Source: Hydrogenovibrio halophilus DSM 15072 (GTDB lineage: Bacteria > Pseudomonadota > Gammaproteobacteria > Thiomicrospirales > Thiomicrospiraceae). From it: a stretch of 64,000 bases of DNA. Position 1 is the first letter of the stretch. The number at the start of each line of letters is the position of its first letter. The notes below the pieces were generated by a model that was given only the letters and a program-made list of their open reading frames with translations, was not told the origin of the DNA and did no database searches. The translations under genes were made by a program, and so were the position numbers. The stretch spans positions 1,495,164 through 1,559,163 of the forward strand of contig NZ_KB913033.1 of the NCBI RefSeq assembly GCF_000384235.1, in the 5' to 3' direction. This document shows, in pieces, positions 1 through 64,000 of the stretch.

Positions 1-576
1 AGGCGTAAGCCATCCGTTATCCTTGTTTTCGTCAAAAGGTTCGGCCATAGCTTTAACAAACGCGTCGATCGATGCCTTGTCACCAAGCATGTCAGACTTA
101 TCAATCAGGCAAAATCCAGAACGAAAACGAATCTCTTTCAGCGTTTCAGCGCTTTGTATCTCGCCATGCGAAATAATTTCACCGCCAGCAAAGCGGCCCT
201 GCCGGAAAAAATATTCAATTTCATCAAAATCGGCCAGAGAGTCACCAATATCAATAATCAGGCTTGCTCTCAAGTGCCCACTTGCGGTTGGTTGCATTGA
301 CAGGGAAGGGCCTTTTGCGTTTGCGGCATAGTCTCCCTTGTTGATGAAGGCGGCCCCTTTTCTTTGATGGGGCATGAATTTCCAGTTCTGTATTTCGCCC
401 AAAGGTTGAATGTCATGATGAATGTAACTGACCGACTCAACATTAAGATCGCAATGGTGAGCCAGGGCCTGTCCCAATAACACGGCAGGCATGACAAAAG
501 CCGAGTTGATGGTCAGATAGCTGGTTTGCATATTCACACGTTGAGCGCGTATATTTGGTATGTATAAATAACTCAT
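1..576 (-). CDS. cas5fv: Cas5fv-like Cascade subunit, partial (C terminus beyond window)
   Basis: This frame is open from an ATG at 576 to the window edge, giving about 192 residues. The start MSYLYIPNIRAQRV resembles the Cas5f/Csy2 N terminus (LIPNIRV-type strand), and a later RFAGGEI segment resembles the conserved RLAGG region of that family. It overlaps the stop of cas7fv by an ATGA, so the two are translationally coupled. In I-F2/I-Fv systems Cas5fv caps the crRNA 5' handle and takes over PAM recognition because the large subunit Cas8f is absent. A cas6f gene is expected next, outside the window. The assignment rests on position and on the N-terminal motif. Confidence 0.72.
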   Translation of the reverse strand, partial: MSYLYIPNIRAQRVNMQTSYLTINSAFVMPAVLLGQALAHHCDLNVESVSYIHHDIQPLGEIQNWKFMPHQRKGAAFINKGDYAANAKGPSLSMQPTASGHLRASLIIDIGDSLADFDEIEYFFRQGRFAGGEIISHGEIQSAETLKEIRFRSGFCLIDKSDMLGDKASIDAFVKAMAEPFDENKDNGWLTP

Positions 577-1586
577 AACGTGACGATCCCCTCTATTCGC
601 TCTTTAAGGCCTGCTACGCTTGGCGCTTCAACCATTTGCAATTTTGCATTAATGGTTTTGGCCATAGTGCTTGCAAACTGCGATTTCCATGCATTGTCTC
701 GAAGTTCGGATACGATTAATTTTCTTTTAAAATCATCTACGTTTGAATGCAGAAGCTCGTTTGGCTCCTGAGCTGGCTCAGGCAACGAGTCAGAATGTTC
801 TGCCAGCGAAGACAAGGCAAGGTCCGCTTCCTGAAGGAGGGGGCTAACCATGTTTTTGATTAACCGATTTTCTTTTTCTCTCAAGGCAAGGTTGTTGCCA
901 GGGTTCTTTTCCCGAAAAGCCGCAAACGCTTTCACTGCATCGTTTGGGATAAAGGGTTCCAGCCCTTTGTAGAAAAGACGGTAAAGCTTTTTTTTGTCAA
1001 CACTGGCTTTCGGGGCCGAGGTGTAAAGCTGGTTAAGCAGCCCCCCGATGCTGATGAGATAGCCCGCGTTTTGTTTGTTTGCCCCTCCGAAACCAAGCTC
1101 TGACAATCGAAGGTATTTGTTGGATGTTTCGTTTCGATTCTTGTTGTTGTTACGAATCGACTGATTGAATTTTCTGGACAAATCTGCGCACGGGAGTGGT
1201 GTTAATGAAATGTACTCATTACAATGACCGAAGTTCACAGGCATCAGTAATTGTCTTAAGCGAGGGTCAAGGCTTGGTGTATCGCTTTCATAGGGCGATG
1301 AAAGCGCATGCAAATATGCGTCTTTATAAACCGGGTTTGTGGAATTTTCCCTTCCGGTCAAATCTTTTATCGCGATCGTAATTGGCTTGACGCCACTGTT
1401 TGTTTGATAGTCAGCCAGGATTTGTACAGTCCCTATTAAGTGCAGGCTAGAAATGTAAGGGCCACTCAGTTTCTGGTCAGGGCAGACTCGCACGCCACCT
1501 TTTTGACAATTGGAGTTTACGTATTTGAAAGAATGGGTCACTACTTCGTTGATGACACGCTGTTCTTGTTCACTGAGCTTGTTCAT
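573..1586 (-). CDS. cas7fv: Cas7fv-like Cascade backbone protein
   Basis: This 337-residue protein is the first gene of a leftward operon, just before the Cas5f-like gene. An in-frame ATG exists at 1622, but ATG 1586 follows GAGGA at a usable distance, while 1622 has no ribosome site. Visible features are a basic stretch (NNNKNRNETSNKYLRL) and a GFGGANKQNAG segment near residue 165. In the minimal I-F variant, Cas7fv oligomerises along the crRNA spacer and no Cas8f exists; no Cas8f is seen here. Gene order (cas7fv, cas5fv) agrees with the Shewanella I-Fv locus. The C-terminal third is helical and charged. The family call comes mainly from synteny with I-F-type cas1 and cas2-3. Confidence 0.72.
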   Translation of the reverse strand: MNKLSEQEQRVINEVVTHSFKYVNSNCQKGGVRVCPDQKLSGPYISSLHLIGTVQILADYQTNSGVKPITIAIKDLTGRENSTNPVYKDAYLHALSSPYESDTPSLDPRLRQLLMPVNFGHCNEYISLTPLPCADLSRKFNQSIRNNNKNRNETSNKYLRLSELGFGGANKQNAGYLISIGGLLNQLYTSAPKASVDKKKLYRLFYKGLEPFIPNDAVKAFAAFREKNPGNNLALREKENRLIKNMVSPLLQEADLALSSLAEHSDSLPEPAQEPNELLHSNVDDFKRKLIVSELRDNAWKSQFASTMAKTINAKLQMVEAPSVAGLKERIEGIVTL

Positions 1587-1647
1587 GACAGGAAGGGTCC
1601 TCGGTTGCTGTGATAAAACCATTAAAACACAACCAGAATGAAAAATA

Positions 1648-1668
1648 CAATAACTTAAAATATAATGG
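1648..1668 (-). promoter_or_regulatory. Predicted protospacer with CC PAM in the cas7fv promoter region
   Basis: On the minus strand, CC (1668-1667) is followed by ATTATATTTTAAGTTATTG. This matches the 19-nt spacer of the mini-array at 1684-1785 in 15 of 19 positions, with mismatches only at 6, 10, 12 and 18. CC is the canonical I-F PAM side and sequence. The site contains the best -10-like hexamer (TATATT, 1664-1659) upstream of cas7fv, although no good -35 stands 17 bp away. Cascade bound here would be expected to block the cas7fv-cas5fv operon. The match is directly visible; the repression is inferred. Confidence 0.75.
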
Positions 1669-1683
1669 TGTAATTTTTAATAA

Positions 1684-1701
1684 GCGCTCCAGAATGAGCG
1701 C
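1684..1701 (-). terminator. Terminator-like hairpin after the mini-array
   Basis: A perfect 6-bp stem GCGCTC/GAGCGC encloses a 6-nt loop and is followed on the minus strand by TTATTAAAAATT. The tail is U-rich but interrupted, so termination would be partial. It could separate the guide RNA from the cas7fv transcript. Confidence 0.45.
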
Positions 1702-1705
1702 CCGT

Positions 1706-1725
1706 CCACCTGCATGGTGGTTAAT
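1706..1725 (-). repeat. Degenerate CRISPR repeat (pseudo-repeat 2)
   Basis: The minus-strand sequence ATTAACCACCATGCAGGTGG matches 16 of the first 20 bases of the GCC-type array repeat. Two of the differences (repeat positions 8 and 18) lie opposite each other in the hairpin and change a G-C pair to an A-T pair, so the Cas6f stem CCACC/GGTGG is preserved. The eight bases that form the 5' handle in true repeats are not conserved here, as expected for the last repeat of a guide. Confidence 0.8.
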
Positions 1726-1744
1726 CCATAACCTCAAAAATAAT

Positions 1745-1779
1745 TTTCTAAGCCGATCATTCAAAAATGGTCGGTTAAC
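1745..1779 (-). repeat. Degenerate CRISPR repeat with enlarged hairpin (pseudo-repeat 1)
   Basis: The unit begins GTTAACCG and ends CGGCTTAGAAA, identical to both ends of the array repeats, but the centre is 16 nt instead of 9. The longer centre extends the hairpin to CCGACCATT/AATGATCGG, with eight of nine pairs and a TTTG loop. The 8-nt handle CTTAGAAA is intact. Confidence 0.78.
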
Positions 1780-1791
1780 CGAGGCAACAGG

Positions 1792-1820
1792 AAAATAGCA
1801 AGGTTTCCCCATGTTTGCAA
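1792..1820 (-). promoter_or_regulatory. Predicted promoter of the mini-array RNA
   Basis: On the minus strand TTGCAA (1820-1815) and TATTTT (1797-1792) are separated by 17 bp, so a transcript would start near 1785, a few bases before pseudo-repeat 1. The -35 lies inside the first codons of cas2-3 and the spacer overlaps its ribosome site. Confidence 0.55.
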
Positions 1821-4800
1821 TTTTTAGTTCACAGTGCAGAGGAAAATCGATCAAGCGCACCAGAAAAATTTTGGATGCTTATGCATCTCGGGTTGGTCAG
1901 TTTACTTGGCAGACACCGATTACAGAAAAAGGATTGCAAGAGATTTACCGTCAGCTAAGGAAGAGTGCCAGCAAATCCACGGCGGTCAGCTGTTTGATTA
2001 ACCAAGGAAGCAAGGGGCTGAAGCTGGCTTGGACAGTCGGAAAGAAAGGCGTATTTGATCAATATGGCCGGGTTGCCATCGGCACAAAAAAAGCAAAGAA
2101 AGAGGTGCCTGAGTGGGTGTCCATCTTGTCTCTTGCGGTAAAGTCAGCGGGTCTTGTGCATGATTTAGGCAAGACCACACGTTACTTTCAGCACAAGCTT
2201 CGAGAAAACCAGATCAGTAAAGATCCGATCCGTCATGAATGGATGAGCTTGATGCTGATGCAAAACATAGCGGATCAAGTGACATTGGAGCAAGCATACA
2301 ATCGTTTGCCTGCGGTGATTGGTAAAAGACAGGAACCATCATGGTTCAAAAAAGGGATTCAATCGTCCGATGAATTAATTGAGTTTTTTGTTGCAACCCA
2401 TCACGGCCTGCTGGCACCGATTGATCCCGGTATTCAATTTCCAAGCGCCTCAGAGTCACACATACGCGAAAACAGTGAACGTGCTCAAAAGGCCCATAAA
2501 CGTTTATTTACAGCTGATTCTGGGCTTGAGCCCGTCATCAGCCGGTTTGTGAAAACCAGGCAAAGATTGGCCGAAAGGTTAAAAAATAAGAAGGTGTCAG
2601 ACCTCGATCATTATTACAGGGCGCTTGCGATCATTGGTCGTGTCGCCTTGATTTACGCTGATCATAAGGTTTCTGCGCAAAAGCCCGGGCTGGCGGTCAG
2701 TGAAAAGGAATTTTGGGCAAAGTCGAAAGGGCCACAAATCCAATCTCTTGATTGGCATCTAAAAGAGGTGGCATTTAATGCGGCAAACAATGTTTACCAT
2801 TTGTCCAGACTATCAAGTCAGCTTGATCACTTAACCCCGATTGCCCAATCAAAAATCCTGAAACCTGCACCTTCGAATACAGCGTTTTCATGGCAAAATC
2901 CAGCCAGTCATTTTCTGGAAAATCTGGGGCAAGCCATTGAAAAACACACCCCCGTACTTGTTATGAACACAGCGGAAACCGGCACAGGCAAAACGCTTGG
3001 TAATGTCAAAGCGCTCTGTGCCCTGAACCAAGGCAAAGGCATGGGGTGTCGAATTTCAATTGGCCTGAACCTGAGAAGCCTGACACTGCAAACAGGTCAT
3101 GCCATTTCTGGCATGACGGGCATCAATGAAAGCGAGATGGCCGTTATTATTGGTGATGATGATTATGCAGACCTTCAAAAAAAATCCGATGACACGTTTA
3201 ATGATGAAGACGAGAACCCCGTTGAAGTGACTGATGACGTGCGTGGGGGCGAAGGCTTTGATTTGCCCGAATGGTTGAGCTTTATTGCAAAAGACAAAAA
3301 ACAGGCCTCATTGCATGGCGCACCGTTATTGGTTTCAACCATAGATTACCTCGTGGCTTCTGGTGAGCCGTATCAGCAAGGGCGGCATGTGAGTGCATTT
3401 ATTCGAATTGCTGGTAGCGATTTGATCTTGGATGAAATTGATGGTTATGAGCCGAAGGCTCTTATCGCCGTGTGTCGTGTGATCCAGATGGCGTCGCTGA
3501 TGGGACGCAACGTAGTTTGTTCATCTGCTACCCTCTCAAGGCCGGTCGCCAATACGGTTTATGCCGCCTTTAAAAAAGGCGTTTTAATGCGACAAGCCAT
3601 GACAGGCCAAAAAATTGATTTGACCGTGGCTATGATTGATAACCGGTTGGAACCGAGACTGCTTCCATTGAAAAAGGACGCATTTCCTGATCTGTATGAA
3701 AATTATTTGAAACACTTTCTATCCAAGATACCGGCCCCGAACAAGAAACCCATGCTGGTTGATATGAAAAAATCCGCGCAGGGATTTCTGGATGCCATCG
3801 ATACGGCTGTCGAAGCATTGCATAGCAATCAATGTCATGAAGTGGCAGGTAAAAAATTGTCAGTGGGGCTAGTACGCATTGCAAATGTCAAGCCAGCTAT
3901 AAAAGTAGCCAGAATGCTGGCAAAAAACAATAAAAACAGTCTGGTTGCCTGTTATCACGCAAATGATTTTGTGATCAATCGTTATCACAAAGAGCAGGTT
4001 TTGGATGAAATCTTGACCCGAAAGGGGAAAGAACCAAATCAAAAGCTCCATGAAAACACTGTCATAAAAAGCTTGTTGGCGCAGACAGAACATGACCATG
4101 TAAGGCTTATTGTGGTGGCCACGCCTGTTGAAGAAATCGGGCGGGACCATGACTTTGATTGGGCTGTTATCGAGCCTTCCAGCACTTCCTCGATCATTCA
4201 GACAGCCGGGCGCGTAAATCGACACCGCAATGTGCTAACGGAAAAGGCAAATATTGGTATTTTGCGTTTTAACTATGCCACTTGTGTCAATCGGTCAGAG
4301 GTCTTTGTCATGCCAGGGCTGGAGCAGGAAGGTTCACACCCCAATCATGATTTGCTAGAGATATTGAACTGGAAAAAACTTGATTGCATCTCAACCAGAA
4401 TGCGGTTTGACCAAAGCCATAAATTCAGCAAATATGATGACTGGTCGATTGAAAGAACAACGAATCCACACTTGAGTAAAGGGGTGTTTTCTGACAAGAC
4501 GCCCTATATGACACAGGGTGCCTACAAAGCAGCAAAGCTTAGGGAACAGAACGAAAAGGTTCGCTACCGGCTGGATGAGAATGCCGTTTGGTTGCAATGG
4601 CGTATTGTCGATAACAAATTTGGCAAGCCATATTTTGGCTGGCAAAAAGATGCGGCCTCTCAGCCGGCAGAAGTGATTGAAAAAACAAGCAATGATTGGC
4701 TCTCTTTGTCATTTTCACAAATGAAAGATTTATGTGCCGAACTTGATGTCCCGCTTGAATACGGCCTGTCAATCGAGCTTGCTGAATACAATCCCACAGA

Positions 4801-4861
4801 TGAAATTGTGTTTGACGAAAGCTTTGGTTGTTTTAGACGACGTGTTGGAGAAGCAGAATGA
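1811..4861 (+). CDS. cas2-3: Cas2-3 fusion, type I-F helicase-nuclease
   Basis: This 1016-residue protein fuses an adaptation subunit to the interference nuclease. Residues 1-65 form the Cas2-like domain typical of I-F (SQC, then TWQTPITEKGL and STAVSCL). The HD nuclease begins with HD at 117-118 (LVHDLGK) and includes a THHG motif near 195. The SF2 helicase has Walker A TAETGTGKT near 386, the DEAD-like LDEID near 540, SSATLS near 570, and motif VI QTAGRVNRHR near 800. Its role is to shred Cascade-marked DNA and to work with Cas1 in spacer capture. The start ATG 1811 follows AAGG and fits the family N terminus. It overlaps cas1 by an ATGA. Confidence 0.96.
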   Translation: MFAIFSSQCRGKSIKRTRKILDAYASRVGQFTWQTPITEKGLQEIYRQLRKSASKSTAVSCLINQGSKGLKLAWTVGKKGVFDQYGRVAIGTKKAKKEVPEWVSILSLAVKSAGLVHDLGKTTRYFQHKLRENQISKDPIRHEWMSLMLMQNIADQVTLEQAYNRLPAVIGKRQEPSWFKKGIQSSDELIEFFVATHHGLLAPIDPGIQFPSASESHIRENSERAQKAHKRLFTADSGLEPVISRFVKTRQRLAERLKNKKVSDLDHYYRALAIIGRVALIYADHKVSAQKPGLAVSEKEFWAKSKGPQIQSLDWHLKEVAFNAANNVYHLSRLSSQLDHLTPIAQSKILKPAPSNTAFSWQNPASHFLENLGQAIEKHTPVLVMNTAETGTGKTLGNVKALCALNQGKGMGCRISIGLNLRSLTLQTGHAISGMTGINESEMAVIIGDDDYADLQKKSDDTFNDEDENPVEVTDDVRGGEGFDLPEWLSFIAKDKKQASLHGAPLLVSTIDYLVASGEPYQQGRHVSAFIRIAGSDLILDEIDGYEPKALIAVCRVIQMASLMGRNVVCSSATLSRPVANTVYAAFKKGVLMRQAMTGQKIDLTVAMIDNRLEPRLLPLKKDAFPDLYENYLKHFLSKIPAPNKKPMLVDMKKSAQGFLDAIDTAVEALHSNQCHEVAGKKLSVGLVRIANVKPAIKVARMLAKNNKNSLVACYHANDFVINRYHKEQVLDEILTRKGKEPNQKLHENTVIKSLLAQTEHDHVRLIVVATPVEEIGRDHDFDWAVIEPSSTSSIIQTAGRVNRHRNVLTEKANIGILRFNYATCVNRSEVFVMPGLEQEGSHPNHDLLEILNWKKLDCISTRMRFDQSHKFSKYDDWSIERTTNPHLSKGVFSDKTPYMTQGAYKAAKLREQNEKVRYRLDENAVWLQWRIVDNKFGKPYFGWQKDAASQPAEVIEKTSNDWLSLSFSQMKDLCAELDVPLEYGLSIELAEYNPTDEIVFDESFGCFRRRVGEAE

Positions 4862-5793
4862 AAAGTCAGCAGAAACCCAAAGAAATCTTGCTCTCAAAAA
4901 GAGCGAACATTTTTTATCTTGAGCATTGCAAGATCATTCAAAAGGATGAAAGGCTTGTCATTCTGGGGGAAACAGGGGCCGAGGTCGAGCACTATTATAA
5001 TTTGCCGGACAGGAATACCATGTTCTTACTGCTTGGGATCGGCACCTCCATTACAAACTCAGCTGCCAGAAGGCTTTCCGAGTCAAATGTGATTTTTGGC
5101 TTCGTTGGTAATGGAGGAAGTCCGGCGTTTACATTTTCCGATTTTGTTTTTATGCCGACTGCAAGTGAATACAGGCCTACAAAATACATGCAGGATTGGG
5201 CAACGATTTTTTTTAACGAAGAGAGGCGCTTAGCCGTGGCCAAAAAGCTGCTTGAAGATCGCTTGTCTCTGGTCGGTCAATATTGGCAGAGTTTTTTGAG
5301 TGACAGTGAGGCCCAACAGCTCAAGCAATATGTAAGCTCAATCTCAGCATCTGAAACAAATGAAAAGCTTTTGCTGACCGAAGCAAAAATTGCCAAAAAT
5401 CTTTATAAAACCATCTCGCAACACCATGGCATGAACGGATTTAGAAGAAAGTCCAGGCTTCCTGAAAATGATTTCGATGAGTTTTCTTTGGTTAACGGCA
5501 TGATTGACCAAGGAAACTACATTGCTTATGGGTTTGCTGCAGCCGCGCTGCACACACTTGGAATCAGTTTCGCTTTTCCGATTCTGCACGGAAAAACAAG
5601 AAGAGGTGGTCTCGTTTTTGATGTGGCAGACCTTGTCAAAGACGCAATGGTATTACCAAAGTCATTTGAGCATGGCATGGCCGGTTCGAGCAACCAAGAA
5701 TTTCGTGAAGATTTGATGAGGTTTATGCACGAAAATCAAGTGATGGACCTGATGATGGATTTTGTGATGGACTCCGCTAAAGTGTTGCACTAA
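4858..5793 (+). CDS. cas1: Cas1 integrase, type I-F
   Basis: This 311-residue protein starts with the I-F signature KRANIFYLEHC. The expected metal-ligand regions are visible: the glutamate in LLLTEAKIAKNLYK, the histidine in ILHGKTRRGGLVFDVADL and the aspartates just after it. With the Cas2 part of Cas2-3 it integrates new spacers at the leader end of the array, which starts 130 bp downstream. The ATGA overlap with cas2-3 indicates one transcript. Length and motifs look intact, so adaptation is likely functional. Confidence 0.96.
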   Translation: MKSQQKPKEILLSKRANIFYLEHCKIIQKDERLVILGETGAEVEHYYNLPDRNTMFLLLGIGTSITNSAARRLSESNVIFGFVGNGGSPAFTFSDFVFMPTASEYRPTKYMQDWATIFFNEERRLAVAKKLLEDRLSLVGQYWQSFLSDSEAQQLKQYVSSISASETNEKLLLTEAKIAKNLYKTISQHHGMNGFRRKSRLPENDFDEFSLVNGMIDQGNYIAYGFAAAALHTLGISFAFPILHGKTRRGGLVFDVADLVKDAMVLPKSFEHGMAGSSNQEFREDLMRFMHENQVMDLMMDFVMDSAKVLH

Positions 5794-5923
5794 CCCTTTT
5801 TATATTGGTTTTTTGAGATCTTTAAAAATCAGCAACTTATGACTCCATGCCTAGAAGATGGTGTTTTGCCATAAAGATATCAAAACTTCTTTTTTATCAA
5901 AGTTTTGTTTAAACTAAGGAACT
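5794..5923 (+). promoter_or_regulatory. CRISPR leader with IHF sites
   Basis: This AT-rich, non-coding stretch lies between cas1 and the first repeat. TATCAAAGTTTTG at 5895-5907 fits the IHF consensus WATCAANNNNTTR exactly, 16 bp before repeat 1. TATCAAAACTTCT at 5878-5890 misses it by one base. IHF bends the leader during type I-F spacer integration. Orientation is supported by the degenerate repeats lying at the far end of the array. Confidence 0.8.
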
Positions 5924-6311
5924 GTTAACCGTCACGCAGGCGGCTTAGAAAAAGGTTATTTTAATGCCGCCTTTATGATAAACGTTAACCGTCACGCAGG
6001 CGGCTTAGAAAGGTATGGCCCTGTTTATCCTCTTTTTTATCTTGTTAACCGTCACGCAGGCGGCTTAGAAATTTTGCGCGCGCGCCCACTCTTGCCCTGC
6101 ATCGTTAACCGTCACGCAGGCGGCTTAGAAAATGCGCAGACGAAACCGCAAACGAAAAAAACCGTTAACCGTCACGCAGGCGGCTTAGAAAACCGGCGGC
6201 GACACCTCCACCGGCGGCGATACGTTAACCGTCACGCAGGCGGCTTAGAAAATGCCGATGATGATCTGTACAGCCTTCATTGTGTTAACCGTCACGCAGG
6301 CGGCTTAGAAA

Positions 6312-6323
6312 ACCAGGCCTGGT
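6312..6323. repeat. ACCAGGCCTGGT palindrome inside CRISPR spacer 7
   Basis: The first 12 bases of spacer 7, which form the seed, are the palindrome that is repeated across this chromosome segment. The rest of the spacer continues TAAAAGTGCCGACGAAATG. Confidence 0.95.
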
Positions 6324-6918
6324 TAAAAGTGCCGACGAAATGGTTAACCGTCACGCAGGCGGCTTAGAAAATGCCGACGATGATCTGAACCGCTTTCAAT
6401 GTGTTAACCGTCACGCAGGCGGCTTAGAAAAATCATAGCCGTTTGGCACCTCGGCAAAAATCGGTTAACCGTCACGCAGGCGGCTTAGAAAACGACAAAC
6501 ACCAGCACCGCCGCAATCGTCGCGTTAACCGTCACGCAGGCGGCTTAGAAAAAATCGTCCAGCCTTGCAAAGCATCACGATGAGTTAACCGCCACGCAGG
6601 CGGCTTAGAAAAAGGCGTTCACCATCCTTTTCAATTGATGATCGTTAACCGCCACGCAGGCGGCTTAGAAAAATCGGAACGAGCGCAAGACATTGACCCC
6701 GCCGTTAACCGCCACGCAGGCGGCTTAGAAAAAAGCGATATGCGAACGGCGATGCAAGAGCTTGTTAACCGCCACGCAGGCGGCTTAGAAAATCTGCACC
6801 AACGCCGCCGAAACTTCAACGGTGTTAACCGCCACGCAGGCGGCTTAGAAAATATACATCTTAGTGCCGTCAGGCTTAAAGAAGTTAACTGTAATGGTCA
6901 AGTTTTTTTGGAAGCGTT

Positions 6919-7773
6919 CTAAGCCGCATTGGCCATTTCCTGCCGCTTCATGTTTGGCGTCAAGTAACCTATGGCGGAATTTAATCTGCGATAGTTGTAA
7001 AATCGAATGTATTGCTCAACAGCCGTCACGACAGATTGGTGGTTGATAAAACTCAGATCGTTTAAACGCTCGGTTTTCAGGTTGCGAAAGAATCGTTCCT
7101 GAACGGCATTATCCCAACAGTTGCCCCGTCGGCTCATGCTGGGGGTAATTTCGTGCCATGCCAAAGCATTGGTAAAGATTGTGGCGCTGTATTGCACGCC
7201 CTGATCTGAGTGAAACATCAGGTTTCTGGTATTAGGCTGTATTCGGGTAATGGCATCCGTCAATGCCTGTTTGGCCAGATGAGCATCTGGCGTTGTCGAC
7301 AGAGCGTGACCGACAACTTCTCTGCTGCCCAGATCCATCACAGTAGCCAGGTAACTCCAGCCTTGATGCGTTCGAATGTAGGTGATGTCACCAACCCAGT
7401 GGGTGTTCACGGTGCCGGGATTAAATTGACGGTCTAAAAGGTTGGCGGTCGTCGGGTGTGCATTGCCGCCGCGGTAGTAATGGGGCTTTTTAGGTGCCTT
7501 GGCAACCAGTCCCTGTTCTTTCATCAACCGACTGATTTTAAAGTGCCCCACCTGCATCCCGTCCAGCGCCAGAGCGATTTTCATGCGTCGGCGACCATAG
7601 GTGCCATGGGTCTGTTCATGAAGCCTGTGCATCGCTTGGATGACCTCTTGATCTGATCGGTTGGCGGGTTTCGTTTGCATCTGGTAATAGTAGGTCGAGA
7701 TCGCCACGTCAAACAGCCTGCACAGCTGGTGAGTGGTCAGTTTTGGGTCTGCCTTTTTCATCTGCCCAATCAC
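6919..7773 (-). CDS. IS3-family transposase OrfB (DDE integrase domain)
   Basis: This 284-residue frame has an HTH_21-type region (TYGRRRMKIAL) near residue 60 and the rve integrase core with catalytic Asp in VGDITYI, Asp in FHSDQGVQY and Glu in AVQERFFRNLK. The frame starts with GTG overlapping the orfA stop (GTGA). It is probably expressed mainly as an OrfAB fusion, because the frame is open upstream to the A-rich slip site at 7812-7818, giving KKGHRLFHSRQ across the junction. It cuts and joins the IS ends. Confidence 0.95.
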   Translation of the reverse strand: MIGQMKKADPKLTTHQLCRLFDVAISTYYYQMQTKPANRSDQEVIQAMHRLHEQTHGTYGRRRMKIALALDGMQVGHFKISRLMKEQGLVAKAPKKPHYYRGGNAHPTTANLLDRQFNPGTVNTHWVGDITYIRTHQGWSYLATVMDLGSREVVGHALSTTPDAHLAKQALTDAITRIQPNTRNLMFHSDQGVQYSATIFTNALAWHEITPSMSRRGNCWDNAVQERFFRNLKTERLNDLSFINHQSVVTAVEQYIRFYNYRRLNSAIGYLTPNMKRQEMANAA

Positions 7774-8096
7774 TGTAATGCTGGATTGTCGCGAATGAAA
7801 AAGGCGGTGGCCTTTTTTAACAGGGCATTGTCCCGCTTGGCGTCAGCCAGTTGCTGTTCCAACTCCTGAATGCGTCGATGCTCTTCGGTCAGCGCGGTTT
7901 TGCCTTCAGGGATCTCGCCGTTAAGCTCCTGACGGTATTGTCGTTTCCAGCGAGTCACCGCCGAGGCACAGGCACCGGACAATTCCATGATCTGTTTGTT
8001 GGTATAACCATCCTCGATCATGAGCTTGGCATATTCCAGTTTTTGTTTTGGACTGATGTTGAGTCGTCCTTTGCGTTTAGATCCTGTTTTTGACAT
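7770..8096 (-). CDS. IS3-family transposase OrfA (HTH and leucine zipper)
   Basis: This 108-residue protein has a helix-turn-helix (TNKQIMELSGACASAVTRWKR) near residues 32-52 and a coiled coil (EHRRIQELEQQLADAKRDNALLKK) near 70-95. OrfA binds the IS ends and, through -1 frameshifting, forms the N terminus of the OrfAB transposase. GGAG lies 6 bases before the ATG. Confidence 0.93.
   Translation of the reverse strand: MSKTGSKRKGRLNISPKQKLEYAKLMIEDGYTNKQIMELSGACASAVTRWKRQYRQELNGEIPEGKTALTEEHRRIQELEQQLADAKRDNALLKKATAFFIRDNPALQ
7812..7818 (-). other. Programmed -1 frameshift site (AAAAAAG)
   Basis: The heptamer A-AAA-AAG on the minus strand, in the LLKK codons of orfA, is the usual IS3 slip signal. 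A -1 slip here enters the orfB frame without a stop. Confidence 0.8.
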
Positions 8097-8470
8097 TGTG
8101 GTCTCCTGAATAACAGTTTGGGAAGGCTATCACAACTTCCAACTTTATTAGACCATTACAAACCGCCACGCAGGCGGCTTAGAAAACGATGTGCTGCTGG
8201 AAGTCAAATATTTCATCGTTAACCGCCACGCAGGCGGCTTAGAAATGACCTTCCGAGTCGCAAAAGCGTTCCAGAATGTTAACCGCCACGCAGGCGGCAT
8301 AGAACTTGAGCGCAAATGGCCTGAGGGCGGGCAATGCGTTCATTGCTACGCGGGGTAGTAAGATTGGACGTTACCTTTGTAATGCTTTTATTTTGATATG
8401 ATCGTTTGTATTGTTTTTTGTCCGTATAAATTGCCATAATGTTTACCCATGATTTTTTGGGGAGATGGGT

Positions 8471-9463
8471 TTGATATTTGTTCACTGCGATGATTCCAGA
8501 GAGGAAGAGATAAGTTGGCTTGAAACCAAACTGGCTGAAAAAGCCATTGCGCCGAAATACATTGAAAAGGCGAAGCGTCAGTTATACATGCTTCAGAAAG
8601 GCCTTCAGGGCGAGAAGGAGGTGGAGTATATCCTCAGGCACACATTTTCAGATCGTTGGGTGTGCATCAATAATTTGAGTTTGTTTTTGGAGGATGGTCG
8701 CCAAAGTCAGATTGATCATGTGGTTATCAGTCCGTTAAAAGAAGTTTACTTGATTGAAACAAAAAACTTTACCAATGATGTAAAGGTGGACGTTGACGGG
8801 CACTTTTCCTATAAAGATAAAAAGACACGGACTTGGAGAGGTTTTCCGTCTCCACTGGCCCAAACCGAACGGCATGAGGGAGTGTTTCGAACGGTTTTGG
8901 ACGATGCCGGGATTCAGATGGATGCGTTTTATCATTACGTCGTGGTCGGTTTTGGCGCAAATTTGTCTAAGCCCAGAAAAGGGTTTGAAAATGTTTGCCG
9001 AGCTGAAGATCTGAAAAAACTCTTTGTCGATCAGAAAACGGGATTGGTGAATTTGATGAAGAGCGTTGGAACCCTGGCGAAATCTACGGTGTCGCCACTT
9101 TCTTTTGAAGGAGAAGCCAGGCTGCTTGCGCAAGAATTAGAAGCAATGGTAAAAAAACATCACAAGACAACGGTGAAAGATTTGTCTTTTATGCTGAAAC
9201 CTCAGCCAAAGATTGAGAAGGCCGAATCTGAGTCGGTCAAATCAGTTGAACGGCTGTCCATGTCCAAGTTATTAAGGGAGCTGAAATTACCGAAAGAGGC
9301 TTTTATCCAGAAACTGACCGATTTGGGCTACATTGCCATGCAGGACAATGGGTTTATTGAGCCTACCGTTGCTGGCAAGGCGTTTGGCATAAAGCTGAGT
9401 AAAAATAAATACGGTTGGTATTGTTTGTACCCAGTACAAGAAACCGTAGAGATTTTTAAATAA
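8471..9463 (+). CDS. NERD-domain protein, probable nuclease
   Basis: The NERD (nuclease-related) domain occupies roughly residues 40-170, with GLQGEKEVEYIL, then QSQIDHVVI and LIETKNF, which supply the D...ExK residues of a restriction-endonuclease-like fold. A second region (KLLRELKLPKEAFIQKLTDLGYI...FGIKLSK) near the C terminus resembles a small nucleic-acid-binding winged helix. An ATG at 8465 abuts the Shine-Dalgarno GGGGAG, so TTG 8471, six bases from GGAG, is the better start. It lies just after the array in the same AT-rich island, so a defence role is possible, but no partner gene is seen. Substrate unknown. Confidence 0.8.
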   Translation: MIFVHCDDSREEEISWLETKLAEKAIAPKYIEKAKRQLYMLQKGLQGEKEVEYILRHTFSDRWVCINNLSLFLEDGRQSQIDHVVISPLKEVYLIETKNFTNDVKVDVDGHFSYKDKKTRTWRGFPSPLAQTERHEGVFRTVLDDAGIQMDAFYHYVVVGFGANLSKPRKGFENVCRAEDLKKLFVDQKTGLVNLMKSVGTLAKSTVSPLSFEGEARLLAQELEAMVKKHHKTTVKDLSFMLKPQPKIEKAESESVKSVERLSMSKLLRELKLPKEAFIQKLTDLGYIAMQDNGFIEPTVAGKAFGIKLSKNKYGWYCLYPVQETVEIFK

Positions 9464-9512
9464 TCACCGTTTCATGCCTTGTTTAAAGGCATCGTTTATC
9501 GGTATCAAATTC

Positions 9513-9524
9513 ACCAGGCCTGGT
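9513..9524. repeat. ACCAGGCCTGGT palindrome
   Basis: An intergenic copy between convergent genes, immediately before the terminator of the DUF2189 gene. Confidence 0.9.
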
Positions 9525-9549
9525 AAAAAATACCCCGGGGTTGCCGGGG
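9525..9549 (-). terminator. Rho-independent terminator of the DUF2189 gene
   Basis: On the minus strand the stem CCCCGG/CCGGGG with a 5-nt loop is followed by TATTTTTT. It lies 33 bp after the stop codon at 9582. Confidence 0.8.
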
Positions 9550-9581
9550 CGAATGAGGAAATCAAATGTTTCGAGTGAGTG

Positions 9582-10400
9582 TCACTCTGTTTGGTTTTCG
9601 AATTCGATCAGGTCGTTGAAGGCGTGCCAGCTGGCGTAACCCAGCAGGGGCATGATCACGACCATGAGCAACCCCATTGTTGCCAAGCCCAAGGCGACCA
9701 GCACACCGATGGTCAGTGCCCATGCGGCCATAGCGGCTTTGTTTTCTTTCACGACTTGATAACTGAGGATCATGGCGGAGATCGCGCTGACTTTTGAGTC
9801 TTTGAGCATCAGCGGTATGGTGACGACGCTGATGGTAAAGACAATGGCGGCAGCGATGAGGGCCAGAATCAGAAAATAGCCGCTAAAGGCAATGCCAGCC
9901 TCAGAGCCGATGAAGCCCATGATTCCGGTGCTGGTGTCAACAATCATTAAGTTGCCGGATTGGGCAACGGCGGTGATCATGGGAACGAAGTTGATAAAAA
10001 CGACCACAAGCACAGCCAGCGATAATGCAAACAGCACAAAGTTGGCTGTGTTATGACGCCAGGCTATCATCGATTTCAGCAGGTTGGGTTTGTGGCCTTC
10101 TTGTAATTGTTGGGAAATGGCATACAAGCCTGTGGCCAAAAACGGTGAAACCATCAAAAATAAGGTACCCGTTTGAAAGATCATGATCGGTTCGGCTTGA
10201 TAAGCTGCGTACACAAGCATGACGGCCAGCGTCATGACCAGTCCGTAAAACAGTGAGGCGACTGGTGCGTGTGCCATGTCCGTCCAGCCCTGCTTGAGCC
10301 AGCTTCCGATGTCGCGCATTTCACGGTCTTTGGAAACGAGGTGTTCGCCGTTTTCGGTAATGTGGTGATGCACGTTTGGATGAGAAAGTGTGTGTGCCAT
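9582..10400 (-). CDS. DUF2189 integral membrane protein
   Basis: This 272-residue protein has a short hydrophilic N terminus (residues 1-45, histidine-containing) and then about six hydrophobic segments. The pattern WLKQGWTDMAHAPVASLFYGL with downstream paired helices (YAISQQLQEG, LPLLGYASWHAFNDLI) is typical of DUF2189. A strong ribosome site AAGGAGGT precedes the ATG. Function is unknown; members are often found in bacteria with respiratory or sulfur metabolism. It stands alone on its strand. Confidence 0.75.
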   Translation of the reverse strand: MAHTLSHPNVHHHITENGEHLVSKDREMRDIGSWLKQGWTDMAHAPVASLFYGLVMTLAVMLVYAAYQAEPIMIFQTGTLFLMVSPFLATGLYAISQQLQEGHKPNLLKSMIAWRHNTANFVLFALSLAVLVVVFINFVPMITAVAQSGNLMIVDTSTGIMGFIGSEAGIAFSGYFLILALIAAAIVFTISVVTIPLMLKDSKVSAISAMILSYQVVKENKAAMAAWALTIGVLVALGLATMGLLMVVIMPLLGYASWHAFNDLIEFENQTE

Positions 10401-10820
10401 CGTAACCTCCTTGCCTGTTTAAGGCGTTGAAAGACCAGATGATTCAGAAAAACAACCTGGTAATTTCCGACTGGCCATTGGGGTTACTTTTATTTGTACG
10501 GATTGCCGGGCGGTTTTAAAAATCGAATTTTTTTATAAGATGCATAGATGTTTTTTGGGCTTTTTTGGGGGCTGTGATTTTGCTGAGATTTTCATGTGTT
10601 AGTTTATACCTTTGGCGAGAAGGCTGGATGCTCTGACTGGTGTTGACCTGTTTTTCCGGCTTAAGAAAGCATATTTTTTGATCTCAATGCAGGACTTTCT
10701 TGTATCGTTCGAGTTTCGTGTGTTTGAGGGTATAAGCCGTTCCTGATTAACTTGTTGTTTTTTGGTGCCTAAGAGATGATTTTGATAAGATGGTTTACAA
10801 AACCATAAGGATCTTATGTG
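10401..10820. other. Intergenic region between divergent genes
   Basis: This 420-bp AT-rich stretch holds the ribosome site of the DUF2189 gene at its left end and presumably the promoters of both flanking genes. T-rich runs near 10525-10570 are the only notable structure. I see no gene, RNA or repeat in it. Confidence 0.6.
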
Positions 10821-13703
10821 ATGTCTGGTCGAATATTTTTTCTCATTTTTGTGTTTCTTGTCCCCGGGCTGGTTAAGGCCAGTGTGGGTCAACTGACGTT
10901 GGTGACTGGGTCGGTATCGGTTGAACGAGCGCAGGACACGCGAGTCGCGGAAACGGGCATGTCACTGCAAGAGCAGGATTTTGTGGTGACAAAATCAGGC
11001 GGCCGAGCTCAGATTCGGTTTAAAGACGACACAGTGATTACGTTGAACGGCCAGACCCGCTTTGGCATTGAATCGTTTCTGTACGAGGAAGAGGGGCGTG
11101 AAGACGATGCGAAATTCAATGTTGCGAAAGGGGCTTTCAAGGCGATTACCGGTAAAATCGGCGAGCGGTCGCCGGATCGTTTTAAGGTAAACACCCGCAC
11201 TGCCACCATTGGGATTCGCGGTACCATCTTTACCGCAAAAATTCGGCCCGAGCGTGAAACCATCGCCACGTTGGATGGCCAAATCATTGTCACAGAGACC
11301 CAAACCGGAGGCATTGTAGAAATTCCATCCGGACAGTATGTAGAAGTCATGCCCGGTCAGCCGCCACAGCCGCCTCAGCCGCTTGATGATGCGGTGCTGG
11401 ATGACATCAATTCAGAAGATCCACCTCCGGCAGGCGATGATGAGACCGCTGGTGATCAAAATAATGAGACTGACTCGACAGAGTCTAATACTGTGCCTGA
11501 AGACAATGCAGTTGGTGGTAATGAGCCTGTTGGTGAGCCTAGTGACACTATGGCAGAATCCAGCGATCTACCTTCTCCAGCAACAGCACAAAATCTGCAA
11601 GAAAACGCATTACCAGTGGAAGCCGTGGAGCCAGAATCGGTAAATGATGCTCAGCGATCAAGTGCAAATGAATTAAAACAGCCTGAGCCTGAACCAGAGC
11701 CACAGCCTGAACCAGAGCCACAGCCTGAACCAGAGCCACAGCCTGAACCAGAACCACAGCCTGAACCTCCCTCCGAACCCGCAGAAGGTTACAACTTTAA
11801 CCAGGGTGAGTGGCAGTTTAACCAAGACCAGTTTGAATACGAATGGTTAGCGTATGACCAACCGGCGGCACCTACCGACCCGGCGGACGGGTACAACTTT
11901 AACCAAGGTGAGTGGCAGTTTAACCAAGACCAGTTTGAGTACGAATGGGTTGCTTACGACCAACCTGAAATGCCATCAGAACCCGCTGAGGGCTACACAG
12001 CCAGTCAAGGGGCATGGGTGTTTAACGAAACGCAATGGGTTTATGAATGGGAGGCCATTGCCAATGCATTGCGTGAGCAAACCATGCGAGGGGTGTACGT
12101 GAAAACCTTTGAGCCGATAATAGACGATGGGACGCGGACGGTGAACTGGAACAAGGCATATTTGCTTTCTGATAATACTTTAAAAGACGGGCTTGATGGT
12201 ACGGGCACAGAATTAGTGCACAGTCAGGATTGTTTTGGGTGTCAGGAGCCAATTGAAAATCCACAAACACTGGCGCGTGAGTGGGTATTTTCTTTGCCGG
12301 AAGCCTCGAATAGCTACACCGGTTTCAGTGACTTTACTCAGTCAAAAACCTTTTGGGACTATAACGGTGAACAAGTCGCCACCGCCGATGTCGATGTGTA
12401 TGTAGATTCAATGCAGGAATTTTTTATAACCTATTACGAGTCAGGCGACATCCACTATGCCGAAGCCTTTGGCGTGCCCACAGAGATCGGTCAGAAGCCT
12501 GCTTCTGGCATTGTGCGTTATCAGTCGCCTGTGAGTGATGAACAAGTGACTGTGAATTTTGATCGTGATCAGCTGATGAGTTTTTCGATGGATCAAGCGT
12601 CAGGCATGCAAGAGGTGAGCATTCGTTATGGTTCAATAGAAGAAGGCCTTGCACTGGTGGTCGGAGAGGCTGAGTATGATTACAGCCCTGAGTTTTCAAA
12701 TACTAATGCGTCCACATCTATGGTCGAGGGTGTCAACCATGGCCTGTACGGGCAGGAAGCTCAGGGTTTGGTGATTGTGACGGCATCAGAAATGGATTAT
12801 TCCCTGATGGGTTCTGCGCCAGAACGCAATCTGTTTTTAGGGTTTAAGGCGACGGATGCTCCGCCAGTCGGCACCGATGACAACAGTTCAGTGCTGACAC
12901 TCTCGGGGCTGGCAAACAGCCGTCTTGGGGGTGATGACTATGGTGAAATCACGATCAATATGACCAAATCCAATGGGCGAGTTGAAAACACAGAGGTGGC
13001 TATTTCGGACACGATTAATGAACCGATGGACTATCAGTTTCATGATGAGGGGGACTATGCAAACGGTGCCTATATTCATGATGATCGGTTTGTTACGACA
13101 TCAAAATCCAACTCGATAGACCCTGCTACTTATGATTTTGATGGCTGGATTGCTGCTTTGGATGATGAAAGTATTTTAGATAACGAGTATGTTTCTTGGG
13201 GCTACTGGGGAGCGTCTCAAGCGACGACGACAAATGGAAGTCGTGACCCTGTCCCCCCAAGCCCATGGGTGGCGGGCAAGCAGGTGAGCGAGGCGCTTGA
13301 TCATTTAAATAGCCTGTCTGACACGGTTGCATATAGCTATACGGGCACACTGATGGGCATGACCACGGATGCGTCCAATGCGGTGTATCCGATTGAGAAT
13401 GGGGTGGTGACTATGGATTTCACTTTTGGCGGCGCTTCCGATTCTCTGGATGCAGCCAGCATTGAATTTGATTCCAATGGTCAGTCATGGGCATTGAATT
13501 TGGGGTCGGGGACCGGACAAGTGTCACTGGACACGGATGCACGTTTTGGTGGTGACCTTGAAGGCACCGTTGGCGGTCAGGCCATTGACAGCGGCGCGTT
13601 TGAGGGGTTGTTTTATGGCGATGAAGCCCAGGCCATTGGGGGTCGCTTTGAGGCCATTGCCGATGAGTTAGGGGCGATGGGCGTTTTCGAAGGCAAGCGC
13701 TAA
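10821..13703 (+). CDS. Secreted FecR-domain repeat protein with TbpB-like C terminus
   Basis: A signal peptide (residues 1-21) is followed by a FecR domain (about 25-165: FKDDTVITLNGQTRFGIE, TATIGIRGTIFTAKI). Next come an acidic Asp/Glu/Pro linker, a PEPEPQ tract near 285-318, three 34-residue repeats (EGYNFNQGEWQFNQDQFEYEW) near 320-412, and a large beta-rich C terminus ending in GLFYGDEAQAIGGRFEA...GVFEGKR. That ending resembles the TbpB-type beta-barrel found in Slam (type XI) cargo. No lipobox is seen. GTG 10818 is possible, but ATG 10821 sits 9 bases from AAGGAT. The next gene, 12 bp away, encodes a Slam-like barrel, so export to the cell surface is a reasonable inference. Confidence 0.72.
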   Translation: MSGRIFFLIFVFLVPGLVKASVGQLTLVTGSVSVERAQDTRVAETGMSLQEQDFVVTKSGGRAQIRFKDDTVITLNGQTRFGIESFLYEEEGREDDAKFNVAKGAFKAITGKIGERSPDRFKVNTRTATIGIRGTIFTAKIRPERETIATLDGQIIVTETQTGGIVEIPSGQYVEVMPGQPPQPPQPLDDAVLDDINSEDPPPAGDDETAGDQNNETDSTESNTVPEDNAVGGNEPVGEPSDTMAESSDLPSPATAQNLQENALPVEAVEPESVNDAQRSSANELKQPEPEPEPQPEPEPQPEPEPQPEPEPQPEPPSEPAEGYNFNQGEWQFNQDQFEYEWLAYDQPAAPTDPADGYNFNQGEWQFNQDQFEYEWVAYDQPEMPSEPAEGYTASQGAWVFNETQWVYEWEAIANALREQTMRGVYVKTFEPIIDDGTRTVNWNKAYLLSDNTLKDGLDGTGTELVHSQDCFGCQEPIENPQTLAREWVFSLPEASNSYTGFSDFTQSKTFWDYNGEQVATADVDVYVDSMQEFFITYYESGDIHYAEAFGVPTEIGQKPASGIVRYQSPVSDEQVTVNFDRDQLMSFSMDQASGMQEVSIRYGSIEEGLALVVGEAEYDYSPEFSNTNASTSMVEGVNHGLYGQEAQGLVIVTASEMDYSLMGSAPERNLFLGFKATDAPPVGTDDNSSVLTLSGLANSRLGGDDYGEITINMTKSNGRVENTEVAISDTINEPMDYQFHDEGDYANGAYIHDDRFVTTSKSNSIDPATYDFDGWIAALDDESILDNEYVSWGYWGASQATTTNGSRDPVPPSPWVAGKQVSEALDHLNSLSDTVAYSYTGTLMGMTTDASNAVYPIENGVVTMDFTFGGASDSLDAASIEFDSNGQSWALNLGSGTGQVSLDTDARFGGDLEGTVGGQAIDSGAFEGLFYGDEAQAIGGRFEAIADELGAMGVFEGKR
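11688..11759 (+). repeat. 18-bp tandem repeat encoding PEPEPQ
   Basis: Four near-identical 18-bp units (CCTGAACCAGAGCCACAG) lie inside the FecR-domain gene. Slippage here would change protein length by six residues without a frameshift. Confidence 0.9.
11781..12058 (+). repeat. Three 102-bp repeats encoding a 34-residue aromatic motif
   Basis: Units begin at 11781, 11883 and 11985. The first two are nearly identical; the third has diverged (GYTASQGAWVFNETQWVYEWEA). Each is rich in Trp, Tyr, Phe, Asn and Gln. Confidence 0.9.
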
Positions 13704-13715
13704 CAGGAGCGGGTC

Positions 13716-15152
13716 ATGATCAAATACAAACCAAACCATGCACCAGGCCTGGTGAAAGCGCCATTTCATTGGGGCGGGTCTCTGTTGTGCGCCGCTTTGT
13801 CTGTCACGACCGTGCAGGCGCAAACGCCCAATGCGGATACTCAGGCCGCGACCTATTCGCAACAGCACACCGAACCGGTCGCGCTTAAGACATTGTTTCA
13901 AAATGCCAAAGCCCTGTACGATCAAAAGGCCTTTGAGCAGGCTTATCCGTTGTTTGATCAACTGGTGCAAAAGGCCCCGCAAAGCAGAACCTTTAACTTT
14001 TATCTGGGGCGTTCGGCCTTTGAAACACAGCGTTTTGATGCGGCGATGGCGGCGTTTGATCGGGTATTGATGCTTGAGCCCAACCATCTGCGGACGCGTT
14101 TGGAGATGGCCCGAGTCTATTTTGCACTCAAACAATTTGATATGGCGGCCATGGAAGTGCAGGCGGTTTTGGCCTCATCAGAGGATTTGCCGCCAGCGGT
14201 CAAACAGAATGCTGAAAGGTTTGCTCAACGCATTCAAGCCGAAATGAATTACAGTCCTCATTCGCACCAATTCACGTTGGTGCTGGGAGGCGAATACGAC
14301 AGCAACGTCAATAACGATTTGGGCGGGTCCGGCAGCTTTGAATTACCAGGCCTGGACGGAGTGACACTGGATAAGCGTGACGAGGTTGAGGATTATGCGC
14401 TGAGCCAGACCCTGTTGTATGAGCATGATTACGATCTAGGCGGTCGTGGCGGCTGGCACTGGCAAACAACGGCCCTGGGGTTGAATAAAAACCACCGCGA
14501 AGCACCGGAAAACGATTTGCAGTATGTGTCGTTGGAAACCGGGCCAGGATTGCGGCAGGCCAGGGGACGCTGGTCGTTTCCGTTGACGGTTGACCGTGTG
14601 TATCTGGATGGAGAAACCTATGTTTCCAATCTGTCTTTGGGAGTGGAGTACGAACACTCGCTGGAATCAAAAGTCCTGTTGACCGCTGGCTACACGGGGC
14701 GCATCAGTGAGTACGAATCGGATAACGAGGCTCGCAACGCACGCTCGCATATTGTTGATCTGTCAGCAAAGAAATTCTGGGGCGATGAAACACCGTGGGC
14801 TTTAGGGGTGGAAGCCAGAGGCGAATCACGCACTCAGAGAGAAACGCATCCGACCGATCCGGCCTCAATGAAGGAATATACGTTGCGCGCGTCGCTGTCA
14901 AAAGTGATAGATGACCACTGGCGAGTCGACAGTGGCCTGATGCGCCGCTGGAGCGATTATGATTATGAGAGCGCTTTGTTTGAAAACCAGCGTTCGGACC
15001 GGATCAACCGTTTCAGTCTGGGGGTGAGTTATAAGGTCAATGCGTCATCACTGTTGTCACTGACCGCCTCGCGTGCGATTCACGATTCCAATCAGGGCAT
15101 TTATCATTATGATAAAGACCGTGCGGCCCTGCGTTACATCCTGCAGTTCTAG
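13716..15152 (+). CDS. TPR plus outer-membrane beta-barrel protein (Slam-like)
   Basis: A signal-like N terminus precedes TPR repeats at about residues 50-175 (ALYDQKAFEQAYPLFDQLV, AAMAAFDRVLMLEPNHLRTRLEMARVYFAL). The remainder, from VLGGEYDSNVNND onward, is alternating beta-strand sequence ending in RYILQF, a typical barrel terminus. N-terminal TPR plus a DUF560-like barrel is the architecture of Slam translocons, which flip cargo such as the preceding gene product to the surface. It forms an operon with the FecR-domain gene (12 bp) and the cyclase (10 bp). The start contains a PGLVK motif encoded by the iterated palindrome. Confidence 0.7.
   Translation: MIKYKPNHAPGLVKAPFHWGGSLLCAALSVTTVQAQTPNADTQAATYSQQHTEPVALKTLFQNAKALYDQKAFEQAYPLFDQLVQKAPQSRTFNFYLGRSAFETQRFDAAMAAFDRVLMLEPNHLRTRLEMARVYFALKQFDMAAMEVQAVLASSEDLPPAVKQNAERFAQRIQAEMNYSPHSHQFTLVLGGEYDSNVNNDLGGSGSFELPGLDGVTLDKRDEVEDYALSQTLLYEHDYDLGGRGGWHWQTTALGLNKNHREAPENDLQYVSLETGPGLRQARGRWSFPLTVDRVYLDGETYVSNLSLGVEYEHSLESKVLLTAGYTGRISEYESDNEARNARSHIVDLSAKKFWGDETPWALGVEARGESRTQRETHPTDPASMKEYTLRASLSKVIDDHWRVDSGLMRRWSDYDYESALFENQRSDRINRFSLGVSYKVNASSLLSLTASRAIHDSNQGIYHYDKDRAALRYILQF
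13742..13753. repeat. ACCAGGCCTGGT palindrome
   Basis: A copy within the 5' end of the beta-barrel gene, read in frame as PGLV and followed by Lys. Confidence 0.9.
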
Positions 15153-15161
15153 AGCGCATCT

Positions 15162-17321
15162 GTGTCACGTATTTTCCTACAGATCATCCTGTTGATTGTT
15201 TTGCTTCTCACCAGTGGCGTCGTTTTATTGACCCAGCAGGACTGGTATCAGCCGTTTGAATACAAGCTCAATGACCAGATGTTGGTGTTTCGTGGTGAGC
15301 AGCCGGTCGATCCCAATATTGTCATTGTCGATATCGATGAAAAAAGCCTGAGCGAACTGGGGCAATGGCCCTGGCCACGTGATCAGGTGGCCCAGCTGCT
15401 GGATGCCCTGACCCAGATGGGCGCAGGCATGATCGGGCTGGATGTGGTCTTTGCCGAACCGGACAACAGTTCGCCCAAACGGGTGTTTGAACGACTGGGC
15501 CGGGATGCAGACGATCTGCCCGATTTTGATCGGATGCTGGCCGAGACCATTGCCCGTACCCCGACGATTACCGGTTATGTGTTTATTCAAAACCCGGATG
15601 GGATAAATCCCGGGCGCTTGCCGACCAGTCGGGCCACGATTCTGGAACGCAACAAGCCTGAGCAAAGTTACCTGTTTCAACCTTATCGGGCCGTTCTCAA
15701 TTTACCCGTGATCCAAGACAATGCCTACGCCAGCGGTTATTTCAACTCGGTGCCGGACGCCGATGGCGTGGTACGCAGTGTGCCGTTGGTGATGCAATAT
15801 GAGCAGATGCTGTTTCCGGCGTTGAGCCTGGAGATGATGCGGGTCATGACCGAAAGCCGCCGCATTGAAGTCAACTATGAAAACAATGGTGTCAGCCATG
15901 TTTCATTGGGTGGTTTGGCGATTCCCACCGATGCCAATGGCCAGATGCTGATCAACTTTCGTGGACCGGCGTTTTCTTACCCATACATTTCGGCCGCAGA
16001 TATTTTAAACGGCGACGTTGCAGAGGGGACACTGGCCGGAAAAATTGTGTTGCTGGGCACATCTGCATCAGGTCTGATGGATTTGCGGGCGACGCCGTTT
16101 GACAGTGTTTATCCGGGCGTTGAAGTGCATGCCACCGCGATTGACAACATGCTTAATCAGGATTTTCTGGCTCAACCGATGTGGACATTGGGCGCGGATG
16201 TGTTGACCTTGCTGGTCGGGTTGGTGTTGATTGGGCTTGCGTTGATGTTCACCGGCTCGGTGGTCAGTTTTGCCGCGGCTTTTACGTTGATTGTCGGGTT
16301 GATGGTCGGGCATTATTATTTGCTGATCACGCAAGGACTGATCTTGAATACCGTGGTGCCGTGGGTGAGTTTTGTGATGCTGTTCGGATTGGGCACGGTG
16401 CTCAATTACTTTTTTGAGAGTCGGCAAAAAGCACGGATTCGAAAACGGTTTGCGCAGAAAGTCTCGTCTGCGGTGGTCGATGAGCTGATCAATCACGCCG
16501 ACGATGTGTCGCTGGAAGGAAAAGAGCAGGAAGTGACCCTCTTTTTCAGCGACATTCGGGGCTTTACCACTTTGTCTGAAAAAATGGGCTCGGCACGTGC
16601 GTTAATTGACTTGCTGAACCGGTACATGACACCGATGGTGGACATTATCACAAAGCATCAAGGCACAGTGGACAAGTTCATTGGCGATGCCATCATGGCT
16701 TATTGGAATGCGCCGGTGGAGATTGATCAGCATGCCGATGAAGCACTGACCGCTTCGGTCGAGCAGATTCTGGCGCTTGAAGATTTGAACCAGACGCTTG
16801 CTCGGGACGACTTGCCTCGGATTGACATTGGTATTGGGTTGAACACCGGCGTGGCGGTGGTGGGTGAAATGGGGTCTGTGGGTCGTTCGGATTATACCTG
16901 TATTGGCGATCCGGTGAATCTGGCGTCCCGGGCCGAAGGTTTGTGCAAACCCTACAGCGCCAAAATTGTTTTGACCGAATTCACGGTATCGGCTCTGGCG
17001 CATCCTGATCGTTTTCAGATGCGTTTTCTGGACAAGGTTCGGGTCAAAGGCAAAAGCCAACCGGTATCGATTTATGAATGTTTGGGCTTTGCTCAAAATG
17101 ACCAGGCCTGGTATACAATGAGTACAGAAGAAAACAAACTGTTTGACCAGGCGCAAACGGACTACCATCAGGGACGCTTTTCACAAGCGCTAGAGGCGTT
17201 TCGACAGTTACAGACACGCTGGCCACAGCCTTTGTATGACATGTATCAATCCCGGTGTGAACATTATGTCGCGCATCCACCCGAGTCGTTTGATGGGGTC
17301 TTTACGCTTGAAAGCAAATAA
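15162..17321 (+). CDS. CHASE2-domain class III adenylate/guanylate cyclase
   Basis: This 719-residue membrane protein has an N-terminal helix, a periplasmic CHASE2 sensor (about 35-325: IVIVDIDEKSLSELGQWPWPRD), three transmembrane helices (about 335-415) and a class III cyclase domain (about 450-625). Metal aspartates are in FFSDIRGFTT and IGDAIMAYW; VNLASR supplies the transition-state Asn and Arg. A C-terminal helical tail follows. The start is GTG. CHASE2 cyclases make cAMP or cGMP in response to an extracytoplasmic signal; the adjacent FecR/Slam-like pair may deliver or sense that signal. The next gene carries a cyclic-nucleotide phosphodiesterase domain. Nucleotide preference cannot be fixed by eye. 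Confidence 0.9.
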   Translation: MSRIFLQIILLIVLLLTSGVVLLTQQDWYQPFEYKLNDQMLVFRGEQPVDPNIVIVDIDEKSLSELGQWPWPRDQVAQLLDALTQMGAGMIGLDVVFAEPDNSSPKRVFERLGRDADDLPDFDRMLAETIARTPTITGYVFIQNPDGINPGRLPTSRATILERNKPEQSYLFQPYRAVLNLPVIQDNAYASGYFNSVPDADGVVRSVPLVMQYEQMLFPALSLEMMRVMTESRRIEVNYENNGVSHVSLGGLAIPTDANGQMLINFRGPAFSYPYISAADILNGDVAEGTLAGKIVLLGTSASGLMDLRATPFDSVYPGVEVHATAIDNMLNQDFLAQPMWTLGADVLTLLVGLVLIGLALMFTGSVVSFAAAFTLIVGLMVGHYYLLITQGLILNTVVPWVSFVMLFGLGTVLNYFFESRQKARIRKRFAQKVSSAVVDELINHADDVSLEGKEQEVTLFFSDIRGFTTLSEKMGSARALIDLLNRYMTPMVDIITKHQGTVDKFIGDAIMAYWNAPVEIDQHADEALTASVEQILALEDLNQTLARDDLPRIDIGIGLNTGVAVVGEMGSVGRSDYTCIGDPVNLASRAEGLCKPYSAKIVLTEFTVSALAHPDRFQMRFLDKVRVKGKSQPVSIYECLGFAQNDQAWYTMSTEENKLFDQAQTDYHQGRFSQALEAFRQLQTRWPQPLYDMYQSRCEHYVAHPPESFDGVFTLESK
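17101..17112. repeat. ACCAGGCCTGGT palindrome
   Basis: A copy inside the cyclase gene, read in frame as DQAWY near the end of the catalytic domain. Confidence 0.9.
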
Positions 17322-17339
17322 TCAGCAGGAGAAACGCGC

Positions 17340-19763
17340 ATGAGTCGGATTCGATTTTTGGGTGCCCATGGCGGACGCGCGCAATCAGCGAAAACCACTT
17401 GCTTACAGGTGACGCCCACGACCCTGATTGATGCAGGGCACATTCTGGGCGGCCTGACCGAAGACGAGGCACTGGCGATTGAGCGCGTGTTTCTGACCCA
17501 TGCGCATCTGGACCATATTCTGGATATCGCTTTTTACATTGATCATTTTTTTGCTAGGCGTCAAACCCCTTTAAAGATTTATGGGTTGCCTGAAACCTTG
17601 CAGGCGCTCAAAGATCATTTGTTCAATGAAGCCATTTGGCCCGATTTCACCCTGATTGCACTGCCCGGTCAGGCCCACCGTGCGATTGAACTGATTGAAC
17701 TGACCCCTGACTTGCCGATTGGAATTGATCAGGGCATGACATTGACGCCGATTCTAAGCCACCATACGGTGGCCTGCTGTGGTTATTTGATTGAGAATGA
17801 CCAAGGAGGGGTGGCGTTTGGTGGCGATGGCTGGAAAAACCCCGAACTCTGGGAAAGGGTGAATGCCAATGCCAACATCAAATCGGTGGTCATGGACGTG
17901 TCTTTTCCAGATCGGTTGCGTTTTGTGGCAGAACAAAGCCGTCACTTGACGCCGACACTTCTGGCCGAAGAAATGCAGGCGTTGACCCGTTCCGATGTGG
18001 CCGTATACGCCTGGCACATCAAGCCGGCGTTTTCCGATGAAATCTTCCAAGAATGGATTGGACTGGGTCTGTCCCTCTCACAGATTTTGACCGAAGGCGA
18101 TGAACTGGATTTGGCGACAGGCGAAAAGACGTCGTCGCTCTCCAGTGTTGATGCCAGTTCAGACGATCACATGGATCGGGTCGAACGCCTCAATCAGATC
18201 GGTGTGGCCTTGTCGGCAGAAAAAGATCTGGATGTGTTGCTGGAAAAAATTGTGACCGAAGCCAAAAGCCTGACCGAGGCCGATGGGGGGACATTGTATT
18301 TGCTGAAAGAGGACGCATTGCACTTTACGGTCGCGCAAACCGATTCCCTGGGCATTCGGATGGGTGGCACCAGCGAACCCATCAGTTGGCCCCCTTTGCC
18401 TCTGACTCTGGATGACGGTTCGCCCAACAAAAAAATGGTGGCGGCCACCTGCGCTCTGGAAGACCGTGTGGTCAATATCGAAGACGTGTATCAGGCGAAA
18501 GGTTTTTCGTTTGAAGGCGCAAAAAAATTCGACGATGCCATGAATTACCGCTCGCAATCGATGCTGGTGATTCCGCTTCGAAATTATGAGGAGCGCGTCA
18601 TCGGTGTACTGCAATTGCTGAATCGGCGCGACGCGACAGGGCAAACCGTGGCGTTTGGTCAGGAAGATGAACAGATCACTCTGTCCCTGGCTTCTCAGGC
18701 GGCTGTGGCCTTGACCAACGCCCGTTTGATTGACGACTTGGAGAATTTGCTGGAGTCGTTTTTGAACAGCATCATTTACACCATGGGACGTAAGTCGGCT
18801 TATACCGCCGGCCATATCAATCGCATGGTGGCGCTCAGTGAAATGATGGCGGCGGCGGTGCATGAAGACCAAACGTTTTTCCCCGAGAAGGCGTATTCCC
18901 CAGAGGAATCCCAGGCGATTCGCATTGCTGCCTTGATGCACGATATCGGCAAGCTGGCCACACCTGAAACTGTGATGGACAAGGCCACCAAACTGGACGG
19001 GCATTTTGATCGCATTGAACTGGTGGCGCAACGGGCGCAAACCATCCGTGCCGAACTGAAAAATGCCCATTTGGCTCAGAAGCTGGCAAGGGTTGCAGGA
19101 GAGTCAGACGCTGTTGAAAACCTGTTGGATAAAGAAGGTTTTGAGGCGGCGCTGGCTCGGTTGGATGAAGGGTTGGCACTGGTGCAAAAAAGCAATGTGG
19201 GTGGCGAATTTTTGCCCACAGAACAGGCGCAAGCCATTCAGCGCCTGGCCGATGAACCTTTTCCTGTTCGTGAGGGGCCGACAACGCTTCTGACCCAGGA
19301 AGAAGCGGACTACCTGAAAGTGCAAAAAGGCACACTGACCGAAGAAGAACGCCAGATCATTATGGAACATGCGCAGATTGGTCTCGACGTGCTGGAACAG
19401 TTGCCTTTCCCGGAAAAATACAAAGACATCCCCCATGTCGCCGGTGCGCATCATGAAAAACTCAATGGCCAGGGCTATCCGCTGGGCTTGAAAGGCGATG
19501 AGATTTCATTTGATGCACGTATTCTGGCGGTCGCCGATATATTTGAAGCGCTGACGGCATTTGATCGGCCTTACAAAAAAGCCAACCCGTTGTCCATGGC
19601 AATGAAAATCATGAGTTTTATGGTCAAAGATGGCGAGCTGGACCCCTCACTGGTGCGTTTCTTTTATGAGTCCGGGTTGTATAAAGAATACGCCGAACGT
19701 TATTTGCCAAAAGAGTCCATTGATGAGGTCACCATGGATTTCAGTGACTGGCCGCAAAGCTGA
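17340..19763 (+). CDS. Class II cyclic-nucleotide PDE / GAF / HD-GYP fusion
   Basis: Residues 1-255 are a metallo-beta-lactamase-fold class II phosphodiesterase (THAHLDH near 53-59, LSHHTVACCGYLIE, FGGDGW). A GAF domain follows at about 280-460. The HD-GYP c-di-GMP phosphodiesterase (about 475-795) has MHDIGK near 532 and HHEKLNGQGYP near 705; the gap between them is about 100 residues longer than usual and holds a charged helical insert. AGGAG precedes the ATG, 18 bp after the cyclase stop. It probably degrades the neighbour's cyclic nucleotide and c-di-GMP, joining two second-messenger pathways in one chain. Confidence 0.88.
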   Translation: MSRIRFLGAHGGRAQSAKTTCLQVTPTTLIDAGHILGGLTEDEALAIERVFLTHAHLDHILDIAFYIDHFFARRQTPLKIYGLPETLQALKDHLFNEAIWPDFTLIALPGQAHRAIELIELTPDLPIGIDQGMTLTPILSHHTVACCGYLIENDQGGVAFGGDGWKNPELWERVNANANIKSVVMDVSFPDRLRFVAEQSRHLTPTLLAEEMQALTRSDVAVYAWHIKPAFSDEIFQEWIGLGLSLSQILTEGDELDLATGEKTSSLSSVDASSDDHMDRVERLNQIGVALSAEKDLDVLLEKIVTEAKSLTEADGGTLYLLKEDALHFTVAQTDSLGIRMGGTSEPISWPPLPLTLDDGSPNKKMVAATCALEDRVVNIEDVYQAKGFSFEGAKKFDDAMNYRSQSMLVIPLRNYEERVIGVLQLLNRRDATGQTVAFGQEDEQITLSLASQAAVALTNARLIDDLENLLESFLNSIIYTMGRKSAYTAGHINRMVALSEMMAAAVHEDQTFFPEKAYSPEESQAIRIAALMHDIGKLATPETVMDKATKLDGHFDRIELVAQRAQTIRAELKNAHLAQKLARVAGESDAVENLLDKEGFEAALARLDEGLALVQKSNVGGEFLPTEQAQAIQRLADEPFPVREGPTTLLTQEEADYLKVQKGTLTEEERQIIMEHAQIGLDVLEQLPFPEKYKDIPHVAGAHHEKLNGQGYPLGLKGDEISFDARILAVADIFEALTAFDRPYKKANPLSMAMKIMSFMVKDGELDPSLVRFFYESGLYKEYAERYLPKESIDEVTMDFSDWPQS

Positions 19764-19776
19764 AAATGACTATTTA

Positions 19777-19788
19777 ACCAGGCCTGGT
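19777..19788. repeat. ACCAGGCCTGGT palindrome
   Basis: A copy in the 35-bp gap between two convergent genes. Confidence 0.9.
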
Positions 19789-19798
19789 CAAAATGACC

Positions 19799-20602
19799 TT
19801 ACTCAGGGGCTGGAAACCAGCTTTTTGAGCGCCCGGTGAGGGCGTACGCGGTCAGACCCAACCATTCCCGCCAGCCGGTTTCCAGGGTGCTGAGATGGCT
19901 GTTGAATTGATAATCTGCATAGCGGTATGGCGGTTGTCCGCTGCGATAATCGGTGGGCCAGGGAACGACTTTGACCCCGGTTTGGCGGGCAATGCCGACC
20001 GATCTGGGCATGTGAAATGCGGATGTGACCAGCAGGTAGCGTCCTTTGGGTTTCGGTAAGATCGAACGCAAAGCGACGAAGTTTTCATAGGTGTTGCGGG
20101 ATTCGGATTCAATGATCAGGCGGCTGGGATCCAGCCCGAGGCGGGTGAGCAGGGTTTTGGCAAAATGCCCTTCGCCCTCCGTGCCTTGCAGTTGCAGCGA
20201 GCCGCTGCCCCCGGTGAAAATCACCGGTGTGTTGGGGTATTGGCCAGCCAGATAACGCGCATCGGTGTAACGATCGCCTCCAGCGCCAAGCTGCGGGGTT
20301 TGCCAACTCAGGCTGACGCGCAGGTCTTCGCCTCCGCCCAGAATAATGATGCCGTCTATGTCTTCAGGCAGAGTGGCGGGGCGTTCAAAGCGTTTTTCCA
20401 GCGGGGAGATCAGCCAGTCGCCCACCGGATAAATGAACACGGTCAGGGCGCTGACACTGAGCAGGGTGAGCAGCGTTTTGGCAAAGCCGCGTTTGCCCAG
20501 CCACAGCAGCAGGGTGGCCAGAGCCAACAGCAGCACAAACAGATTGCCGGGGGTCAGGAGTATCCAGGCCAGTTTGGAGAGGGTAAAAAAGCTTTGGTCC
20601 AT
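19799..20602 (-). CDS. YdcF/ElyC-like DUF218 membrane protein
   Basis: Two N-terminal membrane helices (about 8-55) precede a DUF218 domain (about 78-240) with GIIILGGGED, FTGGSGSL, ESESRNTYENF and LLVTSAFHMPRSVGIAR. The family includes ElyC and YdcF, with roles in envelope carbon metabolism such as undecaprenyl-phosphate and peptidoglycan. Length (267) is normal for ElyC-type members. The next gene downstream on this strand is convergent; upstream lies the PAS-GGDEF gene, 20 bp away, so they may be co-transcribed. Confidence 0.85.
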   Translation of the reverse strand: MDQSFFTLSKLAWILLTPGNLFVLLLALATLLLWLGKRGFAKTLLTLLSVSALTVFIYPVGDWLISPLEKRFERPATLPEDIDGIIILGGGEDLRVSLSWQTPQLGAGGDRYTDARYLAGQYPNTPVIFTGGSGSLQLQGTEGEGHFAKTLLTRLGLDPSRLIIESESRNTYENFVALRSILPKPKGRYLLVTSAFHMPRSVGIARQTGVKVVPWPTDYRSGQPPYRYADYQFNSHLSTLETGWREWLGLTAYALTGRSKSWFPAPE

Positions 20603-20622
20603 GTGGCGTCTTCCTGCTGGGG

Positions 20623-21918
20623 TTAGCGGGCTGGCGTTGGGTCGTCTTTGCTGGGTGTTGGCGCGATCACGGTTTGGTTCCGACCTTTGTCTTTGGCCTG
20701 ATAGGCTGCGTTGTCGGCGTGTTTGAGCAGCTCGTCAAGCTTGTGTCCGTGTGGCCCCAGGATGCTGATGCCGATGCTCAGGGTCAAGGCATCAATGCCA
20801 TGTGCCTGCCAGTCTGTTTCGGCAAAGCGCTGGTGAAGGATTTCGGCACGTTTTTCTGCGGCACTTTCTGACAGCCCGTTCAGCAGAATCACAAATTCTT
20901 CGCCGCCCCAGCGGTAGATGCAGTCATTTTGATTCAGACCTTTTGCCAGTAACTGAGCGCCTTGCTTGAGAACATCGTCGCCGGTTTGGTGCCCATGCAG
21001 ATCATTGATGCGTTTGAAATTGTCAAAATCCACCACCAGTAGGCAGGCGCCGGTTTGGTTGAATTTGGCGGCCTGGAGTTGCGCCTGAACCTGGCGCATG
21101 CCTTCACGTCGGTTGGCCACGCCGGTGAGAATGTCGTAGTGCGCCAGTTGTTCCAGCTGGGCCTGCATGGTTTTGTGGTCGGTGATGTCATGCACCATGC
21201 CGACCACACGCGTTGGCCGGCCGTTGTCGTCGCGAGAGGAGACTTTGCCCCGGTCATGCACCCACAGATAGTGGCCGTTGCGGTTGCGCAGGCGATACTG
21301 GGCTTCGTATCGGCTGCGATGGCCTTTTAAATGATTGTCGAGCACGCTCCAGACATAGTCGAGATCCTCTGGGTGGACATTGCGAACCCAGGTGTCTACG
21401 TGCGGTGCCATCTCGTCCGGGCCGTAACCCAGCATTTTTTTCAATTGCGGGCTGAAAAACACATAGTCTGTGTCCAGCTCCCATTCCCAAATGCCGTCTG
21501 ATGCTTCATTGATGGCAAACCAGACACTGTCTTCCCGTGTGTGCAGAGACTGCTCATAGGCCATGCGTCTGGTGATGTCGCGCGCGACCGACAGGAAATA
21601 GGTCTGGTCGTTCTCGGTCAGCACGGTGGTCACCACTTCGACTGCGGTTTCGTCGCCGTTTTTGTGTTGATGGCGACCCACGAAGGTGTAGCCGTCCGGG
21701 CTGTTGTGGATCACCTGGGCAATGTCGTCCCATTGTGGCAGACCGGCCATGTCTTTTTGCAGGCTCAAGACCGAGTGATTGATGATTTCGTCTTTTTGAT
21801 AGCCCAGTGATGCGTAACCGGCCTGGTTGCACCACAAAATGCGAGAGGTGTCAGGGTCAATCACATACACACTGTCTTGAAAGTGTTCGATGATTTGATG
21901 GATTGACGGTAGAGGCAT
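20623..21918 (-). CDS. PAS-PAS-GGDEF diguanylate cyclase
   Basis: Two PAS domains (about 5-120 and 130-250, each ending in a PAC-type segment such as FLSVARDITRR and VVGMVHDITDHK) lead into a GGDEF domain (about 265-420) with an active-site GGEEF. Five residues before it, where the inhibitory RxxD site usually lies, the sequence is NQND, so product feedback through the I-site is probably absent. There is no membrane segment; it is a soluble sensor making c-di-GMP. No convincing ribosome site stands before the ATG. Confidence 0.92.
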   Translation of the reverse strand: MPLPSIHQIIEHFQDSVYVIDPDTSRILWCNQAGYASLGYQKDEIINHSVLSLQKDMAGLPQWDDIAQVIHNSPDGYTFVGRHQHKNGDETAVEVVTTVLTENDQTYFLSVARDITRRMAYEQSLHTREDSVWFAINEASDGIWEWELDTDYVFFSPQLKKMLGYGPDEMAPHVDTWVRNVHPEDLDYVWSVLDNHLKGHRSRYEAQYRLRNRNGHYLWVHDRGKVSSRDDNGRPTRVVGMVHDITDHKTMQAQLEQLAHYDILTGVANRREGMRQVQAQLQAAKFNQTGACLLVVDFDNFKRINDLHGHQTGDDVLKQGAQLLAKGLNQNDCIYRWGGEEFVILLNGLSESAAEKRAEILHQRFAETDWQAHGIDALTLSIGISILGPHGHKLDELLKHADNAAYQAKDKGRNQTVIAPTPSKDDPTPAR

Positions 21919-22069
21919 AAAGACAGAAGGGCGTTCGGCAAATTTAATTGAATGATATTACCGAATAGTGATCTGATTTTCTAGTCTTTTTTTCGTAAAA
22001 AACCCGGTTTTTTTCCGGTGCGCAAGCATTGAGATTTTGATGGGATGTTGCAAACGTTCTGGCCGAAAC

Positions 22070-22095
22070 CTTGAAAAAAATGCGTTTCCCCTTAT
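22070..22095 (+). promoter_or_regulatory. Heat-shock (sigma-32-like) promoter of clpB
   Basis: CTTGAAA (22070-22076) is followed after 11 bp by CCCCTTAT (22088-22095). This resembles the sigma-32 elements CTTGAAA and CCCCATNT, with a slightly short spacer, and lies about 70 bp before clpB. Confidence 0.65.
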
Positions 22096-22166
22096 TAACT
22101 CTTTAATAGAAAACACTCTGCTCTGTCAAGAAGCTCGGCAGACAGTTTTAAAGGAGATTGTTAAGT

Positions 22167-24731
22167 ATGATGGATAAATTTACCACTCAGTTTCAGACGG
22201 CGTTGTCGGAAGCCCAATCCATTGCGTTGGGGCAGGACAACCAGTTTATTGAACCGCTGCATATTCTGGCCGCGCTGTTGGCGGATCAGAGTTCGCTGTT
22301 GCAGTTGGCAGGCGTGCAAGTACCGCAACTGAAAAAATCGGTCAATGAAAAACTGACCACTTTGCCCAAGGTGTCGGGCACTGGCGGGGATGTGCAGTTG
22401 TCGCAGAACGCCGGAAAATTGTTGAATGTGATGAATCAACTGGCACAAAAACGCGGAGACGCCTACATTGCCAGCGAGTTGTTTTACCTGGCCGCGTTGC
22501 AGTCCAATGACCCGGTGAAGGACCTTTTGAAAAATGCCGGTGCGTCTGAGAAAGCGATTGAAGCCGCGATTGAGCAAGTGCGAGGAGGGGAAACCGTGCA
22601 GGATCAAAACGCCGAAGAAAACCGAGAAGCGCTGGACAAGTACACGATGGACCTGACCGAGCGTGCGCGCAATGGCAAGTTGGATCCGGTTATTGGGCGG
22701 GACGATGAAATTCGTCGTGCGGTGCAGGTTTTGCAGCGACGCACCAAAAACAACCCGGTGCTGATCGGCGAACCGGGTGTGGGCAAAACCGCGATTGTGG
22801 AGGGGTTGGCGCAGCGTATTGTCAATGGCGAAGTACCCGAAGGACTGAAGAACAAACGCCTGTTGTCGCTGGATCTGGCCGGTCTTCTGGCCGGGGCCAA
22901 ATACCGGGGCGAATTCGAGGAGCGTCTGAAAGCGCTGTTAAAAGACCTGGAAAAGCAGGAAGGCCAGGTCATTCTGTTTATCGACGAAATCCACACCATG
23001 GTCGGCGCGGGCAAAACCGAAGGTTCGATGGACGCGGGCAATATGCTCAAACCGGCGCTGGCGCGTGGTGAACTGCACTGCATTGGCGCGACCACGCTCA
23101 ATGAATACCGTGAAAACATCGAAAAGGATGCGGCGCTGGAACGCCGTTTCCAAAAAGTGATTGTGGACGAGCCTTCCGAGGAAGACACCATCGCCATTCT
23201 GCGCGGGCTGAAGGAACGTTACGAAGTGCACCACGGGGTGGCGATTTCCGATCCGGCGATCATTGCGGCGGCGCATTTGTCGCAGCGTTACATCACCGAC
23301 CGTCAGTTGCCGGACAAGGCGATTGACCTGATCGACGAAGCCGCGTCGCGCATTCGCATGGAAATCGATTCCAAACCGGAAGAAATGGACAAGCTGGAAC
23401 GGCGTTTGATTCAGCTGAAAATTGAGCGTGAAGCCCTGAAAAAGGAAAAGGACGAAGCGACCAAAAAACGTCTGGAAATCCTGCAGACGTCCATTGATGA
23501 ACTGGAGAAGGAATACGCCGATCTGGAAGAAATCTGGAAAAAAGACAAGGCCGCACTCCAGGGCGCGAAACAGCACAAGGAAGAACTCGACAAGGCACGC
23601 GTGGAAATGGAGGCCGCACACCGTGAAGGCAATCTTGGGCGGATGTCGGAGTTGCAATACGGTGTGATTCCGGAACTGGAGCGCAAAATCGCCGAGGCCG
23701 AAGCCGCCGAAGGCGAAGATGATGGGACCATGCACCTGTTGCGTAACAAAGTCAGCGAAGAAGAAATCGCCGAAGTGGTGGCGCGCTGGACCGGGATTCC
23801 GGTGGCCAAAATGCTGGAAGGCGAACGCGACAAGTTGTTGCGCATGGAAGAGGCGCTGGGCAAGCAGGTGATCGGGCAAAAAGAAGCCGTGACCGCCGTG
23901 TCCGATGCGATTCGACGTTCGCGGGCCGGGCTGTCCGATCCCAATCGCCCCAATGGTTCATTCCTGTTTCTGGGGCCGACCGGGGTGGGCAAAACCGAGC
24001 TGACCAAAGCACTGGCGGACTTTTTATTTGATACCACCGATGCGATTGTGCGTCTGGACATGTCCGAGTTTATGGAAAAACATTCGGTCGCACGCTTGAT
24101 TGGCGCGCCTCCGGGCTATGTCGGTTATGAGCAGGGCGGTTACCTGACCGAAGCGGTGCGGCGCAAGCCTTATTCGGTGATTTTGCTGGATGAGGTGGAA
24201 AAGGCGCACCCGGAAGTGTTCAACATTCTGTTGCAGGTGCTCGATGATGGACGTCTGACCGACGGCCAGGGACGCACGGTCGATTTCAAAAACACCGTGA
24301 TTGTGATGACCTCCAATCTGGGCTCGCAACTGATTCAGGAGAAAGCCGGTCAGGCCGATTACGATGAAATGAAAAAGGATGTGATGGAAGTGGTCAGCGG
24401 CCATTTCCGGCCTGAGTTCATCAACCGGATTGATGACATGGTGGTGTTTCATCCGTTGGATCGTGAGCAGATTCGAGCGATTGCCGACATTCAGCTCAAC
24501 CATTTGCGCAAGCGTCTGGCCGATCATGAGTTGACGTTTGAGTTGAGCGAAGCGGTGCTGGATAAAATCGGTGAAGCCGGGTTTGATCCGGTCTATGGCG
24601 CACGGCCTCTGAAGCGGGCAGTGCAGCAACTGGTGGAAAACCCACTGGCGCAGAGACTGCTTCGTGGCGACTTCAAGGCCGGTGACACCGTTCATGTCGG
24701 GCTCACGGATGGTGAAATCGACTTTCACTGA
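22167..24731 (+). CDS. clpB: ClpB disaggregase
   Basis: The N-terminal Clp repeats (1-145), NBD1 with Walker A GEPGVGKT near 202, the long middle coiled coil (about 395-530, [16 protein letters not shown]), NBD2 with Walker A GPTGVGKT near 605, and the D2-small domain are all present. Length (about 854) matches the family. ATG 22167 lies 10 bases after AAGGAG; a TTG at 22158 is too close to it. ClpB works with DnaK to dissolve protein aggregates. The sigma-32-like promoter and the terminator after the gene mark it as a single-gene unit. Confidence 0.98.
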
Positions 24732-24738
24732 CATTTTG

Positions 24739-24750
24739 ACCAGGCCTGGT
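24739..24750. repeat. ACCAGGCCTGGT palindrome
   Basis: An intergenic copy 8 bp after the clpB stop codon. Confidence 0.9.
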
Positions 24751-24795
24751 AAGGTCTGGATCTGTGTCGTGTCCTAAACTGCATGATGCATTGAG

Positions 24796-24825
24796 ACACC
24801 CGCGAAAGCGGGTGTTTTTGTTTTT
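24796..24825 (+). terminator. Rho-independent terminator of clpB
   Basis: An 8-bp stem ACACCCGC/GCGGGTGT with a GAAA tetraloop runs into a T-rich tract. Confidence 0.92.
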
Positions 24826-24919
24826 GCGCAAAGGCTTTGTTGTATTTCAAACCGACTGGCTGCTAAAATAAGAAGCATTATCATTAAAATTCAGTTATGG
24901 AACTTGATCAGGAACATTT

Positions 24920-25201
24920 ATGCAGGCAAGCAGGGACGAGGCCACGAACAATCCGCTGTCCATTTCAATGGATGAGCCAGTGACGGTGAGCCTTTCGCTG
25001 GAAAAAATTGTGGCGTTGATGCGTGCGGGGTATCTGTGTGGGGCCGATTTGCATGCTTCGGACCCCAAAACCCGTGCACTGGTGCATCAGGCCTGTTTGC
25101 AAAGCTGTCAGCAGAAGATGTGCGAGCAGTGTGAGCATGTGGATGTGTGCCCCACACATCAGGTGGACTGGCCTTTGCCTGACAAAATGCCGATTGCCTG
25201 A
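24920..25201 (+). CDS. Small cysteine-rich hypothetical protein
   Basis: This 93-residue protein has six cysteines in its second half (GYLCGADLH, QACLQSCQQKMCEQCEHVDVC), a spacing that could hold zinc or an iron-sulfur cluster. There is no signal peptide. AGGA lies just before the ATG. It converges with the thiosulfate-transporter-like gene. I do not recognise the family. Confidence 0.6.
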   Translation: MQASRDEATNNPLSISMDEPVTVSLSLEKIVALMRAGYLCGADLHASDPKTRALVHQACLQSCQQKMCEQCEHVDVCPTHQVDWPLPDKMPIA

Positions 25202-25232
25202 CACGCCCGAAATGCGCTGTTTTGACTCTGAT

Positions 25233-26417
25233 TCAGCGCTGACCACTCGCCCGCAGAAGACCCAATCCGATTCGACTGCCGCCCAGCGCGGCCACCGCCC
25301 AGAGCCAGCCGTGCAAGCTGCCGGACGCAATGCCGCTGAAAAACGCGCCGATGTTGCAGCCATAGGCAATCAACGCGCCGTACCCCATCAGCACGCCGCC
25401 GATCAATGCCAGACCATGCGCCAAACGCCATTTGAAAGGGTGCGCTGAAAACCGTTTGCCGGGCGCGTGAATCAGGCTGACCAATAGCGCCCCGGCAATC
25501 AGGCCCAGGGCGACCAGACTGACGTCATCGCTCAGAATCGGTTGCGACAAGCGCTGTTGGTGAGCGATGGCGTACGACCAGAATGGCCAGTCCCATTGCA
25601 GCCAGCTTGCCAGCCCGCTGGCGTCGGCGATGGACAGTCCCCAGTAGGGAAACACATTGGCCAGCGTCCAGGGGCGTCCCGTGGTGTACAGAATCCAGGC
25701 GTTGAGGCAGGCCAGGCTCACGGCGGCCAAAAGCCAGGGATGCCAGTGCGTGACCTGCCAGATGCGCCGGTGGATCAAGGGTTGCACTTGCCCGCTTCGG
25801 CGGCGTTCCAGCCGGGTAACCCAGGCATAAAGCAGTGCCAGCAAAGTCAGCTGTGTGAGCAGACTCCCTATCGGCGCGTCGGCCCGGAACAGGGTGATGG
25901 GGGCCAGTGCCGGCAGGCTGCGCCAGAAGTCGATCTGCCAGGCGGCAAGGGTGCCACCGATCAGCAGACCGAGAAAGCTCCACATCGACAACGGCTGAAA
26001 TTGCCCCAGCTTGTTCAGTGTGCCTGAGGTACAGCCGTGTCCCAGTTGCATGCCGATACCAAAGGCAAAAGCACCGATCACCACGGCCAGACTCAGTGGC
26101 TGGATCATGCCTGTCATGGGCTCGGGGCCTGGTTGCCAGGCCAGCAGCCCAAAAAACAAGACACTGGCCAGCGCCAGCATCCAGAGCAGGGTGCGCAATC
26201 CCAGGGTGTGACCGCCCTGAAGCAAGGCGTGGGAGCAGCTGCGAAACCCATAGTGCATGGCATGCAGGGTCATGCCCAGCAACACGCCGGTGACAAAAGT
26301 GACCAGGCCTGGTAATAATTGCGATAAATGCAGGCCGAGGCTCAGTGCGACCAGAGCCAGAAACAGCCATAAGGTCACCCGGGTGGTCAGAGAAAGGGAT
26401 CGACGAGGGTCTTGCAT
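25233..26417 (-). CDS. YeeE/YedE (TsuA-like) sulfur-compound transporter
   Basis: This 394-residue membrane protein has about nine hydrophobic helices and two copies of the family's cysteine motif: GHGCTSG near residue 126 and YGCNIGAFFSGIASGSLHGW near 355. In TsuA these cysteines relay thiosulfate through the membrane. Import of thiosulfate suits a sulfur-oxidising autotroph, and carbonic anhydrase lies just upstream on the same strand. The Arg/Trp-rich loop near residues 200-225 is longer than the minimal family core. Confidence 0.85.
   Translation of the reverse strand: MQDPRRSLSLTTRVTLWLFLALVALSLGLHLSQLLPGLVTFVTGVLLGMTLHAMHYGFRSCSHALLQGGHTLGLRTLLWMLALASVLFFGLLAWQPGPEPMTGMIQPLSLAVVIGAFAFGIGMQLGHGCTSGTLNKLGQFQPLSMWSFLGLLIGGTLAAWQIDFWRSLPALAPITLFRADAPIGSLLTQLTLLALLYAWVTRLERRRSGQVQPLIHRRIWQVTHWHPWLLAAVSLACLNAWILYTTGRPWTLANVFPYWGLSIADASGLASWLQWDWPFWSYAIAHQQRLSQPILSDDVSLVALGLIAGALLVSLIHAPGKRFSAHPFKWRLAHGLALIGGVLMGYGALIAYGCNIGAFFSGIASGSLHGWLWAVAALGGSRIGLGLLRASGQR
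26302..26313. repeat. ACCAGGCCTGGT palindrome
   Basis: A copy in the 5' part of the transporter gene, read on the minus strand as PGLVT. Confidence 0.9.
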
Positions 26418-26563
26418 TTCTGTTTATGCCTTAGGATTAACAAAACTTATTACTAGTGTAGAGCAAGGCCCTTGCGCTGTGAAATGAAAGCCGCTGATTT
26501 GGGTATGAGAGGATGTTATGAGCCCCATCGGACGACGGTGCTCGCGGAAACTGGGCCTGCTGG

Positions 26564-26597
26564 CAGCCTGTCGGACTTAAGCCAATCGGCTGCTAGC
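26564..26597 (-). repeat. Stop-codon hairpin repeat, copy 1
   Basis: On the minus strand, TAGCAGCC is followed by GATTGGCTTAAGTCCGACA and GGCTGCCAG. The first TAG is the stop codon of carbonic anhydrase. The 33 bases TAGCAGCC...GGCTGC are the same as at 41250-41282. The stem is GCAGCC/GGCTGC. Confidence 0.85.
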
Positions 26598-27255
26598 CGT
26601 CCTGGCTGCGCAAAATGGCTTTCTCAGCCTGCTCGGCATTGTCAACGGTGACTTTGAGGTCGTGCAACCGGCCGTCGCAGATGTCGTAAATGGTGCCGTG
26701 AATTGACAGTGGCTGCCCCTTGTCCCAGGCTTTGCGCACGGCGGGCACATGGCAGACATTGCGCACCTGTTCCTGCACGTTGATTTCGCATAACCGGTTC
26801 ACGCGGGCTTCATAGTCCAGCGCATCCAGTTCCACCTGGTTGCGGCGGTAAAATTTGCGAATCGGACGAATCCAGTGTTCGACCAGGTCCAGATTGTCTT
26901 TTTCCAGCGCCGCCATCACCCCGCCACAGCGGTAATGCCCATTGACGATGATGTGTTTGACTTTCAATACTTCCACCGCGTATTGAATGACGGTGAGCAC
27001 ATTCATGTCGGAGGAATTGACCAGGTTGGCGATGTTGCGGTGGACAAAGATGGTGCCCGGGTCCATTTTCACCAGCTCATTGGCCGGGACACGACTGTCA
27101 GAGCAACCGATCCACAGGAATTCCGGTTTCTGCTGGTTGGCCAGACTCTGAAAAAAATCGGGGCGCTCGGCGTTGATTTCGTTCACCCAGGCCTGGTTAT
27201 TTTCGAATAACTGATCCATTTCCTTCTGGCAGTCGCAGTTCTGACACATGTTCAA
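26593..27255 (-). CDS. can: Beta-class carbonic anhydrase
   Basis: This 220-residue enzyme has zinc ligands Cys51, His107 and Cys110 with the Asp53-Arg55 dyad (CSDSR, HYRCGG). It interconverts CO2 and bicarbonate and supplies inorganic carbon to the RuBisCO cluster, which begins about 260 bp upstream. The N terminus has an unusual CQNCDCQ cysteine cluster (residues 4-9). NQAW at residue 20 comes from a near-copy of the iterated palindrome (27186-27197, 11 of 12 bases). The stop codon is provided by a dispersed hairpin repeat. Confidence 0.96.
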   Translation of the reverse strand: MNMCQNCDCQKEMDQLFENNQAWVNEINAERPDFFQSLANQQKPEFLWIGCSDSRVPANELVKMDPGTIFVHRNIANLVNSSDMNVLTVIQYAVEVLKVKHIIVNGHYRCGGVMAALEKDNLDLVEHWIRPIRKFYRRNQVELDALDYEARVNRLCEINVQEQVRNVCHVPAVRKAWDKGQPLSIHGTIYDICDGRLHDLKVTVDNAEQAEKAILRSQDG

Positions 27256-27518
27256 TCCCCCTGAAAAAGCTGGTGTTGCTCTGCCTTCTCACACAGTTGC
27301 GGTTCAAATTTGACTGTATTATAGCGAGTTAACAATGGATTTCAGCAATAATCCGGGAGAAAGGCAATGGATTGAAAGCGTAAGGCATTCGCCTTCCGGT
27401 CATTGCTGCGAAAGCAGGCATCTTTTAAAACGTGGTGAAATGATCGGGTCAAACCCCAAAATGGCGGAGGCTCAAATGGACCGTGTTGATGGATTGAGAG
27501 GGAAACGGTTCAAGCGCT

Positions 27519-27944
27519 TCAGGCCTGGTGAGAACCTTCGATCCGACCGGCTTCATAGGCCTGGCGCATGGCCGCAAGCAGGGCCGGGGACGGCGATTCG
27601 ACATGCTGTGCCACTATGGCGTCCAGCAGGTCCTGACGGGTGATGGTTCGGCAAGTTTCCACAAAAGCCGACAGGGAAACCGGGGCATCGTTCAGCCATT
27701 GGGACACAAACCCGCGTGCGCCGATCACTTCGATCTCGGCGGTTTCCATCATTTCAAACAGGTACGAATAGGGATCGACCTGATTGCGTTCCGCCAGCTT
27801 GCGCGGCAGAGAGGCCACAAAGTCCTGCAGGTCCAGATAAGGCGGGGGCATTTTTACTTCCGCTTCAAAGCGGTGGTTCTGCCCCTGAAAGGGCACCAGC
27901 ATGCGCAGGGTAATGCGGTTTTCGATGAAATCGTCCATGCTCAT
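27519..27944 (-). CDS. Hypothetical protein at the end of the cbbM-cbbQ-cbbO operon
   Basis: This 141-residue soluble protein starts 11 bp after the cbbO stop, so it is likely co-transcribed. It is mostly helical, with PPPYLDLQDFVASLPRKLAERNQVDPYSYLFEMMETAEIEV and a C-terminal AMRQAYEAGRIEG. I do not recognise the family. Position suggests a link to RuBisCO maturation or activation, but nothing in the sequence proves it. Its last codons overlap a partial palindrome (AGGCCTGGT). Confidence 0.72.
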   Translation of the reverse strand: MSMDDFIENRITLRMLVPFQGQNHRFEAEVKMPPPYLDLQDFVASLPRKLAERNQVDPYSYLFEMMETAEIEVIGARGFVSQWLNDAPVSLSAFVETCRTITRQDLLDAIVAQHVESPSPALLAAMRQAYEAGRIEGSHQA

Positions 27945-27955
27945 AGGGGGTTGGG

Positions 27956-30220
27956 TTACCGGGTCAGTTTCATAAAAACCTGAGGCAATTGCTCGGGCAG
28001 TTTTTCAACATGATCCACTACAGTGTAATGGTTATCAAAAATGTCTGCCACATAATCGTCCGCTTTGGGGTCAAGGGTAATGCAGTAGGAATACATGCCC
28101 TGGCTGTGCAATTCTTCCACCGCTTTATGGGTGTCCCGAATCAACACTTGTGGGTCCTTGGTGTCGATGTCGGCCGGTTCGCCATCGGTCAAAACCAGCA
28201 TCAATTTCTTTTCCGCTTCCTGGGATGCCAGATAATGGGCCGCGTGACGCATGGCCGCGCCCATTCGGGTGGAATAGGACGCCTCCATTGCGCTGATGCG
28301 TGCCTTGACCTCGTCGCCGTAGTGTTCGCTGAACCCCTTGATGTGCTGGTAGCGCACTTCGTGGCGGGTGTCGGAACTGAACCCGGCAATGGCGAATTTG
28401 TCGCCCAGCTGTTCCACCGTCCAGGCGGTGATGGCCAGGGCCTCCTGTGACAACGACAGCAGGGTCTGGCCGGTTTCCGGATTGCGTTCGTTCAACGATT
28501 GCGACATGTCGACCAGTAACATGACCGCAATATTGCGGCTGTCGGTGGTGTGACTGTAATTGATCCGCGGGTCCGGGGCGTGACCGCTTCGGAAGTCGAT
28601 CAGGGATCGGATCGCCACATCCAGATCCAGTTCTTCGCCTTCTTCCTGGAAACGAATCCGCTTTTTGTTCTGTGGCTTGAGCATTTCGATCATTTTTTTC
28701 AATCGCTTGGCCAGATCGTTGTGCTTGTCCATCAAACGATCGACCTTGCTTGCGTCCGTGCTGGGATGAAGGCGCTCGTACACAGTGGCCCAGTCGGGAC
28801 GGTAGGATTCGGATATGTAATCCCATTCGTCGTAATGGCGGGGCGGCAGACTGTTGGCGTCGTCCACGATTTTTTCTTCGGCTTCGTATTCGTTTTGATG
28901 AAAATCTTCTGATTCATCGTTTTCTTCGTGGTGAAACCAGATGTATCGGTTGTCGTCGCGATAGGAAACTTCGGTGTTGTCAAAGAAGATGTCGGGCAAA
29001 CTGTCCGAGGATTGCTTGCGGGTTTTGACATAAAAATCAATGCCGAGTTTGGCCATGTCCTGGGTGGTGGAGTGTTCCCCCTTTTCCGACATCACGGCCT
29101 GAAAACGCTCACGAAAATTTTCCAGCAGCGGGTTTTCGGGATCGAAGTCCTGATCCAGTAGTGCACGGGACAAGCGCGTGGCCCGATAGCGCAGACAGGA
29201 CTGTTTGGCATCGTCACAGGCCCCTTTTTCCGGGTAAGGGTGCAGGGCCAGAAACAGACGTTTCAGACCGGGGTATTTTTGCATTGCCAGATATTCGACC
29301 CGAGCGTCTTCAAACACCGACACAAACAATTGCATGTGAGGCGCAAAGTTGTCCGCCATCAACTTGGTGGACCAGCGTTTGTGCGCCATCATATGGGCCA
29401 ACATGGCCCGGTAACGGTCCAGGCCGCTGACACCGTGTTCCTGATCGTACACATCCGGTACCGCAATCAGCTCTTCGTCCAGATAGGGAATCGGCTTGCG
29501 CAGTTGGTCAAAGGCGGTGGCAAACACCGAAAACGGCAGGTCGCATCCCCACAGGCAGGATTTGAGCATGTCCATGTGACGCTCGACGTCCTTGAAGGTG
29601 GTGCCATGGCGCTCGCGGGTGATGATGCTCTTGGCATCGTTGGAGCTCAGCTTGAAATAGGCAATCTGCTCATCCGGCGCATTGACGTAGTTACGCGCCC
29701 CGTAATCAATGAAGTTGCGAATGCCGTTCAGGCACAGTCGGGAAATCAACTGCGGCATGCTTTCCAGTAATGGCACCATGCCCGGGCTTTCGTACATGGA
29801 TTGATGGCCGTGAATCACCGTCTGGGTTTTATCGACGAATTCATCGATGATGTCGAGATAGTGTTGCAAATCGTCAAACGTATCAATCCGGCGGCAGACG
29901 CTGCTCAGGGAAGATAAAAACGGGATCAGGGCCTTTTTGTTGGGGCTGCGCGCCAGTTTGTAGGCGTAATCGGCGACCAGTTTGTTGGTGCCCTGACCAA
30001 AGTGTGAGGCGATGTCCGGCATCACTTCCATAAACACCAGAACCGGCTCCATGCCCTGACCAATCATGCACAGAAAGTTGGCCCCGTCCAGATACGCATT
30101 GACCCCTTGCGGCGACAGCTTGTTGACGGCATCGGCCAGGCAATGCGGGAACACTTCCCTGGCCTGGGGGAAGTTGCAGGTAAACTTGGCTTCGTATTCG
30201 GCCAATAATGCGTCATTCAT
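27956..30220 (-). CDS. cbbO: CbbO, RuBisCO activase adaptor (form II-linked copy)
   Basis: This 754-residue protein has an N-terminal helical domain, an acidic middle (ENDESEDFHQNEYEAEEK) and a C-terminal von Willebrand A domain with MIDAS DMSQS near 570 and TDGEPAD. CbbO binds RuBisCO through the VWA domain and couples it to the CbbQ AAA+ ring that pulls inhibitors from the active site. It follows cbbQ by 52 bp. It differs clearly from the second copy at 37859 (shorter, different N terminus), which fits dedication to CbbM. Confidence 0.94.
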   Translation of the reverse strand: MNDALLAEYEAKFTCNFPQAREVFPHCLADAVNKLSPQGVNAYLDGANFLCMIGQGMEPVLVFMEVMPDIASHFGQGTNKLVADYAYKLARSPNKKALIPFLSSLSSVCRRIDTFDDLQHYLDIIDEFVDKTQTVIHGHQSMYESPGMVPLLESMPQLISRLCLNGIRNFIDYGARNYVNAPDEQIAYFKLSSNDAKSIITRERHGTTFKDVERHMDMLKSCLWGCDLPFSVFATAFDQLRKPIPYLDEELIAVPDVYDQEHGVSGLDRYRAMLAHMMAHKRWSTKLMADNFAPHMQLFVSVFEDARVEYLAMQKYPGLKRLFLALHPYPEKGACDDAKQSCLRYRATRLSRALLDQDFDPENPLLENFRERFQAVMSEKGEHSTTQDMAKLGIDFYVKTRKQSSDSLPDIFFDNTEVSYRDDNRYIWFHHEENDESEDFHQNEYEAEEKIVDDANSLPPRHYDEWDYISESYRPDWATVYERLHPSTDASKVDRLMDKHNDLAKRLKKMIEMLKPQNKKRIRFQEEGEELDLDVAIRSLIDFRSGHAPDPRINYSHTTDSRNIAVMLLVDMSQSLNERNPETGQTLLSLSQEALAITAWTVEQLGDKFAIAGFSSDTRHEVRYQHIKGFSEHYGDEVKARISAMEASYSTRMGAAMRHAAHYLASQEAEKKLMLVLTDGEPADIDTKDPQVLIRDTHKAVEELHSQGMYSYCITLDPKADDYVADIFDNHYTVVDHVEKLPEQLPQVFMKLTR

Positions 30221-30272
30221 ACGTTAACGACCTAAAGGGTGAAAGGGTGGGTATCAGAGCATGAGCGCCGGA

Positions 30273-31073
30273 TTAACCGAAAACCATTTCAATGGCGTTG
30301 TCCAGCGTTTTGCGAATGTCCAAGTCATCGGTGATCGGGCGTACCAGCGCCATTTTGCACGCTTCCACCGGGGTAATGCCCTGGTTGATCAATACCGCTG
30401 CATAGACCATCAGGCGCGTGGAAATGCCTTCGTCCAGACCGTGGCCCTTGAGGTTGCGCGCGGTTTCACCGATCTGCACCAGTTTGGCAGCGGTGTCGGC
30501 ATCCACAGAACCTTCCTGTTGCAGGATGTGGGCTTCGATCTCGGCTGACGCATAGTCAAAATCCATGGCGCAGAAGCGTTGTTTGGTCGATTGTTTCAGG
30601 TCTTTCATCAGTGACTGATAACCGGGGTTGTAGGAGATGACCAGCTGGAAATCCGGGTGGGCCTTGATCAGTTCGCCCTTTTTGTCCAGGGACAGTTCGC
30701 GGCGGTGATCGGTCAAGGCGTGAATGACGACCATGGTGTCCTGGCGCGCTTCCACGATTTCATCCAGATAACAGATGGCGCCATAGCGGGCGGCCAATGT
30801 CAGAGGGCCGTCGACCCAGCGCGTACCTTGTGCATCCAGCAGATAGCGGCCGACCAAATCCGCGGCGGTAATGTCTTCGTTGCAGGAAACGGTAATAATG
30901 GGCTTGTCCAATTTCCAGGCCATGTGTTCAATGAATCGCGATTTGCCGCAACCGGTCGGGCCTTTGACCATGACCGGCAAACGCGCGGCATAGGCGGCTT
31001 CGTACAGTTCAATCTCGTTGGATTGGGCATCATAAAACGGTTCCCGGTCGATTTTGTATTGCGAAATGTCCAT
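30273..31073 (-). CDS. cbbQ: CbbQ, MoxR-type AAA+ RuBisCO activase (form II-linked copy)
   Basis: This 266-residue AAA+ protein has Walker A GPTGCGKSRF near 38, Walker B ICYLDEIVEA near 100 and sensor-type residues after ISYNPGYQS. It forms the hexameric motor of the CbbQ/CbbO activase. AGGAG precedes the ATG. A terminator-like hairpin separates it from cbbM, 168 bp upstream. Confidence 0.95.
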   Translation of the reverse strand: MDISQYKIDREPFYDAQSNEIELYEAAYAARLPVMVKGPTGCGKSRFIEHMAWKLDKPIITVSCNEDITAADLVGRYLLDAQGTRWVDGPLTLAARYGAICYLDEIVEARQDTMVVIHALTDHRRELSLDKKGELIKAHPDFQLVISYNPGYQSLMKDLKQSTKQRFCAMDFDYASAEIEAHILQQEGSVDADTAAKLVQIGETARNLKGHGLDEGISTRLMVYAAVLINQGITPVEACKMALVRPITDDLDIRKTLDNAIEMVFG

Positions 31074-31192
31074 GGTGTCGTGTCTCCTGCCTGTGTTTTG
31101 GCGTTACTTTGCCTGCATCAAAGTGCTCAGTTTTAAACTCCGAATGGCGGGGCCATAAAGCTCAAAGATCAGCACTCTCAATGATGAATTGA

Positions 31193-31223
31193 GAAAGAAA
31201 AAACCCCAGCGTTTGCCGGGGTT
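31193..31223 (-). terminator. Terminator between cbbM and cbbQ
   Basis: On the minus strand, stem AACCCC/GGGGTT with a 10-nt loop runs into TTTTCTTTCTC. It lies 19 bp after the cbbM stop and before cbbQ, so it would let cbbM be made in excess over cbbQO by partial read-through. Confidence 0.75.
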
Positions 31224-31241
31224 TTTGCTGAAAATGAACGC

Positions 31242-32621
31242 TTATTTATGCACGCCCAGTTTTTCTCTCCACTCTGGGAAGATTTTGTCTGCATCACCCG
31301 GGAAGGATTCGAACGCGCGAGCGAATTCTTTGTGCTCTTTCGCGAATTCGATTGGATCTGCACCGGATTTCCAGCACTCGTAAGATTGACGCAGTGACGT
31401 GGCACCGGCCGCTGGAGAGTCGATGTGACCGTAAGAACCACCACCAGAGGTGTTGATGACGTTACCGTGACCCAGGTTCTCAAAGAAGCCTGGCAGACGC
31501 AGTGCGTTCATACCACCGGAGATGATTGGCGTGGTTGGCTTCATGCCATTCCACTTCTGGTAGAACGCCGGTCCTTGACACTCATCACGCTCGATCATGT
31601 AAGCAATGATTTTGTCAGACGCGTCGCCTTCCATTTTGCCGTAACCCATTGTGCCGACGTGGATACCTGACGCCCCTTGCAGACGAGACATCTTGGCCAG
31701 AACAAACGCGGTGTAACCACGCTTGGCCGACGGTGAAGTCACGGCACCGTGACCGGCACGGTGATAGTGCAGGTACTGTGATGCATAGTTGCGACGAGCA
31801 GTGGTGACCATGCCTGGTCCACCTACGTAGCCGTCTACCAGGAACGCGACCTTGGGAGCGTCTTCACCAAAGGTTTCCAGGATGTAGTCTGCGCGGTAGC
31901 ACATTTCGTGGTGGTCGTCGGCGGTGATGTTGGCGGAGAACAATTTCGCTTCACCGGTTTCATCCTGCGCACGCTTCATGGCATCGGCCACCAGCGGGAT
32001 CACTTTTTTCATTGGGCAGAAAGTCTGGTTGCCTTGTGGCTCATCGTTTTTGATGAAGTCGCCGCCCAACCAGAACTGGTAGGCCGCATCCGCAAACGGT
32101 TCCGGACGCAGACCCAGTTTTGGCTTGATGATGGTGCCGGCCACATAACCGCCGTTTTCAACCGGACGACCCAGCATGCGCCACATGTCGGAAATGTCGG
32201 TCGCAGGTCCGTCAAACAGGTAAAGCTTGGATTCCGGTACCCAGAAGTCATACATCTGCAGGTTTTTGACGTCGCCCATGCCCTGGTTGTTGCCGATCGC
32301 CAGAGTCAGGAAAGACACCAGCATGGTTTTGCCGTCTGTGCCATTGCGGTCGAACAGGTCAAAAGGGTAGGCAATGCGGATTTCGTGATTGGCTTCGTCA
32401 ATGTGATAGACCAAAGCGTCAACGCCTTTGGTGAAGTCGTCCGTGGTGCTGACTTCGACGTTGGTCCCGGTGGACGATTCCGCAGCGATGTGCGCGGCCA
32501 CTTCCAGATAGCCGTAACCGGCGGCCGGTTCCATTGTGTAAGCCACCAGAATGTGATTCTGACCGGCAATCAGGTCTTCTTCTTTCAATGATAAGTCAGC
32601 ATAACGATTGGACTGATCCAT
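31242..32621 (-). CDS. cbbM: Form II RuBisCO large subunit
   Basis: This 459-residue enzyme fixes CO2 onto ribulose bisphosphate. The carbamylated lysine lies in [13 protein letters not shown], and loop 6 has the form [10 protein letters not shown] after GTMGYGKM. Start ATG 32621 ([17 protein letters not shown]) has the family N terminus and a GAGG site; an in-frame ATG 66 bp upstream is rejected. Form II enzymes work without a small subunit at high CO2 and low O2. The gene is followed by its own cbbQ and cbbO and preceded by a CbbR-type gene on the same strand. Confidence 0.98.
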
Positions 32622-32774
32622 GGTTTTACCTCTGTTGATCGGACAAGAAATGCGTCTTGTCAGGTGATGGCGTGCGCTGGAGCGCATGCCTCTTTGTTGA
32701 ACGATGCCGAGCGAGCTGTGAGCTCGAACGGGTTCAACCCCGAAACTTGAAAGGGCATTGTAGAGGCAAAGATA

Positions 32775-32829
32775 GATTGATGAAAATCAATCATTTTGAT
32801 ATTTAGTATAGCTTTAAATCGATACTAAA
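32775..32829 (-). promoter_or_regulatory. Two inverted repeats upstream of cbbM (candidate CbbR operator)
   Basis: GATTGAT-GAAA-ATCAATC lies at 32775-32792, and TTTAGTAT/ATACTAAA arms with a 12-bp centre lie at 32802-32829. Both are perfect and AT-rich, sit 150-210 bp upstream of cbbM and resemble LysR-type T-N11-A sites. They are directly downstream of the second cbbR gene. Confidence 0.55.
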
Positions 32830-32842
32830 GCAGGGGCAGGGT

Positions 32843-33790
32843 TTAGGGGTTCAGCTTTCGGAAAACGTCCTGGCTGAGCTTTTTGCCTTCGGCCTGTAGC
32901 AGCTGAATCAGCTCTTCGGCGGCAATCGACAGAATCTTGCCCTTTGGGTAGGCCAGATACCAGTGTCGGTTAATGGGGAAGCCTTCGACGTCCAACACAC
33001 AAATCCGTCCCTGGTTGATTTCATCCATCAGGGTGGCCACGGAGGCGACGGTAATGCCCAGATTTTGCAGCAGCCCCAGGCGGATGGCTTCGTTGCCGCC
33101 CAACACCATTTTGATCTGCGGGGTAAAGTCGAATTCGTGAAACACCTTCTCGATCTGGGCACGGATGCCGGAGCCGGTTTCCCGCATCAAAAAGGCTTCA
33201 TTGGCCAGGTCGTCCGTGGTGAGCTTTTTCCCCACCAGTGGGTGGGCGCTGTTGGCGACAAAGGCCAGCGGGTTGATGGCCAGTTGAGACGAATCGAGAT
33301 TCAATCCTTCCGGTGGCTGGCCGAGCAGATAAAAATCGTCCTTGTTTTGCTGAATCCGTTCCAGAAGGGTTTCGCGGTTGCCGACGCGCATGATCACGGA
33401 AATGTCGGGGTGGGCACGAGTGAACCGGTCAATCACTTTGGGAACAAAGTATTGGGCCGTGGAAATGACCGTGAACTTGACGTTGCCGCCGGAAAAGCCC
33501 TTGAGGTGGTTGATCTTTTGTTCCGCAATCGAAAGCTGATCCAGAATGTTCCTTGCGGCTTCGTAGAGTTTTTCTCCGGTGCTGGTGAGGTAGACCTTGC
33601 GCCCGATCTGTTCAAACAGAGGGGTTTCCAGTACGTCTGACAGCTTCTTGACCTGCATGGAGACAGTGGGTTGTGTCAGGTGCAGCTCTTCTGCCGCTTT
33701 GGAAAAACTGTTCACACGGGCGATGCACTCAAACACCTGAAGTTGTCTGAGGGTGGCGCTTCTGGCGAGGAGTGAGATTTTTTCCGGCAT
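32843..33790 (-). CDS. cbbR: CbbR-type LysR regulator adjacent to cbbM
   Basis: This 315-residue LysR protein has an HTH at about residues 12-70 (RLRQLLQVFECIARVNSFSKAAEELHLTQPTVSMQVKKLSDVLE in its core) and a periplasmic-binding-like effector domain with GSGIRAQIE and the conserved end LPI-like EGFPINRHWYLAYPKGK, as in CbbR. It lies immediately upstream of cbbM on the same strand and 12 bp after another CbbR gene. CbbR proteins sense Calvin-cycle metabolites and activate RuBisCO genes. By position this copy probably serves cbbM. Confidence 0.88.
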   Translation of the reverse strand: MPEKISLLARSATLRQLQVFECIARVNSFSKAAEELHLTQPTVSMQVKKLSDVLETPLFEQIGRKVYLTSTGEKLYEAARNILDQLSIAEQKINHLKGFSGGNVKFTVISTAQYFVPKVIDRFTRAHPDISVIMRVGNRETLLERIQQNKDDFYLLGQPPEGLNLDSSQLAINPLAFVANSAHPLVGKKLTTDDLANEAFLMRETGSGIRAQIEKVFHEFDFTPQIKMVLGGNEAIRLGLLQNLGITVASVATLMDEINQGRICVLDVEGFPINRHWYLAYPKGKILSIAAEELIQLLQAEGKKLSQDVFRKLNP

Positions 33791-33802
33791 GATGGGGTCC
33801 TG

Positions 33803-34741
33803 TTAACGGGTGTCGGACATGGCCAGCAGCCGGTTGATGTCCACCTCTTTGAGGAAATCCATAAACGCCTGTGCCGGTGGCAGCATGACTTTGTCTTTGG
33901 GTTTGGCCACGTACCAGTCGCGGTTCAATGGAAAGCCTTCCACATCTAGTATTTTCAGATGGTCGTATTTGGCTTCAATCCGCACCGCCTGTCTGGGTAC
34001 CACGGCCAGACCCAGACCGGCCATGACTGCCTGCTTGGTGGCCTCAGTGCTGCCCAGTTCCATATAAGGCTGGAGGCGAATGCCTTTTTGCGAAAACAGT
34101 TCTTCGGCGGCGATGCGAATGCCGGAACCGACTTCCCGGGTCATGAATTTTTCATCGGCCAGCTCGACAATCGGGATTTGGCCTTTGATTGGTGGTTTGT
34201 AGGTCGGCGGTGCGACCACGACCAGCTCGTTTTTGAAAAAGGGGTAGGCATCCATCTGCAGTTCCGGCGGCACGCGGCCCATGATCGACAGATGGTATTG
34301 GTTGTTTTTGAGTTCGCCCAGAATGCGGCGGCGATTGACCACGGTGATATTGGGATGCACTTCGGGGTATTTGTTTAAAAACGCTTTGAGCACATAAGGA
34401 ATGAAGTATTTGGCCGGGGTGACCATGGCAATTTTAAGCTCGCCTTTGACCACAGTCTGTTCTGATTTGATGTTTTCGTTCAAGTCCTGAAGCTGCTGCA
34501 GAATGTTGTCACAGACCTGGCACATTTTTTCCCCGGCCGGAGTCAGGAACAATTTTTTGCCTATGAATTCGACCAGTTTGATCTCGTTATTGTCCTCAAT
34601 GCGTTTGACTTGCACCGAGACCGCTGGTTGTGACAGGTCCAATTCTTCAGCGGCATTGGTGTAGCTTTTATGGCGACAGACCGCATTGAAGATGCGAATT
34701 TGTTGGGCCGTGACGTGAAAAGGTAAGGCGTGTTCGTTCAT
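33803..34741 (-). CDS. cbbR: CbbR-type LysR regulator divergent from cbbLS
   Basis: This 312-residue LysR protein has an N-terminal HTH (FNAVCRHKSYTNAAEELDLSQPAVSVQVKRIED without its first turn counted) and an effector domain containing GSGIRIAAEELF and EGFPLNRDWYVAKPKDK. It is a diverged paralogue of the following gene and is transcribed away from cbbL across a 223-bp control region, the classic cbbR arrangement. The two regulator genes probably form one operon. Confidence 0.9.
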   Translation of the reverse strand: MNEHALPFHVTAQQIRIFNAVCRHKSYTNAAEELDLSQPAVSVQVKRIEDNNEIKLVEFIGKKLFLTPAGEKMCQVCDNILQQLQDLNENIKSEQTVVKGELKIAMVTPAKYFIPYVLKAFLNKYPEVHPNITVVNRRRILGELKNNQYHLSIMGRVPPELQMDAYPFFKNELVVVAPPTYKPPIKGQIPIVELADEKFMTREVGSGIRIAAEELFSQKGIRLQPYMELGSTEATKQAVMAGLGLAVVPRQAVRIEAKYDHLKILDVEGFPLNRDWYVAKPKDKVMLPPAQAFMDFLKEVDINRLLAMSDTR

Positions 34742-34760
34742 CTGAAAAAATTAACCTATT

Positions 34761-34779
34761 GATAAAACTCTATTTTATC
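34761..34779. promoter_or_regulatory. Inverted repeat in the cbbR-cbbL intergenic region
   Basis: GATAAAA-CTCTA-TTTTATC is a perfect 7-bp inverted repeat close to the start of the divergent cbbR. It fits a LysR-type recognition site, and auto-regulation of cbbR with activation of cbbL is the likely role. Confidence 0.55.
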
Positions 34780-34964
34780 CATAAACATAACAAAATGTAA
34801 TGCACATTATAACAAACACCTTATTTTCATTCGGGTTGATTCCAATAAGATAGCACCACTGCAGACGAAATCAGCAGGCGACGATTCCACATCAGAATTG
34901 TGCCGGTGACGGATTTTCGTTTCAGACTCATTTTTACTATCCAACGACAACGAAGAGGTAAAAG

Positions 34965-36383
34965 ATGGCTAAGACTTATAACGCGGGTGTAAAAGAATAC
35001 CGCGAAACGTATTGGATGCCAGAATATCAGCCGAAAGAATCGGACTTTTTGGCGTGTTTTAAAGTGGTTCCTCAGCCAGGCGTACCACGTGAAGAGATCG
35101 CCGCTGCGGTAGCAGCCGAATCTTCCACCGGTACCTGGACCACCGTTTGGACCGATCTTTTGACCGATCTGGACTACTACAAAGGCCGTGCTTACAAAAT
35201 CGAAGACGTGCCAGGTGACGACGAAGCGTTCTACGCGTTCATCGCTTACCCGATCGATCTGTTCGAAGAAGGGTCTGTGGTCAACGTCTTTACGTCTTTG
35301 GTTGGTAACGTATTCGGCTTTAAGGCGCTGCGTTCCCTGCGCCTGGAAGACGTTCGCATTCCGCTGGCTTACGTGATGACCTGTGGTGGGCCACCACACG
35401 GTATCCATGTTGAGCGTGACAAGATGGACAAGTATGGTCGTCCGATGCTGGGTTGTACCATCAAGCCGAAGCTGGGTCTGTCTGCGAAGAACTATGGTCG
35501 TGCTGTGTACGAATGTCTGCGCGGCGGTCTGGACTTCACCAAGGATGACGAAAACGTCAACTCTCAGCCGTTCATGCGCTGGCGTGACCGCTTCCTGTTC
35601 TGTCAGGATGCGATTGAAAAGTCCGAAGCGGAAACCGGTGAGCGCAAAGGTCACTACCTGAACGTGACGGCTCCGACGCCTGAAGAAATGTATAAGCGTG
35701 CCGAGTTCGCAAAAGAACTGGGTTCACCGATCATCATGCACGATTACCTGACTGGTGGCTTCACGGCCAACACAGGTCTGGCGAACTGGTGTCGTGAAAA
35801 CGGCGTTCTGCTGCACATTCACCGCGCCATGCACGGTGTGATCGACCGTAACCCACACCACGGTATCCACTTCCGTGTTCTGGCCAAAGCGCTGCGTTTG
35901 TCTGGTGGTGATCACCTGCACTCCGGTACCGTTGTTGGTAAGCTGGAAGGCGATCGTGACGCGACTCTGGGCTGGATCGATCTGATGCGTGACAGCTTCA
36001 TCGAAGAAGACCGTTCACGTGGCATCATGTTTGATCAGGACTTTGGCGCGATGCCTGGTGTTCTGCCCGTAGCTTCCGGTGGTATCCACGTTTGGCACAT
36101 GCCTGCGTTGGTTGCGATCTTCGGTGACGACTCCGTTCTGCAGTTCGGTGGTGGTACTTTGGGTCACCCATGGGGCAACGCAGCGGGTGCAGCGGCAAAC
36201 CGCGTCGCACTGGAAGCTTGTGTGCAAGCTCGTAACGAAGGCAAAGAAGTCGAGAAGATTGGTAAAGAAGTGCTGACCGAAGCGGCCAAGCACAGCCCTG
36301 AGTTGAAAGTGGCGATGGAAACTTGGAAAGAAATCAAGTTTGAATTCGACACTGTTGACAAGCTTGACGTCAGCCACAAGTAA
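34965..36383 (+). CDS. cbbL: Form IA RuBisCO large subunit
   Basis: This 472-residue protein ([17 protein letters not shown] start) has the carbamylation site [16 protein letters not shown], substrate-loop [11 protein letters not shown] and the [10 protein letters not shown] motif. The N terminus and the cbbS-cbbQ-cbbO order indicate the non-carboxysomal IAq type. AGAGGT precedes the ATG. With CbbS it forms the L8S8 enzyme suited to lower CO2 or higher O2 than CbbM. Codon use is strongly biased, as in highly expressed genes. Confidence 0.98.
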
Positions 36384-36412
36384 TCGAAACCAGTTTATTA
36401 GGAGTTTAAATC

Positions 36413-36766
36413 ATGAGTGAAGTACAAGATTATCCTTCGCGTCTGTCCGACCCGAAGTCGCGTAAGGCAGAAACGTTTTCTTACCTGCCAAAGATGAACG
36501 AAGAGCAGCTTCGCAAGCAGGTTCAGTACATCATCGATCAAGGCTGGAACCCAGCGATCGAACACACTGAGCCAGAGCACGCTTTCCAGTACTTCTGGTA
36601 TATGTGGAAACTGCCAATGTTTGGTGAAACTTCGGTGGATCGTGTGATGGAAGAGCTGGATGCCTGCATCAAAGCCAATCCAAACAACCACGTTCGCCTG
36701 ATCGGGTATAACAACTATACCCAGTCGCAAGGTGCGAACATGCTGATCAAGCGTGGTGACATGTAA
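36413..36766 (+). CDS. cbbS: Form IA RuBisCO small subunit
   Basis: This 117-residue subunit follows cbbL by 29 bp with TAGGAG before the ATG. It has [22 protein letters not shown] and the [15 protein letters not shown] core. The N-terminal [14 protein letters not shown] segment includes the short insertion typical of IAq small subunits, which agrees with the downstream cbbQ. It stabilises the L8S8 holoenzyme. Confidence 0.97.
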
Positions 36767-36784
36767 GCGATCCGCTTTCATGCT

Positions 36785-36828
36785 TCCGCCGGTTTTCCGG
36801 CGGAGCGGTCGGTCCACAAGGCCGACCG
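36785..36828 (+). other. Two hairpins after cbbS
   Basis: TCCGCCGG/CCGGCGGA with a TTTT loop (36785-36804) is followed by CGGTCGG/CCGACCG with a 9-nt loop (36806-36828). There is no T-tract, so these look like mRNA-stabilising or processing structures that protect cbbLS from the less-needed cbbQO message. Confidence 0.6.
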
Positions 36829-36929
36829 TCATTTCCGATTCGTAAGCCGTTGTCTTTGAATGGCGACCGCTTATCAATCTGAAATGCCTATCTCAAGCCT
36901 GTTGCAGGCAAACAACCAGGGAGTCGATT

Positions 36930-37748
36930 ATGTCTGAAGTCAATGCGTTGGACCCATCTCAATATCTGATTAAAGAAGAACCTTTCTATCAGTCGGTTGC
37001 GGACGAAGTGGACGTGTTTGAATCGGCCTATGCCACGCGCATGCCGATCATGCTGAAAGGGCCGACCGGTTGTGGTAAGTCGCGATTTGTGGAATACATG
37101 GCGCACAAGCTGAACAAGCCGCTGATTACCGTGTCCTGTAACGAAGACATGACCGCCTCCGACCTGGTCGGGCGCTACCTGATTGACGTCAATGGTACCC
37201 GTTGGCAGGACGGTCCTTTGACTGTGGCGGCGCGCATCGGCGCCATCTGTTATCTGGACGAAGTGGTGGAAGCGCGTCAGGACACCACGGTTGTGATTCA
37301 CCCTTTGACCGACCACCGTCGGGTGTTGCCGCTGGACAAAAAAGGGGAGCTGGTGGAAGCGCATCCCGATTTCCAGCTGGTGATTTCCTACAACCCCGGT
37401 TATCAGTCGATGATGAAAGATTTGAAGCAATCGACCAAACAGCGTTTTGGCGGTTTCAAATTCGATTACCCGGAAGAAGCGGTGGAAGCCGAAATCGTGT
37501 CCAAAGAAGCGGGCATTGATAAGGCGACGGCGGAGAAGCTGGTGCAGATCGCACAGCGTTCGCGTAACCTGAAAGGGCACGGCCTGGATGAGGGGATTTC
37601 CACCCGTTTGCTGGTGTATGCGGCGCAGTTGATCAACAAGGGCGTTCCGGCCAAACAGGCCTGTACCGTGGCGTTGATCACTCCGCTGACCGACGATGAC
37701 GACATTCTGGATACCTTGTTGACAACGGTCGACACCTTCTTCGAGTAA
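36930..37748 (+). CDS. cbbQ: CbbQ, AAA+ RuBisCO activase (form I-linked copy)
   Basis: This 272-residue MoxR-type AAA+ ATPase has Walker A GPTGCGKSRF near 45 and Walker B CYLDEVVEA near 107. It is about 60 percent similar by eye to the copy at 30273. GGGAG precedes the ATG. Together with the CbbO at 37859 it reactivates the form IA enzyme. Confidence 0.95.
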   Translation: MSEVNALDPSQYLIKEEPFYQSVADEVDVFESAYATRMPIMLKGPTGCGKSRFVEYMAHKLNKPLITVSCNEDMTASDLVGRYLIDVNGTRWQDGPLTVAARIGAICYLDEVVEARQDTTVVIHPLTDHRRVLPLDKKGELVEAHPDFQLVISYNPGYQSMMKDLKQSTKQRFGGFKFDYPEEAVEAEIVSKEAGIDKATAEKLVQIAQRSRNLKGHGLDEGISTRLLVYAAQLINKGVPAKQACTVALITPLTDDDDILDTLLTTVDTFFE

Positions 37749-37787
37749 GGCGTTCGTAAAGTCCTTTTCAAGGCAGGCAAACACCAA

Positions 37788-37811
37788 AAAACAACCAGGC
37801 CTGGTTGTTTT
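37788..37811. repeat. 24-bp perfect palindrome containing ACCAGGCCTGGT
   Basis: Arms AAAACAACCAGG / CCTGGTTGTTTT meet without a loop in the gap between cbbQ and cbbO. It is one of the two longest forms of the iterated palindrome here and could fold as a weak bidirectional terminator. Confidence 0.9.
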
Positions 37812-37858
37812 GGACTTTGCTTGCTGCGTGTGTGTTATTCGAAACAGGGTATGTCGCT

Positions 37859-40201
37859 ATGAGTTCGGAAATCGAAGAAATCAAAGCCTCGTTGATTGAA
37901 TCCGTACCTCAGCTGGAGGAAATGCTGGATTCATTGATGCATGAGGCGGCCCATTCCATGAATGAGGCCACACGCAAAACCTGGCTGCAGAATGCTCAGG
38001 GCATTGCTTATCTGGGCAAAGGCAAGGATGTGGTCGTCAGCTTTCTGGAAGCGGTGCCTCAGGTGGTCGCCCGGGTCGAAGATGAAATCCTGGGCGACAT
38101 CGTTGAAACCACCATGAAACTGTCGTCGGTGACGTCAGGCGAAGTGGTGGGGTTGATGCTGGATTCTCTGCCGTTGGCGGCAGAGCGCACCGGTGACATT
38201 ACCCTGCTGCGCACCTATCTGTCGCTGGTCTACCAGATCGGGTCCAAGTCGCCTCGCGGATTGCGTCCGATGTTGCAGAACATCGACGAATTGCTGTCCA
38301 AGCTGACTGTCTCCGGACTGCGTCGCTGGGCCCAGTGGGGCGCGCAAGCCCATGCCCGCGATTTCAAGGCCCAGATTGCTTATTTCTCACTGGAAGCGGC
38401 CGATTCCAAAGCGGTGTTCCAGCAGCAACGCAAAGGCACCTTGTTCATCGACCATCACCGGTCGCTCAACTTCTTTCTGCGCGCTTTCTGGGGGCGGGAT
38501 TTCTTTATCCGTCCGGCTGCGGCCGACTTCGAAGACTTCAAACCCTATTTTGAAAACATGGCCATGCATCTGCCGGATGCGTTGGACGATTTGGGTGGGA
38601 TCAAAGGCCTGGAAATCTATCGGGCCATGGCCGCGCACCAGGCCGCGCACCTGATGTACAGCAGTCAGGCGATCTCGATGGAACAGCTCAACCCGCAACA
38701 GATGTTCTTTATTGAACTGATCGAAGACGCGCGGGTGGAATACAACGCGATCAAAAAATTCCCCGGACTCAAAAAGCTGTGGCTGAAGGTGTTTGACGCC
38801 AACCGAGAAGCGGTTGAATTGCCGGAAGGCTCCACCGCCTGGCGTCTGGAGCAACTGGCCTTGTCGCTGATGGACCCGGATTACGACCTTTCCGCCTTGA
38901 ATGACAATGCCCTGAATCTGGTGCACGAGCGTTTTTACAACGAGATCGATGACCATCTGGAAGACGAAAAATGGTCCTGGGACATGGGGCTGACGCTCTA
39001 CAACGCCCTGAATCAGGCGGTGACCAAGTGGGAATCCCTGACCGACATCAGCCGAACCCGTTTTGGCTACCGCGATGACAATCGTCTGGTCTGGGCCAGT
39101 GAAGAGTGGGGCGAAATGGCCGGCATGGGCGCCGCCCAGCAGGAAACCGTCCGCAAGCATGTGTCCCTGATGGAAATGGTCAACGAAATCGATTCCGAAC
39201 TGGAAGACGTGGACCACGATGAAGTCTGGGTGCTGGGCACGGAACTGTTCCCTTACGAAGACCACGGTCAGTCCTACAATGAGTTGGAAGGGGTGGAGCC
39301 TGTTTCCGACCCATACCATTACCACGAATGGGATTACCGGGTTCAGTTGGCGCGGCCCAGCTGGGTGACGCTGTATGAGCATCGGGCTCAAAAAGGCGAT
39401 CCGATGCTGTACGACGAAATTCTGGACAAGAACAAAGGCATTGCCCATCGCATCCGCCAGATCGTGGACAAGCTTCAGTCGGTCGGGTTGCAACGAATTC
39501 GCCGGATCGAAGACGGGGACGAGCTGGATCTGAATGCCTGTGTGGAAGCGATCACCTCCTTGCGCATGGGACAGGAACCGGACCCGCGGATCACCATGAA
39601 AAACGTGATCCGTTCGCGTGAAGTCTCGGTGGTGATTCTGCTGGATCTGTCGGAATCCACCAATGAATACGTGGCCGGGGAAGACAAGACCGTACTCGAT
39701 GTGACCCGTGAGGCGGCGATTCTGGTATCGCATGCGATCAATGGCATTGGTGATCAGTTTGCGGTGCACGGTTTTGCCTCGGACGGGCGTCATGACGTGC
39801 AATACACCCGCTTCAAGCAGTTTGAAGAACCCTTTGATGCGGATGTGAAGGCCAAACTGGCGGGCATGCAGGGCGGCCTGTCCACACGGATGGGCGCGGC
39901 CATGCGCCACGCCGGACATTATCTGGACCAACAGCCGAGCAAACAGAAGTTGCTGCTGACCATCACCGATGGCGAGCCGTCGGACATCGATGAGCAGGAC
40001 ACGCAATACCTGAAGCAGGATGCCAAAAAAGCGGTGGATGAACTGGGCGCACGCGGCATCTATTCCTACTGCCTGACCATCGACCAGTTTGCCGACAAGT
40101 ACGTGCAGCACATCTTCGGGCACAACCGTTATGCCATTGTCGATAATGTGATGCGCCTGCCGGAAAAACTGCCGGCGTTGTTTGCCAATTTGACCAGCTG
40201 A
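37859..40201 (+). CDS. cbbO: CbbO, RuBisCO activase adaptor (form I-linked copy)
   Basis: This 780-residue protein starts at ATG 37859 (MSSEIEEIKAS); an in-frame TTG at 37805 lies inside the palindrome and is rejected. It has an N-terminal helical region, an acidic middle and a VWA domain with MIDAS DLSES near 600 and TDGEPSD. It is the substrate adaptor for CbbQ. A strong terminator after the gene closes the cbbLSQO operon. Confidence 0.94.
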   Translation: MSSEIEEIKASLIESVPQLEEMLDSLMHEAAHSMNEATRKTWLQNAQGIAYLGKGKDVVVSFLEAVPQVVARVEDEILGDIVETTMKLSSVTSGEVVGLMLDSLPLAAERTGDITLLRTYLSLVYQIGSKSPRGLRPMLQNIDELLSKLTVSGLRRWAQWGAQAHARDFKAQIAYFSLEAADSKAVFQQQRKGTLFIDHHRSLNFFLRAFWGRDFFIRPAAADFEDFKPYFENMAMHLPDALDDLGGIKGLEIYRAMAAHQAAHLMYSSQAISMEQLNPQQMFFIELIEDARVEYNAIKKFPGLKKLWLKVFDANREAVELPEGSTAWRLEQLALSLMDPDYDLSALNDNALNLVHERFYNEIDDHLEDEKWSWDMGLTLYNALNQAVTKWESLTDISRTRFGYRDDNRLVWASEEWGEMAGMGAAQQETVRKHVSLMEMVNEIDSELEDVDHDEVWVLGTELFPYEDHGQSYNELEGVEPVSDPYHYHEWDYRVQLARPSWVTLYEHRAQKGDPMLYDEILDKNKGIAHRIRQIVDKLQSVGLQRIRRIEDGDELDLNACVEAITSLRMGQEPDPRITMKNVIRSREVSVVILLDLSESTNEYVAGEDKTVLDVTREAAILVSHAINGIGDQFAVHGFASDGRHDVQYTRFKQFEEPFDADVKAKLAGMQGGLSTRMGAAMRHAGHYLDQQPSKQKLLLTITDGEPSDIDEQDTQYLKQDAKKAVDELGARGIYSYCLTIDQFADKYVQHIFGHNRYAIVDNVMRLPEKLPALFANLTS

Positions 40202-40274
40202 TGGTGGTTTTGTCCGTTCTGGCAGACTGCATGGCGGGCAAACGCAAGGCAGAATAACGATGGCATCGTTGAGA

Positions 40275-40314
40275 AACCGACCTGAGTAAGCTATGCTCAG
40301 AGTCGGTTTTTTTA
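40275..40314 (+). terminator. Rho-independent terminator of the cbbLSQO operon
   Basis: Stem AACCGAC-CTGAG pairs with CTCAG-A-GTCGGTT around a 9-nt loop, followed by seven T residues. Confidence 0.92.
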
Positions 40315-40349
40315 TTCCCTGATCATACACAGGACTGGCTGGAGTTTTT

Positions 40350-41252
40350 ATGTCCCATAATCATATTCATGCCCATGGCGATCCGTCCAAAATCGGCGAA
40401 GTGCGTCTGATCTGGGCGGTGGCCGCCAATATGCTGCTGACGCTGGCGCAAGTGATTGGTGGGCTGATTTCCGGCAGTCTGTCGCTGATGGCGGATGCGC
40501 TGCACAATTTCAGCGACGCGGCGTCTCTGCTGATCGCTTTGGTGGCGATCCGTTTGGGGCGGCGTCCGGCCGATGCTCAGAAGACGTTTGGCTACAAGCG
40601 TACTGAGACCCTGGCGGCGTTTGTCAATCTGTTGCTGTTGTTGATGATCGGCTTTTATCTGATGGTCGAAGCGTTCAAACGGTTTTATGCGCCCGAGCCG
40701 ATTACGGGTTGGATTGTGGTGGTGGTGGCCGGGATCGCCCTGATAGTGGACGTGTTTACCGTACTCCTGACCTGGGGACCGTCCAAAAACAGCATGAATA
40801 TGAAAGCGGCGTTCCTGCACAATCTGGGGGACTCACTGGCCTCGGTCGGGGTGATGATTTCCGGTACCTTGATTCTGCTGTATGGCTGGGTCTGGGTGGA
40901 TGCCCTGATTACCCTGGCCATTGCCGGGTACATTCTCTGGCAGGCGGTGGTGCAATTGCCCAAGGTCGCGCATCTGTTGATGGACGGTGCGCCCAGTCAG
41001 ATCAGTCTGGCCAGGGTACGGGGTTTGCTCGCCGAGAGTCCCGGTGTGGTCAATGTGCATCACCTGCACCTGTGGCAGATTGATGAGCATCAGATTGCGA
41101 TGGAAGCGCATATTGTGCTGGACGATCTTGAGCAAATGGAACAGATCAAATCGCCATTAAAGCAGGCTCTGTCCGACAAGCTCGGGATCAAGCACGCGAC
41201 GCTGGAGTTTGAAAGCCGCGATTACCCTTGCCCAGACCGAAATGAACCCTAG
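40350..41252 (+). CDS. CDF-family zinc/divalent metal exporter
   Basis: This 300-residue protein has a His-rich N terminus (HNHIHAHGD), six membrane helices and paired metal sites HNFSDAASLL near residue 57 and HNLGDSLASVGV near 158. A cytoplasmic domain (about 205-295) contains VVNVHHLHLWQID. It belongs to the CzcD/ZitB type and pumps Zn2+ (or Cd2+, Co2+) out by proton exchange. The stop codon TAG is the first triplet of a dispersed hairpin repeat. Confidence 0.93.
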   Translation: MSHNHIHAHGDPSKIGEVRLIWAVAANMLLTLAQVIGGLISGSLSLMADALHNFSDAASLLIALVAIRLGRRPADAQKTFGYKRTETLAAFVNLLLLLMIGFYLMVEAFKRFYAPEPITGWIVVVVAGIALIVDVFTVLLTWGPSKNSMNMKAAFLHNLGDSLASVGVMISGTLILLYGWVWVDALITLAIAGYILWQAVVQLPKVAHLLMDGAPSQISLARVRGLLAESPGVVNVHHLHLWQIDEHQIAMEAHIVLDDLEQMEQIKSPLKQALSDKLGIKHATLEFESRDYPCPDRNEP

Positions 41253-41285
41253 CAGCCGATTGGCTTAAGTCCGACAGGCTGCTAG
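41249..41285 (+). repeat. Stop-codon hairpin repeat, copy 2
   Basis: Perfect 9-bp arms CTAGCAGCC / GGCTGCTAG enclose GATTGGCTTAAGTCCGACA. The TAG at 41250-41252 ends the CDF gene. Shorter relatives (AAGTCCGACAGGCTGC or GAGTCCGACAGGCTGC) occur near 43826 and 56164. Confidence 0.85.
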
Positions 41286-41343
41286 CCCGCGTTTGGCTCA
41301 AAACACCGATTTTCTAGAGAATTTGAACAAGGATAGCAACGAC

Positions 41344-41877
41344 ATGAACGCAACCGAAATGAAGCAGGCTTTAGAGCAGTTGACCGATCAGGATTATCAG
41401 GCCATTGTGGACGGCGCGGGTCTGGTAATCGAAAACGACGAAACCTTGGTCATTGGTCGACCGGATCAGGCCTTTGTGATTTTTGAAATGGGCGACGAAT
41501 CGTTTGATTCGACCGAGGCCTTGAAAGCGTCATTAATGTCGCGCGCAGAAGGGTTGATTCAGGAATATTACCAGTACAACCCGGTCAGCAAGGCTTACTT
41601 TAACCGTGCGTTGCAGGCTTTTGTTCAGGAGCACGGCCCGGAGGCTTTTGTGTCCATGCCGGGCAAGACGGCCACGGTGGCGGTGTTTGCGGAAAAGGGC
41701 GAAATGGTGTGTGAAGACGCCAGCAGCACGCGTTTTGAGTATGGTCTGAATCTGACGCTGGAAGAAGCGATGCCGGCACTGGCGATTCGCAATAAGGTCA
41801 AAAACTGGGTCCAGTCCGGTGGGGCTTACGAGGACTACATCAGCGTCAATGTGTGCCGTTTCAGCTGCATCGAATAG
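41344..41877 (+). CDS. Hypothetical protein, 177 residues
   Basis: ATG 41344 (MNATEMKQALEQL) lies 10 bases after AAGGA; a TTG at 41293 would add 17 residues but lacks a ribosome site. The protein is acidic and soluble, with a central ALKASLMSRAEGLIQEYYQYNPVSKAYFNRALQAFVQEHG helix-rich segment and a Cys-containing tail (VNVCRFSCIE). I do not recognise the family. It converges with the ComFB gene. Confidence 0.65.
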   Translation: MNATEMKQALEQLTDQDYQAIVDGAGLVIENDETLVIGRPDQAFVIFEMGDESFDSTEALKASLMSRAEGLIQEYYQYNPVSKAYFNRALQAFVQEHGPEAFVSMPGKTATVAVFAEKGEMVCEDASSTRFEYGLNLTLEEAMPALAIRNKVKNWVQSGGAYEDYISVNVCRFSCIE

Positions 41878-41893
41878 TCTCCGACAGATCAGA

Positions 41894-41918
41894 GAGGCTG
41901 CAAGTCAGCTTCTCTGGC
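41894..41918. terminator. Hairpin between convergent genes
   Basis: AGAGAGGCTG and CAGCTTCTCT pair over ten positions (one G-T) around CAAGT. It may stop transcription from both sides, although no T-tract is present. Confidence 0.4.
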
Positions 41919-41931
41919 ATCTCTGACCGAA

Positions 41932-42198
41932 TCAAACCTCGTCCAGTTTCCGGATCTTTTTGAACGCCTTCTTGACCGCTTTGGCCACGGTGTCATCCAC
42001 TTCGATGTGTTCCTGCCCGGACATGTAAAACGACATGTCAATGTCGTAGCGGATGTAACGGGGAGGAATGCGGTTGAGCGCCATACAGGCCAAATCGGCC
42101 AGTTGCTCTTCGTTCAGACCGCTTTGGAGGTAGTTTTCATTGATGTGATCGAAAACCCTGCGTTCATAATAATTATGAACGGACTCTAATGTGGACAT
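41932..42198 (-). CDS. ComFB-family protein, probable c-di-GMP receptor
   Basis: This 88-residue protein has the ComFB hallmarks: NYYERRVFDHINENYL, then LADLACMALNRIPPRYIRYDIDM. ComFB proteins in cyanobacteria and others bind c-di-GMP and link it to competence or motility. Three c-di-GMP enzymes lie elsewhere in the window. It is a single-gene unit on the minus strand. Confidence 0.82.
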   Translation of the reverse strand: MSTLESVHNYYERRVFDHINENYLQSGLNEEQLADLACMALNRIPPRYIRYDIDMSFYMSGQEHIEVDDTVAKAVKKAFKKIRKLDEV

Positions 42199-42487
42199 AA
42201 CCGGCTCCTGTTTGCGCGTGTCAAACCATCAATATAGCCGATTCGCACACAGAAAAAAACCGCTTTTTTATTAACCCGAATATTTCACAAATTTGCACCG
42301 ACCTTGCTTGCCCCTTGATTCCACAAGCAATATTTCCTCAGTCGGTCGTAATCATGGATACGACGCTTCTTCGGAAACGAAGAACTCGACGCCCGAAGGG
42401 GTAAGTCGAGAAATTTCCTTGTGAAAATAAGTTCCTGCGCAATCTCAGCACAAATTCATGAAACATTCGGGTTAGGCCTGGTAGTTT
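42199..42487. other. Intergenic region holding a MITE-like element
   Basis: The gap between the ComFB gene and purD is almost filled by the 203-bp repeat element at 42272-42474. The short remainder upstream of ComFB is AT-rich and should contain its promoter. Confidence 0.6.
42272..42474. mobile_element. MITE-like repeat element, copy 1
   Basis: The termini TAACCCGAAT and ATTCGGGTTA are perfect 10-bp inverted repeats, followed inward by imperfect ones (TTTCACAAATTTG / CAAATTCATGAAA). The core contains CTTGCCCCTTGATTCCACAA, shared with the copy at 59014-59182. Copy 1 has about 40 extra bases near its centre. No open frame is present. The right end abuts GGCCTGGTAG, half of the iterated palindrome. 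Confidence 0.8.
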
Positions 42488-43786
42488 TTACGTCGGTTTA
42501 TTGCTTTCGCGGGCCAGGGCGCGGTGACCGATGTCGGTGCGGTAATAGGCATTGTCCCATTGAATCTGTTTGACCGCCTGATACGCCCGCGCCTGGGCAT
42601 CGGTGACGTTCTCGCCCAGGGCGGTCACACAAAGCACCCGGCCGCCGGCGGTGACCAGATCCCCCTTGTCATTGGTGGCGGTTCCGGCATGGAACACTTT
42701 GGTGTTGGCCGAGTTGGCCCGGTCAATGCCCTGAATCACATCGCCCTTGTGATAGCTTTCCGGGTAGCCGCCTGCGGCCATGACCACGCCCAGCGCCGCA
42801 CGGTCATCCCATTGGGCATCCACCTGGTGCAAACGTTGTTCGACCGCGGCCAGACACATTTTGGGCAGGCTGGATTGCAGTCGCATCATAATCGGCTGGG
42901 TTTCCGGGTCGCCAAAACGGCAATTGTATTCCAATACCTTGGGCGTGCCGTCCTCGGTAATCATGATCCCGGCATACAGAAAACCGGTGTAGGGATGGCC
43001 GTCTGCGGCCATGCCGTCAATGGTCGGCTGGATCACTTCGCTCATAATCCGCTTGTAAATCTCGCGGGTGACCACCGGAGCCGGGGTGTAAGCGCCCATG
43101 CCGCCGGTATTGGGGCCGGTGTCGCCATTGTCACGGGCTTTGTGGTCCTGAGAGGTGGCCATCGACAGAATGTGTTCGCCGTCGGCCATGACAATGAAGC
43201 TGGCTTCCTCGCCCTGCAGGAATTCCTCGATCACCACGCGGGCACCGGCTTCGCCGAACTTGTTGCCCGAGAGCATGTCGTCCACGGCCGCTTTGGCCTG
43301 TTCCAGCGTTTCAGCCAGAATCACGCCCTTGCCCGCGGCCAGACCGTCGGCCTTGACCACAATGGGCGCGCCGACCTTGTCCAGATAGGCGTGGGCCGGG
43401 GCCACTTCGGTAAACACCTGATAGTCAGCAGTGGGAATCCGGTGCCGCGCCAGAAAGTCCTTGGAAAAGGCCTTGGAGCCTTCCAGCTGGGCGGCGGCCT
43501 TGCTCGGCCCGAAGCACTTGAGACTGGCCTCGGCAAAGGCATCCACCACGCCCTCGACCAATGGGGCTTCGGGGCCGACAATGGTGATGTCGATCCGTTC
43601 GTCCTGAGCAAATTTGACCAGGCCTGGTAAATTGTCCACCGCAATGTCGACATTGGTCAGGCCGGGTTCCAGCGCGGTGCCGGCATTGCCGGGCGCCACA
43701 AAGGTGGTTTGGACATCCTTGTCCTGCGCACATTGCCAGGCCAGAGCGTGTTCGCGTCCGCCGCTTCCAATCACTAATACGTTCAT
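42488..43786 (-). CDS. purD: Phosphoribosylamine-glycine ligase
   Basis: This 432-residue ATP-grasp enzyme makes glycinamide ribonucleotide in purine synthesis. The start MNVLVIGSGGREHALAW at 43786 fits the family; an ATG 15 bp upstream is not needed. KADGLAAGKGV and the NTGGMGAYTPAP signature are present. It is the last gene of the dusB-fis-purH-purD run, separated from purH by a long hairpin region. Confidence 0.98.
   Translation of the reverse strand: MNVLVIGSGGREHALAWQCAQDKDVQTTFVAPGNAGTALEPGLTNVDIAVDNLPGLVKFAQDERIDITIVGPEAPLVEGVVDAFAEASLKCFGPSKAAAQLEGSKAFSKDFLARHRIPTADYQVFTEVAPAHAYLDKVGAPIVVKADGLAAGKGVILAETLEQAKAAVDDMLSGNKFGEAGARVVIEEFLQGEEASFIVMADGEHILSMATSQDHKARDNGDTGPNTGGMGAYTPAPVVTREIYKRIMSEVIQPTIDGMAADGHPYTGFLYAGIMITEDGTPKVLEYNCRFGDPETQPIMMRLQSSLPKMCLAAVEQRLHQVDAQWDDRAALGVVMAAGGYPESYHKGDVIQGIDRANSANTKVFHAGTATNDKGDLVTAGGRVLCVTALGENVTDAQARAYQAVKQIQWDNAYYRTDIGHRALARESNKPT
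43617..43628. repeat. ACCAGGCCTGGT palindrome
   Basis: A copy inside purD, read on the minus strand as PGLVK. Confidence 0.9.
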
Positions 43787-43846
43787 ATCAAATCCATTCA
43801 ATTTTGTAAGTTCGTCCGTTCTGCTAAGTCCGACAGGCTGCCGGAT

Positions 43847-43949
43847 AAAAAATAAGCGTTTTGCTCAAGGTCAAGGCGGGTAATGCAGGCCATAGCAACG
43901 CTATGGCCAAATTTCCCAACGCAGAGATTGAGCAAACAAGCTATTTTTT
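43847..43949. repeat. Long imperfect hairpin between purH and purD
   Basis: Outer arms AAAAAATA...TTTTGCTCAA and TTGAGCAAA...TATTTTTT close a 103-bp structure whose tip is a perfect 9-bp stem GGCCATAGC / GCTATGGCC with loop AAC. Next to it (43826-43842) is a partial copy of the AAGTCCGACAGGCTGC repeat. It may be a composite REP-like element; an effect on purH-purD transcription is possible. Confidence 0.75.
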
Positions 43950-43954
43950 CATTT

Positions 43955-45517
43955 TTAATGGCGGAAATGGCGCATGCCGGTGAACACCATCGCAATCCCA
44001 TGTTCGTTGGCCGCATCGATCACTTCCTGATCGCGCATGGAACCGCCGGGATGAATCACCGCGGTAATGCCGGCTTCGGCGGCCGCGTCAATGCCATCCC
44101 GGAAAGGGAAAAACGCGTCCGAAGCCATGACCGATCCGGGCACTTCCAGTCCTTCGTCGGCGGCTTTGATCCCGGCAATTTTGGCGGAATAGACCCGGCT
44201 CATTTGCCCGGCGCCCACGCCAATGGTCTGGCCGTCTTTGACGTAGACAATGGCGTTGGATTTGACAAATTTGCCCACCTTCCAGGCAAACAGCAGATCG
44301 GCCATTTCCTTGTCGGTCGGAGTCCGTTCGGTGACCACGCTCAGGTCGGCGGCGGTGATCATGCCCAGATCCCGGTCCTGGACCAGCAATCCGCCGGTGA
44401 CCCGTTTGAAGTCGTGTCCCGGCTGGGCTTCCGCCAGTTCGCCACAGGTCAGCAGGCGCACGTTTTTCTTGGCGGCTACGGCCTGTTCGGCTTCGGCGGT
44501 GACCGTGGGGGCGATGATCACTTCCACAAACTGCTGGTCGACAATGGCTTGCGCGGTTTTGCCGTCCAGAGCGCGGTTGAAAGCGATGATGCCGCCAAAG
44601 GCCGAGGTTGGATCGGTTTCGAAAGCGCGCTGATAAGCGTCCTGCAAGTCGGTGCCCATGGCCACGCCACACGGGTTGGCGTGTTTGACGATCACACAGG
44701 CGGTTTCATTAAAGGTCTTGACCAGTTCCAGCGCGGCATCGGTGTCGGCAATGTTATTGAACGACAGTGCCTTGCCCTGAAGCTGTCTGGCCGTGGACAC
44801 ACTGGCTTCGGTCGCATTGCGCTCGGTGTAAAACGCGGCTTTCTGGTGCGGGTTTTCGCCATAGCGCATGCTTTGTTTTTTCACAAACTGGGTGTTGTAG
44901 GTGCGCGGGAAGGTGTCGCTGGCGTCTTCGCTGAAGCGCTGGCCGAAATAATTGGCAATCGCGCCGTCATAGCGGGCGGTCAGTTCAAAGGTTTTGATCG
45001 ACAGATCAAAACGGGTGGCATCGGACAGCGCCCCCTGACTGGCTTGCATTTCCTTGAGCACACGCACATAGTCGTCCGGGTCGGTCACCACGGCCACATC
45101 GGCGTGGTTTTTGGCCGCGGAGCGCAGCATGGTGGGACCGCCAATGTCGATGTTTTCGATCGCGTCTTCCAGCGTGCAATCGGGGTTGGCCACCGTGGCT
45201 TCAAACGGGTAGAGATTGACCACGACCATGTCGATCGGATCAATGCCGTGTTCGGCCATGACCGCGTCGTCGGTACCGCGGCGTCCCAGCAGGCCGCCGT
45301 GAATTTTCGGGTGCAGGGTTTTGACCCGTCCGGCCATCATTTCCGGAAAACCGGTGTGTTCCGACACTTCGGTCACATCCAGCCCGGCCTGCGTCAGCGC
45401 TTTGTAAGTGCCGCCCGTGGACAACAGGGCCACGTCCATCTCGGCCAGGGATTTGGCAAAATCGACAATGCCGGATTTATCGGAAACACTGAGCAGTGCG
45501 CGACGAACGGGTTTCAT
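43955..45517 (-). CDS. purH: Bifunctional AICAR formyltransferase / IMP cyclohydrolase
   Basis: This 520-residue protein begins [20 protein letters not shown] (IMP cyclohydrolase domain, 1-195) and continues with the formyltransferase domain (about 200-520), including [11 protein letters not shown] with the catalytic Lys-His pair. It performs the last two steps of IMP synthesis. It lies 21 bp after fis in the same direction. Confidence 0.98.
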
Positions 45518-45538
45518 AAAGCTTCTCCAAAAGGTGGT

Positions 45539-45847
45539 TTAAGACGGTTGGGTAATCTGGTAATGCTGCATTTTCTTGCGCAGGGTGTTGCGGTTGATGC
45601 CCAGGATGGCGGCGGCGCGGCTTTGATTGAATTCGGTTCGCGCCAGCACATACTCCAGCAGAGGCTTTTCCACTTGGCTGATCACCATCTGGTAGACATC
45701 GGTCGGGGTTTCCTGCTCCAGTGTCTGAAAGTAGTGCGCCAGTGTCTGGGTGACGTGCTCGTTCAAAGGCGCCGGTGTCTGCTGGGCCTGATTGGGCGAG
45801 TCGGTGACAGGCATGTCCGTCATTTGGGTGTTGTGTGAATGGTTCAT
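45539..45847 (-). CDS. fis: Fis family nucleoid protein
   Basis: The C-terminal helix-turn-helix (SRAAAILGINRNTLRKKMQHY) is fully conserved in this 102-residue protein. The first 30 residues form a Thr/Pro/Gln-rich tail unlike the E. coli protein. It overlaps dusB by ATGA, the usual dusB-fis coupling in Gammaproteobacteria. Fis bends DNA and regulates growth-linked genes. Confidence 0.95.
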   Translation of the reverse strand: MNHSHNTQMTDMPVTDSPNQAQQTPAPLNEHVTQTLAHYFQTLEQETPTDVYQMVISQVEKPLLEYVLARTEFNQSRAAAILGINRNTLRKKMQHYQITQPS

Positions 45848-46800
45848 GTCAAAAAACGGTCGATCAGTTCCAGTTGCTGGTCCGTCTGGTCCAGTCGGTT
45901 AAAGGCTTGCCGCAATTGGGTGCCCCGGGGCAGATGCCGGCTGTACCAGCCAATGTGTTTGCGCGCGATTCTGGCCGCCTGAAGCTCGCCGTAAAGCGGG
46001 ATCAGGGCCTGAATGTGGCGACGCATGACCTGGCGAAACGTCTCGGTCCCGGGTGGGGGCAGGGTTTCACCGGTGTTCAGAAAGTGTCGGATTTCCCGGA
46101 AAATCCAGGGGTATCCCTGGGCCGCCCGGCCAATCAACAGGCCATCGGCGTCGGTGTATTTTAATACATCCTGCGCCTGTTTTGGGGTGCAAATATCGCC
46201 GTTGGCCATCACTGGCAAAGTGATCGCCTGTTTGACCTGACGGATGGTGTCGTATTCGGCCTGTCCCTGAAATCGGTCGGCCCGGGTGCGGCCATGAACG
46301 GCCACGGCCTGAAGACCGCAGGCTTCCGCCAGTTGGGCGATTTCGACGGCATTGCGCTGATCGGTCCGGACGCCGGTGCGCAGTTTGACCGTCACCGGCA
46401 CCGAAACGGCGGCCACCAGCGCATCGAAAATGGCGGCCACGCGTCCGGGGTCGGCCATCAAAGCCGAGCCGGCGGCGACGGCACAGACCTTTTTCGCGGG
46501 GCAGCCCATGTTCAGGTCAATGACTTGCGCCCCGCGGGCCACCTGGAAACGGGCGGCCCGGGCCAGGTCTTCCGGCTCGGTGCCCAGTAGCTGGACGATG
46601 CGCGGCTCGGTTTCATCGGCCTGAGCATGACGGGTCTGGGATTTGCGTGAGGCTTCCAGACCGGGTTTGGACGCGACCATCTCCGACACTGTGTAGTCGG
46701 CGCCTTCCGATCGGCACAGATCGCGCATGGCCCGATCGGTCACCCCGGCCATGGGGGCCAGGGCCAGAATGGGGCCGGTTTGGGCAAAAGGCCAGCTCAT
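45844..46800 (-). CDS. dusB: tRNA-dihydrouridine synthase B
   Basis: This 318-residue FMN enzyme reduces uridine in the tRNA D-loop. It has ALAPMAGVTDRAMRDLC, the catalytic cysteine in NMGCPAKKVC, and VHGRTRADRFQG. It overlaps prmA upstream and fis downstream by four bases each, so all three are translationally coupled. Confidence 0.97.
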   Translation of the reverse strand: MSWPFAQTGPILALAPMAGVTDRAMRDLCRSEGADYTVSEMVASKPGLEASRKSQTRHAQADETEPRIVQLLGTEPEDLARAARFQVARGAQVIDLNMGCPAKKVCAVAAGSALMADPGRVAAIFDALVAAVSVPVTVKLRTGVRTDQRNAVEIAQLAEACGLQAVAVHGRTRADRFQGQAEYDTIRQVKQAITLPVMANGDICTPKQAQDVLKYTDADGLLIGRAAQGYPWIFREIRHFLNTGETLPPPGTETFRQVMRRHIQALIPLYGELQAARIARKHIGWYSRHLPRGTQLRQAFNRLDQTDQQLELIDRFLT

Positions 46801-47699
46801 GCCGGGGCAAGCAGTGTCAGTTGCGACCAGTCCTCAAGGCTGCGATGTTCGCGGCAGACAAAGCCCTGCTGTGCATAGTGCGCAATCAGGTCATCGGCCT
46901 GAGTGGTCAACAGGCCGGAAAGCACCAGAGTGGCTCCCGGTTGGAGCAAGGCGCGGAAATTGGGCAGCAGGCTTTTTAGCGGGCCGGCGAGGATGTTGGC
47001 GATCACCAGATCGGCGCGAGCCGGTTGGCGGGCTTCGAAATCGGCCACCAGATCAAATGCGATGTCGGCCTGATTGCGCTCGGCATTGTCGCGACTGGCG
47101 CGAATGGCCTGGGGATCAATGTCGGTACCGGAAACCTGTTTGGCCCCCAGTTTTTTGGCGGCCAATGCCAGCACGCCCGAGCCACAGCCGTAGTCGATCA
47201 CGGTCAGGTTTTGGGGTGGCTGGGCGTCCAGCCACTGCAGACACAGCGCGGTGGTCGGATGGGTGCCGGTGCCAAACGCCATGCCCGGATCCAGCATCAA
47301 GTTCACCGCGTCGGGCTGGGGTGGCTGGTGCCAGCTGGGCACGATCCACAGACGCTCACCGAAACGCATGGGTTCAAACGCGTCCATCCAGGCCCGAACC
47401 CAGTCCTTGTCTTCCAGAGGTTCAATCGAAAACCCGTTTTTGACCAGGCCTGGTGATTCCGGCAGGGCCGGATCGGCCAGAACCTGATCCAGAATCGCCT
47501 CTGGGATCACATCGGCGTCAAACAAGGCGACCACTTCGGTATTGGCCCAAATGGGTGTGGTACCGAGTTCGGGTTCGAAAATGGGCTGGTCGGCGGCATC
47601 GGCAAAGGTAACCGAGGCCGCACCCGCTTCGGAAAAGGCGTCGGACAGGGGTTCGGCCAGGCTCTCTTGAACCGTGGTTTTGATCTGAATCCAGGCCAT
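46797..47699 (-). CDS. prmA: Ribosomal protein L11 methyltransferase
   Basis: This 300-residue SAM-dependent enzyme has an N-terminal L11-binding domain and a methyltransferase domain with DPGMAFGTGTHPTT, VIDYGCGSGVLALAA and ANILAGPL. Its start codon is one base after the accC stop. SPGLVKNG near residue 85 is encoded by a copy of the iterated palindrome. Confidence 0.97.
   Translation of the reverse strand: MAWIQIKTTVQESLAEPLSDAFSEAGAASVTFADAADQPIFEPELGTTPIWANTEVVALFDADVIPEAILDQVLADPALPESPGLVKNGFSIEPLEDKDWVRAWMDAFEPMRFGERLWIVPSWHQPPQPDAVNLMLDPGMAFGTGTHPTTALCLQWLDAQPPQNLTVIDYGCGSGVLALAAKKLGAKQVSGTDIDPQAIRASRDNAERNQADIAFDLVADFEARQPARADLVIANILAGPLKSLLPNFRALLQPGATLVLSGLLTTQADDLIAHYAQQGFVCREHRSLEDWSQLTLLAPA
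47443..47454. repeat. ACCAGGCCTGGT palindrome
   Basis: A copy inside prmA, read on the minus strand as PGLVK. Confidence 0.9.
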
Positions 47700-47700
47700 G

Positions 47701-49050
47701 TCAGATCAGGTGTTCCAGCCGGTGCTCCAGATAATGGATATTGGGGCCGCCTTCGCGGAAACCGAGATCGCTCATGATTTCTTCCTGCATGGCGACATTG
47801 GTGTCAATGCCTTGAATGATCAATTCGTGCAGGGCGGTTTCCATGCGGGCAATCGCCGATTCACGCGTGGCCCCAGTGCAGATCAGCTTGCCGATCATGG
47901 AGTCGTAATAGGGCGGCACGGTATAGCCGGTGTAAATGTGTGAATCCCAGCGCACGCCGGGGCCGCCGGGCAGGTGCAGACGCTCGATTTTGCCGGGCGA
48001 AGGCACAAAGTTTTTGGACGGGTTTTCGGCGTTGATGCGGCATTCGATCGCATGGCCCTGGATTTTGACGTCTTCCTGCTTGATGCTCAGAGGATGGCCG
48101 GTGGCGATTTCAATTTGCGCCGCGACCAGATCGATGCCGGTGACCTGTTCGGTGACCGGATGCTCTACCTGCAGGCGGGTGTTCATTTCGATGAAATAAA
48201 ATTCGCCGTTCTCATACAGGAATTCAAAGGTGCCGGCCCCACGGTAATTGATTTCCAGACAGGCATTGACGCAGGCCTGGCCGATGCGATCACGCTCTTC
48301 CTGGGTGATGCCGGGCGCAGGCGCTTCTTCAATCACTTTCTGGTGGCGGCGCTGCATCGAGCAGTCGCGTTCACCCAGATGAATGGCGTTGCCCTGACCG
48401 TCTGAGAGCACTTGTACCTCGACGTGACGCGGGGTTTCCAGGAATTTTTCCATGTAGACTTCCGGGTTGCCGAAAAAATTGCCGGCTTCGGATTTGGTCA
48501 GTTGGATCGATTTGATCAGGTTGGATTCGGTGTGGACCACGCGCATGCCGCGTCCGCCACCGCCACCGGAGGCTTTGATGATGATCGGATAGCCGATTTC
48601 ACGCGCCATCCGTTTGTTTTCCTCTTCGTCCTCGCCCAGGGGGCCGCCGGAACCCGGCACGGTGGGCACGCCCGCCGCTTTCATAGCGCGGATGGCCGAG
48701 ACCTTGTCGCCCATAATGCGGATGGTTTCGGCTTTGGGGCCCATAAAAATGAAGCCGCTTTCTTCCACGCGCTCGGCAAAGTCGGCGTTCTCGGACAAAA
48801 AGCCGTATCCCGGATGAATGGCTTCGGCGTCGGTGATTTCGGCCGCCGAAATGATGCTCGGAATGTGCAGGTAACTCTCGCTGGAAGAGGCCGGGCCAAT
48901 GCAGACGGACTCATCGGCCAGCAGGACGTGTTTGAGGTTGGCATCGGCGGCGGAATGCACGGCCACGGTTTTGATGCCCTGTTCCCGGCAGGCGCGCAGA
49001 ATTCTTAGCGCGATTTCGCCGCGGTTGGCAATAAGGATTTTTTCAATCAT
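47701..49050 (-). CDS. accC: Acetyl-CoA carboxylase, biotin carboxylase subunit
   Basis: This 449-residue ATP-grasp enzyme starts [20 protein letters not shown]; a start 12 bp upstream is less likely. The glycine-rich ATP loop [12 protein letters not shown] and the [14 protein letters not shown] motif are intact. It carboxylates biotin on AccB for fatty-acid synthesis and follows accB by 72 bp. Confidence 0.98.
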
Positions 49051-49122
49051 GGGTTGTCTCATGTGTGACTGGCTGTTGGCAGAAAATCGGTTTCGCCCCT
49101 TTGGGGGCGGGCTTGTTCCGGT

Positions 49123-49593
49123 TTATTCAATGATAAACAGAGTCTGGCCGTACTCGACCGGTTCGGCGTTCTGTGCCAGAATTTTCTTGACGGTGCCGGA
49201 CACTTCCGCTTCGATCGGGTTCATGATTTTCATCGCTTCGATGATGCACAGCGTGTCGCCTGGGTTGACCTTGTCGCCGACCTGTACGAACGGCGCCGCG
49301 TCCGGCGAAGAGGCTTCGTAAAAGGTTCCGACCATCGGTGAAGGGATTTTTTGACCGCTGGGTTCGGCGTCGGCCTGAGGCGCGCTCTGTTCCGGTGCGG
49401 CCTGAGGCGCTGGTTCGGCATTCTGGGCGGGCATGGTGTTGACCGGCGCGGCCATGTGTTGTGGGGCCTGCATCATCACCGGCTCTTTGGAGCGGGTGAT
49501 GCGAATATTATGCTCGCCTTCCTTGATTTCGATTTCGGCAATGTCGGAGTGTTCCACGATTTCGATCAGTTTGCGAATTGAGCGAATGTCCAT
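49123..49593 (-). CDS. accB: Acetyl-CoA carboxylase, biotin carboxyl carrier protein
   Basis: This 156-residue protein has an N-terminal dimer region, an Ala/Pro/Gln linker and the biotinyl domain with the lysine of EAMKIMN near residue 121. It carries the carboxyl group between AccC and the transferase. Confidence 0.98.
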
Positions 49594-49626
49594 AATAAAA
49601 AAGTCCTTTGCGGGTGAAATATACGT

Positions 49627-50061
49627 CTATTTGAGTTTTTCGACAGCGGCGGTCAGGGCCAGCTGATAGCCGATGGTACCCAGCCCGGCAATGACGCCTT
49701 CGGCCAGGTCGGAAAAATACGAGTGGGCGCGAAAAGGTTCACGCCGATGAATATTGGATAAATGCACTTCGATAAACGGGATTTTGACCGTGGCCAGCGC
49801 ATCGCGAATGGCCACGCTGGTGTGGGTGAAGGCCGCCGGATTGATGATGATAAAGGCCGCCTCGTCCATGGCATCGTGAATGCGTTCGATGATCTCGGTT
49901 TCGCTGTTGCTCTGAAAATGCAGCAAGCGTACTTCGTAGTCGTCGGCCAGTGCTTCAAGGTCTTCAATCACATTGGCCAGTGTCTGGCGCCCGTAAATTT
50001 CGGGTTCACGTTTGCCCAGCATGTTCAGGTTGGGACCGTTGATGACCAGAATGTTTGCCAT
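49627..50061 (-). CDS. aroQ: Type II 3-dehydroquinate dehydratase
   Basis: This 144-residue shikimate-pathway enzyme has [17 protein letters not shown] (catalytic Tyr and Arg), [17 protein letters not shown] and [10 protein letters not shown] with the active-site His. It heads the aroQ-accB-accC-prmA-dusB-fis-purHD run, an arrangement common in Gammaproteobacteria. Confidence 0.98.
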
Positions 50062-50211
50062 GACGTACCGCCTTCACCCATTGCGTGAAAATAATGAAAA
50101 TTATACCCGATTAGAACCGGCTTGAATACGCAGGCAAAACAAAAACATTCACGAATTGTTATGAACGGTCCTGAAAAGCTGTGTTTCGTAAATACTTCGG
50201 AGAGTAAGCTT

Positions 50212-52947
50212 TTAAACTTGGCCTGCCTGCTGGGTTTGCAGAAGATAGTGGTCAAAGGCTTTTCTGTCCAGAGGGCGGGAGAAATAATAGCCCTGATAAT
50301 GGAAGCAGCCCAGCCGGATCAGTTTGTCTTTCTGGGCTTCGGTTTCGACCCCTTCGGCCAGCACTTCCAGCTTGAGCGCACGGCCCATGGCAATAATGGT
50401 TTCCGTCAGCACCTTGTCATTCTGGTTGCTTTCCAGGTCGGTGATAAAGCTTTTGTCGATTTTGACCTGACTGATCGGCAGCTGCTTGATGCTGGACAGA
50501 GAGGAATAGCCGGTACCGAAATCGTCCATGGAAAAGATGATCCCCGCTTCGCGCAAGGCCTGCATTTTTTCCAGAGTGTCCAGCATGTTGTCCAGCGCGA
50601 CCGATTCGGTGATTTCCAGTTTCAGGCGTTCAGGCGGAATCTGATAATGGTGCACAATGTCGAGCACTTCGCGCACAAAATTCTGCTGGCGGATCTGACG
50701 GCCGCTGACATTGACCGACAAAGTGAGGTGACTCAGAACCGGGGTTTTCTGCCAGGCACAAAGCATTTCGCAGGCCTGTTGCAATACCCAGTGCCCAATC
50801 TGGATGATCAGATGGCTTTCTTCGGCCAAGGGGATGAAGTCAACCGGGGACACCATGCCTCTCTGCGGATGCTGCCAGCGTATCAATGCCTCGGCACCCA
50901 GCAAATGGCCCTGTTGGTCCACCTGAGGCTGAAAATGCAGTTGCAGTTCGTCTTTTTCCAGCGCCCGCCGCAGGTCCTTTTCCAATAGCAGGCGGTCTTC
51001 CAGCTCTTTCTGCATGGTGGGATTGAACAGTCGAATGGTATTGCGCCCGGCATTTTTGGCCTGGTACATGGCGTTATCGGCCTGCTTGAGCAGTTCGTCC
51101 AGATCGTTCAACCCATCACGGAACAGAGCGATGCCGATACTGGGGCTGTTGTAATGCTCGATGGTGTCCAGATGATAGGGTTGGGTCAGGGAGTCACGGA
51201 TCTTTTCGGCAATCTTTTCGGCGTCTCGGGCGGCCAGGCGTTCGTCATTGCTCATGGCTTCGCAGATCACCACAAATTCATCCCCTCCCAGGCGCACGAT
51301 GGTGTCGGCGTCCCGTGACACGTCCTTCAGCCGTTCCGACACCTCGATCAACAACTGGTCGCCGACATCGTGCCCACGGGTGTCGTTGAGGTGCTTGAAA
51401 TTGTCCAGATCAATAAACAGCACGGCCCCATAGGTGTGGTGGCGTTCGCTCATGGCGATCGCGTGTTCCAGGCGTTCAATCATCAAGCGCCGATTCGGCA
51501 GGCCGGTCAGTGGGTCATAAAAGGCGAGTTTGCGAATTTGTTCTTCATCTTCCTTGCGTTGGGTGATGTCGACAAAGGCGCCGATGTAATGCGAGATTTT
51601 GCCTCGGTCATTATAGACGGCGGTGATGGTCAGGTATTCGGCATAGACCTCGCCGTTCTTGCGTCGGTTCCAGATCTCGCCCTGCCAGCGGCCCTGTTTT
51701 TTCAGATCGCGCCACATGGTTTCGTAAAATTTTGAGCTCTGCTGACCGGAGCTGAGCACCGCCGGGGTTTTGCCGATGACTTCATGCGGCGCATAGCCGG
51801 TCAGGCGGGTGAAAGAGTGATTGACCTTGAGAATGTGGCCGTCGGGATCGGTGATCACGATGCCTTCCTGCACATTGAACGCGGTGGCGGCAATTTTGAG
51901 TTCCTGACGGTTTTGGTTGATCAGGTGTATGGCCGCGCCGAGCAACACTACCAGCAGAGTGATGAAAATCAGGCTGGCGCTTAAGCGGTCGTCCAGCTGA
52001 CCAAGGAAGGGTGCTTCGGCCAACGCTATCATATAAGCCGCAGGTTTGTTTTCCAGGTCGCGAATGCTTAAAAAACTGGCCAGGTACGGTTGGCCGTTTA
52101 ACTTGTAACCGATGGCAAAGGAGTCTCCCTGACGCATGTTTTTGGTCACGACCGGCATCTGGCTCAGAATCTGGCCGCTTCGGTCGGAAAAACTGGAGGC
52201 TCTCGGCGGTGAGTTTGGCAGGTCCTTGCTGGTGTCGGTTTCAATCCAGTCCGGGTTGAAGCGGCTCTGGGTGTAATAGTTTTTGAAATGCTGAAACAGG
52301 GCATGTTTTACCCGCGGGTGCAGGATCAGGCTGTATTCCCGGCTGGAATCGATAAAGGCCATGTCTTGGCGCAGGGCTTCAAAGGCGTGACTGAACTCAA
52401 CGGCACCCAGGTGCTCGCCCTCGTCAATGATCGGAAACACATTGCGAAAACCGGGCAATACCCGGCCCAGACCGAAACCGGAAACCGGTTTGAGCGTTTC
52501 ATTGGCAATGCGAAAGGAATCGCGCAGACCGGACAGGTCATCGCCATAAAAATCCGGTCGATGCATGCGCAGCAGGCTGGTATTGTCCGGCAGGGTAAAC
52601 TGAAACTGATAGATGTCGGACGCCTTGAGCTGAGCGTAAACCGGATTCATTTTGCGCTCAAGCCGCTTGCGCGCCTGATTGCGTTTGGCCGGGTCCTGGG
52701 CCTGGTGCAACAGGGCCAGCACATCCGGCTGCATGATGTAGGTGTTCAGAAATGCGCGCTTGCTTTTTTTCTGCAAATGCTGGACCGAGCGCCAGGCCAG
52801 CGTCAGGTCGGAGAGTTTTTTGTCAATGTATTGCTGTTTCTGTTGGTCGCTCTGGTGATTGAGAAAGCTCATGCCCCCCAGCCACACGGAAACCAAAAGC
52901 AGAAACAGCCACAGAAAGTTGAATTGGGCAGTGGTCAGCCAGCGCAT
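50212..52947 (-). CDS. Membrane sensor with PAS-GGDEF-EAL (c-di-GMP turnover)
   Basis: This 911-residue protein has an N-terminal helix (8-28), a periplasmic sensor of about 280 residues, a second helix near 325-345, a PAS domain (about 355-470), GGDEF (about 480-640) and EAL (about 655-905). The cyclase motif is GGDEF with an intact inhibitory site (RDAD five residues earlier). The EAL domain keeps EAL, NVSGRQ, ITES, DDFGTGYSS, KIDKSF and EGVET, so it is probably an active phosphodiesterase. The periplasmic part resembles double-Cache-type ligand sensors. Confidence 0.93.
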   Translation of the reverse strand: MRWLTTAQFNFLWLFLLLVSVWLGGMSFLNHQSDQQKQQYIDKKLSDLTLAWRSVQHLQKKSKRAFLNTYIMQPDVLALLHQAQDPAKRNQARKRLERKMNPVYAQLKASDIYQFQFTLPDNTSLLRMHRPDFYGDDLSGLRDSFRIANETLKPVSGFGLGRVLPGFRNVFPIIDEGEHLGAVEFSHAFEALRQDMAFIDSSREYSLILHPRVKHALFQHFKNYYTQSRFNPDWIETDTSKDLPNSPPRASSFSDRSGQILSQMPVVTKNMRQGDSFAIGYKLNGQPYLASFLSIRDLENKPAAYMIALAEAPFLGQLDDRLSASLIFITLLVVLLGAAIHLINQNRQELKIAATAFNVQEGIVITDPDGHILKVNHSFTRLTGYAPHEVIGKTPAVLSSGQQSSKFYETMWRDLKKQGRWQGEIWNRRKNGEVYAEYLTITAVYNDRGKISHYIGAFVDITQRKEDEEQIRKLAFYDPLTGLPNRRLMIERLEHAIAMSERHHTYGAVLFIDLDNFKHLNDTRGHDVGDQLLIEVSERLKDVSRDADTIVRLGGDEFVVICEAMSNDERLAARDAEKIAEKIRDSLTQPYHLDTIEHYNSPSIGIALFRDGLNDLDELLKQADNAMYQAKNAGRNTIRLFNPTMQKELEDRLLLEKDLRRALEKDELQLHFQPQVDQQGHLLGAEALIRWQHPQRGMVSPVDFIPLAEESHLIIQIGHWVLQQACEMLCAWQKTPVLSHLTLSVNVSGRQIRQQNFVREVLDIVHHYQIPPERLKLEITESVALDNMLDTLEKMQALREAGIIFSMDDFGTGYSSLSSIKQLPISQVKIDKSFITDLESNQNDKVLTETIIAMGRALKLEVLAEGVETEAQKDKLIRLGCFHYQGYYFSRPLDRKAFDHYLLQTQQAGQV

Positions 52948-53101
52948 AAAAAACCGCCCTTGTGAAACCGGATAAGCATTCCGGCATTATAACGCATGCC
53001 GGGCTTGAGAATGGAAATGTGTCTTGCTCGTATTTGTTCGTAGAGATTGGCCCGTTGAGGCCGCATTCAGCGACCGCAATCAAAAGACTGTCGGGAAAGG
53101 G

Positions 53102-55375
53102 CTATTTACCCAGAGCCTGTTGAATGTTGCCGGTGAACTTTTCGGCGTTCTGAAAACCGACCACACGCTGTGCCTTTTGTTCCTGTCCGTTTTGAAAGAA
53201 CAGAATCGCCGGCGGTCCGACAATGTTGAAGTGCTTCATCAGAGCTTTATGCACATCGGTGTTGTCGGTGACATCGGCCTTCAGCAGTGTGACGCCATCC
53301 AGTGCCTGTTGAACGCCGGGATCGGTAAAGGTCCGGGCTTCCATTTCCTTGCAGCTGATGCACCAGTCGGCGTAAAAGTCGAGCATGATCGGCTCGCCTT
53401 TGGCCAGTTCGGTTTCCAGTTCCTGCAACGAGCCGATTTTCTTGAAAGTAAGTCCTTGTTGTTGCGACTGCGCCGTGCCGCCGCCGGAAAGACCTTTCAG
53501 AGGTTGCATCAGGTTGCTGCCACCGCTGGCCAGACCAATGAACAGAACCACACCGTAAACCAGTGAGATCACGCCAATGGACTTGAACAGTTTGTGCCAG
53601 CCGGATTTTTCGCCAATCGGTTCCAGTGCACCCAGATAGACTCCGGAACCAATCAGCAGCATGCCGGAAAGCATCAGTGTGGCCCAGTCCGGGATGATCC
53701 GTTCGGCCATCCAGATGGCCAGAGCCAGCATCAGAACCCCGAAAACGGCTTTGACATTGTCCATCCAGGCACCGGCTCGAGGCAGCAGTTTGCCTGCGGA
53801 AGTACCAAGCAACAGCAATGGCACGCCCATGCCCAGACTCATGGCAAAGAGGGCGGTGCCGCCAAGCAACGCATCGCCGGTCTGACCGATGTAAATCAGT
53901 GCGCCAGCCAGAGGCGGCGCCACGCAGGGACCGACGATCAGTGCGGACAAAAAGCCCATGATGGCAACGCCCGTCAGTGTGCCGCCTTTCTGCTTGTTGG
54001 AAACCTGTGTGATTTTGTTCTGCACCGAAGACGGTAACTGAAGTTCGTAAAAACCGAACATGGAAAACGCCAGTGCCACAAACACCAGGGCAAAGGTCCC
54101 GATGATCCAGGGGTTCTGGAACATGACCTGCAGGTTTTCACCGAAGACGCCTGCCAGTACGCCCGCCACCGTGTAGGTCACCGACATGGCCAGAACGTAC
54201 ACCAGAGACATCACAAAAGCCCGGCGTGTGGTGATCTGTTCGCCCTGTCCGACAATGATGCTCGACAGAATTGGAATCATCGGGAAAACACAGGGCGTCA
54301 GCGACAGCAGCAGACCAAACAGGAAGAAGGTGCCGATCACCAGCCAGACCGAACTGTCCTGAAGGGTCTGGGTGATGCGGTCGGATTCCGACAGGTCGTT
54401 GGCACCGGTTGCCTGAGACGCGGCTTGCGATTCGCTGGTCGTGCTGTCAGGCAAAGGCCCGCCAAAGTCCTGTTCGGATACCGACAGGGTTTTTCTGGTG
54501 GGCGGGTAGCAAACGCCCGAATCCACCGAGCAGCCCTGGTAGGTCAGTTCAATCTGGGCGCTGTCGAGCACATTGCCGACCGGCAGTCTGGCGCTGAAGT
54601 CGTCGTGAAACACGGCCACGCGCCCGAACACCGGGTCGTCGGTCATGGTCGCGTCAGGCAACTGCAGAGTGCCCAGAGTGGCTTCGCCGTTTTTGACCGT
54701 GACTTTGAATTTGTCCTGATACAGGTGGTAGCCCTCAGCCACCGCAAACGTCAGCATCAGATGACCGGCGTTGTCGCCGGTTCCTGCCTGATAATCAAAC
54801 TGAAACGCCTCTTCTTCCGGCAGCAGGTCGGTGCCGCTGTCGGGGACAATCAGATCGTTCAGGGCCTGCAGGTTTTCAGCACTGGCGATGGCACCGGGAG
54901 AAGCAGCCTGGTCATTGTCGGGCAGAGAAACCAGCGTTTTCTTGGTCTGAGGCGGGTAGCAGACCCCCTGTTCCTCCGCGCAGCCCTGGTAGCCGATTTC
55001 CAGCTTCAGGCGTTTGGCATCGGTTTGCGGGATGGAAAGCGTGACGGTCAGGTCGTCTTCAAAGACTTTGGATTCGCCGAAAGCGGGATCGTTTTTGATC
55101 ACGGCCTTGGGAAAGTTGATCGGTCCCAGTTCCGCATCGGGTGAGGAGACTTTGATGCGCTTCTGATAGAGGTAGTAGCCGTCGGCAATGGTCCAGCTGA
55201 TTTTGATCTGACCGTTTTCCGCCTTGACCGGTTGCAGCACAAACGCGTCATCCACCGGCAGCAGATCGTCGGCAGACAGGGCCCAAGGGGTAAACAGCAG
55301 AGACCAGGCCGTGATCAGCGTGATCAGGCCTTTTTTGGCTGACAAGGCAGCGGAATCTAAAAAACGGCGCAACAT
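53102..55375 (-). CDS. dsbD: DsbD-type thiol:disulfide interchange protein with duplicated N-terminal domain
   Basis: A signal peptide precedes two tandem nDsbD domains (about 38-155 and 190-305), each with its own cysteine pair (YQGCAEEQGVCYPP and YQGCSVDSGVCYPP). An eight-helix core follows (about 340-590) with cysteines in LTPCVFPM and GPCVAPP, then a C-terminal thioredoxin domain with WCISCKEM near 660. DsbD carries electrons from cytoplasmic thioredoxin to periplasmic thiol proteins such as cytochrome maturation factors. Most family members have one nDsbD domain, so the duplication is notable. Confidence 0.95.
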   Translation of the reverse strand: MLRRFLDSAALSAKKGLITLITAWSLLFTPWALSADDLLPVDDAFVLQPVKAENGQIKISWTIADGYYLYQKRIKVSSPDAELGPINFPKAVIKNDPAFGESKVFEDDLTVTLSIPQTDAKRLKLEIGYQGCAEEQGVCYPPQTKKTLVSLPDNDQAASPGAIASAENLQALNDLIVPDSGTDLLPEEEAFQFDYQAGTGDNAGHLMLTFAVAEGYHLYQDKFKVTVKNGEATLGTLQLPDATMTDDPVFGRVAVFHDDFSARLPVGNVLDSAQIELTYQGCSVDSGVCYPPTRKTLSVSEQDFGGPLPDSTTSESQAASQATGANDLSESDRITQTLQDSSVWLVIGTFFLFGLLLSLTPCVFPMIPILSSIIVGQGEQITTRRAFVMSLVYVLAMSVTYTVAGVLAGVFGENLQVMFQNPWIIGTFALVFVALAFSMFGFYELQLPSSVQNKITQVSNKQKGGTLTGVAIMGFLSALIVGPCVAPPLAGALIYIGQTGDALLGGTALFAMSLGMGVPLLLLGTSAGKLLPRAGAWMDNVKAVFGVLMLALAIWMAERIIPDWATLMLSGMLLIGSGVYLGALEPIGEKSGWHKLFKSIGVISLVYGVVLFIGLASGGSNLMQPLKGLSGGGTAQSQQQGLTFKKIGSLQELETELAKGEPIMLDFYADWCISCKEMEARTFTDPGVQQALDGVTLLKADVTDNTDVHKALMKHFNIVGPPAILFFQNGQEQKAQRVVGFQNAEKFTGNIQQALGK

Positions 55376-55559
55376 AAAGGTGTCCTTACCGGTTGAATTC
55401 TGTTGTTATGAAGCCATGATTGATATGATGGCAAGCATTGATTCGATGATGATCGACGATTTTAACGTAAATGCATGGTTCCATGGTGTGCAAAGTTTGT
55501 GTAAGGCTGGAATGTTGTCATAAGCCTGAGCAGACGAACAAGAACTTTCACGAGGCTGT

Positions 55560-56096
55560 ATGTTTAATTTGACCGTATTACTGTTTATTCTGGTGCCGCT
55601 GATTGAGCTGTATGTGCTGATCGAAGTCGGTGGCATCATCGGCGCGCTGCCCACCATTCTGCTGACCGTTTTCACCGCCGTCGCCGGTGTGGCGTTGATG
55701 CGCCAACAGGGCGTCAGCACCATGCAGCGGGCGCAGGCGAATATGGCGCAGGGGCAGCCACCGGCGGCAGAAATGATGGAAGAGGTTCTGTTGTTTCTGG
55801 GCGGCTTGTTCCTGCTGATACCGGGGTTGATCACCGATTTTCTCGGGTTTGTTCTGTTGGTGCCGCCTTTGCGGGCGGCGATGGCCAGAAAGATCATCGA
55901 CCAACGTCGCAGCCATTACGCTCGCCAGCGAGGCGGTGTCTATGAAACCGAATGGACCCAGAAATCGGAAAACGGCTCGGAAATCCTGCACGTTCGGACC
56001 CTTCGCGGCCATCGGCCGGAACAGGATAACGATGTGATTGACGGCGAAGTCACCAGCGAAAAGCCCGACCAAAACACCGAACCCAAAGATCGCTGA
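55560..56096 (+). CDS. fxsA: FxsA family membrane protein
   Basis: This 178-residue protein has the FxsA core: an N-terminal helix (LFILVPLIELYVLIEVG), a GxxxT-rich second helix and GGLFLLIPGLITDFLGFVLLVPPLR. A hydrophilic tail of about 60 residues follows. E. coli FxsA modulates F-exclusion of phage T7. The usual groES-groEL neighbour is absent. Confidence 0.92.
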   Translation: MFNLTVLLFILVPLIELYVLIEVGGIIGALPTILLTVFTAVAGVALMRQQGVSTMQRAQANMAQGQPPAAEMMEEVLLFLGGLFLLIPGLITDFLGFVLLVPPLRAAMARKIIDQRRSHYARQRGGVYETEWTQKSENGSEILHVRTLRGHRPEQDNDVIDGEVTSEKPDQNTEPKDR

Positions 56097-56194
56097 AACA
56101 TCGCTGAGACGATCGCCCTTTCCGGCCAGATTTCATGCTGGCAGGTTTGAAACCGGGCATTTCGAGTCCGACAGGCTGCTGGAATCCGTTCACA

Positions 56195-57067
56195 TCAGTC
56201 AATCAGATGACCGTCCGTGTCTTCGTTGACTTCTTCCAGCAGTGCCGTATAACCTTCCCTGAAACTCGGGTATTTGAATTCGTAGCCGCTGGCACGGATT
56301 CTGGCGTTGGACAGACGCTTGTTGCCGCGCTGGGCGCGACTGTTTTCGGTGGGTTCGTTGTGTTCGACCACCGAAGCGGACAGTTGTTCCGCCAGCCATT
56401 CATACACATCACAGATCAGCGTGGGTTCGTTGTCCACACCGATGTAAACCGGCTCCAGAGGTTTGACCGTCAGCAGGTGTGCCAGCACGCCCACCGCATC
56501 GTCGGTATGGATGCGGTTGCTGTAGACGTCTTCCATGCAGTGGGCCTGGCCTTTGAGCACCATGTCAATCAAGTAGGTGCGTCCCGGACCGTAAATGCCG
56601 CCAAACCGAACCACTGTGCCCGGAAAAGGGGCGTTCAATGCCAAGTCTTCGGCTTCCAGCAAGCGACGGCTGGCGAAGTTTTTGCCTTCGGTTGGACTGT
56701 CCTCGGTGACCGTTTCCCCGTTGTTCTGGGTGAAGACCGACGAACTGGAAATGAAAAACAGACGCCGAATGCCTTCGCTGAAACCCTGTTCATCCAATGC
56801 CTTGATCACATTGCGCAGCCCCAGCACATAAGCGCGGTAGTAGCCAATGTCGTTAAAGGCGCTGGCAGAGACAATGTAATAGACGTAATCAAATGGCCCG
56901 GGCAGTTCCGGCAAAGGCGCGAACAGGTCGGCTTTGATCGGATTGATGGAAGTGGGCATTTTGTCGTCAGAGCGGCGGATGCCGAAAACCTCGTGACCCT
57001 GTTTGGTCAGTTGTTTGCCCAGACGACAGCCAATGTCGCCGCAACCGGCGATAAGAATACGTGCCAT
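56195..57067 (-). CDS. NAD-dependent epimerase/dehydratase-like SDR protein (YeeZ type)
   Basis: This 290-residue protein has the Rossmann motif ILIAGCGDIGCRLG at its start, FFISSSSVF in place of the catalytic strand, and FGGIYGPGR. It lacks a clear YxxxK, as in YeeZ/YbjT-like atypical SDRs. Substrate unknown. A partial AGTCCGACAGGCTGC repeat lies 20 bp after its stop. Confidence 0.85.
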   Translation of the reverse strand: MARILIAGCGDIGCRLGKQLTKQGHEVFGIRRSDDKMPTSINPIKADLFAPLPELPGPFDYVYYIVSASAFNDIGYYRAYVLGLRNVIKALDEQGFSEGIRRLFFISSSSVFTQNNGETVTEDSPTEGKNFASRRLLEAEDLALNAPFPGTVVRFGGIYGPGRTYLIDMVLKGQAHCMEDVYSNRIHTDDAVGVLAHLLTVKPLEPVYIGVDNEPTLICDVYEWLAEQLSASVVEHNEPTENSRAQRGNKRLSNARIRASGYEFKYPSFREGYTALLEEVNEDTDGHLID

Positions 57068-57197
57068 AGACCCAGTTACTCCTCAAATCGGTCAGTTTAT
57101 TCGCATCCTATCACAAACAAATTGCACGGATTAAGAAAATATTGGATAGTAAGTGTACAAGGTATGAAAATGTTATGAATAGGGGAGGGTAAAGTGG

Positions 57198-57221
57198 TTT
57201 TTGACCAGGCCTGGTCAAAAA
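57198..57221. repeat. 24-bp perfect palindrome containing ACCAGGCCTGGT
   Basis: Arms TTTTTGACCAGG / CCTGGTCAAAAA meet without a loop, next to the fadL terminator. Confidence 0.9.
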
Positions 57222-57226
57222 GGCAT

Positions 57227-57262
57227 AAAAAAACCGCCAGCCGCATAAGCGGATGACGGTTT
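57227..57262 (-). terminator. Rho-independent terminator of the FadL-like gene
   Basis: On the minus strand AAACCG...CCGC pairs with GCGG...CGGTTT around a TTAT loop, followed by a run of T. Confidence 0.88.
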
Positions 57263-57286
57263 GTCTTTGGCGTTCTAAGTTAAAGC

Positions 57287-58621
57287 TTAGAAGTTCATGC
57301 GCAGAGACACGGTGTACCCGATTTGAGAGTGGGTGACTTCGTGTTCGGTTCCGGCATCGGCTGTACTAGCAAAGCTGGAACCCAATGCAGAGCTAACTAC
57401 ACCAGTGTCGACTGTTTTACTTCTTTCTGGGGCGTATACAATTGCACCGTCAAGTGCTAAGTTTTTAGTAAGCTGATAACCGCCACCAAAAGTGAAATGT
57501 TGTTCAACCATTGCTGGGAAAAAATGGTTGTTGAACAAGTCAACGGCTTGGGCTTGATACCCCGCCATTCCGCCGGTAGCTGGAGTATCACCGGTTGAAC
57601 CTGTTCCGGCTTTGTCAATTGGGTCTTCACCGTAATTGTAGCCAACGCCTACCCAGTAGTTGCTGCGAGTGTATTTGGCACCAATGCCGAAGACGTTCTG
57701 ATCATCCCAGTTAAAGTCTTTGTAGCCGTTTGCTTGCCCCCATCTTATTTGTTTAGCATCGGCAGTAAGCATCAAATTACCAATAGTATAAGCGGCACCT
57801 ACTTTGATTTCTGCGGGTTGTTCCAGGTTGTCATCAAAGTTCAAGCCAAAGCCTCCTGCTGCAACACTAATTTGATCTTTATATTCCATGTCAATGGCAG
57901 ATTGATAAGCCAAGGCAACCGTGAAATCTGGGGTAATGTCGAAATGGCCACCTAGGTTAAATCCGAAGCCGATGTCTGAAGACATGCCGTTACCGACATT
58001 GCTTACGTCTGTTGTGGCTGCACTATAGGATTTGTAGTTTATATCAAGGGCACCGTACTGAATTACGGGCGCAAAACCAACGCCCCAACGATCATTGTTA
58101 TAAGCCAGTGAAGGTGCAAATTTCATTAATTGAAGATTACTGTACCCATTAAAAAGCGCTGAACCATTACCGTTTACGCCGGCAGAGGCATCTACGTCGT
58201 CATAACCAGCATTGTCACGGTAGTCAGTCCCCATACCAGCGGAACCGAAAATACCAAGGCCAAATGTCCAGTGATCGCTTAAGCGGGTTGATAGAGAGAC
58301 TTCAGGGATGATATTGGTGTCTGCATCACTTGTCTGTGAAAAGTAAGTTCTTTGTCCGGTCATGTCTGAAACATTGGTATCTGCCTTAACATCCGGCTTG
58401 AACAAAGTGCCGCCAATAACAAATTCCGTGCCTTGACCTTTGCCGATCAGTGATGGGTTGATCAGGGCGTTTTCTGAGCCGAAGTAGGCGGCGGTGCCGG
58501 TGCCGCCCAGTGCGCGGGATTGTGCGCCCAGACCGATCAGATTGTCGCCATTGGTAGCGAGGACGGGAGTGGAAACCATGGCGGTGGCCGCCACTGCGAG
58601 TGCGATTTTGGTTAGTTTCAT
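57287..58621 (-). CDS. FadL/OmpP1/TodX-type outer membrane channel
   Basis: The start is MKLTKIALAVAATAMVSTPVLA at 58621, a clear signal peptide; ten upstream residues are rejected. The mature N terminus NGDNLIGLGAQSRALGGTGTAAYFGSENALINPS is the FadL hatch signature, and the chain ends in RMNF as beta-barrels do. FadL proteins import hydrophobic compounds across the outer membrane. The first 60 codons share the GC-rich usage of the neighbours, whereas most of the middle is AT-richer, suggesting a mosaic allele. Confidence 0.92.
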   Translation of the reverse strand: MKLTKIALAVAATAMVSTPVLATNGDNLIGLGAQSRALGGTGTAAYFGSENALINPSLIGKGQGTEFVIGGTLFKPDVKADTNVSDMTGQRTYFSQTSDADTNIIPEVSLSTRLSDHWTFGLGIFGSAGMGTDYRDNAGYDDVDASAGVNGNGSALFNGYSNLQLMKFAPSLAYNNDRWGVGFAPVIQYGALDINYKSYSAATTDVSNVGNGMSSDIGFGFNLGGHFDITPDFTVALAYQSAIDMEYKDQISVAAGGFGLNFDDNLEQPAEIKVGAAYTIGNLMLTADAKQIRWGQANGYKDFNWDDQNVFGIGAKYTRSNYWVGVGYNYGEDPIDKAGTGSTGDTPATGGMAGYQAQAVDLFNNHFFPAMVEQHFTFGGGYQLTKNLALDGAIVYAPERSKTVDTGVVSSALGSSFASTADAGTEHEVTHSQIGYTVSLRMNF

Positions 58622-59013
58622 GCGTTCGTTCTCTCTTGTTGTTGTGATCAAAGTTTACAGTCCTGGGTTGCGGGTGTGACGCCCGAGATCAACCGTGTCA
58701 GAAACACTATGCATAAGCGTTTTCTGATTTAATAATCAAAAAAATTTTATGTTTGATTAGTGTGATTAATTCGTACCAGTTGAAAGGGCGCTTGAAAACT
58801 TGATCTGAGTCAAAATGCACACTAAGTCATTGAAAAACAATATTATAAGAATTGTCTAATATAAGTGTTTTCTTAAATAAGGGATTATGGAAGCGCATCT
58901 CAAATTTTTTTTATAACCAAACAGGCAATTTTTATTAAGACATTCTAATATTATGAAATTCTGTAGTGATGTGTGCTTGGTGTGGTGTCTGAATAGGTCA
59001 AAATTGACTAGGC

Positions 59014-59182
59014 CTAGCCCGGAAATTTCATAAATGATGCAGCATCTCGCTTGCCCCTTGATTCCACAAGAAATATTTCTTCAGTCGGCCGTAATCGTTG
59101 ATACGACACTCCTTCAGAAATTTCCTTGTGAAAACAAGTTCCTGCGCGATATTGGCGCAAATTCATGAAATTTCCGGGCTAG
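59014..59182. mobile_element. MITE-like repeat element, copy 2
   Basis: Terminal inverted repeats are 18-bp perfect: CTAGCCCGGAAATTTCAT and its complement ATGAAATTTCCGGGCTAG. Inside, a second pair (CACAAGAAATATTTC / GAAATTTCCTTGTG) and the core CTTGCCCCTTGATTCCACAA are shared with copy 1. It has no open frame. The left end abuts CTAGGCCTAG, a variant of the iterated palindrome. Confidence 0.85.
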
Positions 59183-59255
59183 TTTAAAACCTTTGTCATG
59201 AACGTTGACTTGTTCCCATAGCTCTCAGTAGGAACGAGGTCAAAACAAGCGTTTT

Positions 59256-59332
59256 GTCACCCTGAGCGAAGCCGAAGGGTCTTTTGAAGGTGTGCAGGGT
59301 TGAAAAGATCCCTCCGCTTCGGTCGGGATGAC
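59256..59332. repeat. REP-like long inverted repeat
   Basis: GTCACCCTGAGCGAAGCCGA and the complementary TCCGCTTCGGTCGGGATGAC form imperfect arms of about 30 bases around a 17-base centre. Sequences of this type (GAGCGAAGCCGAAGGG) are familiar dispersed repeats in many bacterial genomes. Confidence 0.8.
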
Positions 59333-59396
59333 AGAATGGGTTCAAGGCGTTTTAAGGCAACGTTATGAGATCAAAGAAGATGATGATGTTCGGATA

Positions 59397-59422
59397 AGAA
59401 AAAACCCGCGCTGAGGCGGGTT
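59397..59422 (-). terminator. Rho-independent terminator of the DUF302 gene
   Basis: On the minus strand AACCCGC/GCGGGTT with a 6-nt loop region runs into TTTTTTC, 54 bp after the stop. Confidence 0.88.
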
Positions 59423-59476
59423 CCAGTCGGAGGATAATGTGCCATCCCCGGCCAAGCCGAGGATTTTGGTACAGGT

Positions 59477-60046
59477 TTACCAGGCGCCGGAGGCCCCTTT
59501 CTCCATCATGGTCCAGACGGTATCACGAACGTGCATGGTTTCTTTTTTCAGTTCTTCTGGCATCTTTTTGCCCATTTTGACCATCATGTCCATGTTCATG
59601 CTGTACAGGTGCAGGCCGTCTTCTTCTTCAATGATGGTGATTCGACAGGGCAGGAAGCCGCCCATTGCAGGAGAGAAGTCGATCATTTTGCGCGCCGTTT
59701 CCGGGTTACAGAATGACATTACGTGAATGCGCTTGGATTCGATGCCACGAGCTTTCAGCTCTTCCGACAGCGGCAATTCGCCCACGTTCATCAGGCCGGT
59801 GCCCATGGCGGCATTTTCGATGGCGTCGGTTACGTCTTGAAATTCAACGCCTTCTTCGACTTTCATCTCCCACATGGTGGCGTCGGCGATGTCACCTTCG
59901 GCTTCCACCCACTTGTCCCAGACGTCCATAAAGGTGCCGCCCGCGCCTTCTTCCAGGTTGCCCATGGCGTTGATGGTGCCACACCCGGAAAGCAGGGCGA
60001 TGCTGCCGGCGACAAAAGCGGTTTTGAAAAGGGTCATCAGTTTCAT
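59477..60046 (-). CDS. DUF302-domain lipoprotein
   Basis: The start MKLMTLFKTAFVAGSIALLSGC at 60046 has a lipobox (LLSGC) and a GGAG site 9 bases upstream; the ATG 15 bp earlier is rejected. After the acylated cysteine comes a DUF302-like domain with VMSFCNPETARKMIDFSPAMGGFLPCRITI and a Met-rich C-terminal region (LYSMNMDMMVKMGKKMPEEL). The Met and Cys content would suit copper or haem contact, but this is inference. Confidence 0.8.
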   Translation of the reverse strand: MKLMTLFKTAFVAGSIALLSGCGTINAMGNLEEGAGGTFMDVWDKWVEAEGDIADATMWEMKVEEGVEFQDVTDAIENAAMGTGLMNVGELPLSEELKARGIESKRIHVMSFCNPETARKMIDFSPAMGGFLPCRITIIEEEDGLHLYSMNMDMMVKMGKKMPEELKKETMHVRDTVWTMMEKGASGAW

Positions 60047-60272
60047 TCGGTCAATCTCCATTGGTTGCGTTCGTTCCTGCCTTTGGCTGTCAGGCGCACT
60101 GAGTGGCTGATGCCGTGGAAGGTTTATTGATGTATGTCAATTTTCAGAAACAAGATTACTCGGCTGCACAACCGGGTGAAAATCAATTTTTTTGTCGGCA
60201 AAATAACTTTCTTTTATGGACATTACGAGACGCTAATATTAAAAGATAACGAAACCCTGAAATAAGCATCCT

Positions 60273-61406
60273 CTAAACTAATTGGAATCCTAATTGAATC
60301 AACAGGTTGTTGAGTTTCTGGTCGGGCGTTTTTTGCACGCGGTGTTGCGACCATTCGCGCCGAACCGGGTAGTGTCTACGGTAATATTCATATTTTTTAT
60401 GGGTGCCCTGAATATCCTTGGCTCGGATGGCAGCATCGTCCTCTTGCGGGTCATAACACGACTGCAACAGCGACCAGAGGGTGTCGGCGAGCAGGGCTTT
60501 GGCGGTGACAGCCATCGGTTGGGGCGAGGTCGGCAACTGTTGACGCCAGTCGTCTTGTGTGGGGATTTGCCATTGTTGGCAGAGTTGTTCGTACACCATC
60601 AGGCTGCCTTTGATTTTGGCATCCAGTGCGTGCCCGGCTATGTGCGGTGTGGCCAGGGTGGCTTTGCGGTAAAGGTCGGCGCGAATGTTGGGTTCGTTTT
60701 CCCAGCAGTCGATCAGGTTGAACTGAGGCGGGGCATCAACCCAGGCGCTTTCGTCGACAATGCCGCCGCGCGCGGCGTTGATCAGGACCTGTTCTGGGCG
60801 CAAACCTGCCAGTCGCTGCCGGTCAAGCAGATGTCGGGTGGGCCAGTCACCGTCGTCGGTCAAAGGCGTGTGCAGAGAAATGATGTCGGCTTGTAGCGCG
60901 GTGTCCAGGTCGCAGAAGTTCTCTGTCCCTTCGGATTTTTCGGCTTCTGCACGAGGCGGGTCATTCAACAGACAGGTGAGACCGACGGCTTCAGCCAGTG
61001 TCTGCAGCCGGCTGCCCACATGGCCGACGCCGACAATGCCCAGACTGAGATCCGACAGACGCCATTGGTTTTGCGATGCCAGCCGCACAATATTGGTGAT
61101 CACGTATTCGGCAACGGAGTTGGCATTGCAGCCCTGGGCAGAATAAAAGTGGATGCCCTGTGTTTTTAACCAGGCCTGGTCAATATGGTCCAGACCCACC
61201 ACGGTGGAGCCGACAAAGCTCACCTGGCTGTCGGCCAGCAGGTCGGCATTGACCTGGGTGCGTGATCGCACAATCAATGCGTCGGCTTTGGCCACGTCTT
61301 TGGGGCTGATCGCTTTGCCGGGCAGCCGTTTTATTTGGCCCAGATGGCTGAAAAGCGCATCGGCATAGGGAATGGCGTCGTCAATTACCAGCGTGCGTTG
61401 GGGCAT
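60273..61406 (-). CDS. pdxB: Erythronate-4-phosphate dehydrogenase
   Basis: This 377-residue D-isomer-specific dehydrogenase works in pyridoxal phosphate synthesis. The start MPQRTLVIDDAIPYADALFSHLG at 61406 has AAGGAG before it; the longer upstream frame is rejected. GIVGVGHVGSRL binds NAD, and VINAARGGIVDE plus the final His region are present. DQAWLKT near residue 75 is encoded by the iterated palindrome. The C-terminal 20 residues are more basic than usual. Confidence 0.95.
   Translation of the reverse strand: MPQRTLVIDDAIPYADALFSHLGQIKRLPGKAISPKDVAKADALIVRSRTQVNADLLADSQVSFVGSTVVGLDHIDQAWLKTQGIHFYSAQGCNANSVAEYVITNIVRLASQNQWRLSDLSLGIVGVGHVGSRLQTLAEAVGLTCLLNDPPRAEAEKSEGTENFCDLDTALQADIISLHTPLTDDGDWPTRHLLDRQRLAGLRPEQVLINAARGGIVDESAWVDAPPQFNLIDCWENEPNIRADLYRKATLATPHIAGHALDAKIKGSLMVYEQLCQQWQIPTQDDWRQQLPTSPQPMAVTAKALLADTLWSLLQSCYDPQEDDAAIRAKDIQGTHKKYEYYRRHYPVRREWSQHRVQKTPDQKLNNLLIQLGFQLV
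61169..61180. repeat. ACCAGGCCTGGT palindrome
   Basis: A copy inside pdxB, read as DQAW. On the minus strand it continues TAAAA, so 17 bases match the start of CRISPR spacer 7. Confidence 0.9.
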
Positions 61407-61517
61407 TCGGTTCTCCTTGTTGCAAAATCTGATGAAATTATTGTAGCCGCACAAGCGCGCAGTTGCGGGTTTGATTGGGTAGAATGAGCGCACAAATGTC
61501 ATAACCATGAAAAAACC

Positions 61518-62189
61518 ATGTCCGCATCCCAGCAAAACAAGCCACGCACCCAGAGCCTGCTGATTCCCGGCGAAGTCGGTCAACTGCAGGCCCGTCTGAC
61601 CCGGCCCGGCGCTTCCCGCTTGAACCGGGCGGATGATCCGGTGCATGAAACTGCCTGGGTGGTACTGAGCCATCCGCATCCGCAATACGGCGGTACCATG
61701 GACAACAAGGTGGTGACCACGCTGGAACGGACGTTTCAGCAACTGGGGTATGGCACGCTGGCCTACAATTTTCGCGGCGTGCAGGAGTCCACTGGCGATT
61801 ACGATGAGGGCATGGGCGAACAATACGATCTGAAAGCGGTTGTGGACTGGTTAAGGCGCGAGCAGTCGGTTGAAGAACTGACGCTGGCCGGGTTTTCGTT
61901 CGGCAGTTATGTCAGCCTGGCCCAGGCCGATGAACTGGGCGCAAAACGGCTTTGCACGGTGGCCCCACCGGTCAGTCTGTACGATTTGAGTGGTTTGCAC
62001 CCACAGGCCGACTGGCTGTTGATTCAAGGTGGTCGGGATGAGGTGGTGGAGCCCAAAGAGGTTTTGGATTGGGCCCTGACGCGCGAAACGGTGCCGGATC
62101 TACTCTGGCGGGCGCAGGCCGGTCATTTTTTTCATCGCCAGCTGGTGTGGCTCAAACAGATTCTGCTGGGGCACTATGGCCAGCCCTGA
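61518..62189 (+). CDS. Alpha/beta hydrolase (COG2945 type)
   Basis: This 223-residue protein has SHPHPQYGGTMDNKVV, the nucleophile elbow GFSFGSYV near 126, an aspartate in GGRDEVVE and the histidine in GHFFH. It has no signal peptide. The substrate is unknown; family members are serine esterases. It is divergent from pdxB. Confidence 0.9.
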   Translation: MSASQQNKPRTQSLLIPGEVGQLQARLTRPGASRLNRADDPVHETAWVVLSHPHPQYGGTMDNKVVTTLERTFQQLGYGTLAYNFRGVQESTGDYDEGMGEQYDLKAVVDWLRREQSVEELTLAGFSFGSYVSLAQADELGAKRLCTVAPPVSLYDLSGLHPQADWLLIQGGRDEVVEPKEVLDWALTRETVPDLLWRAQAGHFFHRQLVWLKQILLGHYGQP

Positions 62190-62354
62190 TTTTATATGGC
62201 CAGTGACTGGTATATTAGAAAAAACTTATTTATAATTCCGCTCTATTAGAAAATGCTTATATGCTAATGTGTTTGTCATTTCCGGATCGGATCAACTAAT
62301 GTTTCTGTTATGTGTGATTGGAAATGTGGCGAACCAGGCAAAAAGGACAGGGTC

Positions 62355-63791
62355 ATGACAGCACCGATTGGATTACATCGATATATGCGCCGTTTGTCAC
62401 CGCTGGCAATGGCGTTGGGATTGCTGGGCACACAGAGTATTGCCTCTGCCAGCGCGGTCACACTGGATTTCAAAGCTTGTGTGGAAACCGCACTGGGTCA
62501 GAATCCGGAGATGACGGTCAGTGAACAGCGAATTGTCCAGGCCGAAGCCGCTCTGTCGGAAGCCGAAGCCAGCCGCATGCCCCAGATCACCGCGTCGCTG
62601 ACCGGTACCCGTTCCAATGATGCGATGAATGTGTTTGGGATGAAACTGGGGCAGCGTCAGGCGACCTTTGGTGATTTTGGTTTTGCTGACATTGGTAAAA
62701 CAGGCTTTGGTGATCCCAGCGCCACATCTACTAATTTTGGTGTTGAACCTCGTGATCTCAACCATCCCGGCGCGCATAATAATTTCAACAGCCGTCTGGA
62801 AGTCAAGGTGCCGGTCTGGAACGGCGGTCGGATCGGCAGCTACGAAGATCAGGCTCAGGCGATGATTGCGGCGGCGCGTCAGGGCGATGAAGCCACTCAG
62901 CAGTACCTGACTTTTAATGTGTATCAGGCTTATGAGGGCGTTCACACAGCGCGGGCGTTTATTGAGGTGGCGCAACAGGCGGTGGAAGCGGCTCAGGCTT
63001 ATGTCGAAACCACGGAAAACCTGGTGGCACAAGGCGTGGTGGTGCGTTCGGAACTGCTGAGTGCCAATGTGCATCTGTCGGAAGCGCAGACCCAATACGA
63101 GCAAGCCCTGATGGAAGAGCAGATCGCTTTGGACAACTTGAAAATGTTGATGGCCATGGACGAAGACGCCGAAATTGAAATCGGGGCGCGTCAGGACATT
63201 ACCCTGCCCGAACATACGGCGGCTTCAATGAGTCAGGAAGCCATCAGCGTCAATCCGCAACTGGAAGCGTTGCGTGCGCAGACCAAAGCCAAACAGGCCG
63301 CCATTGCAGCCAGTAAGGCCGACAAGTATCCCAGTTTCAATCTGATGGCTCGCGGCGATGCCAACGATGAAAATCTGGGCTTTGACAGCACCTCCTATAC
63401 CATTGCCGGAGTTTTTTCCTGGAAATTGACCGATTTTGGGGTCACCAATAATCGCATCAGTCGGGCACGGGCAGAAGCGTCCGAGGCCAAGGCATCGCTG
63501 CAGTCCAAAATGAACCAGACCCGTCTGGCGGTCAAAAAAGCCTGGCGTATGTTGCAGGTCGCAGAAAAGCGCGTGGTCTCCAATGAATTAGCCGTGGCCC
63601 AGGCCGAAGAAGCGCAACGACTGATCATGAAACGCTATAAGGGTGGCATTGCCACCATGACCGAGGTGCTGGCCAATCAGGCCCAGTTGGATAAGGCCCG
63701 TGCGGATCTGGTCAAATCCCAATACGAAAAAAACATTCAAAAGGCGACACTGCGATTGGAAACCGGGGCCATGACACTGGCCCGGATGTGA
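62355..63791 (+). CDS. TolC-family outer membrane efflux protein
   Basis: ATG 62355 follows AAGGACAGGG; an earlier in-frame ATG at 62310 lacks a signal-like context. The signal peptide runs to about residue 34 (SIASASA). The two-repeat TolC fold is visible, with long helices (AEAALSEAEASRMPQITASLTGTRS, VVVRSELLSANVHLSEAQTQYEQAL, GGIATMTEVLANQAQLDKARADLVKSQYEKN). It forms an operon with the RND adaptor gene that begins 54 bp later. Confidence 0.93.
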   Translation: MTAPIGLHRYMRRLSPLAMALGLLGTQSIASASAVTLDFKACVETALGQNPEMTVSEQRIVQAEAALSEAEASRMPQITASLTGTRSNDAMNVFGMKLGQRQATFGDFGFADIGKTGFGDPSATSTNFGVEPRDLNHPGAHNNFNSRLEVKVPVWNGGRIGSYEDQAQAMIAAARQGDEATQQYLTFNVYQAYEGVHTARAFIEVAQQAVEAAQAYVETTENLVAQGVVVRSELLSANVHLSEAQTQYEQALMEEQIALDNLKMLMAMDEDAEIEIGARQDITLPEHTAASMSQEAISVNPQLEALRAQTKAKQAAIAASKADKYPSFNLMARGDANDENLGFDSTSYTIAGVFSWKLTDFGVTNNRISRARAEASEAKASLQSKMNQTRLAVKKAWRMLQVAEKRVVSNELAVAQAEEAQRLIMKRYKGGIATMTEVLANQAQLDKARADLVKSQYEKNIQKATLRLETGAMTLARM

Positions 63792-63845
63792 CATACCCCG
63801 CAGACCCAACCCCATTAATTTAACGGAACAAATCAGGTGAGTCGG

Positions 63846-64000
63846 ATGAAAACCCATGCTTATTCTTTGAAAACCCCTTTGCTGGTTGCATTATTGACAC
63901 TGGGACTGGCAGGTTGCGGCGGTGAATCAGCCTCTGAGACCGCAAACGAAACCGTTCAGACCATTCAGGCGCCCGTGGCCACGGTGAAACTGGGTTCGAT
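63846..64000 (+). CDS. RND efflux periplasmic adaptor lipoprotein, partial (N terminus)
   Basis: Only the first 51 residues are in the window. A hydrophobic signal ends in the lipobox LAGCGG, followed by a Ser/Glu/Thr-rich spacer and APVATVKLG, the usual start of a HlyD-type adaptor. Position after a TolC gene supports this. Confidence 0.75.
   Translation, partial: MKTHAYSLKTPLLVALLTLGLAGCGGESASETANETVQTIQAPVATVKLGS

Follow-up and report, generated by a model that had tools for sequence, protein, structure and literature searches.

In the window, a 64,000-nucleotide stretch of the genome of Hydrogenovibrio halophilus DSM 15072, a bacterium of the sulfur-oxidizing type, we observed four consecutive genes encoding a FecR protein, a TPR protein with an outer-membrane barrel, a CHASE2 class III cyclase and a fusion of metallo-β-lactamase (MBL), GAF and HD-GYP domains (Table 1). 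The junctions, read directly in the sequence, leave gaps of 12, 9 and 18 bp, in agreement with the open reading frames and with an earlier sequence-only reading that had called the four genes one operon. Spacing and a conserved neighbourhood speak for a single operon, but a scan for consensus promoters and terminators performed no better than shuffled sequence (7 vs 7.9; 12 vs 10.6), so the assignment draws on spacing and neighbourhood alone.

Table 1. Genes, domains and repeats of the four-gene unit, in window coordinates
Feature	Position	Strand	Basis
Gene 1, FecR protein, 960 aa: signal peptide, FecR domain (residues ~55–155), acidic/Pro-rich repeat linker, terminal barrel (~815–960)	10821–13703 (ATG; GTG at 10818 also possible)	+	ORF list, Pfam
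Repeat linker: 18-bp unit ×4.6 (11686–11767), 102-bp unit ×2.1 (11799–12010)	11686–12010	+	
Predicted TbpB/NHBA/fHbp-like terminal barrel, residues 815–960	13263–13703	+	Fold model
Gene 2, TPR/outer-membrane barrel protein, 478 aa	13716–15152	+	ORF list, Pfam, fold model
Gene 3, CHASE2 class III cyclase, 719 aa	15162–17321	+	ORF list, Pfam
Gene 4, MBL/GAF/HD-GYP fusion	17340–19763	+	ORF list, Pfam
Class II cAMP-phosphodiesterase-like MBL domain (HxHxDH)	17340–18116	+	Pfam, alignment
GAF domain, cyclic-nucleotide-binding type by profile match	18159–18719	+	Profile match
HD-GYP domain, insertion between HD and GYP parts (by eye)	18720–19760	+	Pfam, alignment

The FecR domain of the first protein scores above its Pfam cut-off (6.1e-14), and the linker repeats are real. 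At the C terminus, the TbpB_B_D model falls below its cut-off of 26, with 23.4 bits over the full length (9e-5) and 25.1 bits for the C-terminal part. The fold model of this tail is confident (pLDDT block means 88–97), and its best solved neighbor is the C-terminal domain of NHBA (Z 16.1, rmsd 2.4, 137 aligned); fHbp gives a Z of 13.7, but OmpX also reaches 13.2. Among the 50 Foldseek matches listed for the tail, 49 are titled TbpB, LbpB, fHbp, NHBA or hemophilin and one "surface lipoprotein" (best E 6e-5). The model thus predicts a C-terminal eight-stranded barrel of the TbpB/fHbp type, as had been proposed for the end of this protein. By eye, the signal peptide region holds no cysteine that could form a lipobox. 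LapA, a large adhesin, is exported by type I secretion, and the FecR domains of the unit resemble its retention module: a profile of 49 unit relatives matches NF033682 (NCBIfam) over 70 columns at 96.7%, a likeness seen at the profile level, with the window's own protein reaching merely E 0.028.

In the second protein, several TPR models lie above their cut-offs, TPR_Slam remains under its own (22.1 bits, 2.2e-4; cut-off 35.2) and SlipAM (PF04575) has no match at E ≤ 1. The fold model (pLDDT 82.6) places seven helices in the TPR part (residues 53–177), followed by 14 strands, by our own count, up to residue 477. It therefore predicts the order seen in Slam, an N-terminal TPR part and a C-terminal outer-membrane barrel; the Slam barrel likewise has 14 strands. 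SlipAM matches do appear in relatives at the same position (9/17 at E ≤ 1; best 7.8e-10, 39.2 bits, cut-off 22) and, at E ≤ 0.01, in 19 of 39 barrels of the unit (of 46, 4 lay at contig edges and 3 had been counted before; best 1.6e-14). A 17-row profile of the barrel family matched five SlipAM proteins at 99.95% over 398 columns; since L224 of these five is encoded next to FecR, and is hence part of the group under test, the comparison was repeated without L224 and L227. Against the three strongest (strict) Slams alone, the profile reached 99.4% in full and 97.3% for the barrel part (288 columns), and shuffles reached at most 0.3%. The barrels of the window lineage alone (7 rows) gave 97.6% in full but merely 3.8% (4–11%) for the barrel without the TPR, which counts against our main reading. 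By profile comparison, the barrel family appears to be related to SlipAM, and the gene 2 protein is probably a distant relative of Slam (SlipAM, DUF560), not filed as a member. The structure predictions suggested earlier as a check on the Slam-like barrel and the TbpB-like tail have thus returned both.

SlipAM had no match in the H. halophilus genome, but the control genomes were equally silent, so no absence is shown; in the search of the class it matched in 23 of 229 genomes, with the controls again silent. Searching solved structures with the barrel profile gave, among the matches listed (60 of 121), hits in the TPR part only, none of them named Slam. The absence of a Slam entry among the 50 Foldseek and 50 VIA matches listed is uninformative either way. 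What these lists do contain is BcsC as the first Foldseek match and PelBC at rank 7, with the best Z-scores going to the channels CymA (22.4) and OmpG (21.6), and EpsL and BBP2_2 models weakly match the last strands of the barrel. Such neighbors would fit a plain channel or polysaccharide porin grouped with PgaA, BcsC and PelB, in a unit that regulates a secreted polysaccharide. We consider this very improbable: the barrel-part profile, so close to the strict Slams, stays below 3% for Escherichia coli OmpG, PgaA and BcsC, though it reaches 70% for FadL over 82 columns, and the domains identified in the unit and its nearest window neighbors include no polysaccharide synthase.

The third protein matches CHASE2 (2.6e-69) and Guanylate_cyc (2.3e-21), as expected from the initial annotation. 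Residues D464, K505, D509, T579, N586 and R590 are invariant in 11/11 unit cyclases; we take these to be the two metal-binding aspartates, the substrate-binding lysine and threonine, and the asparagine and arginine of the adenylate cyclase set, and the residue set of a class III adenylate cyclase therefore appears complete. It is the sole PF00211 cyclase found in the genome, alongside six cNMP-binding domains in five frames, a point in favor of our main reading. In a tree of 85 cyclases built by a quick method (L177/L178 and L201/L202 being near-duplicates), the window clade lies beside Nitrincola and two Campylobacterota rows, a clade of G006, G007, G012, G021, G027 and G049 lies elsewhere among Campylobacterota rows, with long branches leading to S. 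meliloti and Paracoccus. From this tree, transfer is likely, though not proven.

The fourth protein carries PDEase_II (1.2e-11), GAF (2.2e-15) and HD_5 (2e-35) matches in a single chain, consistent with the proposed fusion. Its MBL residues H54, H56, D58, H59, H142, D163 and H226 are invariant in 12/12 proteins, and the nearest solved chain is 3′,5′-cyclic-nucleotide phosphodiesterase 1 (1e-12, compared with 2.9e-7 for ribonuclease Z); by motif and nearest family, the domain is a putative class II cAMP phosphodiesterase. The HD-GYP domain, with HD, HHE and GYP motifs and their metal ligands (H492, H534, D535, K538, H677, H704, H705, G712-Y713-P714 and D733, likewise invariant in 12/12), is a predicted c-di-GMP phosphodiesterase. 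Between them, the GAF domain has PDE5/2/10/6 and an adenylate cyclase as its nearest solved relatives, and 20 of its 21 matches at E ≤ 0.01 among solved sequences come from cyclic-nucleotide phosphodiesterases or an adenylate cyclase. Its NKFDE-like motif reads NR in place of NK in the window, and the strict form, NK..FxxxDE, occurs in 19/37 GAF domains and in 5/12 of those in the unit, the latter count weighing against our main reading.

The sequence-only reading held that the fusion erases both nucleotides. The intact motif sets are consistent with both activities, which could also be those of two glued independent enzymes, the MBL domain erasing cAMP and the HD-GYP domain c-di-GMP separately, with the GAF domain a linker or a sensor of something else and the unit a simple on/off cAMP switch. 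The NR variant and the scarcity of the strict motif would suit that arrangement, as would two genomes (G010 and G061) in which MBL and GAF-HD-GYP are encoded by separate divergent genes. Yet these separate genes remain neighbors, suggesting a shared task, and the GAF profile matches almost exclusively cyclic-nucleotide GAFs among solved chains. We therefore regard independent erasure as improbable; the GAF domain suggests coupling, in which cAMP would act on the HD-GYP domain.

Genomes of other genera and phyla share this conserved gene set, in line with the search for gene order proposed earlier, and none of the results named there as refuting has arisen; the idea that the set is confined to H. 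halophilus was rejected. FecR, barrel and CHASE2 cyclase genes share one contig in 11 of the 62 genomes of the order (60 of which were searched for FecR, cyclase and PDE), and in a twelfth (G058) the three are spread over separate small contigs. Of these 12 genomes, 8 have the fused PDE beside the cyclase; the PDE lies away from the cyclase in G055, G054, G059, G023 and others, which counts against our main reading, and G006, G007 and G012 lack it while retaining cyclase, FecR and barrel. Beyond these relatives, the unit is present in many Campylobacterota. A search with the cyclase only, of which the best 80 of 560 loci form a sample near the query (many on short contigs; L141 and L159 duplicate G008 and G012), found FecR in 52, a barrel in 46, both in 44 and the fusion in addition in 22, with the parts together in contigs of the Sulfurospirillum, Sulfurimonas and Arcobacter types. 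Loci of Nitrincola and of Desulfobacterota type have the unit without the fusion within the stretch examined.

FecR and barrel form the constant pair of the unit. In 44 cases a FecR gene lies no more than 200 bp from a barrel gene, at a median distance of 9 bp (a barrel between two FecR genes was counted twice, in L159 and L201, and one barrel, in L178, is cut by a contig end). The tail pattern occurs in 17 of these 44 partners and in 0 of 986 other frames, and 11 of the 44 are shorter than 300 aa, with no tail found. TbpB_B_D matches are present in 21 of 49 FecR neighbors not selected by tail (55 found, of which 3 lay at contig edges and 3 had been counted before); a further set of 24 tails had been picked for likeness to the window's own, so 24/24 is not an unbiased count. 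In a search that started from SlipAM, a FecR gene stands beside the barrel in 11 of 20 regions fetched (from 19 of 23 matching genomes; G194, G209, G276 and G284 were left out, and L282 and L292 are one genus), and 8 of the 11 have no CHASE2 within the stretch examined. Here the tail pattern is found in 0/17 FecR proteins, though some ends look similar by eye; a tail is thus no general feature of these regions. The TbpB-like tail is optional in FecR–barrel pairs.

Such a unit is not the exception that it had been supposed to be: it recurs widely, and a cluster of CHASE2 adenylate cyclase, cAMP phosphodiesterase, FecR outer-membrane protein and TPR protein, already known in Campylobacterota, was described in 2022 (PMC9239204). 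Its four parts are of the same kinds as those of the window unit, where by ORFs and Pfam all of them are adjacent. The window unit differs in what the accessible text of that source does not mention, namely a relation to Slam, a TbpB-like tail and a PDE-HD-GYP fusion; the term GAF has 0 occurrences there. Within the open-licence literature, the Slam relation, the TbpB-like tail, a cyclic-nucleotide GAF beside HD-GYP and the FecR–LapA likeness were not found, and no link of Slam, FecR and cyclase was found in print.

Type 11 secretion (Slam/DUF560, with TbpB, fHbp and hemophilin-type cargo) resembles the unit in setting a TPR-barrel beside a protein that ends in a TbpB-like barrel (PMC12282271, PMC8406197, as far as these sources were available). 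The unit differs in that its window barrel lacks a SlipAM match, the partner has an N-terminal FecR domain and a cyclase adjoins; FecR, cyclase and CHASE2 have 0 occurrences in the main text of either paper. The accessible parts of these sources also report soluble cargo besides lipoproteins, and the survey in PMC12282271 gives verified cargo for cluster 1 alone of ten DUF560 clusters. The barrel could be a true type 11 secretor and the FecR protein its adhesin or ligand-binding cargo, with cyclase and PDE merely tuning export or biofilm and no sensing through the cargo. The predicted fold of the tail, the TbpB_B_D and SlipAM counts among neighbors and the FecR–SlipAM pairs outside CHASE2 regions all favor this. 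Set against it are the missing lipobox, the silent SlipAM model in the window's own barrel, the 11/44 short, tail-less partners and a Burkholderia and Pseudomonas operon, described in the accessible part of PMC5192318, that pairs a FecR/LysM protein with a CHASE2 histidine kinase. That operon shares FecR beside a CHASE2 sensor with the window, whereas its output is a histidine kinase, LysM is present in most and no barrel gene is described. On balance we find secretion as the primary function unlikely. Of the exporter-and-cargo pairing first proposed, the Slam-like barrel and the TbpB-like tail have stood, but a barrel devoted solely to exporting such tails has not, since so many partners are short and lack one.

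The FecR–barrel pair reads better as a receptor, by analogy with Sinorhizobium meliloti, where CyaK needs the outer-membrane barrel receptor NsrA to answer a protein signal (accessible parts of PMC7529298, PMC13001267 and PMC10463352). The S. meliloti gene touching cyaK encodes, in one chain, FecR (66–160), TPR (378–587) and a weakly barrel-like end (weak Pfam match); judging by position, length and the barrel range in the available text of PMC7529298, this protein is probably NsrA. The NsrA-CyaK/CyaD1/D2-Clr system thus resembles the window in having FecR, TPR and barrel upstream of a CHASE2 adenylate cyclase, divided between two genes in the window and joined in one in S. meliloti, and serves as a working precedent for the unit. 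The likeness has limits: the NsrA barrel shows no profile similarity to the window barrel family (0.3%), only its TPR being weakly similar; BLASTP between the window's own FecR protein and the NsrA-like one gives no match at E ≤ 1; and the stretch fetched around S. meliloti cyaK contains no fused PDE gene. In the sources as available, smc02177, which encodes a FecR domain, is dispensable for plant-signal perception in S. meliloti, which also counts against our main reading.

We propose, with a probability of about 0.6, that the four genes form a trans-envelope signalling unit in which a split NsrA-like receptor drives cAMP production and is coupled to c-di-GMP. The TPR-barrel would sit in the outer membrane and partner the FecR protein, whose FecR domain would stay periplasmic; in long FecR proteins, the TbpB-like tail would be displayed at the barrel or passed through it to the surface. 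A surface change (ligand, contact or failed export) would pass through the FecR domain to CHASE2 in the periplasm and so set cAMP synthesis. The fusion would close the loop, its MBL domain hydrolyzing cAMP, its GAF domain reading cAMP and its HD-GYP domain lowering c-di-GMP, so that one surface event would set both messengers. The topology, the FecR–CHASE2 contact, cAMP binding by the GAF domain, the direction of HD-GYP control and the signal are what we infer here, beyond the domains, intact catalytic motifs, conserved neighborhood and the barrel–SlipAM and tail–TbpB/NHBA/fHbp relations seen by sequence or fold. A bolder version, which we advance only tentatively, makes the Slam-related barrel a signalling gate: the FecR protein would be threaded tail first and held by a LapA-retention-like FecR plug in the periplasm, CHASE2 would read the state of the TbpB-like head via the plug, and cAMP would bind the GAF domain and switch c-di-GMP breakdown, with the MBL domain limiting the pulse.

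To our knowledge, little is established about what CHASE2 sensors respond to or how they work. The unit ties the Slam protein-export family to signalling and recurs across several bacterial groups; it offers the FecR domain as a candidate partner of CHASE2 and suggests that, in free-living bacteria, Slam-related barrels may serve as receptors or for surface display. The fusion, with a cyclic-nucleotide-type GAF between cAMP-PDE-like and HD-GYP domains, would make cAMP-to-c-di-GMP coupling directly measurable in one purified protein. Should the signalling gate prove true, some DUF560 proteins would act as receptors that use LapA-like retention, and a single polypeptide would link cAMP to c-di-GMP.

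The four genes form a real, conserved and partly known unit. They were initially read as adjacent, and the open frames and junctions in the window DNA confirm this, with spacings of 12, 9 and 18 bp. The genome of the window is a single contig of 2.36 Mb, and we infer its host to be a gammaproteobacterium of the Thiomicrospira/Hydrogenovibrio type. A search for the same gene order showed conservation, with FecR, barrel and cyclase genes on one contig in 11 of the 62 genomes of the order (some with two FecR–barrel pairs) and on separate small contigs in one more, G058; three of the searches in the order covered 60 genomes. The suggestion that the unit is unusual is not supported, as PMC9239204 already describes the four-part cluster in Campylobacterota and proposes a single pathway for it.

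Coordinates of the four-gene unit, neighboring features and related loci
Feature	Location	Positions	Strand	Description
Type I-F locus	window	573-6900		type I-F CRISPR-Cas with repeats
Cas8f-like	window	573-1622	-	type I-F CRISPR-Cas
Cas3f	window	1811-4861	+	type I-F CRISPR-Cas
Cas1f	window	4858-5793	+	type I-F CRISPR-Cas
IS3-type transposase	window	6919-7773		frame, by eye
NERD-domain protein	window	8465-9463
Gene 1	window	10821-13703	+	FecR protein, open frame
Gene 2	window	13716-15152	+	TPR/barrel, open frame
Gene 3	window	15162-17321	+	CHASE2 cyclase, open frame
Gene 4	window	17340-19763	+	MBL/GAF/HD-GYP, open frame
Diguanylate cyclase	window	20623-21918	opposite	PAS-PAS-GGDEF
Counterpart in G008	L121	14573-15865
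Ensifer sp. PDNC004 plasmid	L262	765-10863		FecR, TPR, cyclase and MBL genes

In the type I-F CRISPR–Cas locus of the window, Cas3 precedes Cas1 and Cas8f lies on the opposite strand, an order that is unusual to our knowledge. The array after Cas1f has 28-bp repeats every ~60 bp, and the transposase frame follows it immediately. The nearby NERD-domain protein (Pfam, 1.6e-17) gave no PADLOC match at E ≤ 1e-5.

The gene 1 product carries a FecR domain (Pfam, 6.1e-14), then acidic, proline-rich and repeat segments, and a C-terminal TbpB_B_D match slightly below the cut-off; by eye, its signal peptide region has no lipobox. Of 49 FecR neighbors in relatives, picked without regard to the tail, 21 had a TbpB_B_D match at E ≤ 0.01, the best at 9.3e-17. 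Modeling residues 415-960 from 24 sequences gave a poor result as a whole (pLDDT 56.3, pTM 0.42), but the last 146 residues reach block means of 88-97 and by our count contain eight long strands. Of the 50 Foldseek matches listed for this tail, 49 are titled TbpB, LbpB, fHbp, NHBA or hemophilin (best E 6e-5), and the other is titled 'surface lipoprotein'. Aligned with VIA-align, the tail gives Z 16.1 with NHBA (rmsd 2.4, 137 aligned) and 13.7 with fHbp; as the unrelated OmpX reaches 13.2, NHBA stands out and most other matches score on a par with a generic small barrel. The predicted structure thus agrees with the TbpB-like end first proposed from the sequence.

The AlphaFold2 model of the gene 2 product (pLDDT 82.6) has seven helices in a TPR part resembling SycD/PcrH-type TPRs and, by our count, 14 strands. 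In structure it comes closest to channels: CymA (Z 22.4, rmsd 3.6, 276 aligned) and OmpG (Z 21.6, rmsd 3.4, 263 aligned). The sequence-only reading likened this protein to Slam; the predicted TPR and barrel and a profile relation of the family uphold the resemblance, but SlipAM does not match the protein itself at E ≤ 1. At that threshold TPR_Slam matches 17/17 unit barrels of the family and SlipAM 9/17, and among unit barrels at other loci SlipAM matches 19/39 at E ≤ 0.01 (best 1.6e-14). Compared by profile with five SlipAM proteins, unit barrels score 99.95% over 398 columns and 99.4% for the barrel part alone. Because one reference, L224, adjoins a FecR gene, we repeated the comparison against just the three strongest SlipAM proteins and obtained 99.4% for the full length and 97.3% for the barrel part (288 columns). 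The seven barrels of the window's lineage alone score 97.6% over the full length and 3.8% for the barrel part (11.4% with the two strongest SlipAM proteins), so the Slam link of the barrel itself runs via other unit barrels. Scored one at a time with the 17-row barrel profile, the three strongest SlipAM proteins give 40%, 92% and 14%, and the other two references, L224 and L227, give 99% and 97%. OmpG, PgaA and BcsC stay below 3%, FadL reaches 70%, though for an alignment of 82 columns, and shuffling the columns 20 times gives at most 0.3%. We class the gene 2 product as distantly related to Slam rather than as a Slam itself.

In the 44 cases where a FecR gene and a barrel gene are no more than 200 bp apart, the median gap is 9 bp, with the barrel first in 32 and second, as in the window, in 12. 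The tail, by pattern or profile, occurs in 14 of the 18 FecR partners of at least 450 aa and in none of the 11 (of 44) shorter than 300 aa. Starting instead from SlipAM, we found FecR beside the barrel in 11 of 20 gammaproteobacterial regions. These pairs and the short partners indicate that FecR plus a Slam-related barrel is a module in its own right, with tail and cyclase optional. A CHASE2 gene lies in the stretch examined in 3 of the 11 regions; the pairs in the other eight may serve other outputs.

Pfam places a CHASE2 domain in gene 3 together with a class III catalytic domain, whose catalytic residue set is unchanged in 11/11 unit cyclases. Gene 3 is the sole PF00211 match in the genome, and six cNMP-binding domains in five frames could receive cAMP. 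Gene 4 encodes MBL, GAF and HD-GYP domains in a single chain (Pfam), with the HxHxDH and HD/GYP motifs unchanged in 12/12 unit proteins. Among solved structures, the MBL profile best matches 3',5'-cyclic-nucleotide phosphodiesterase 1 (1e-12), with ribonuclease Z behind (2.9e-7). At E ≤ 0.01, the GAF profile matches 21 solved sequences: 20 belong to cyclic-nucleotide phosphodiesterases or to an adenylate cyclase, and one is named metal-dependent phosphohydrolase. The NKFDE motif is relaxed (NR) in the window and strict in 5/12 unit proteins and 19/37 others, making nucleotide binding by this GAF domain likely. G010 and G061 carry separate MBL and GAF-HD-GYP counterparts, encoded by divergent genes that sit side by side; this arrangement points to the fusion having united two partners. 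Near the unit lies a diguanylate cyclase gene, and G008, the closest relative in the genome set, has a frame in the same place that resembles it in length and first residues as well as in position; a likely c-di-GMP maker thus sits close to the HD-GYP eraser.

The fused phosphodiesterase adjoins the cyclase in 8 of the 12 genomes with unit parts, lies elsewhere in G055 and was not found in G006, G007 or G012; it also occurs without a cyclase unit beside it (G054, G059, G023 and others). The fourth gene is therefore a frequent, non-obligate partner. Scanning named genomes with the cyclase, we found 560 relatives and kept the best 80 loci (within at most 10 kb, many on short contigs), which contained FecR in 52, a barrel in 46, both in 44, the fusion in 31 and all three in 22. 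Nitrincola and Desulfobacterota-type loci showed no fusion within this stretch. Campylobacterota supply 60 of the 72 locus cyclases in the tree, where the clade of the window stands apart from a second one of the same family, both among Campylobacterota.

A precedent lies on pSymB of Sinorhizobium meliloti, where the gene touching cyaK encodes 1190 aa with FecR and TPR regions and an end weakly matching an outer-membrane barrel model (0.0067, below cut-off). This protein, probably NsrA, looks like the products of genes 1 and 2 joined in a single chain, although its barrel shows no detectable relation to that of gene 2. The main text of two T11SS surveys (PMC12282271, PMC8406197) mentions neither FecR, cyclase nor CHASE2. 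On the Ensifer plasmid, genes for FecR, a short TPR protein, a CHASE2-type cyclase and an MBL protein adjoin an NHLP set for bacteriocin export and a gene for a cNMP-binding protein, which suggests that a cAMP module of this kind is linked to another exporter.

We favor, at roughly 60%, the reading of the unit as a trans-envelope receptor. LapA is held in an outer-membrane channel by its retention module, and a profile of FecR domains from 49 unit relatives matches six such modules at 96.7% over 70 columns (20 shuffles, at most 0.6%), so that the two domains look related. On this likeness, a threaded topology, with a FecR plug inside and the TbpB-like head outside, becomes a concrete hypothesis open to testing. 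cAMP would rise or fall in response, the MBL domain would limit it, and the GAF domain may relay cAMP to c-di-GMP via HD-GYP. We regard this full threaded and coupled version as rather doubtful. The stricter Slam comparison altered neither estimate, because neither reading needs the window's own barrel to be a Slam. The unit is a variant of the known FecR–CHASE2 cyclase kind, and the new element is its connection with the Slam family and with c-di-GMP.
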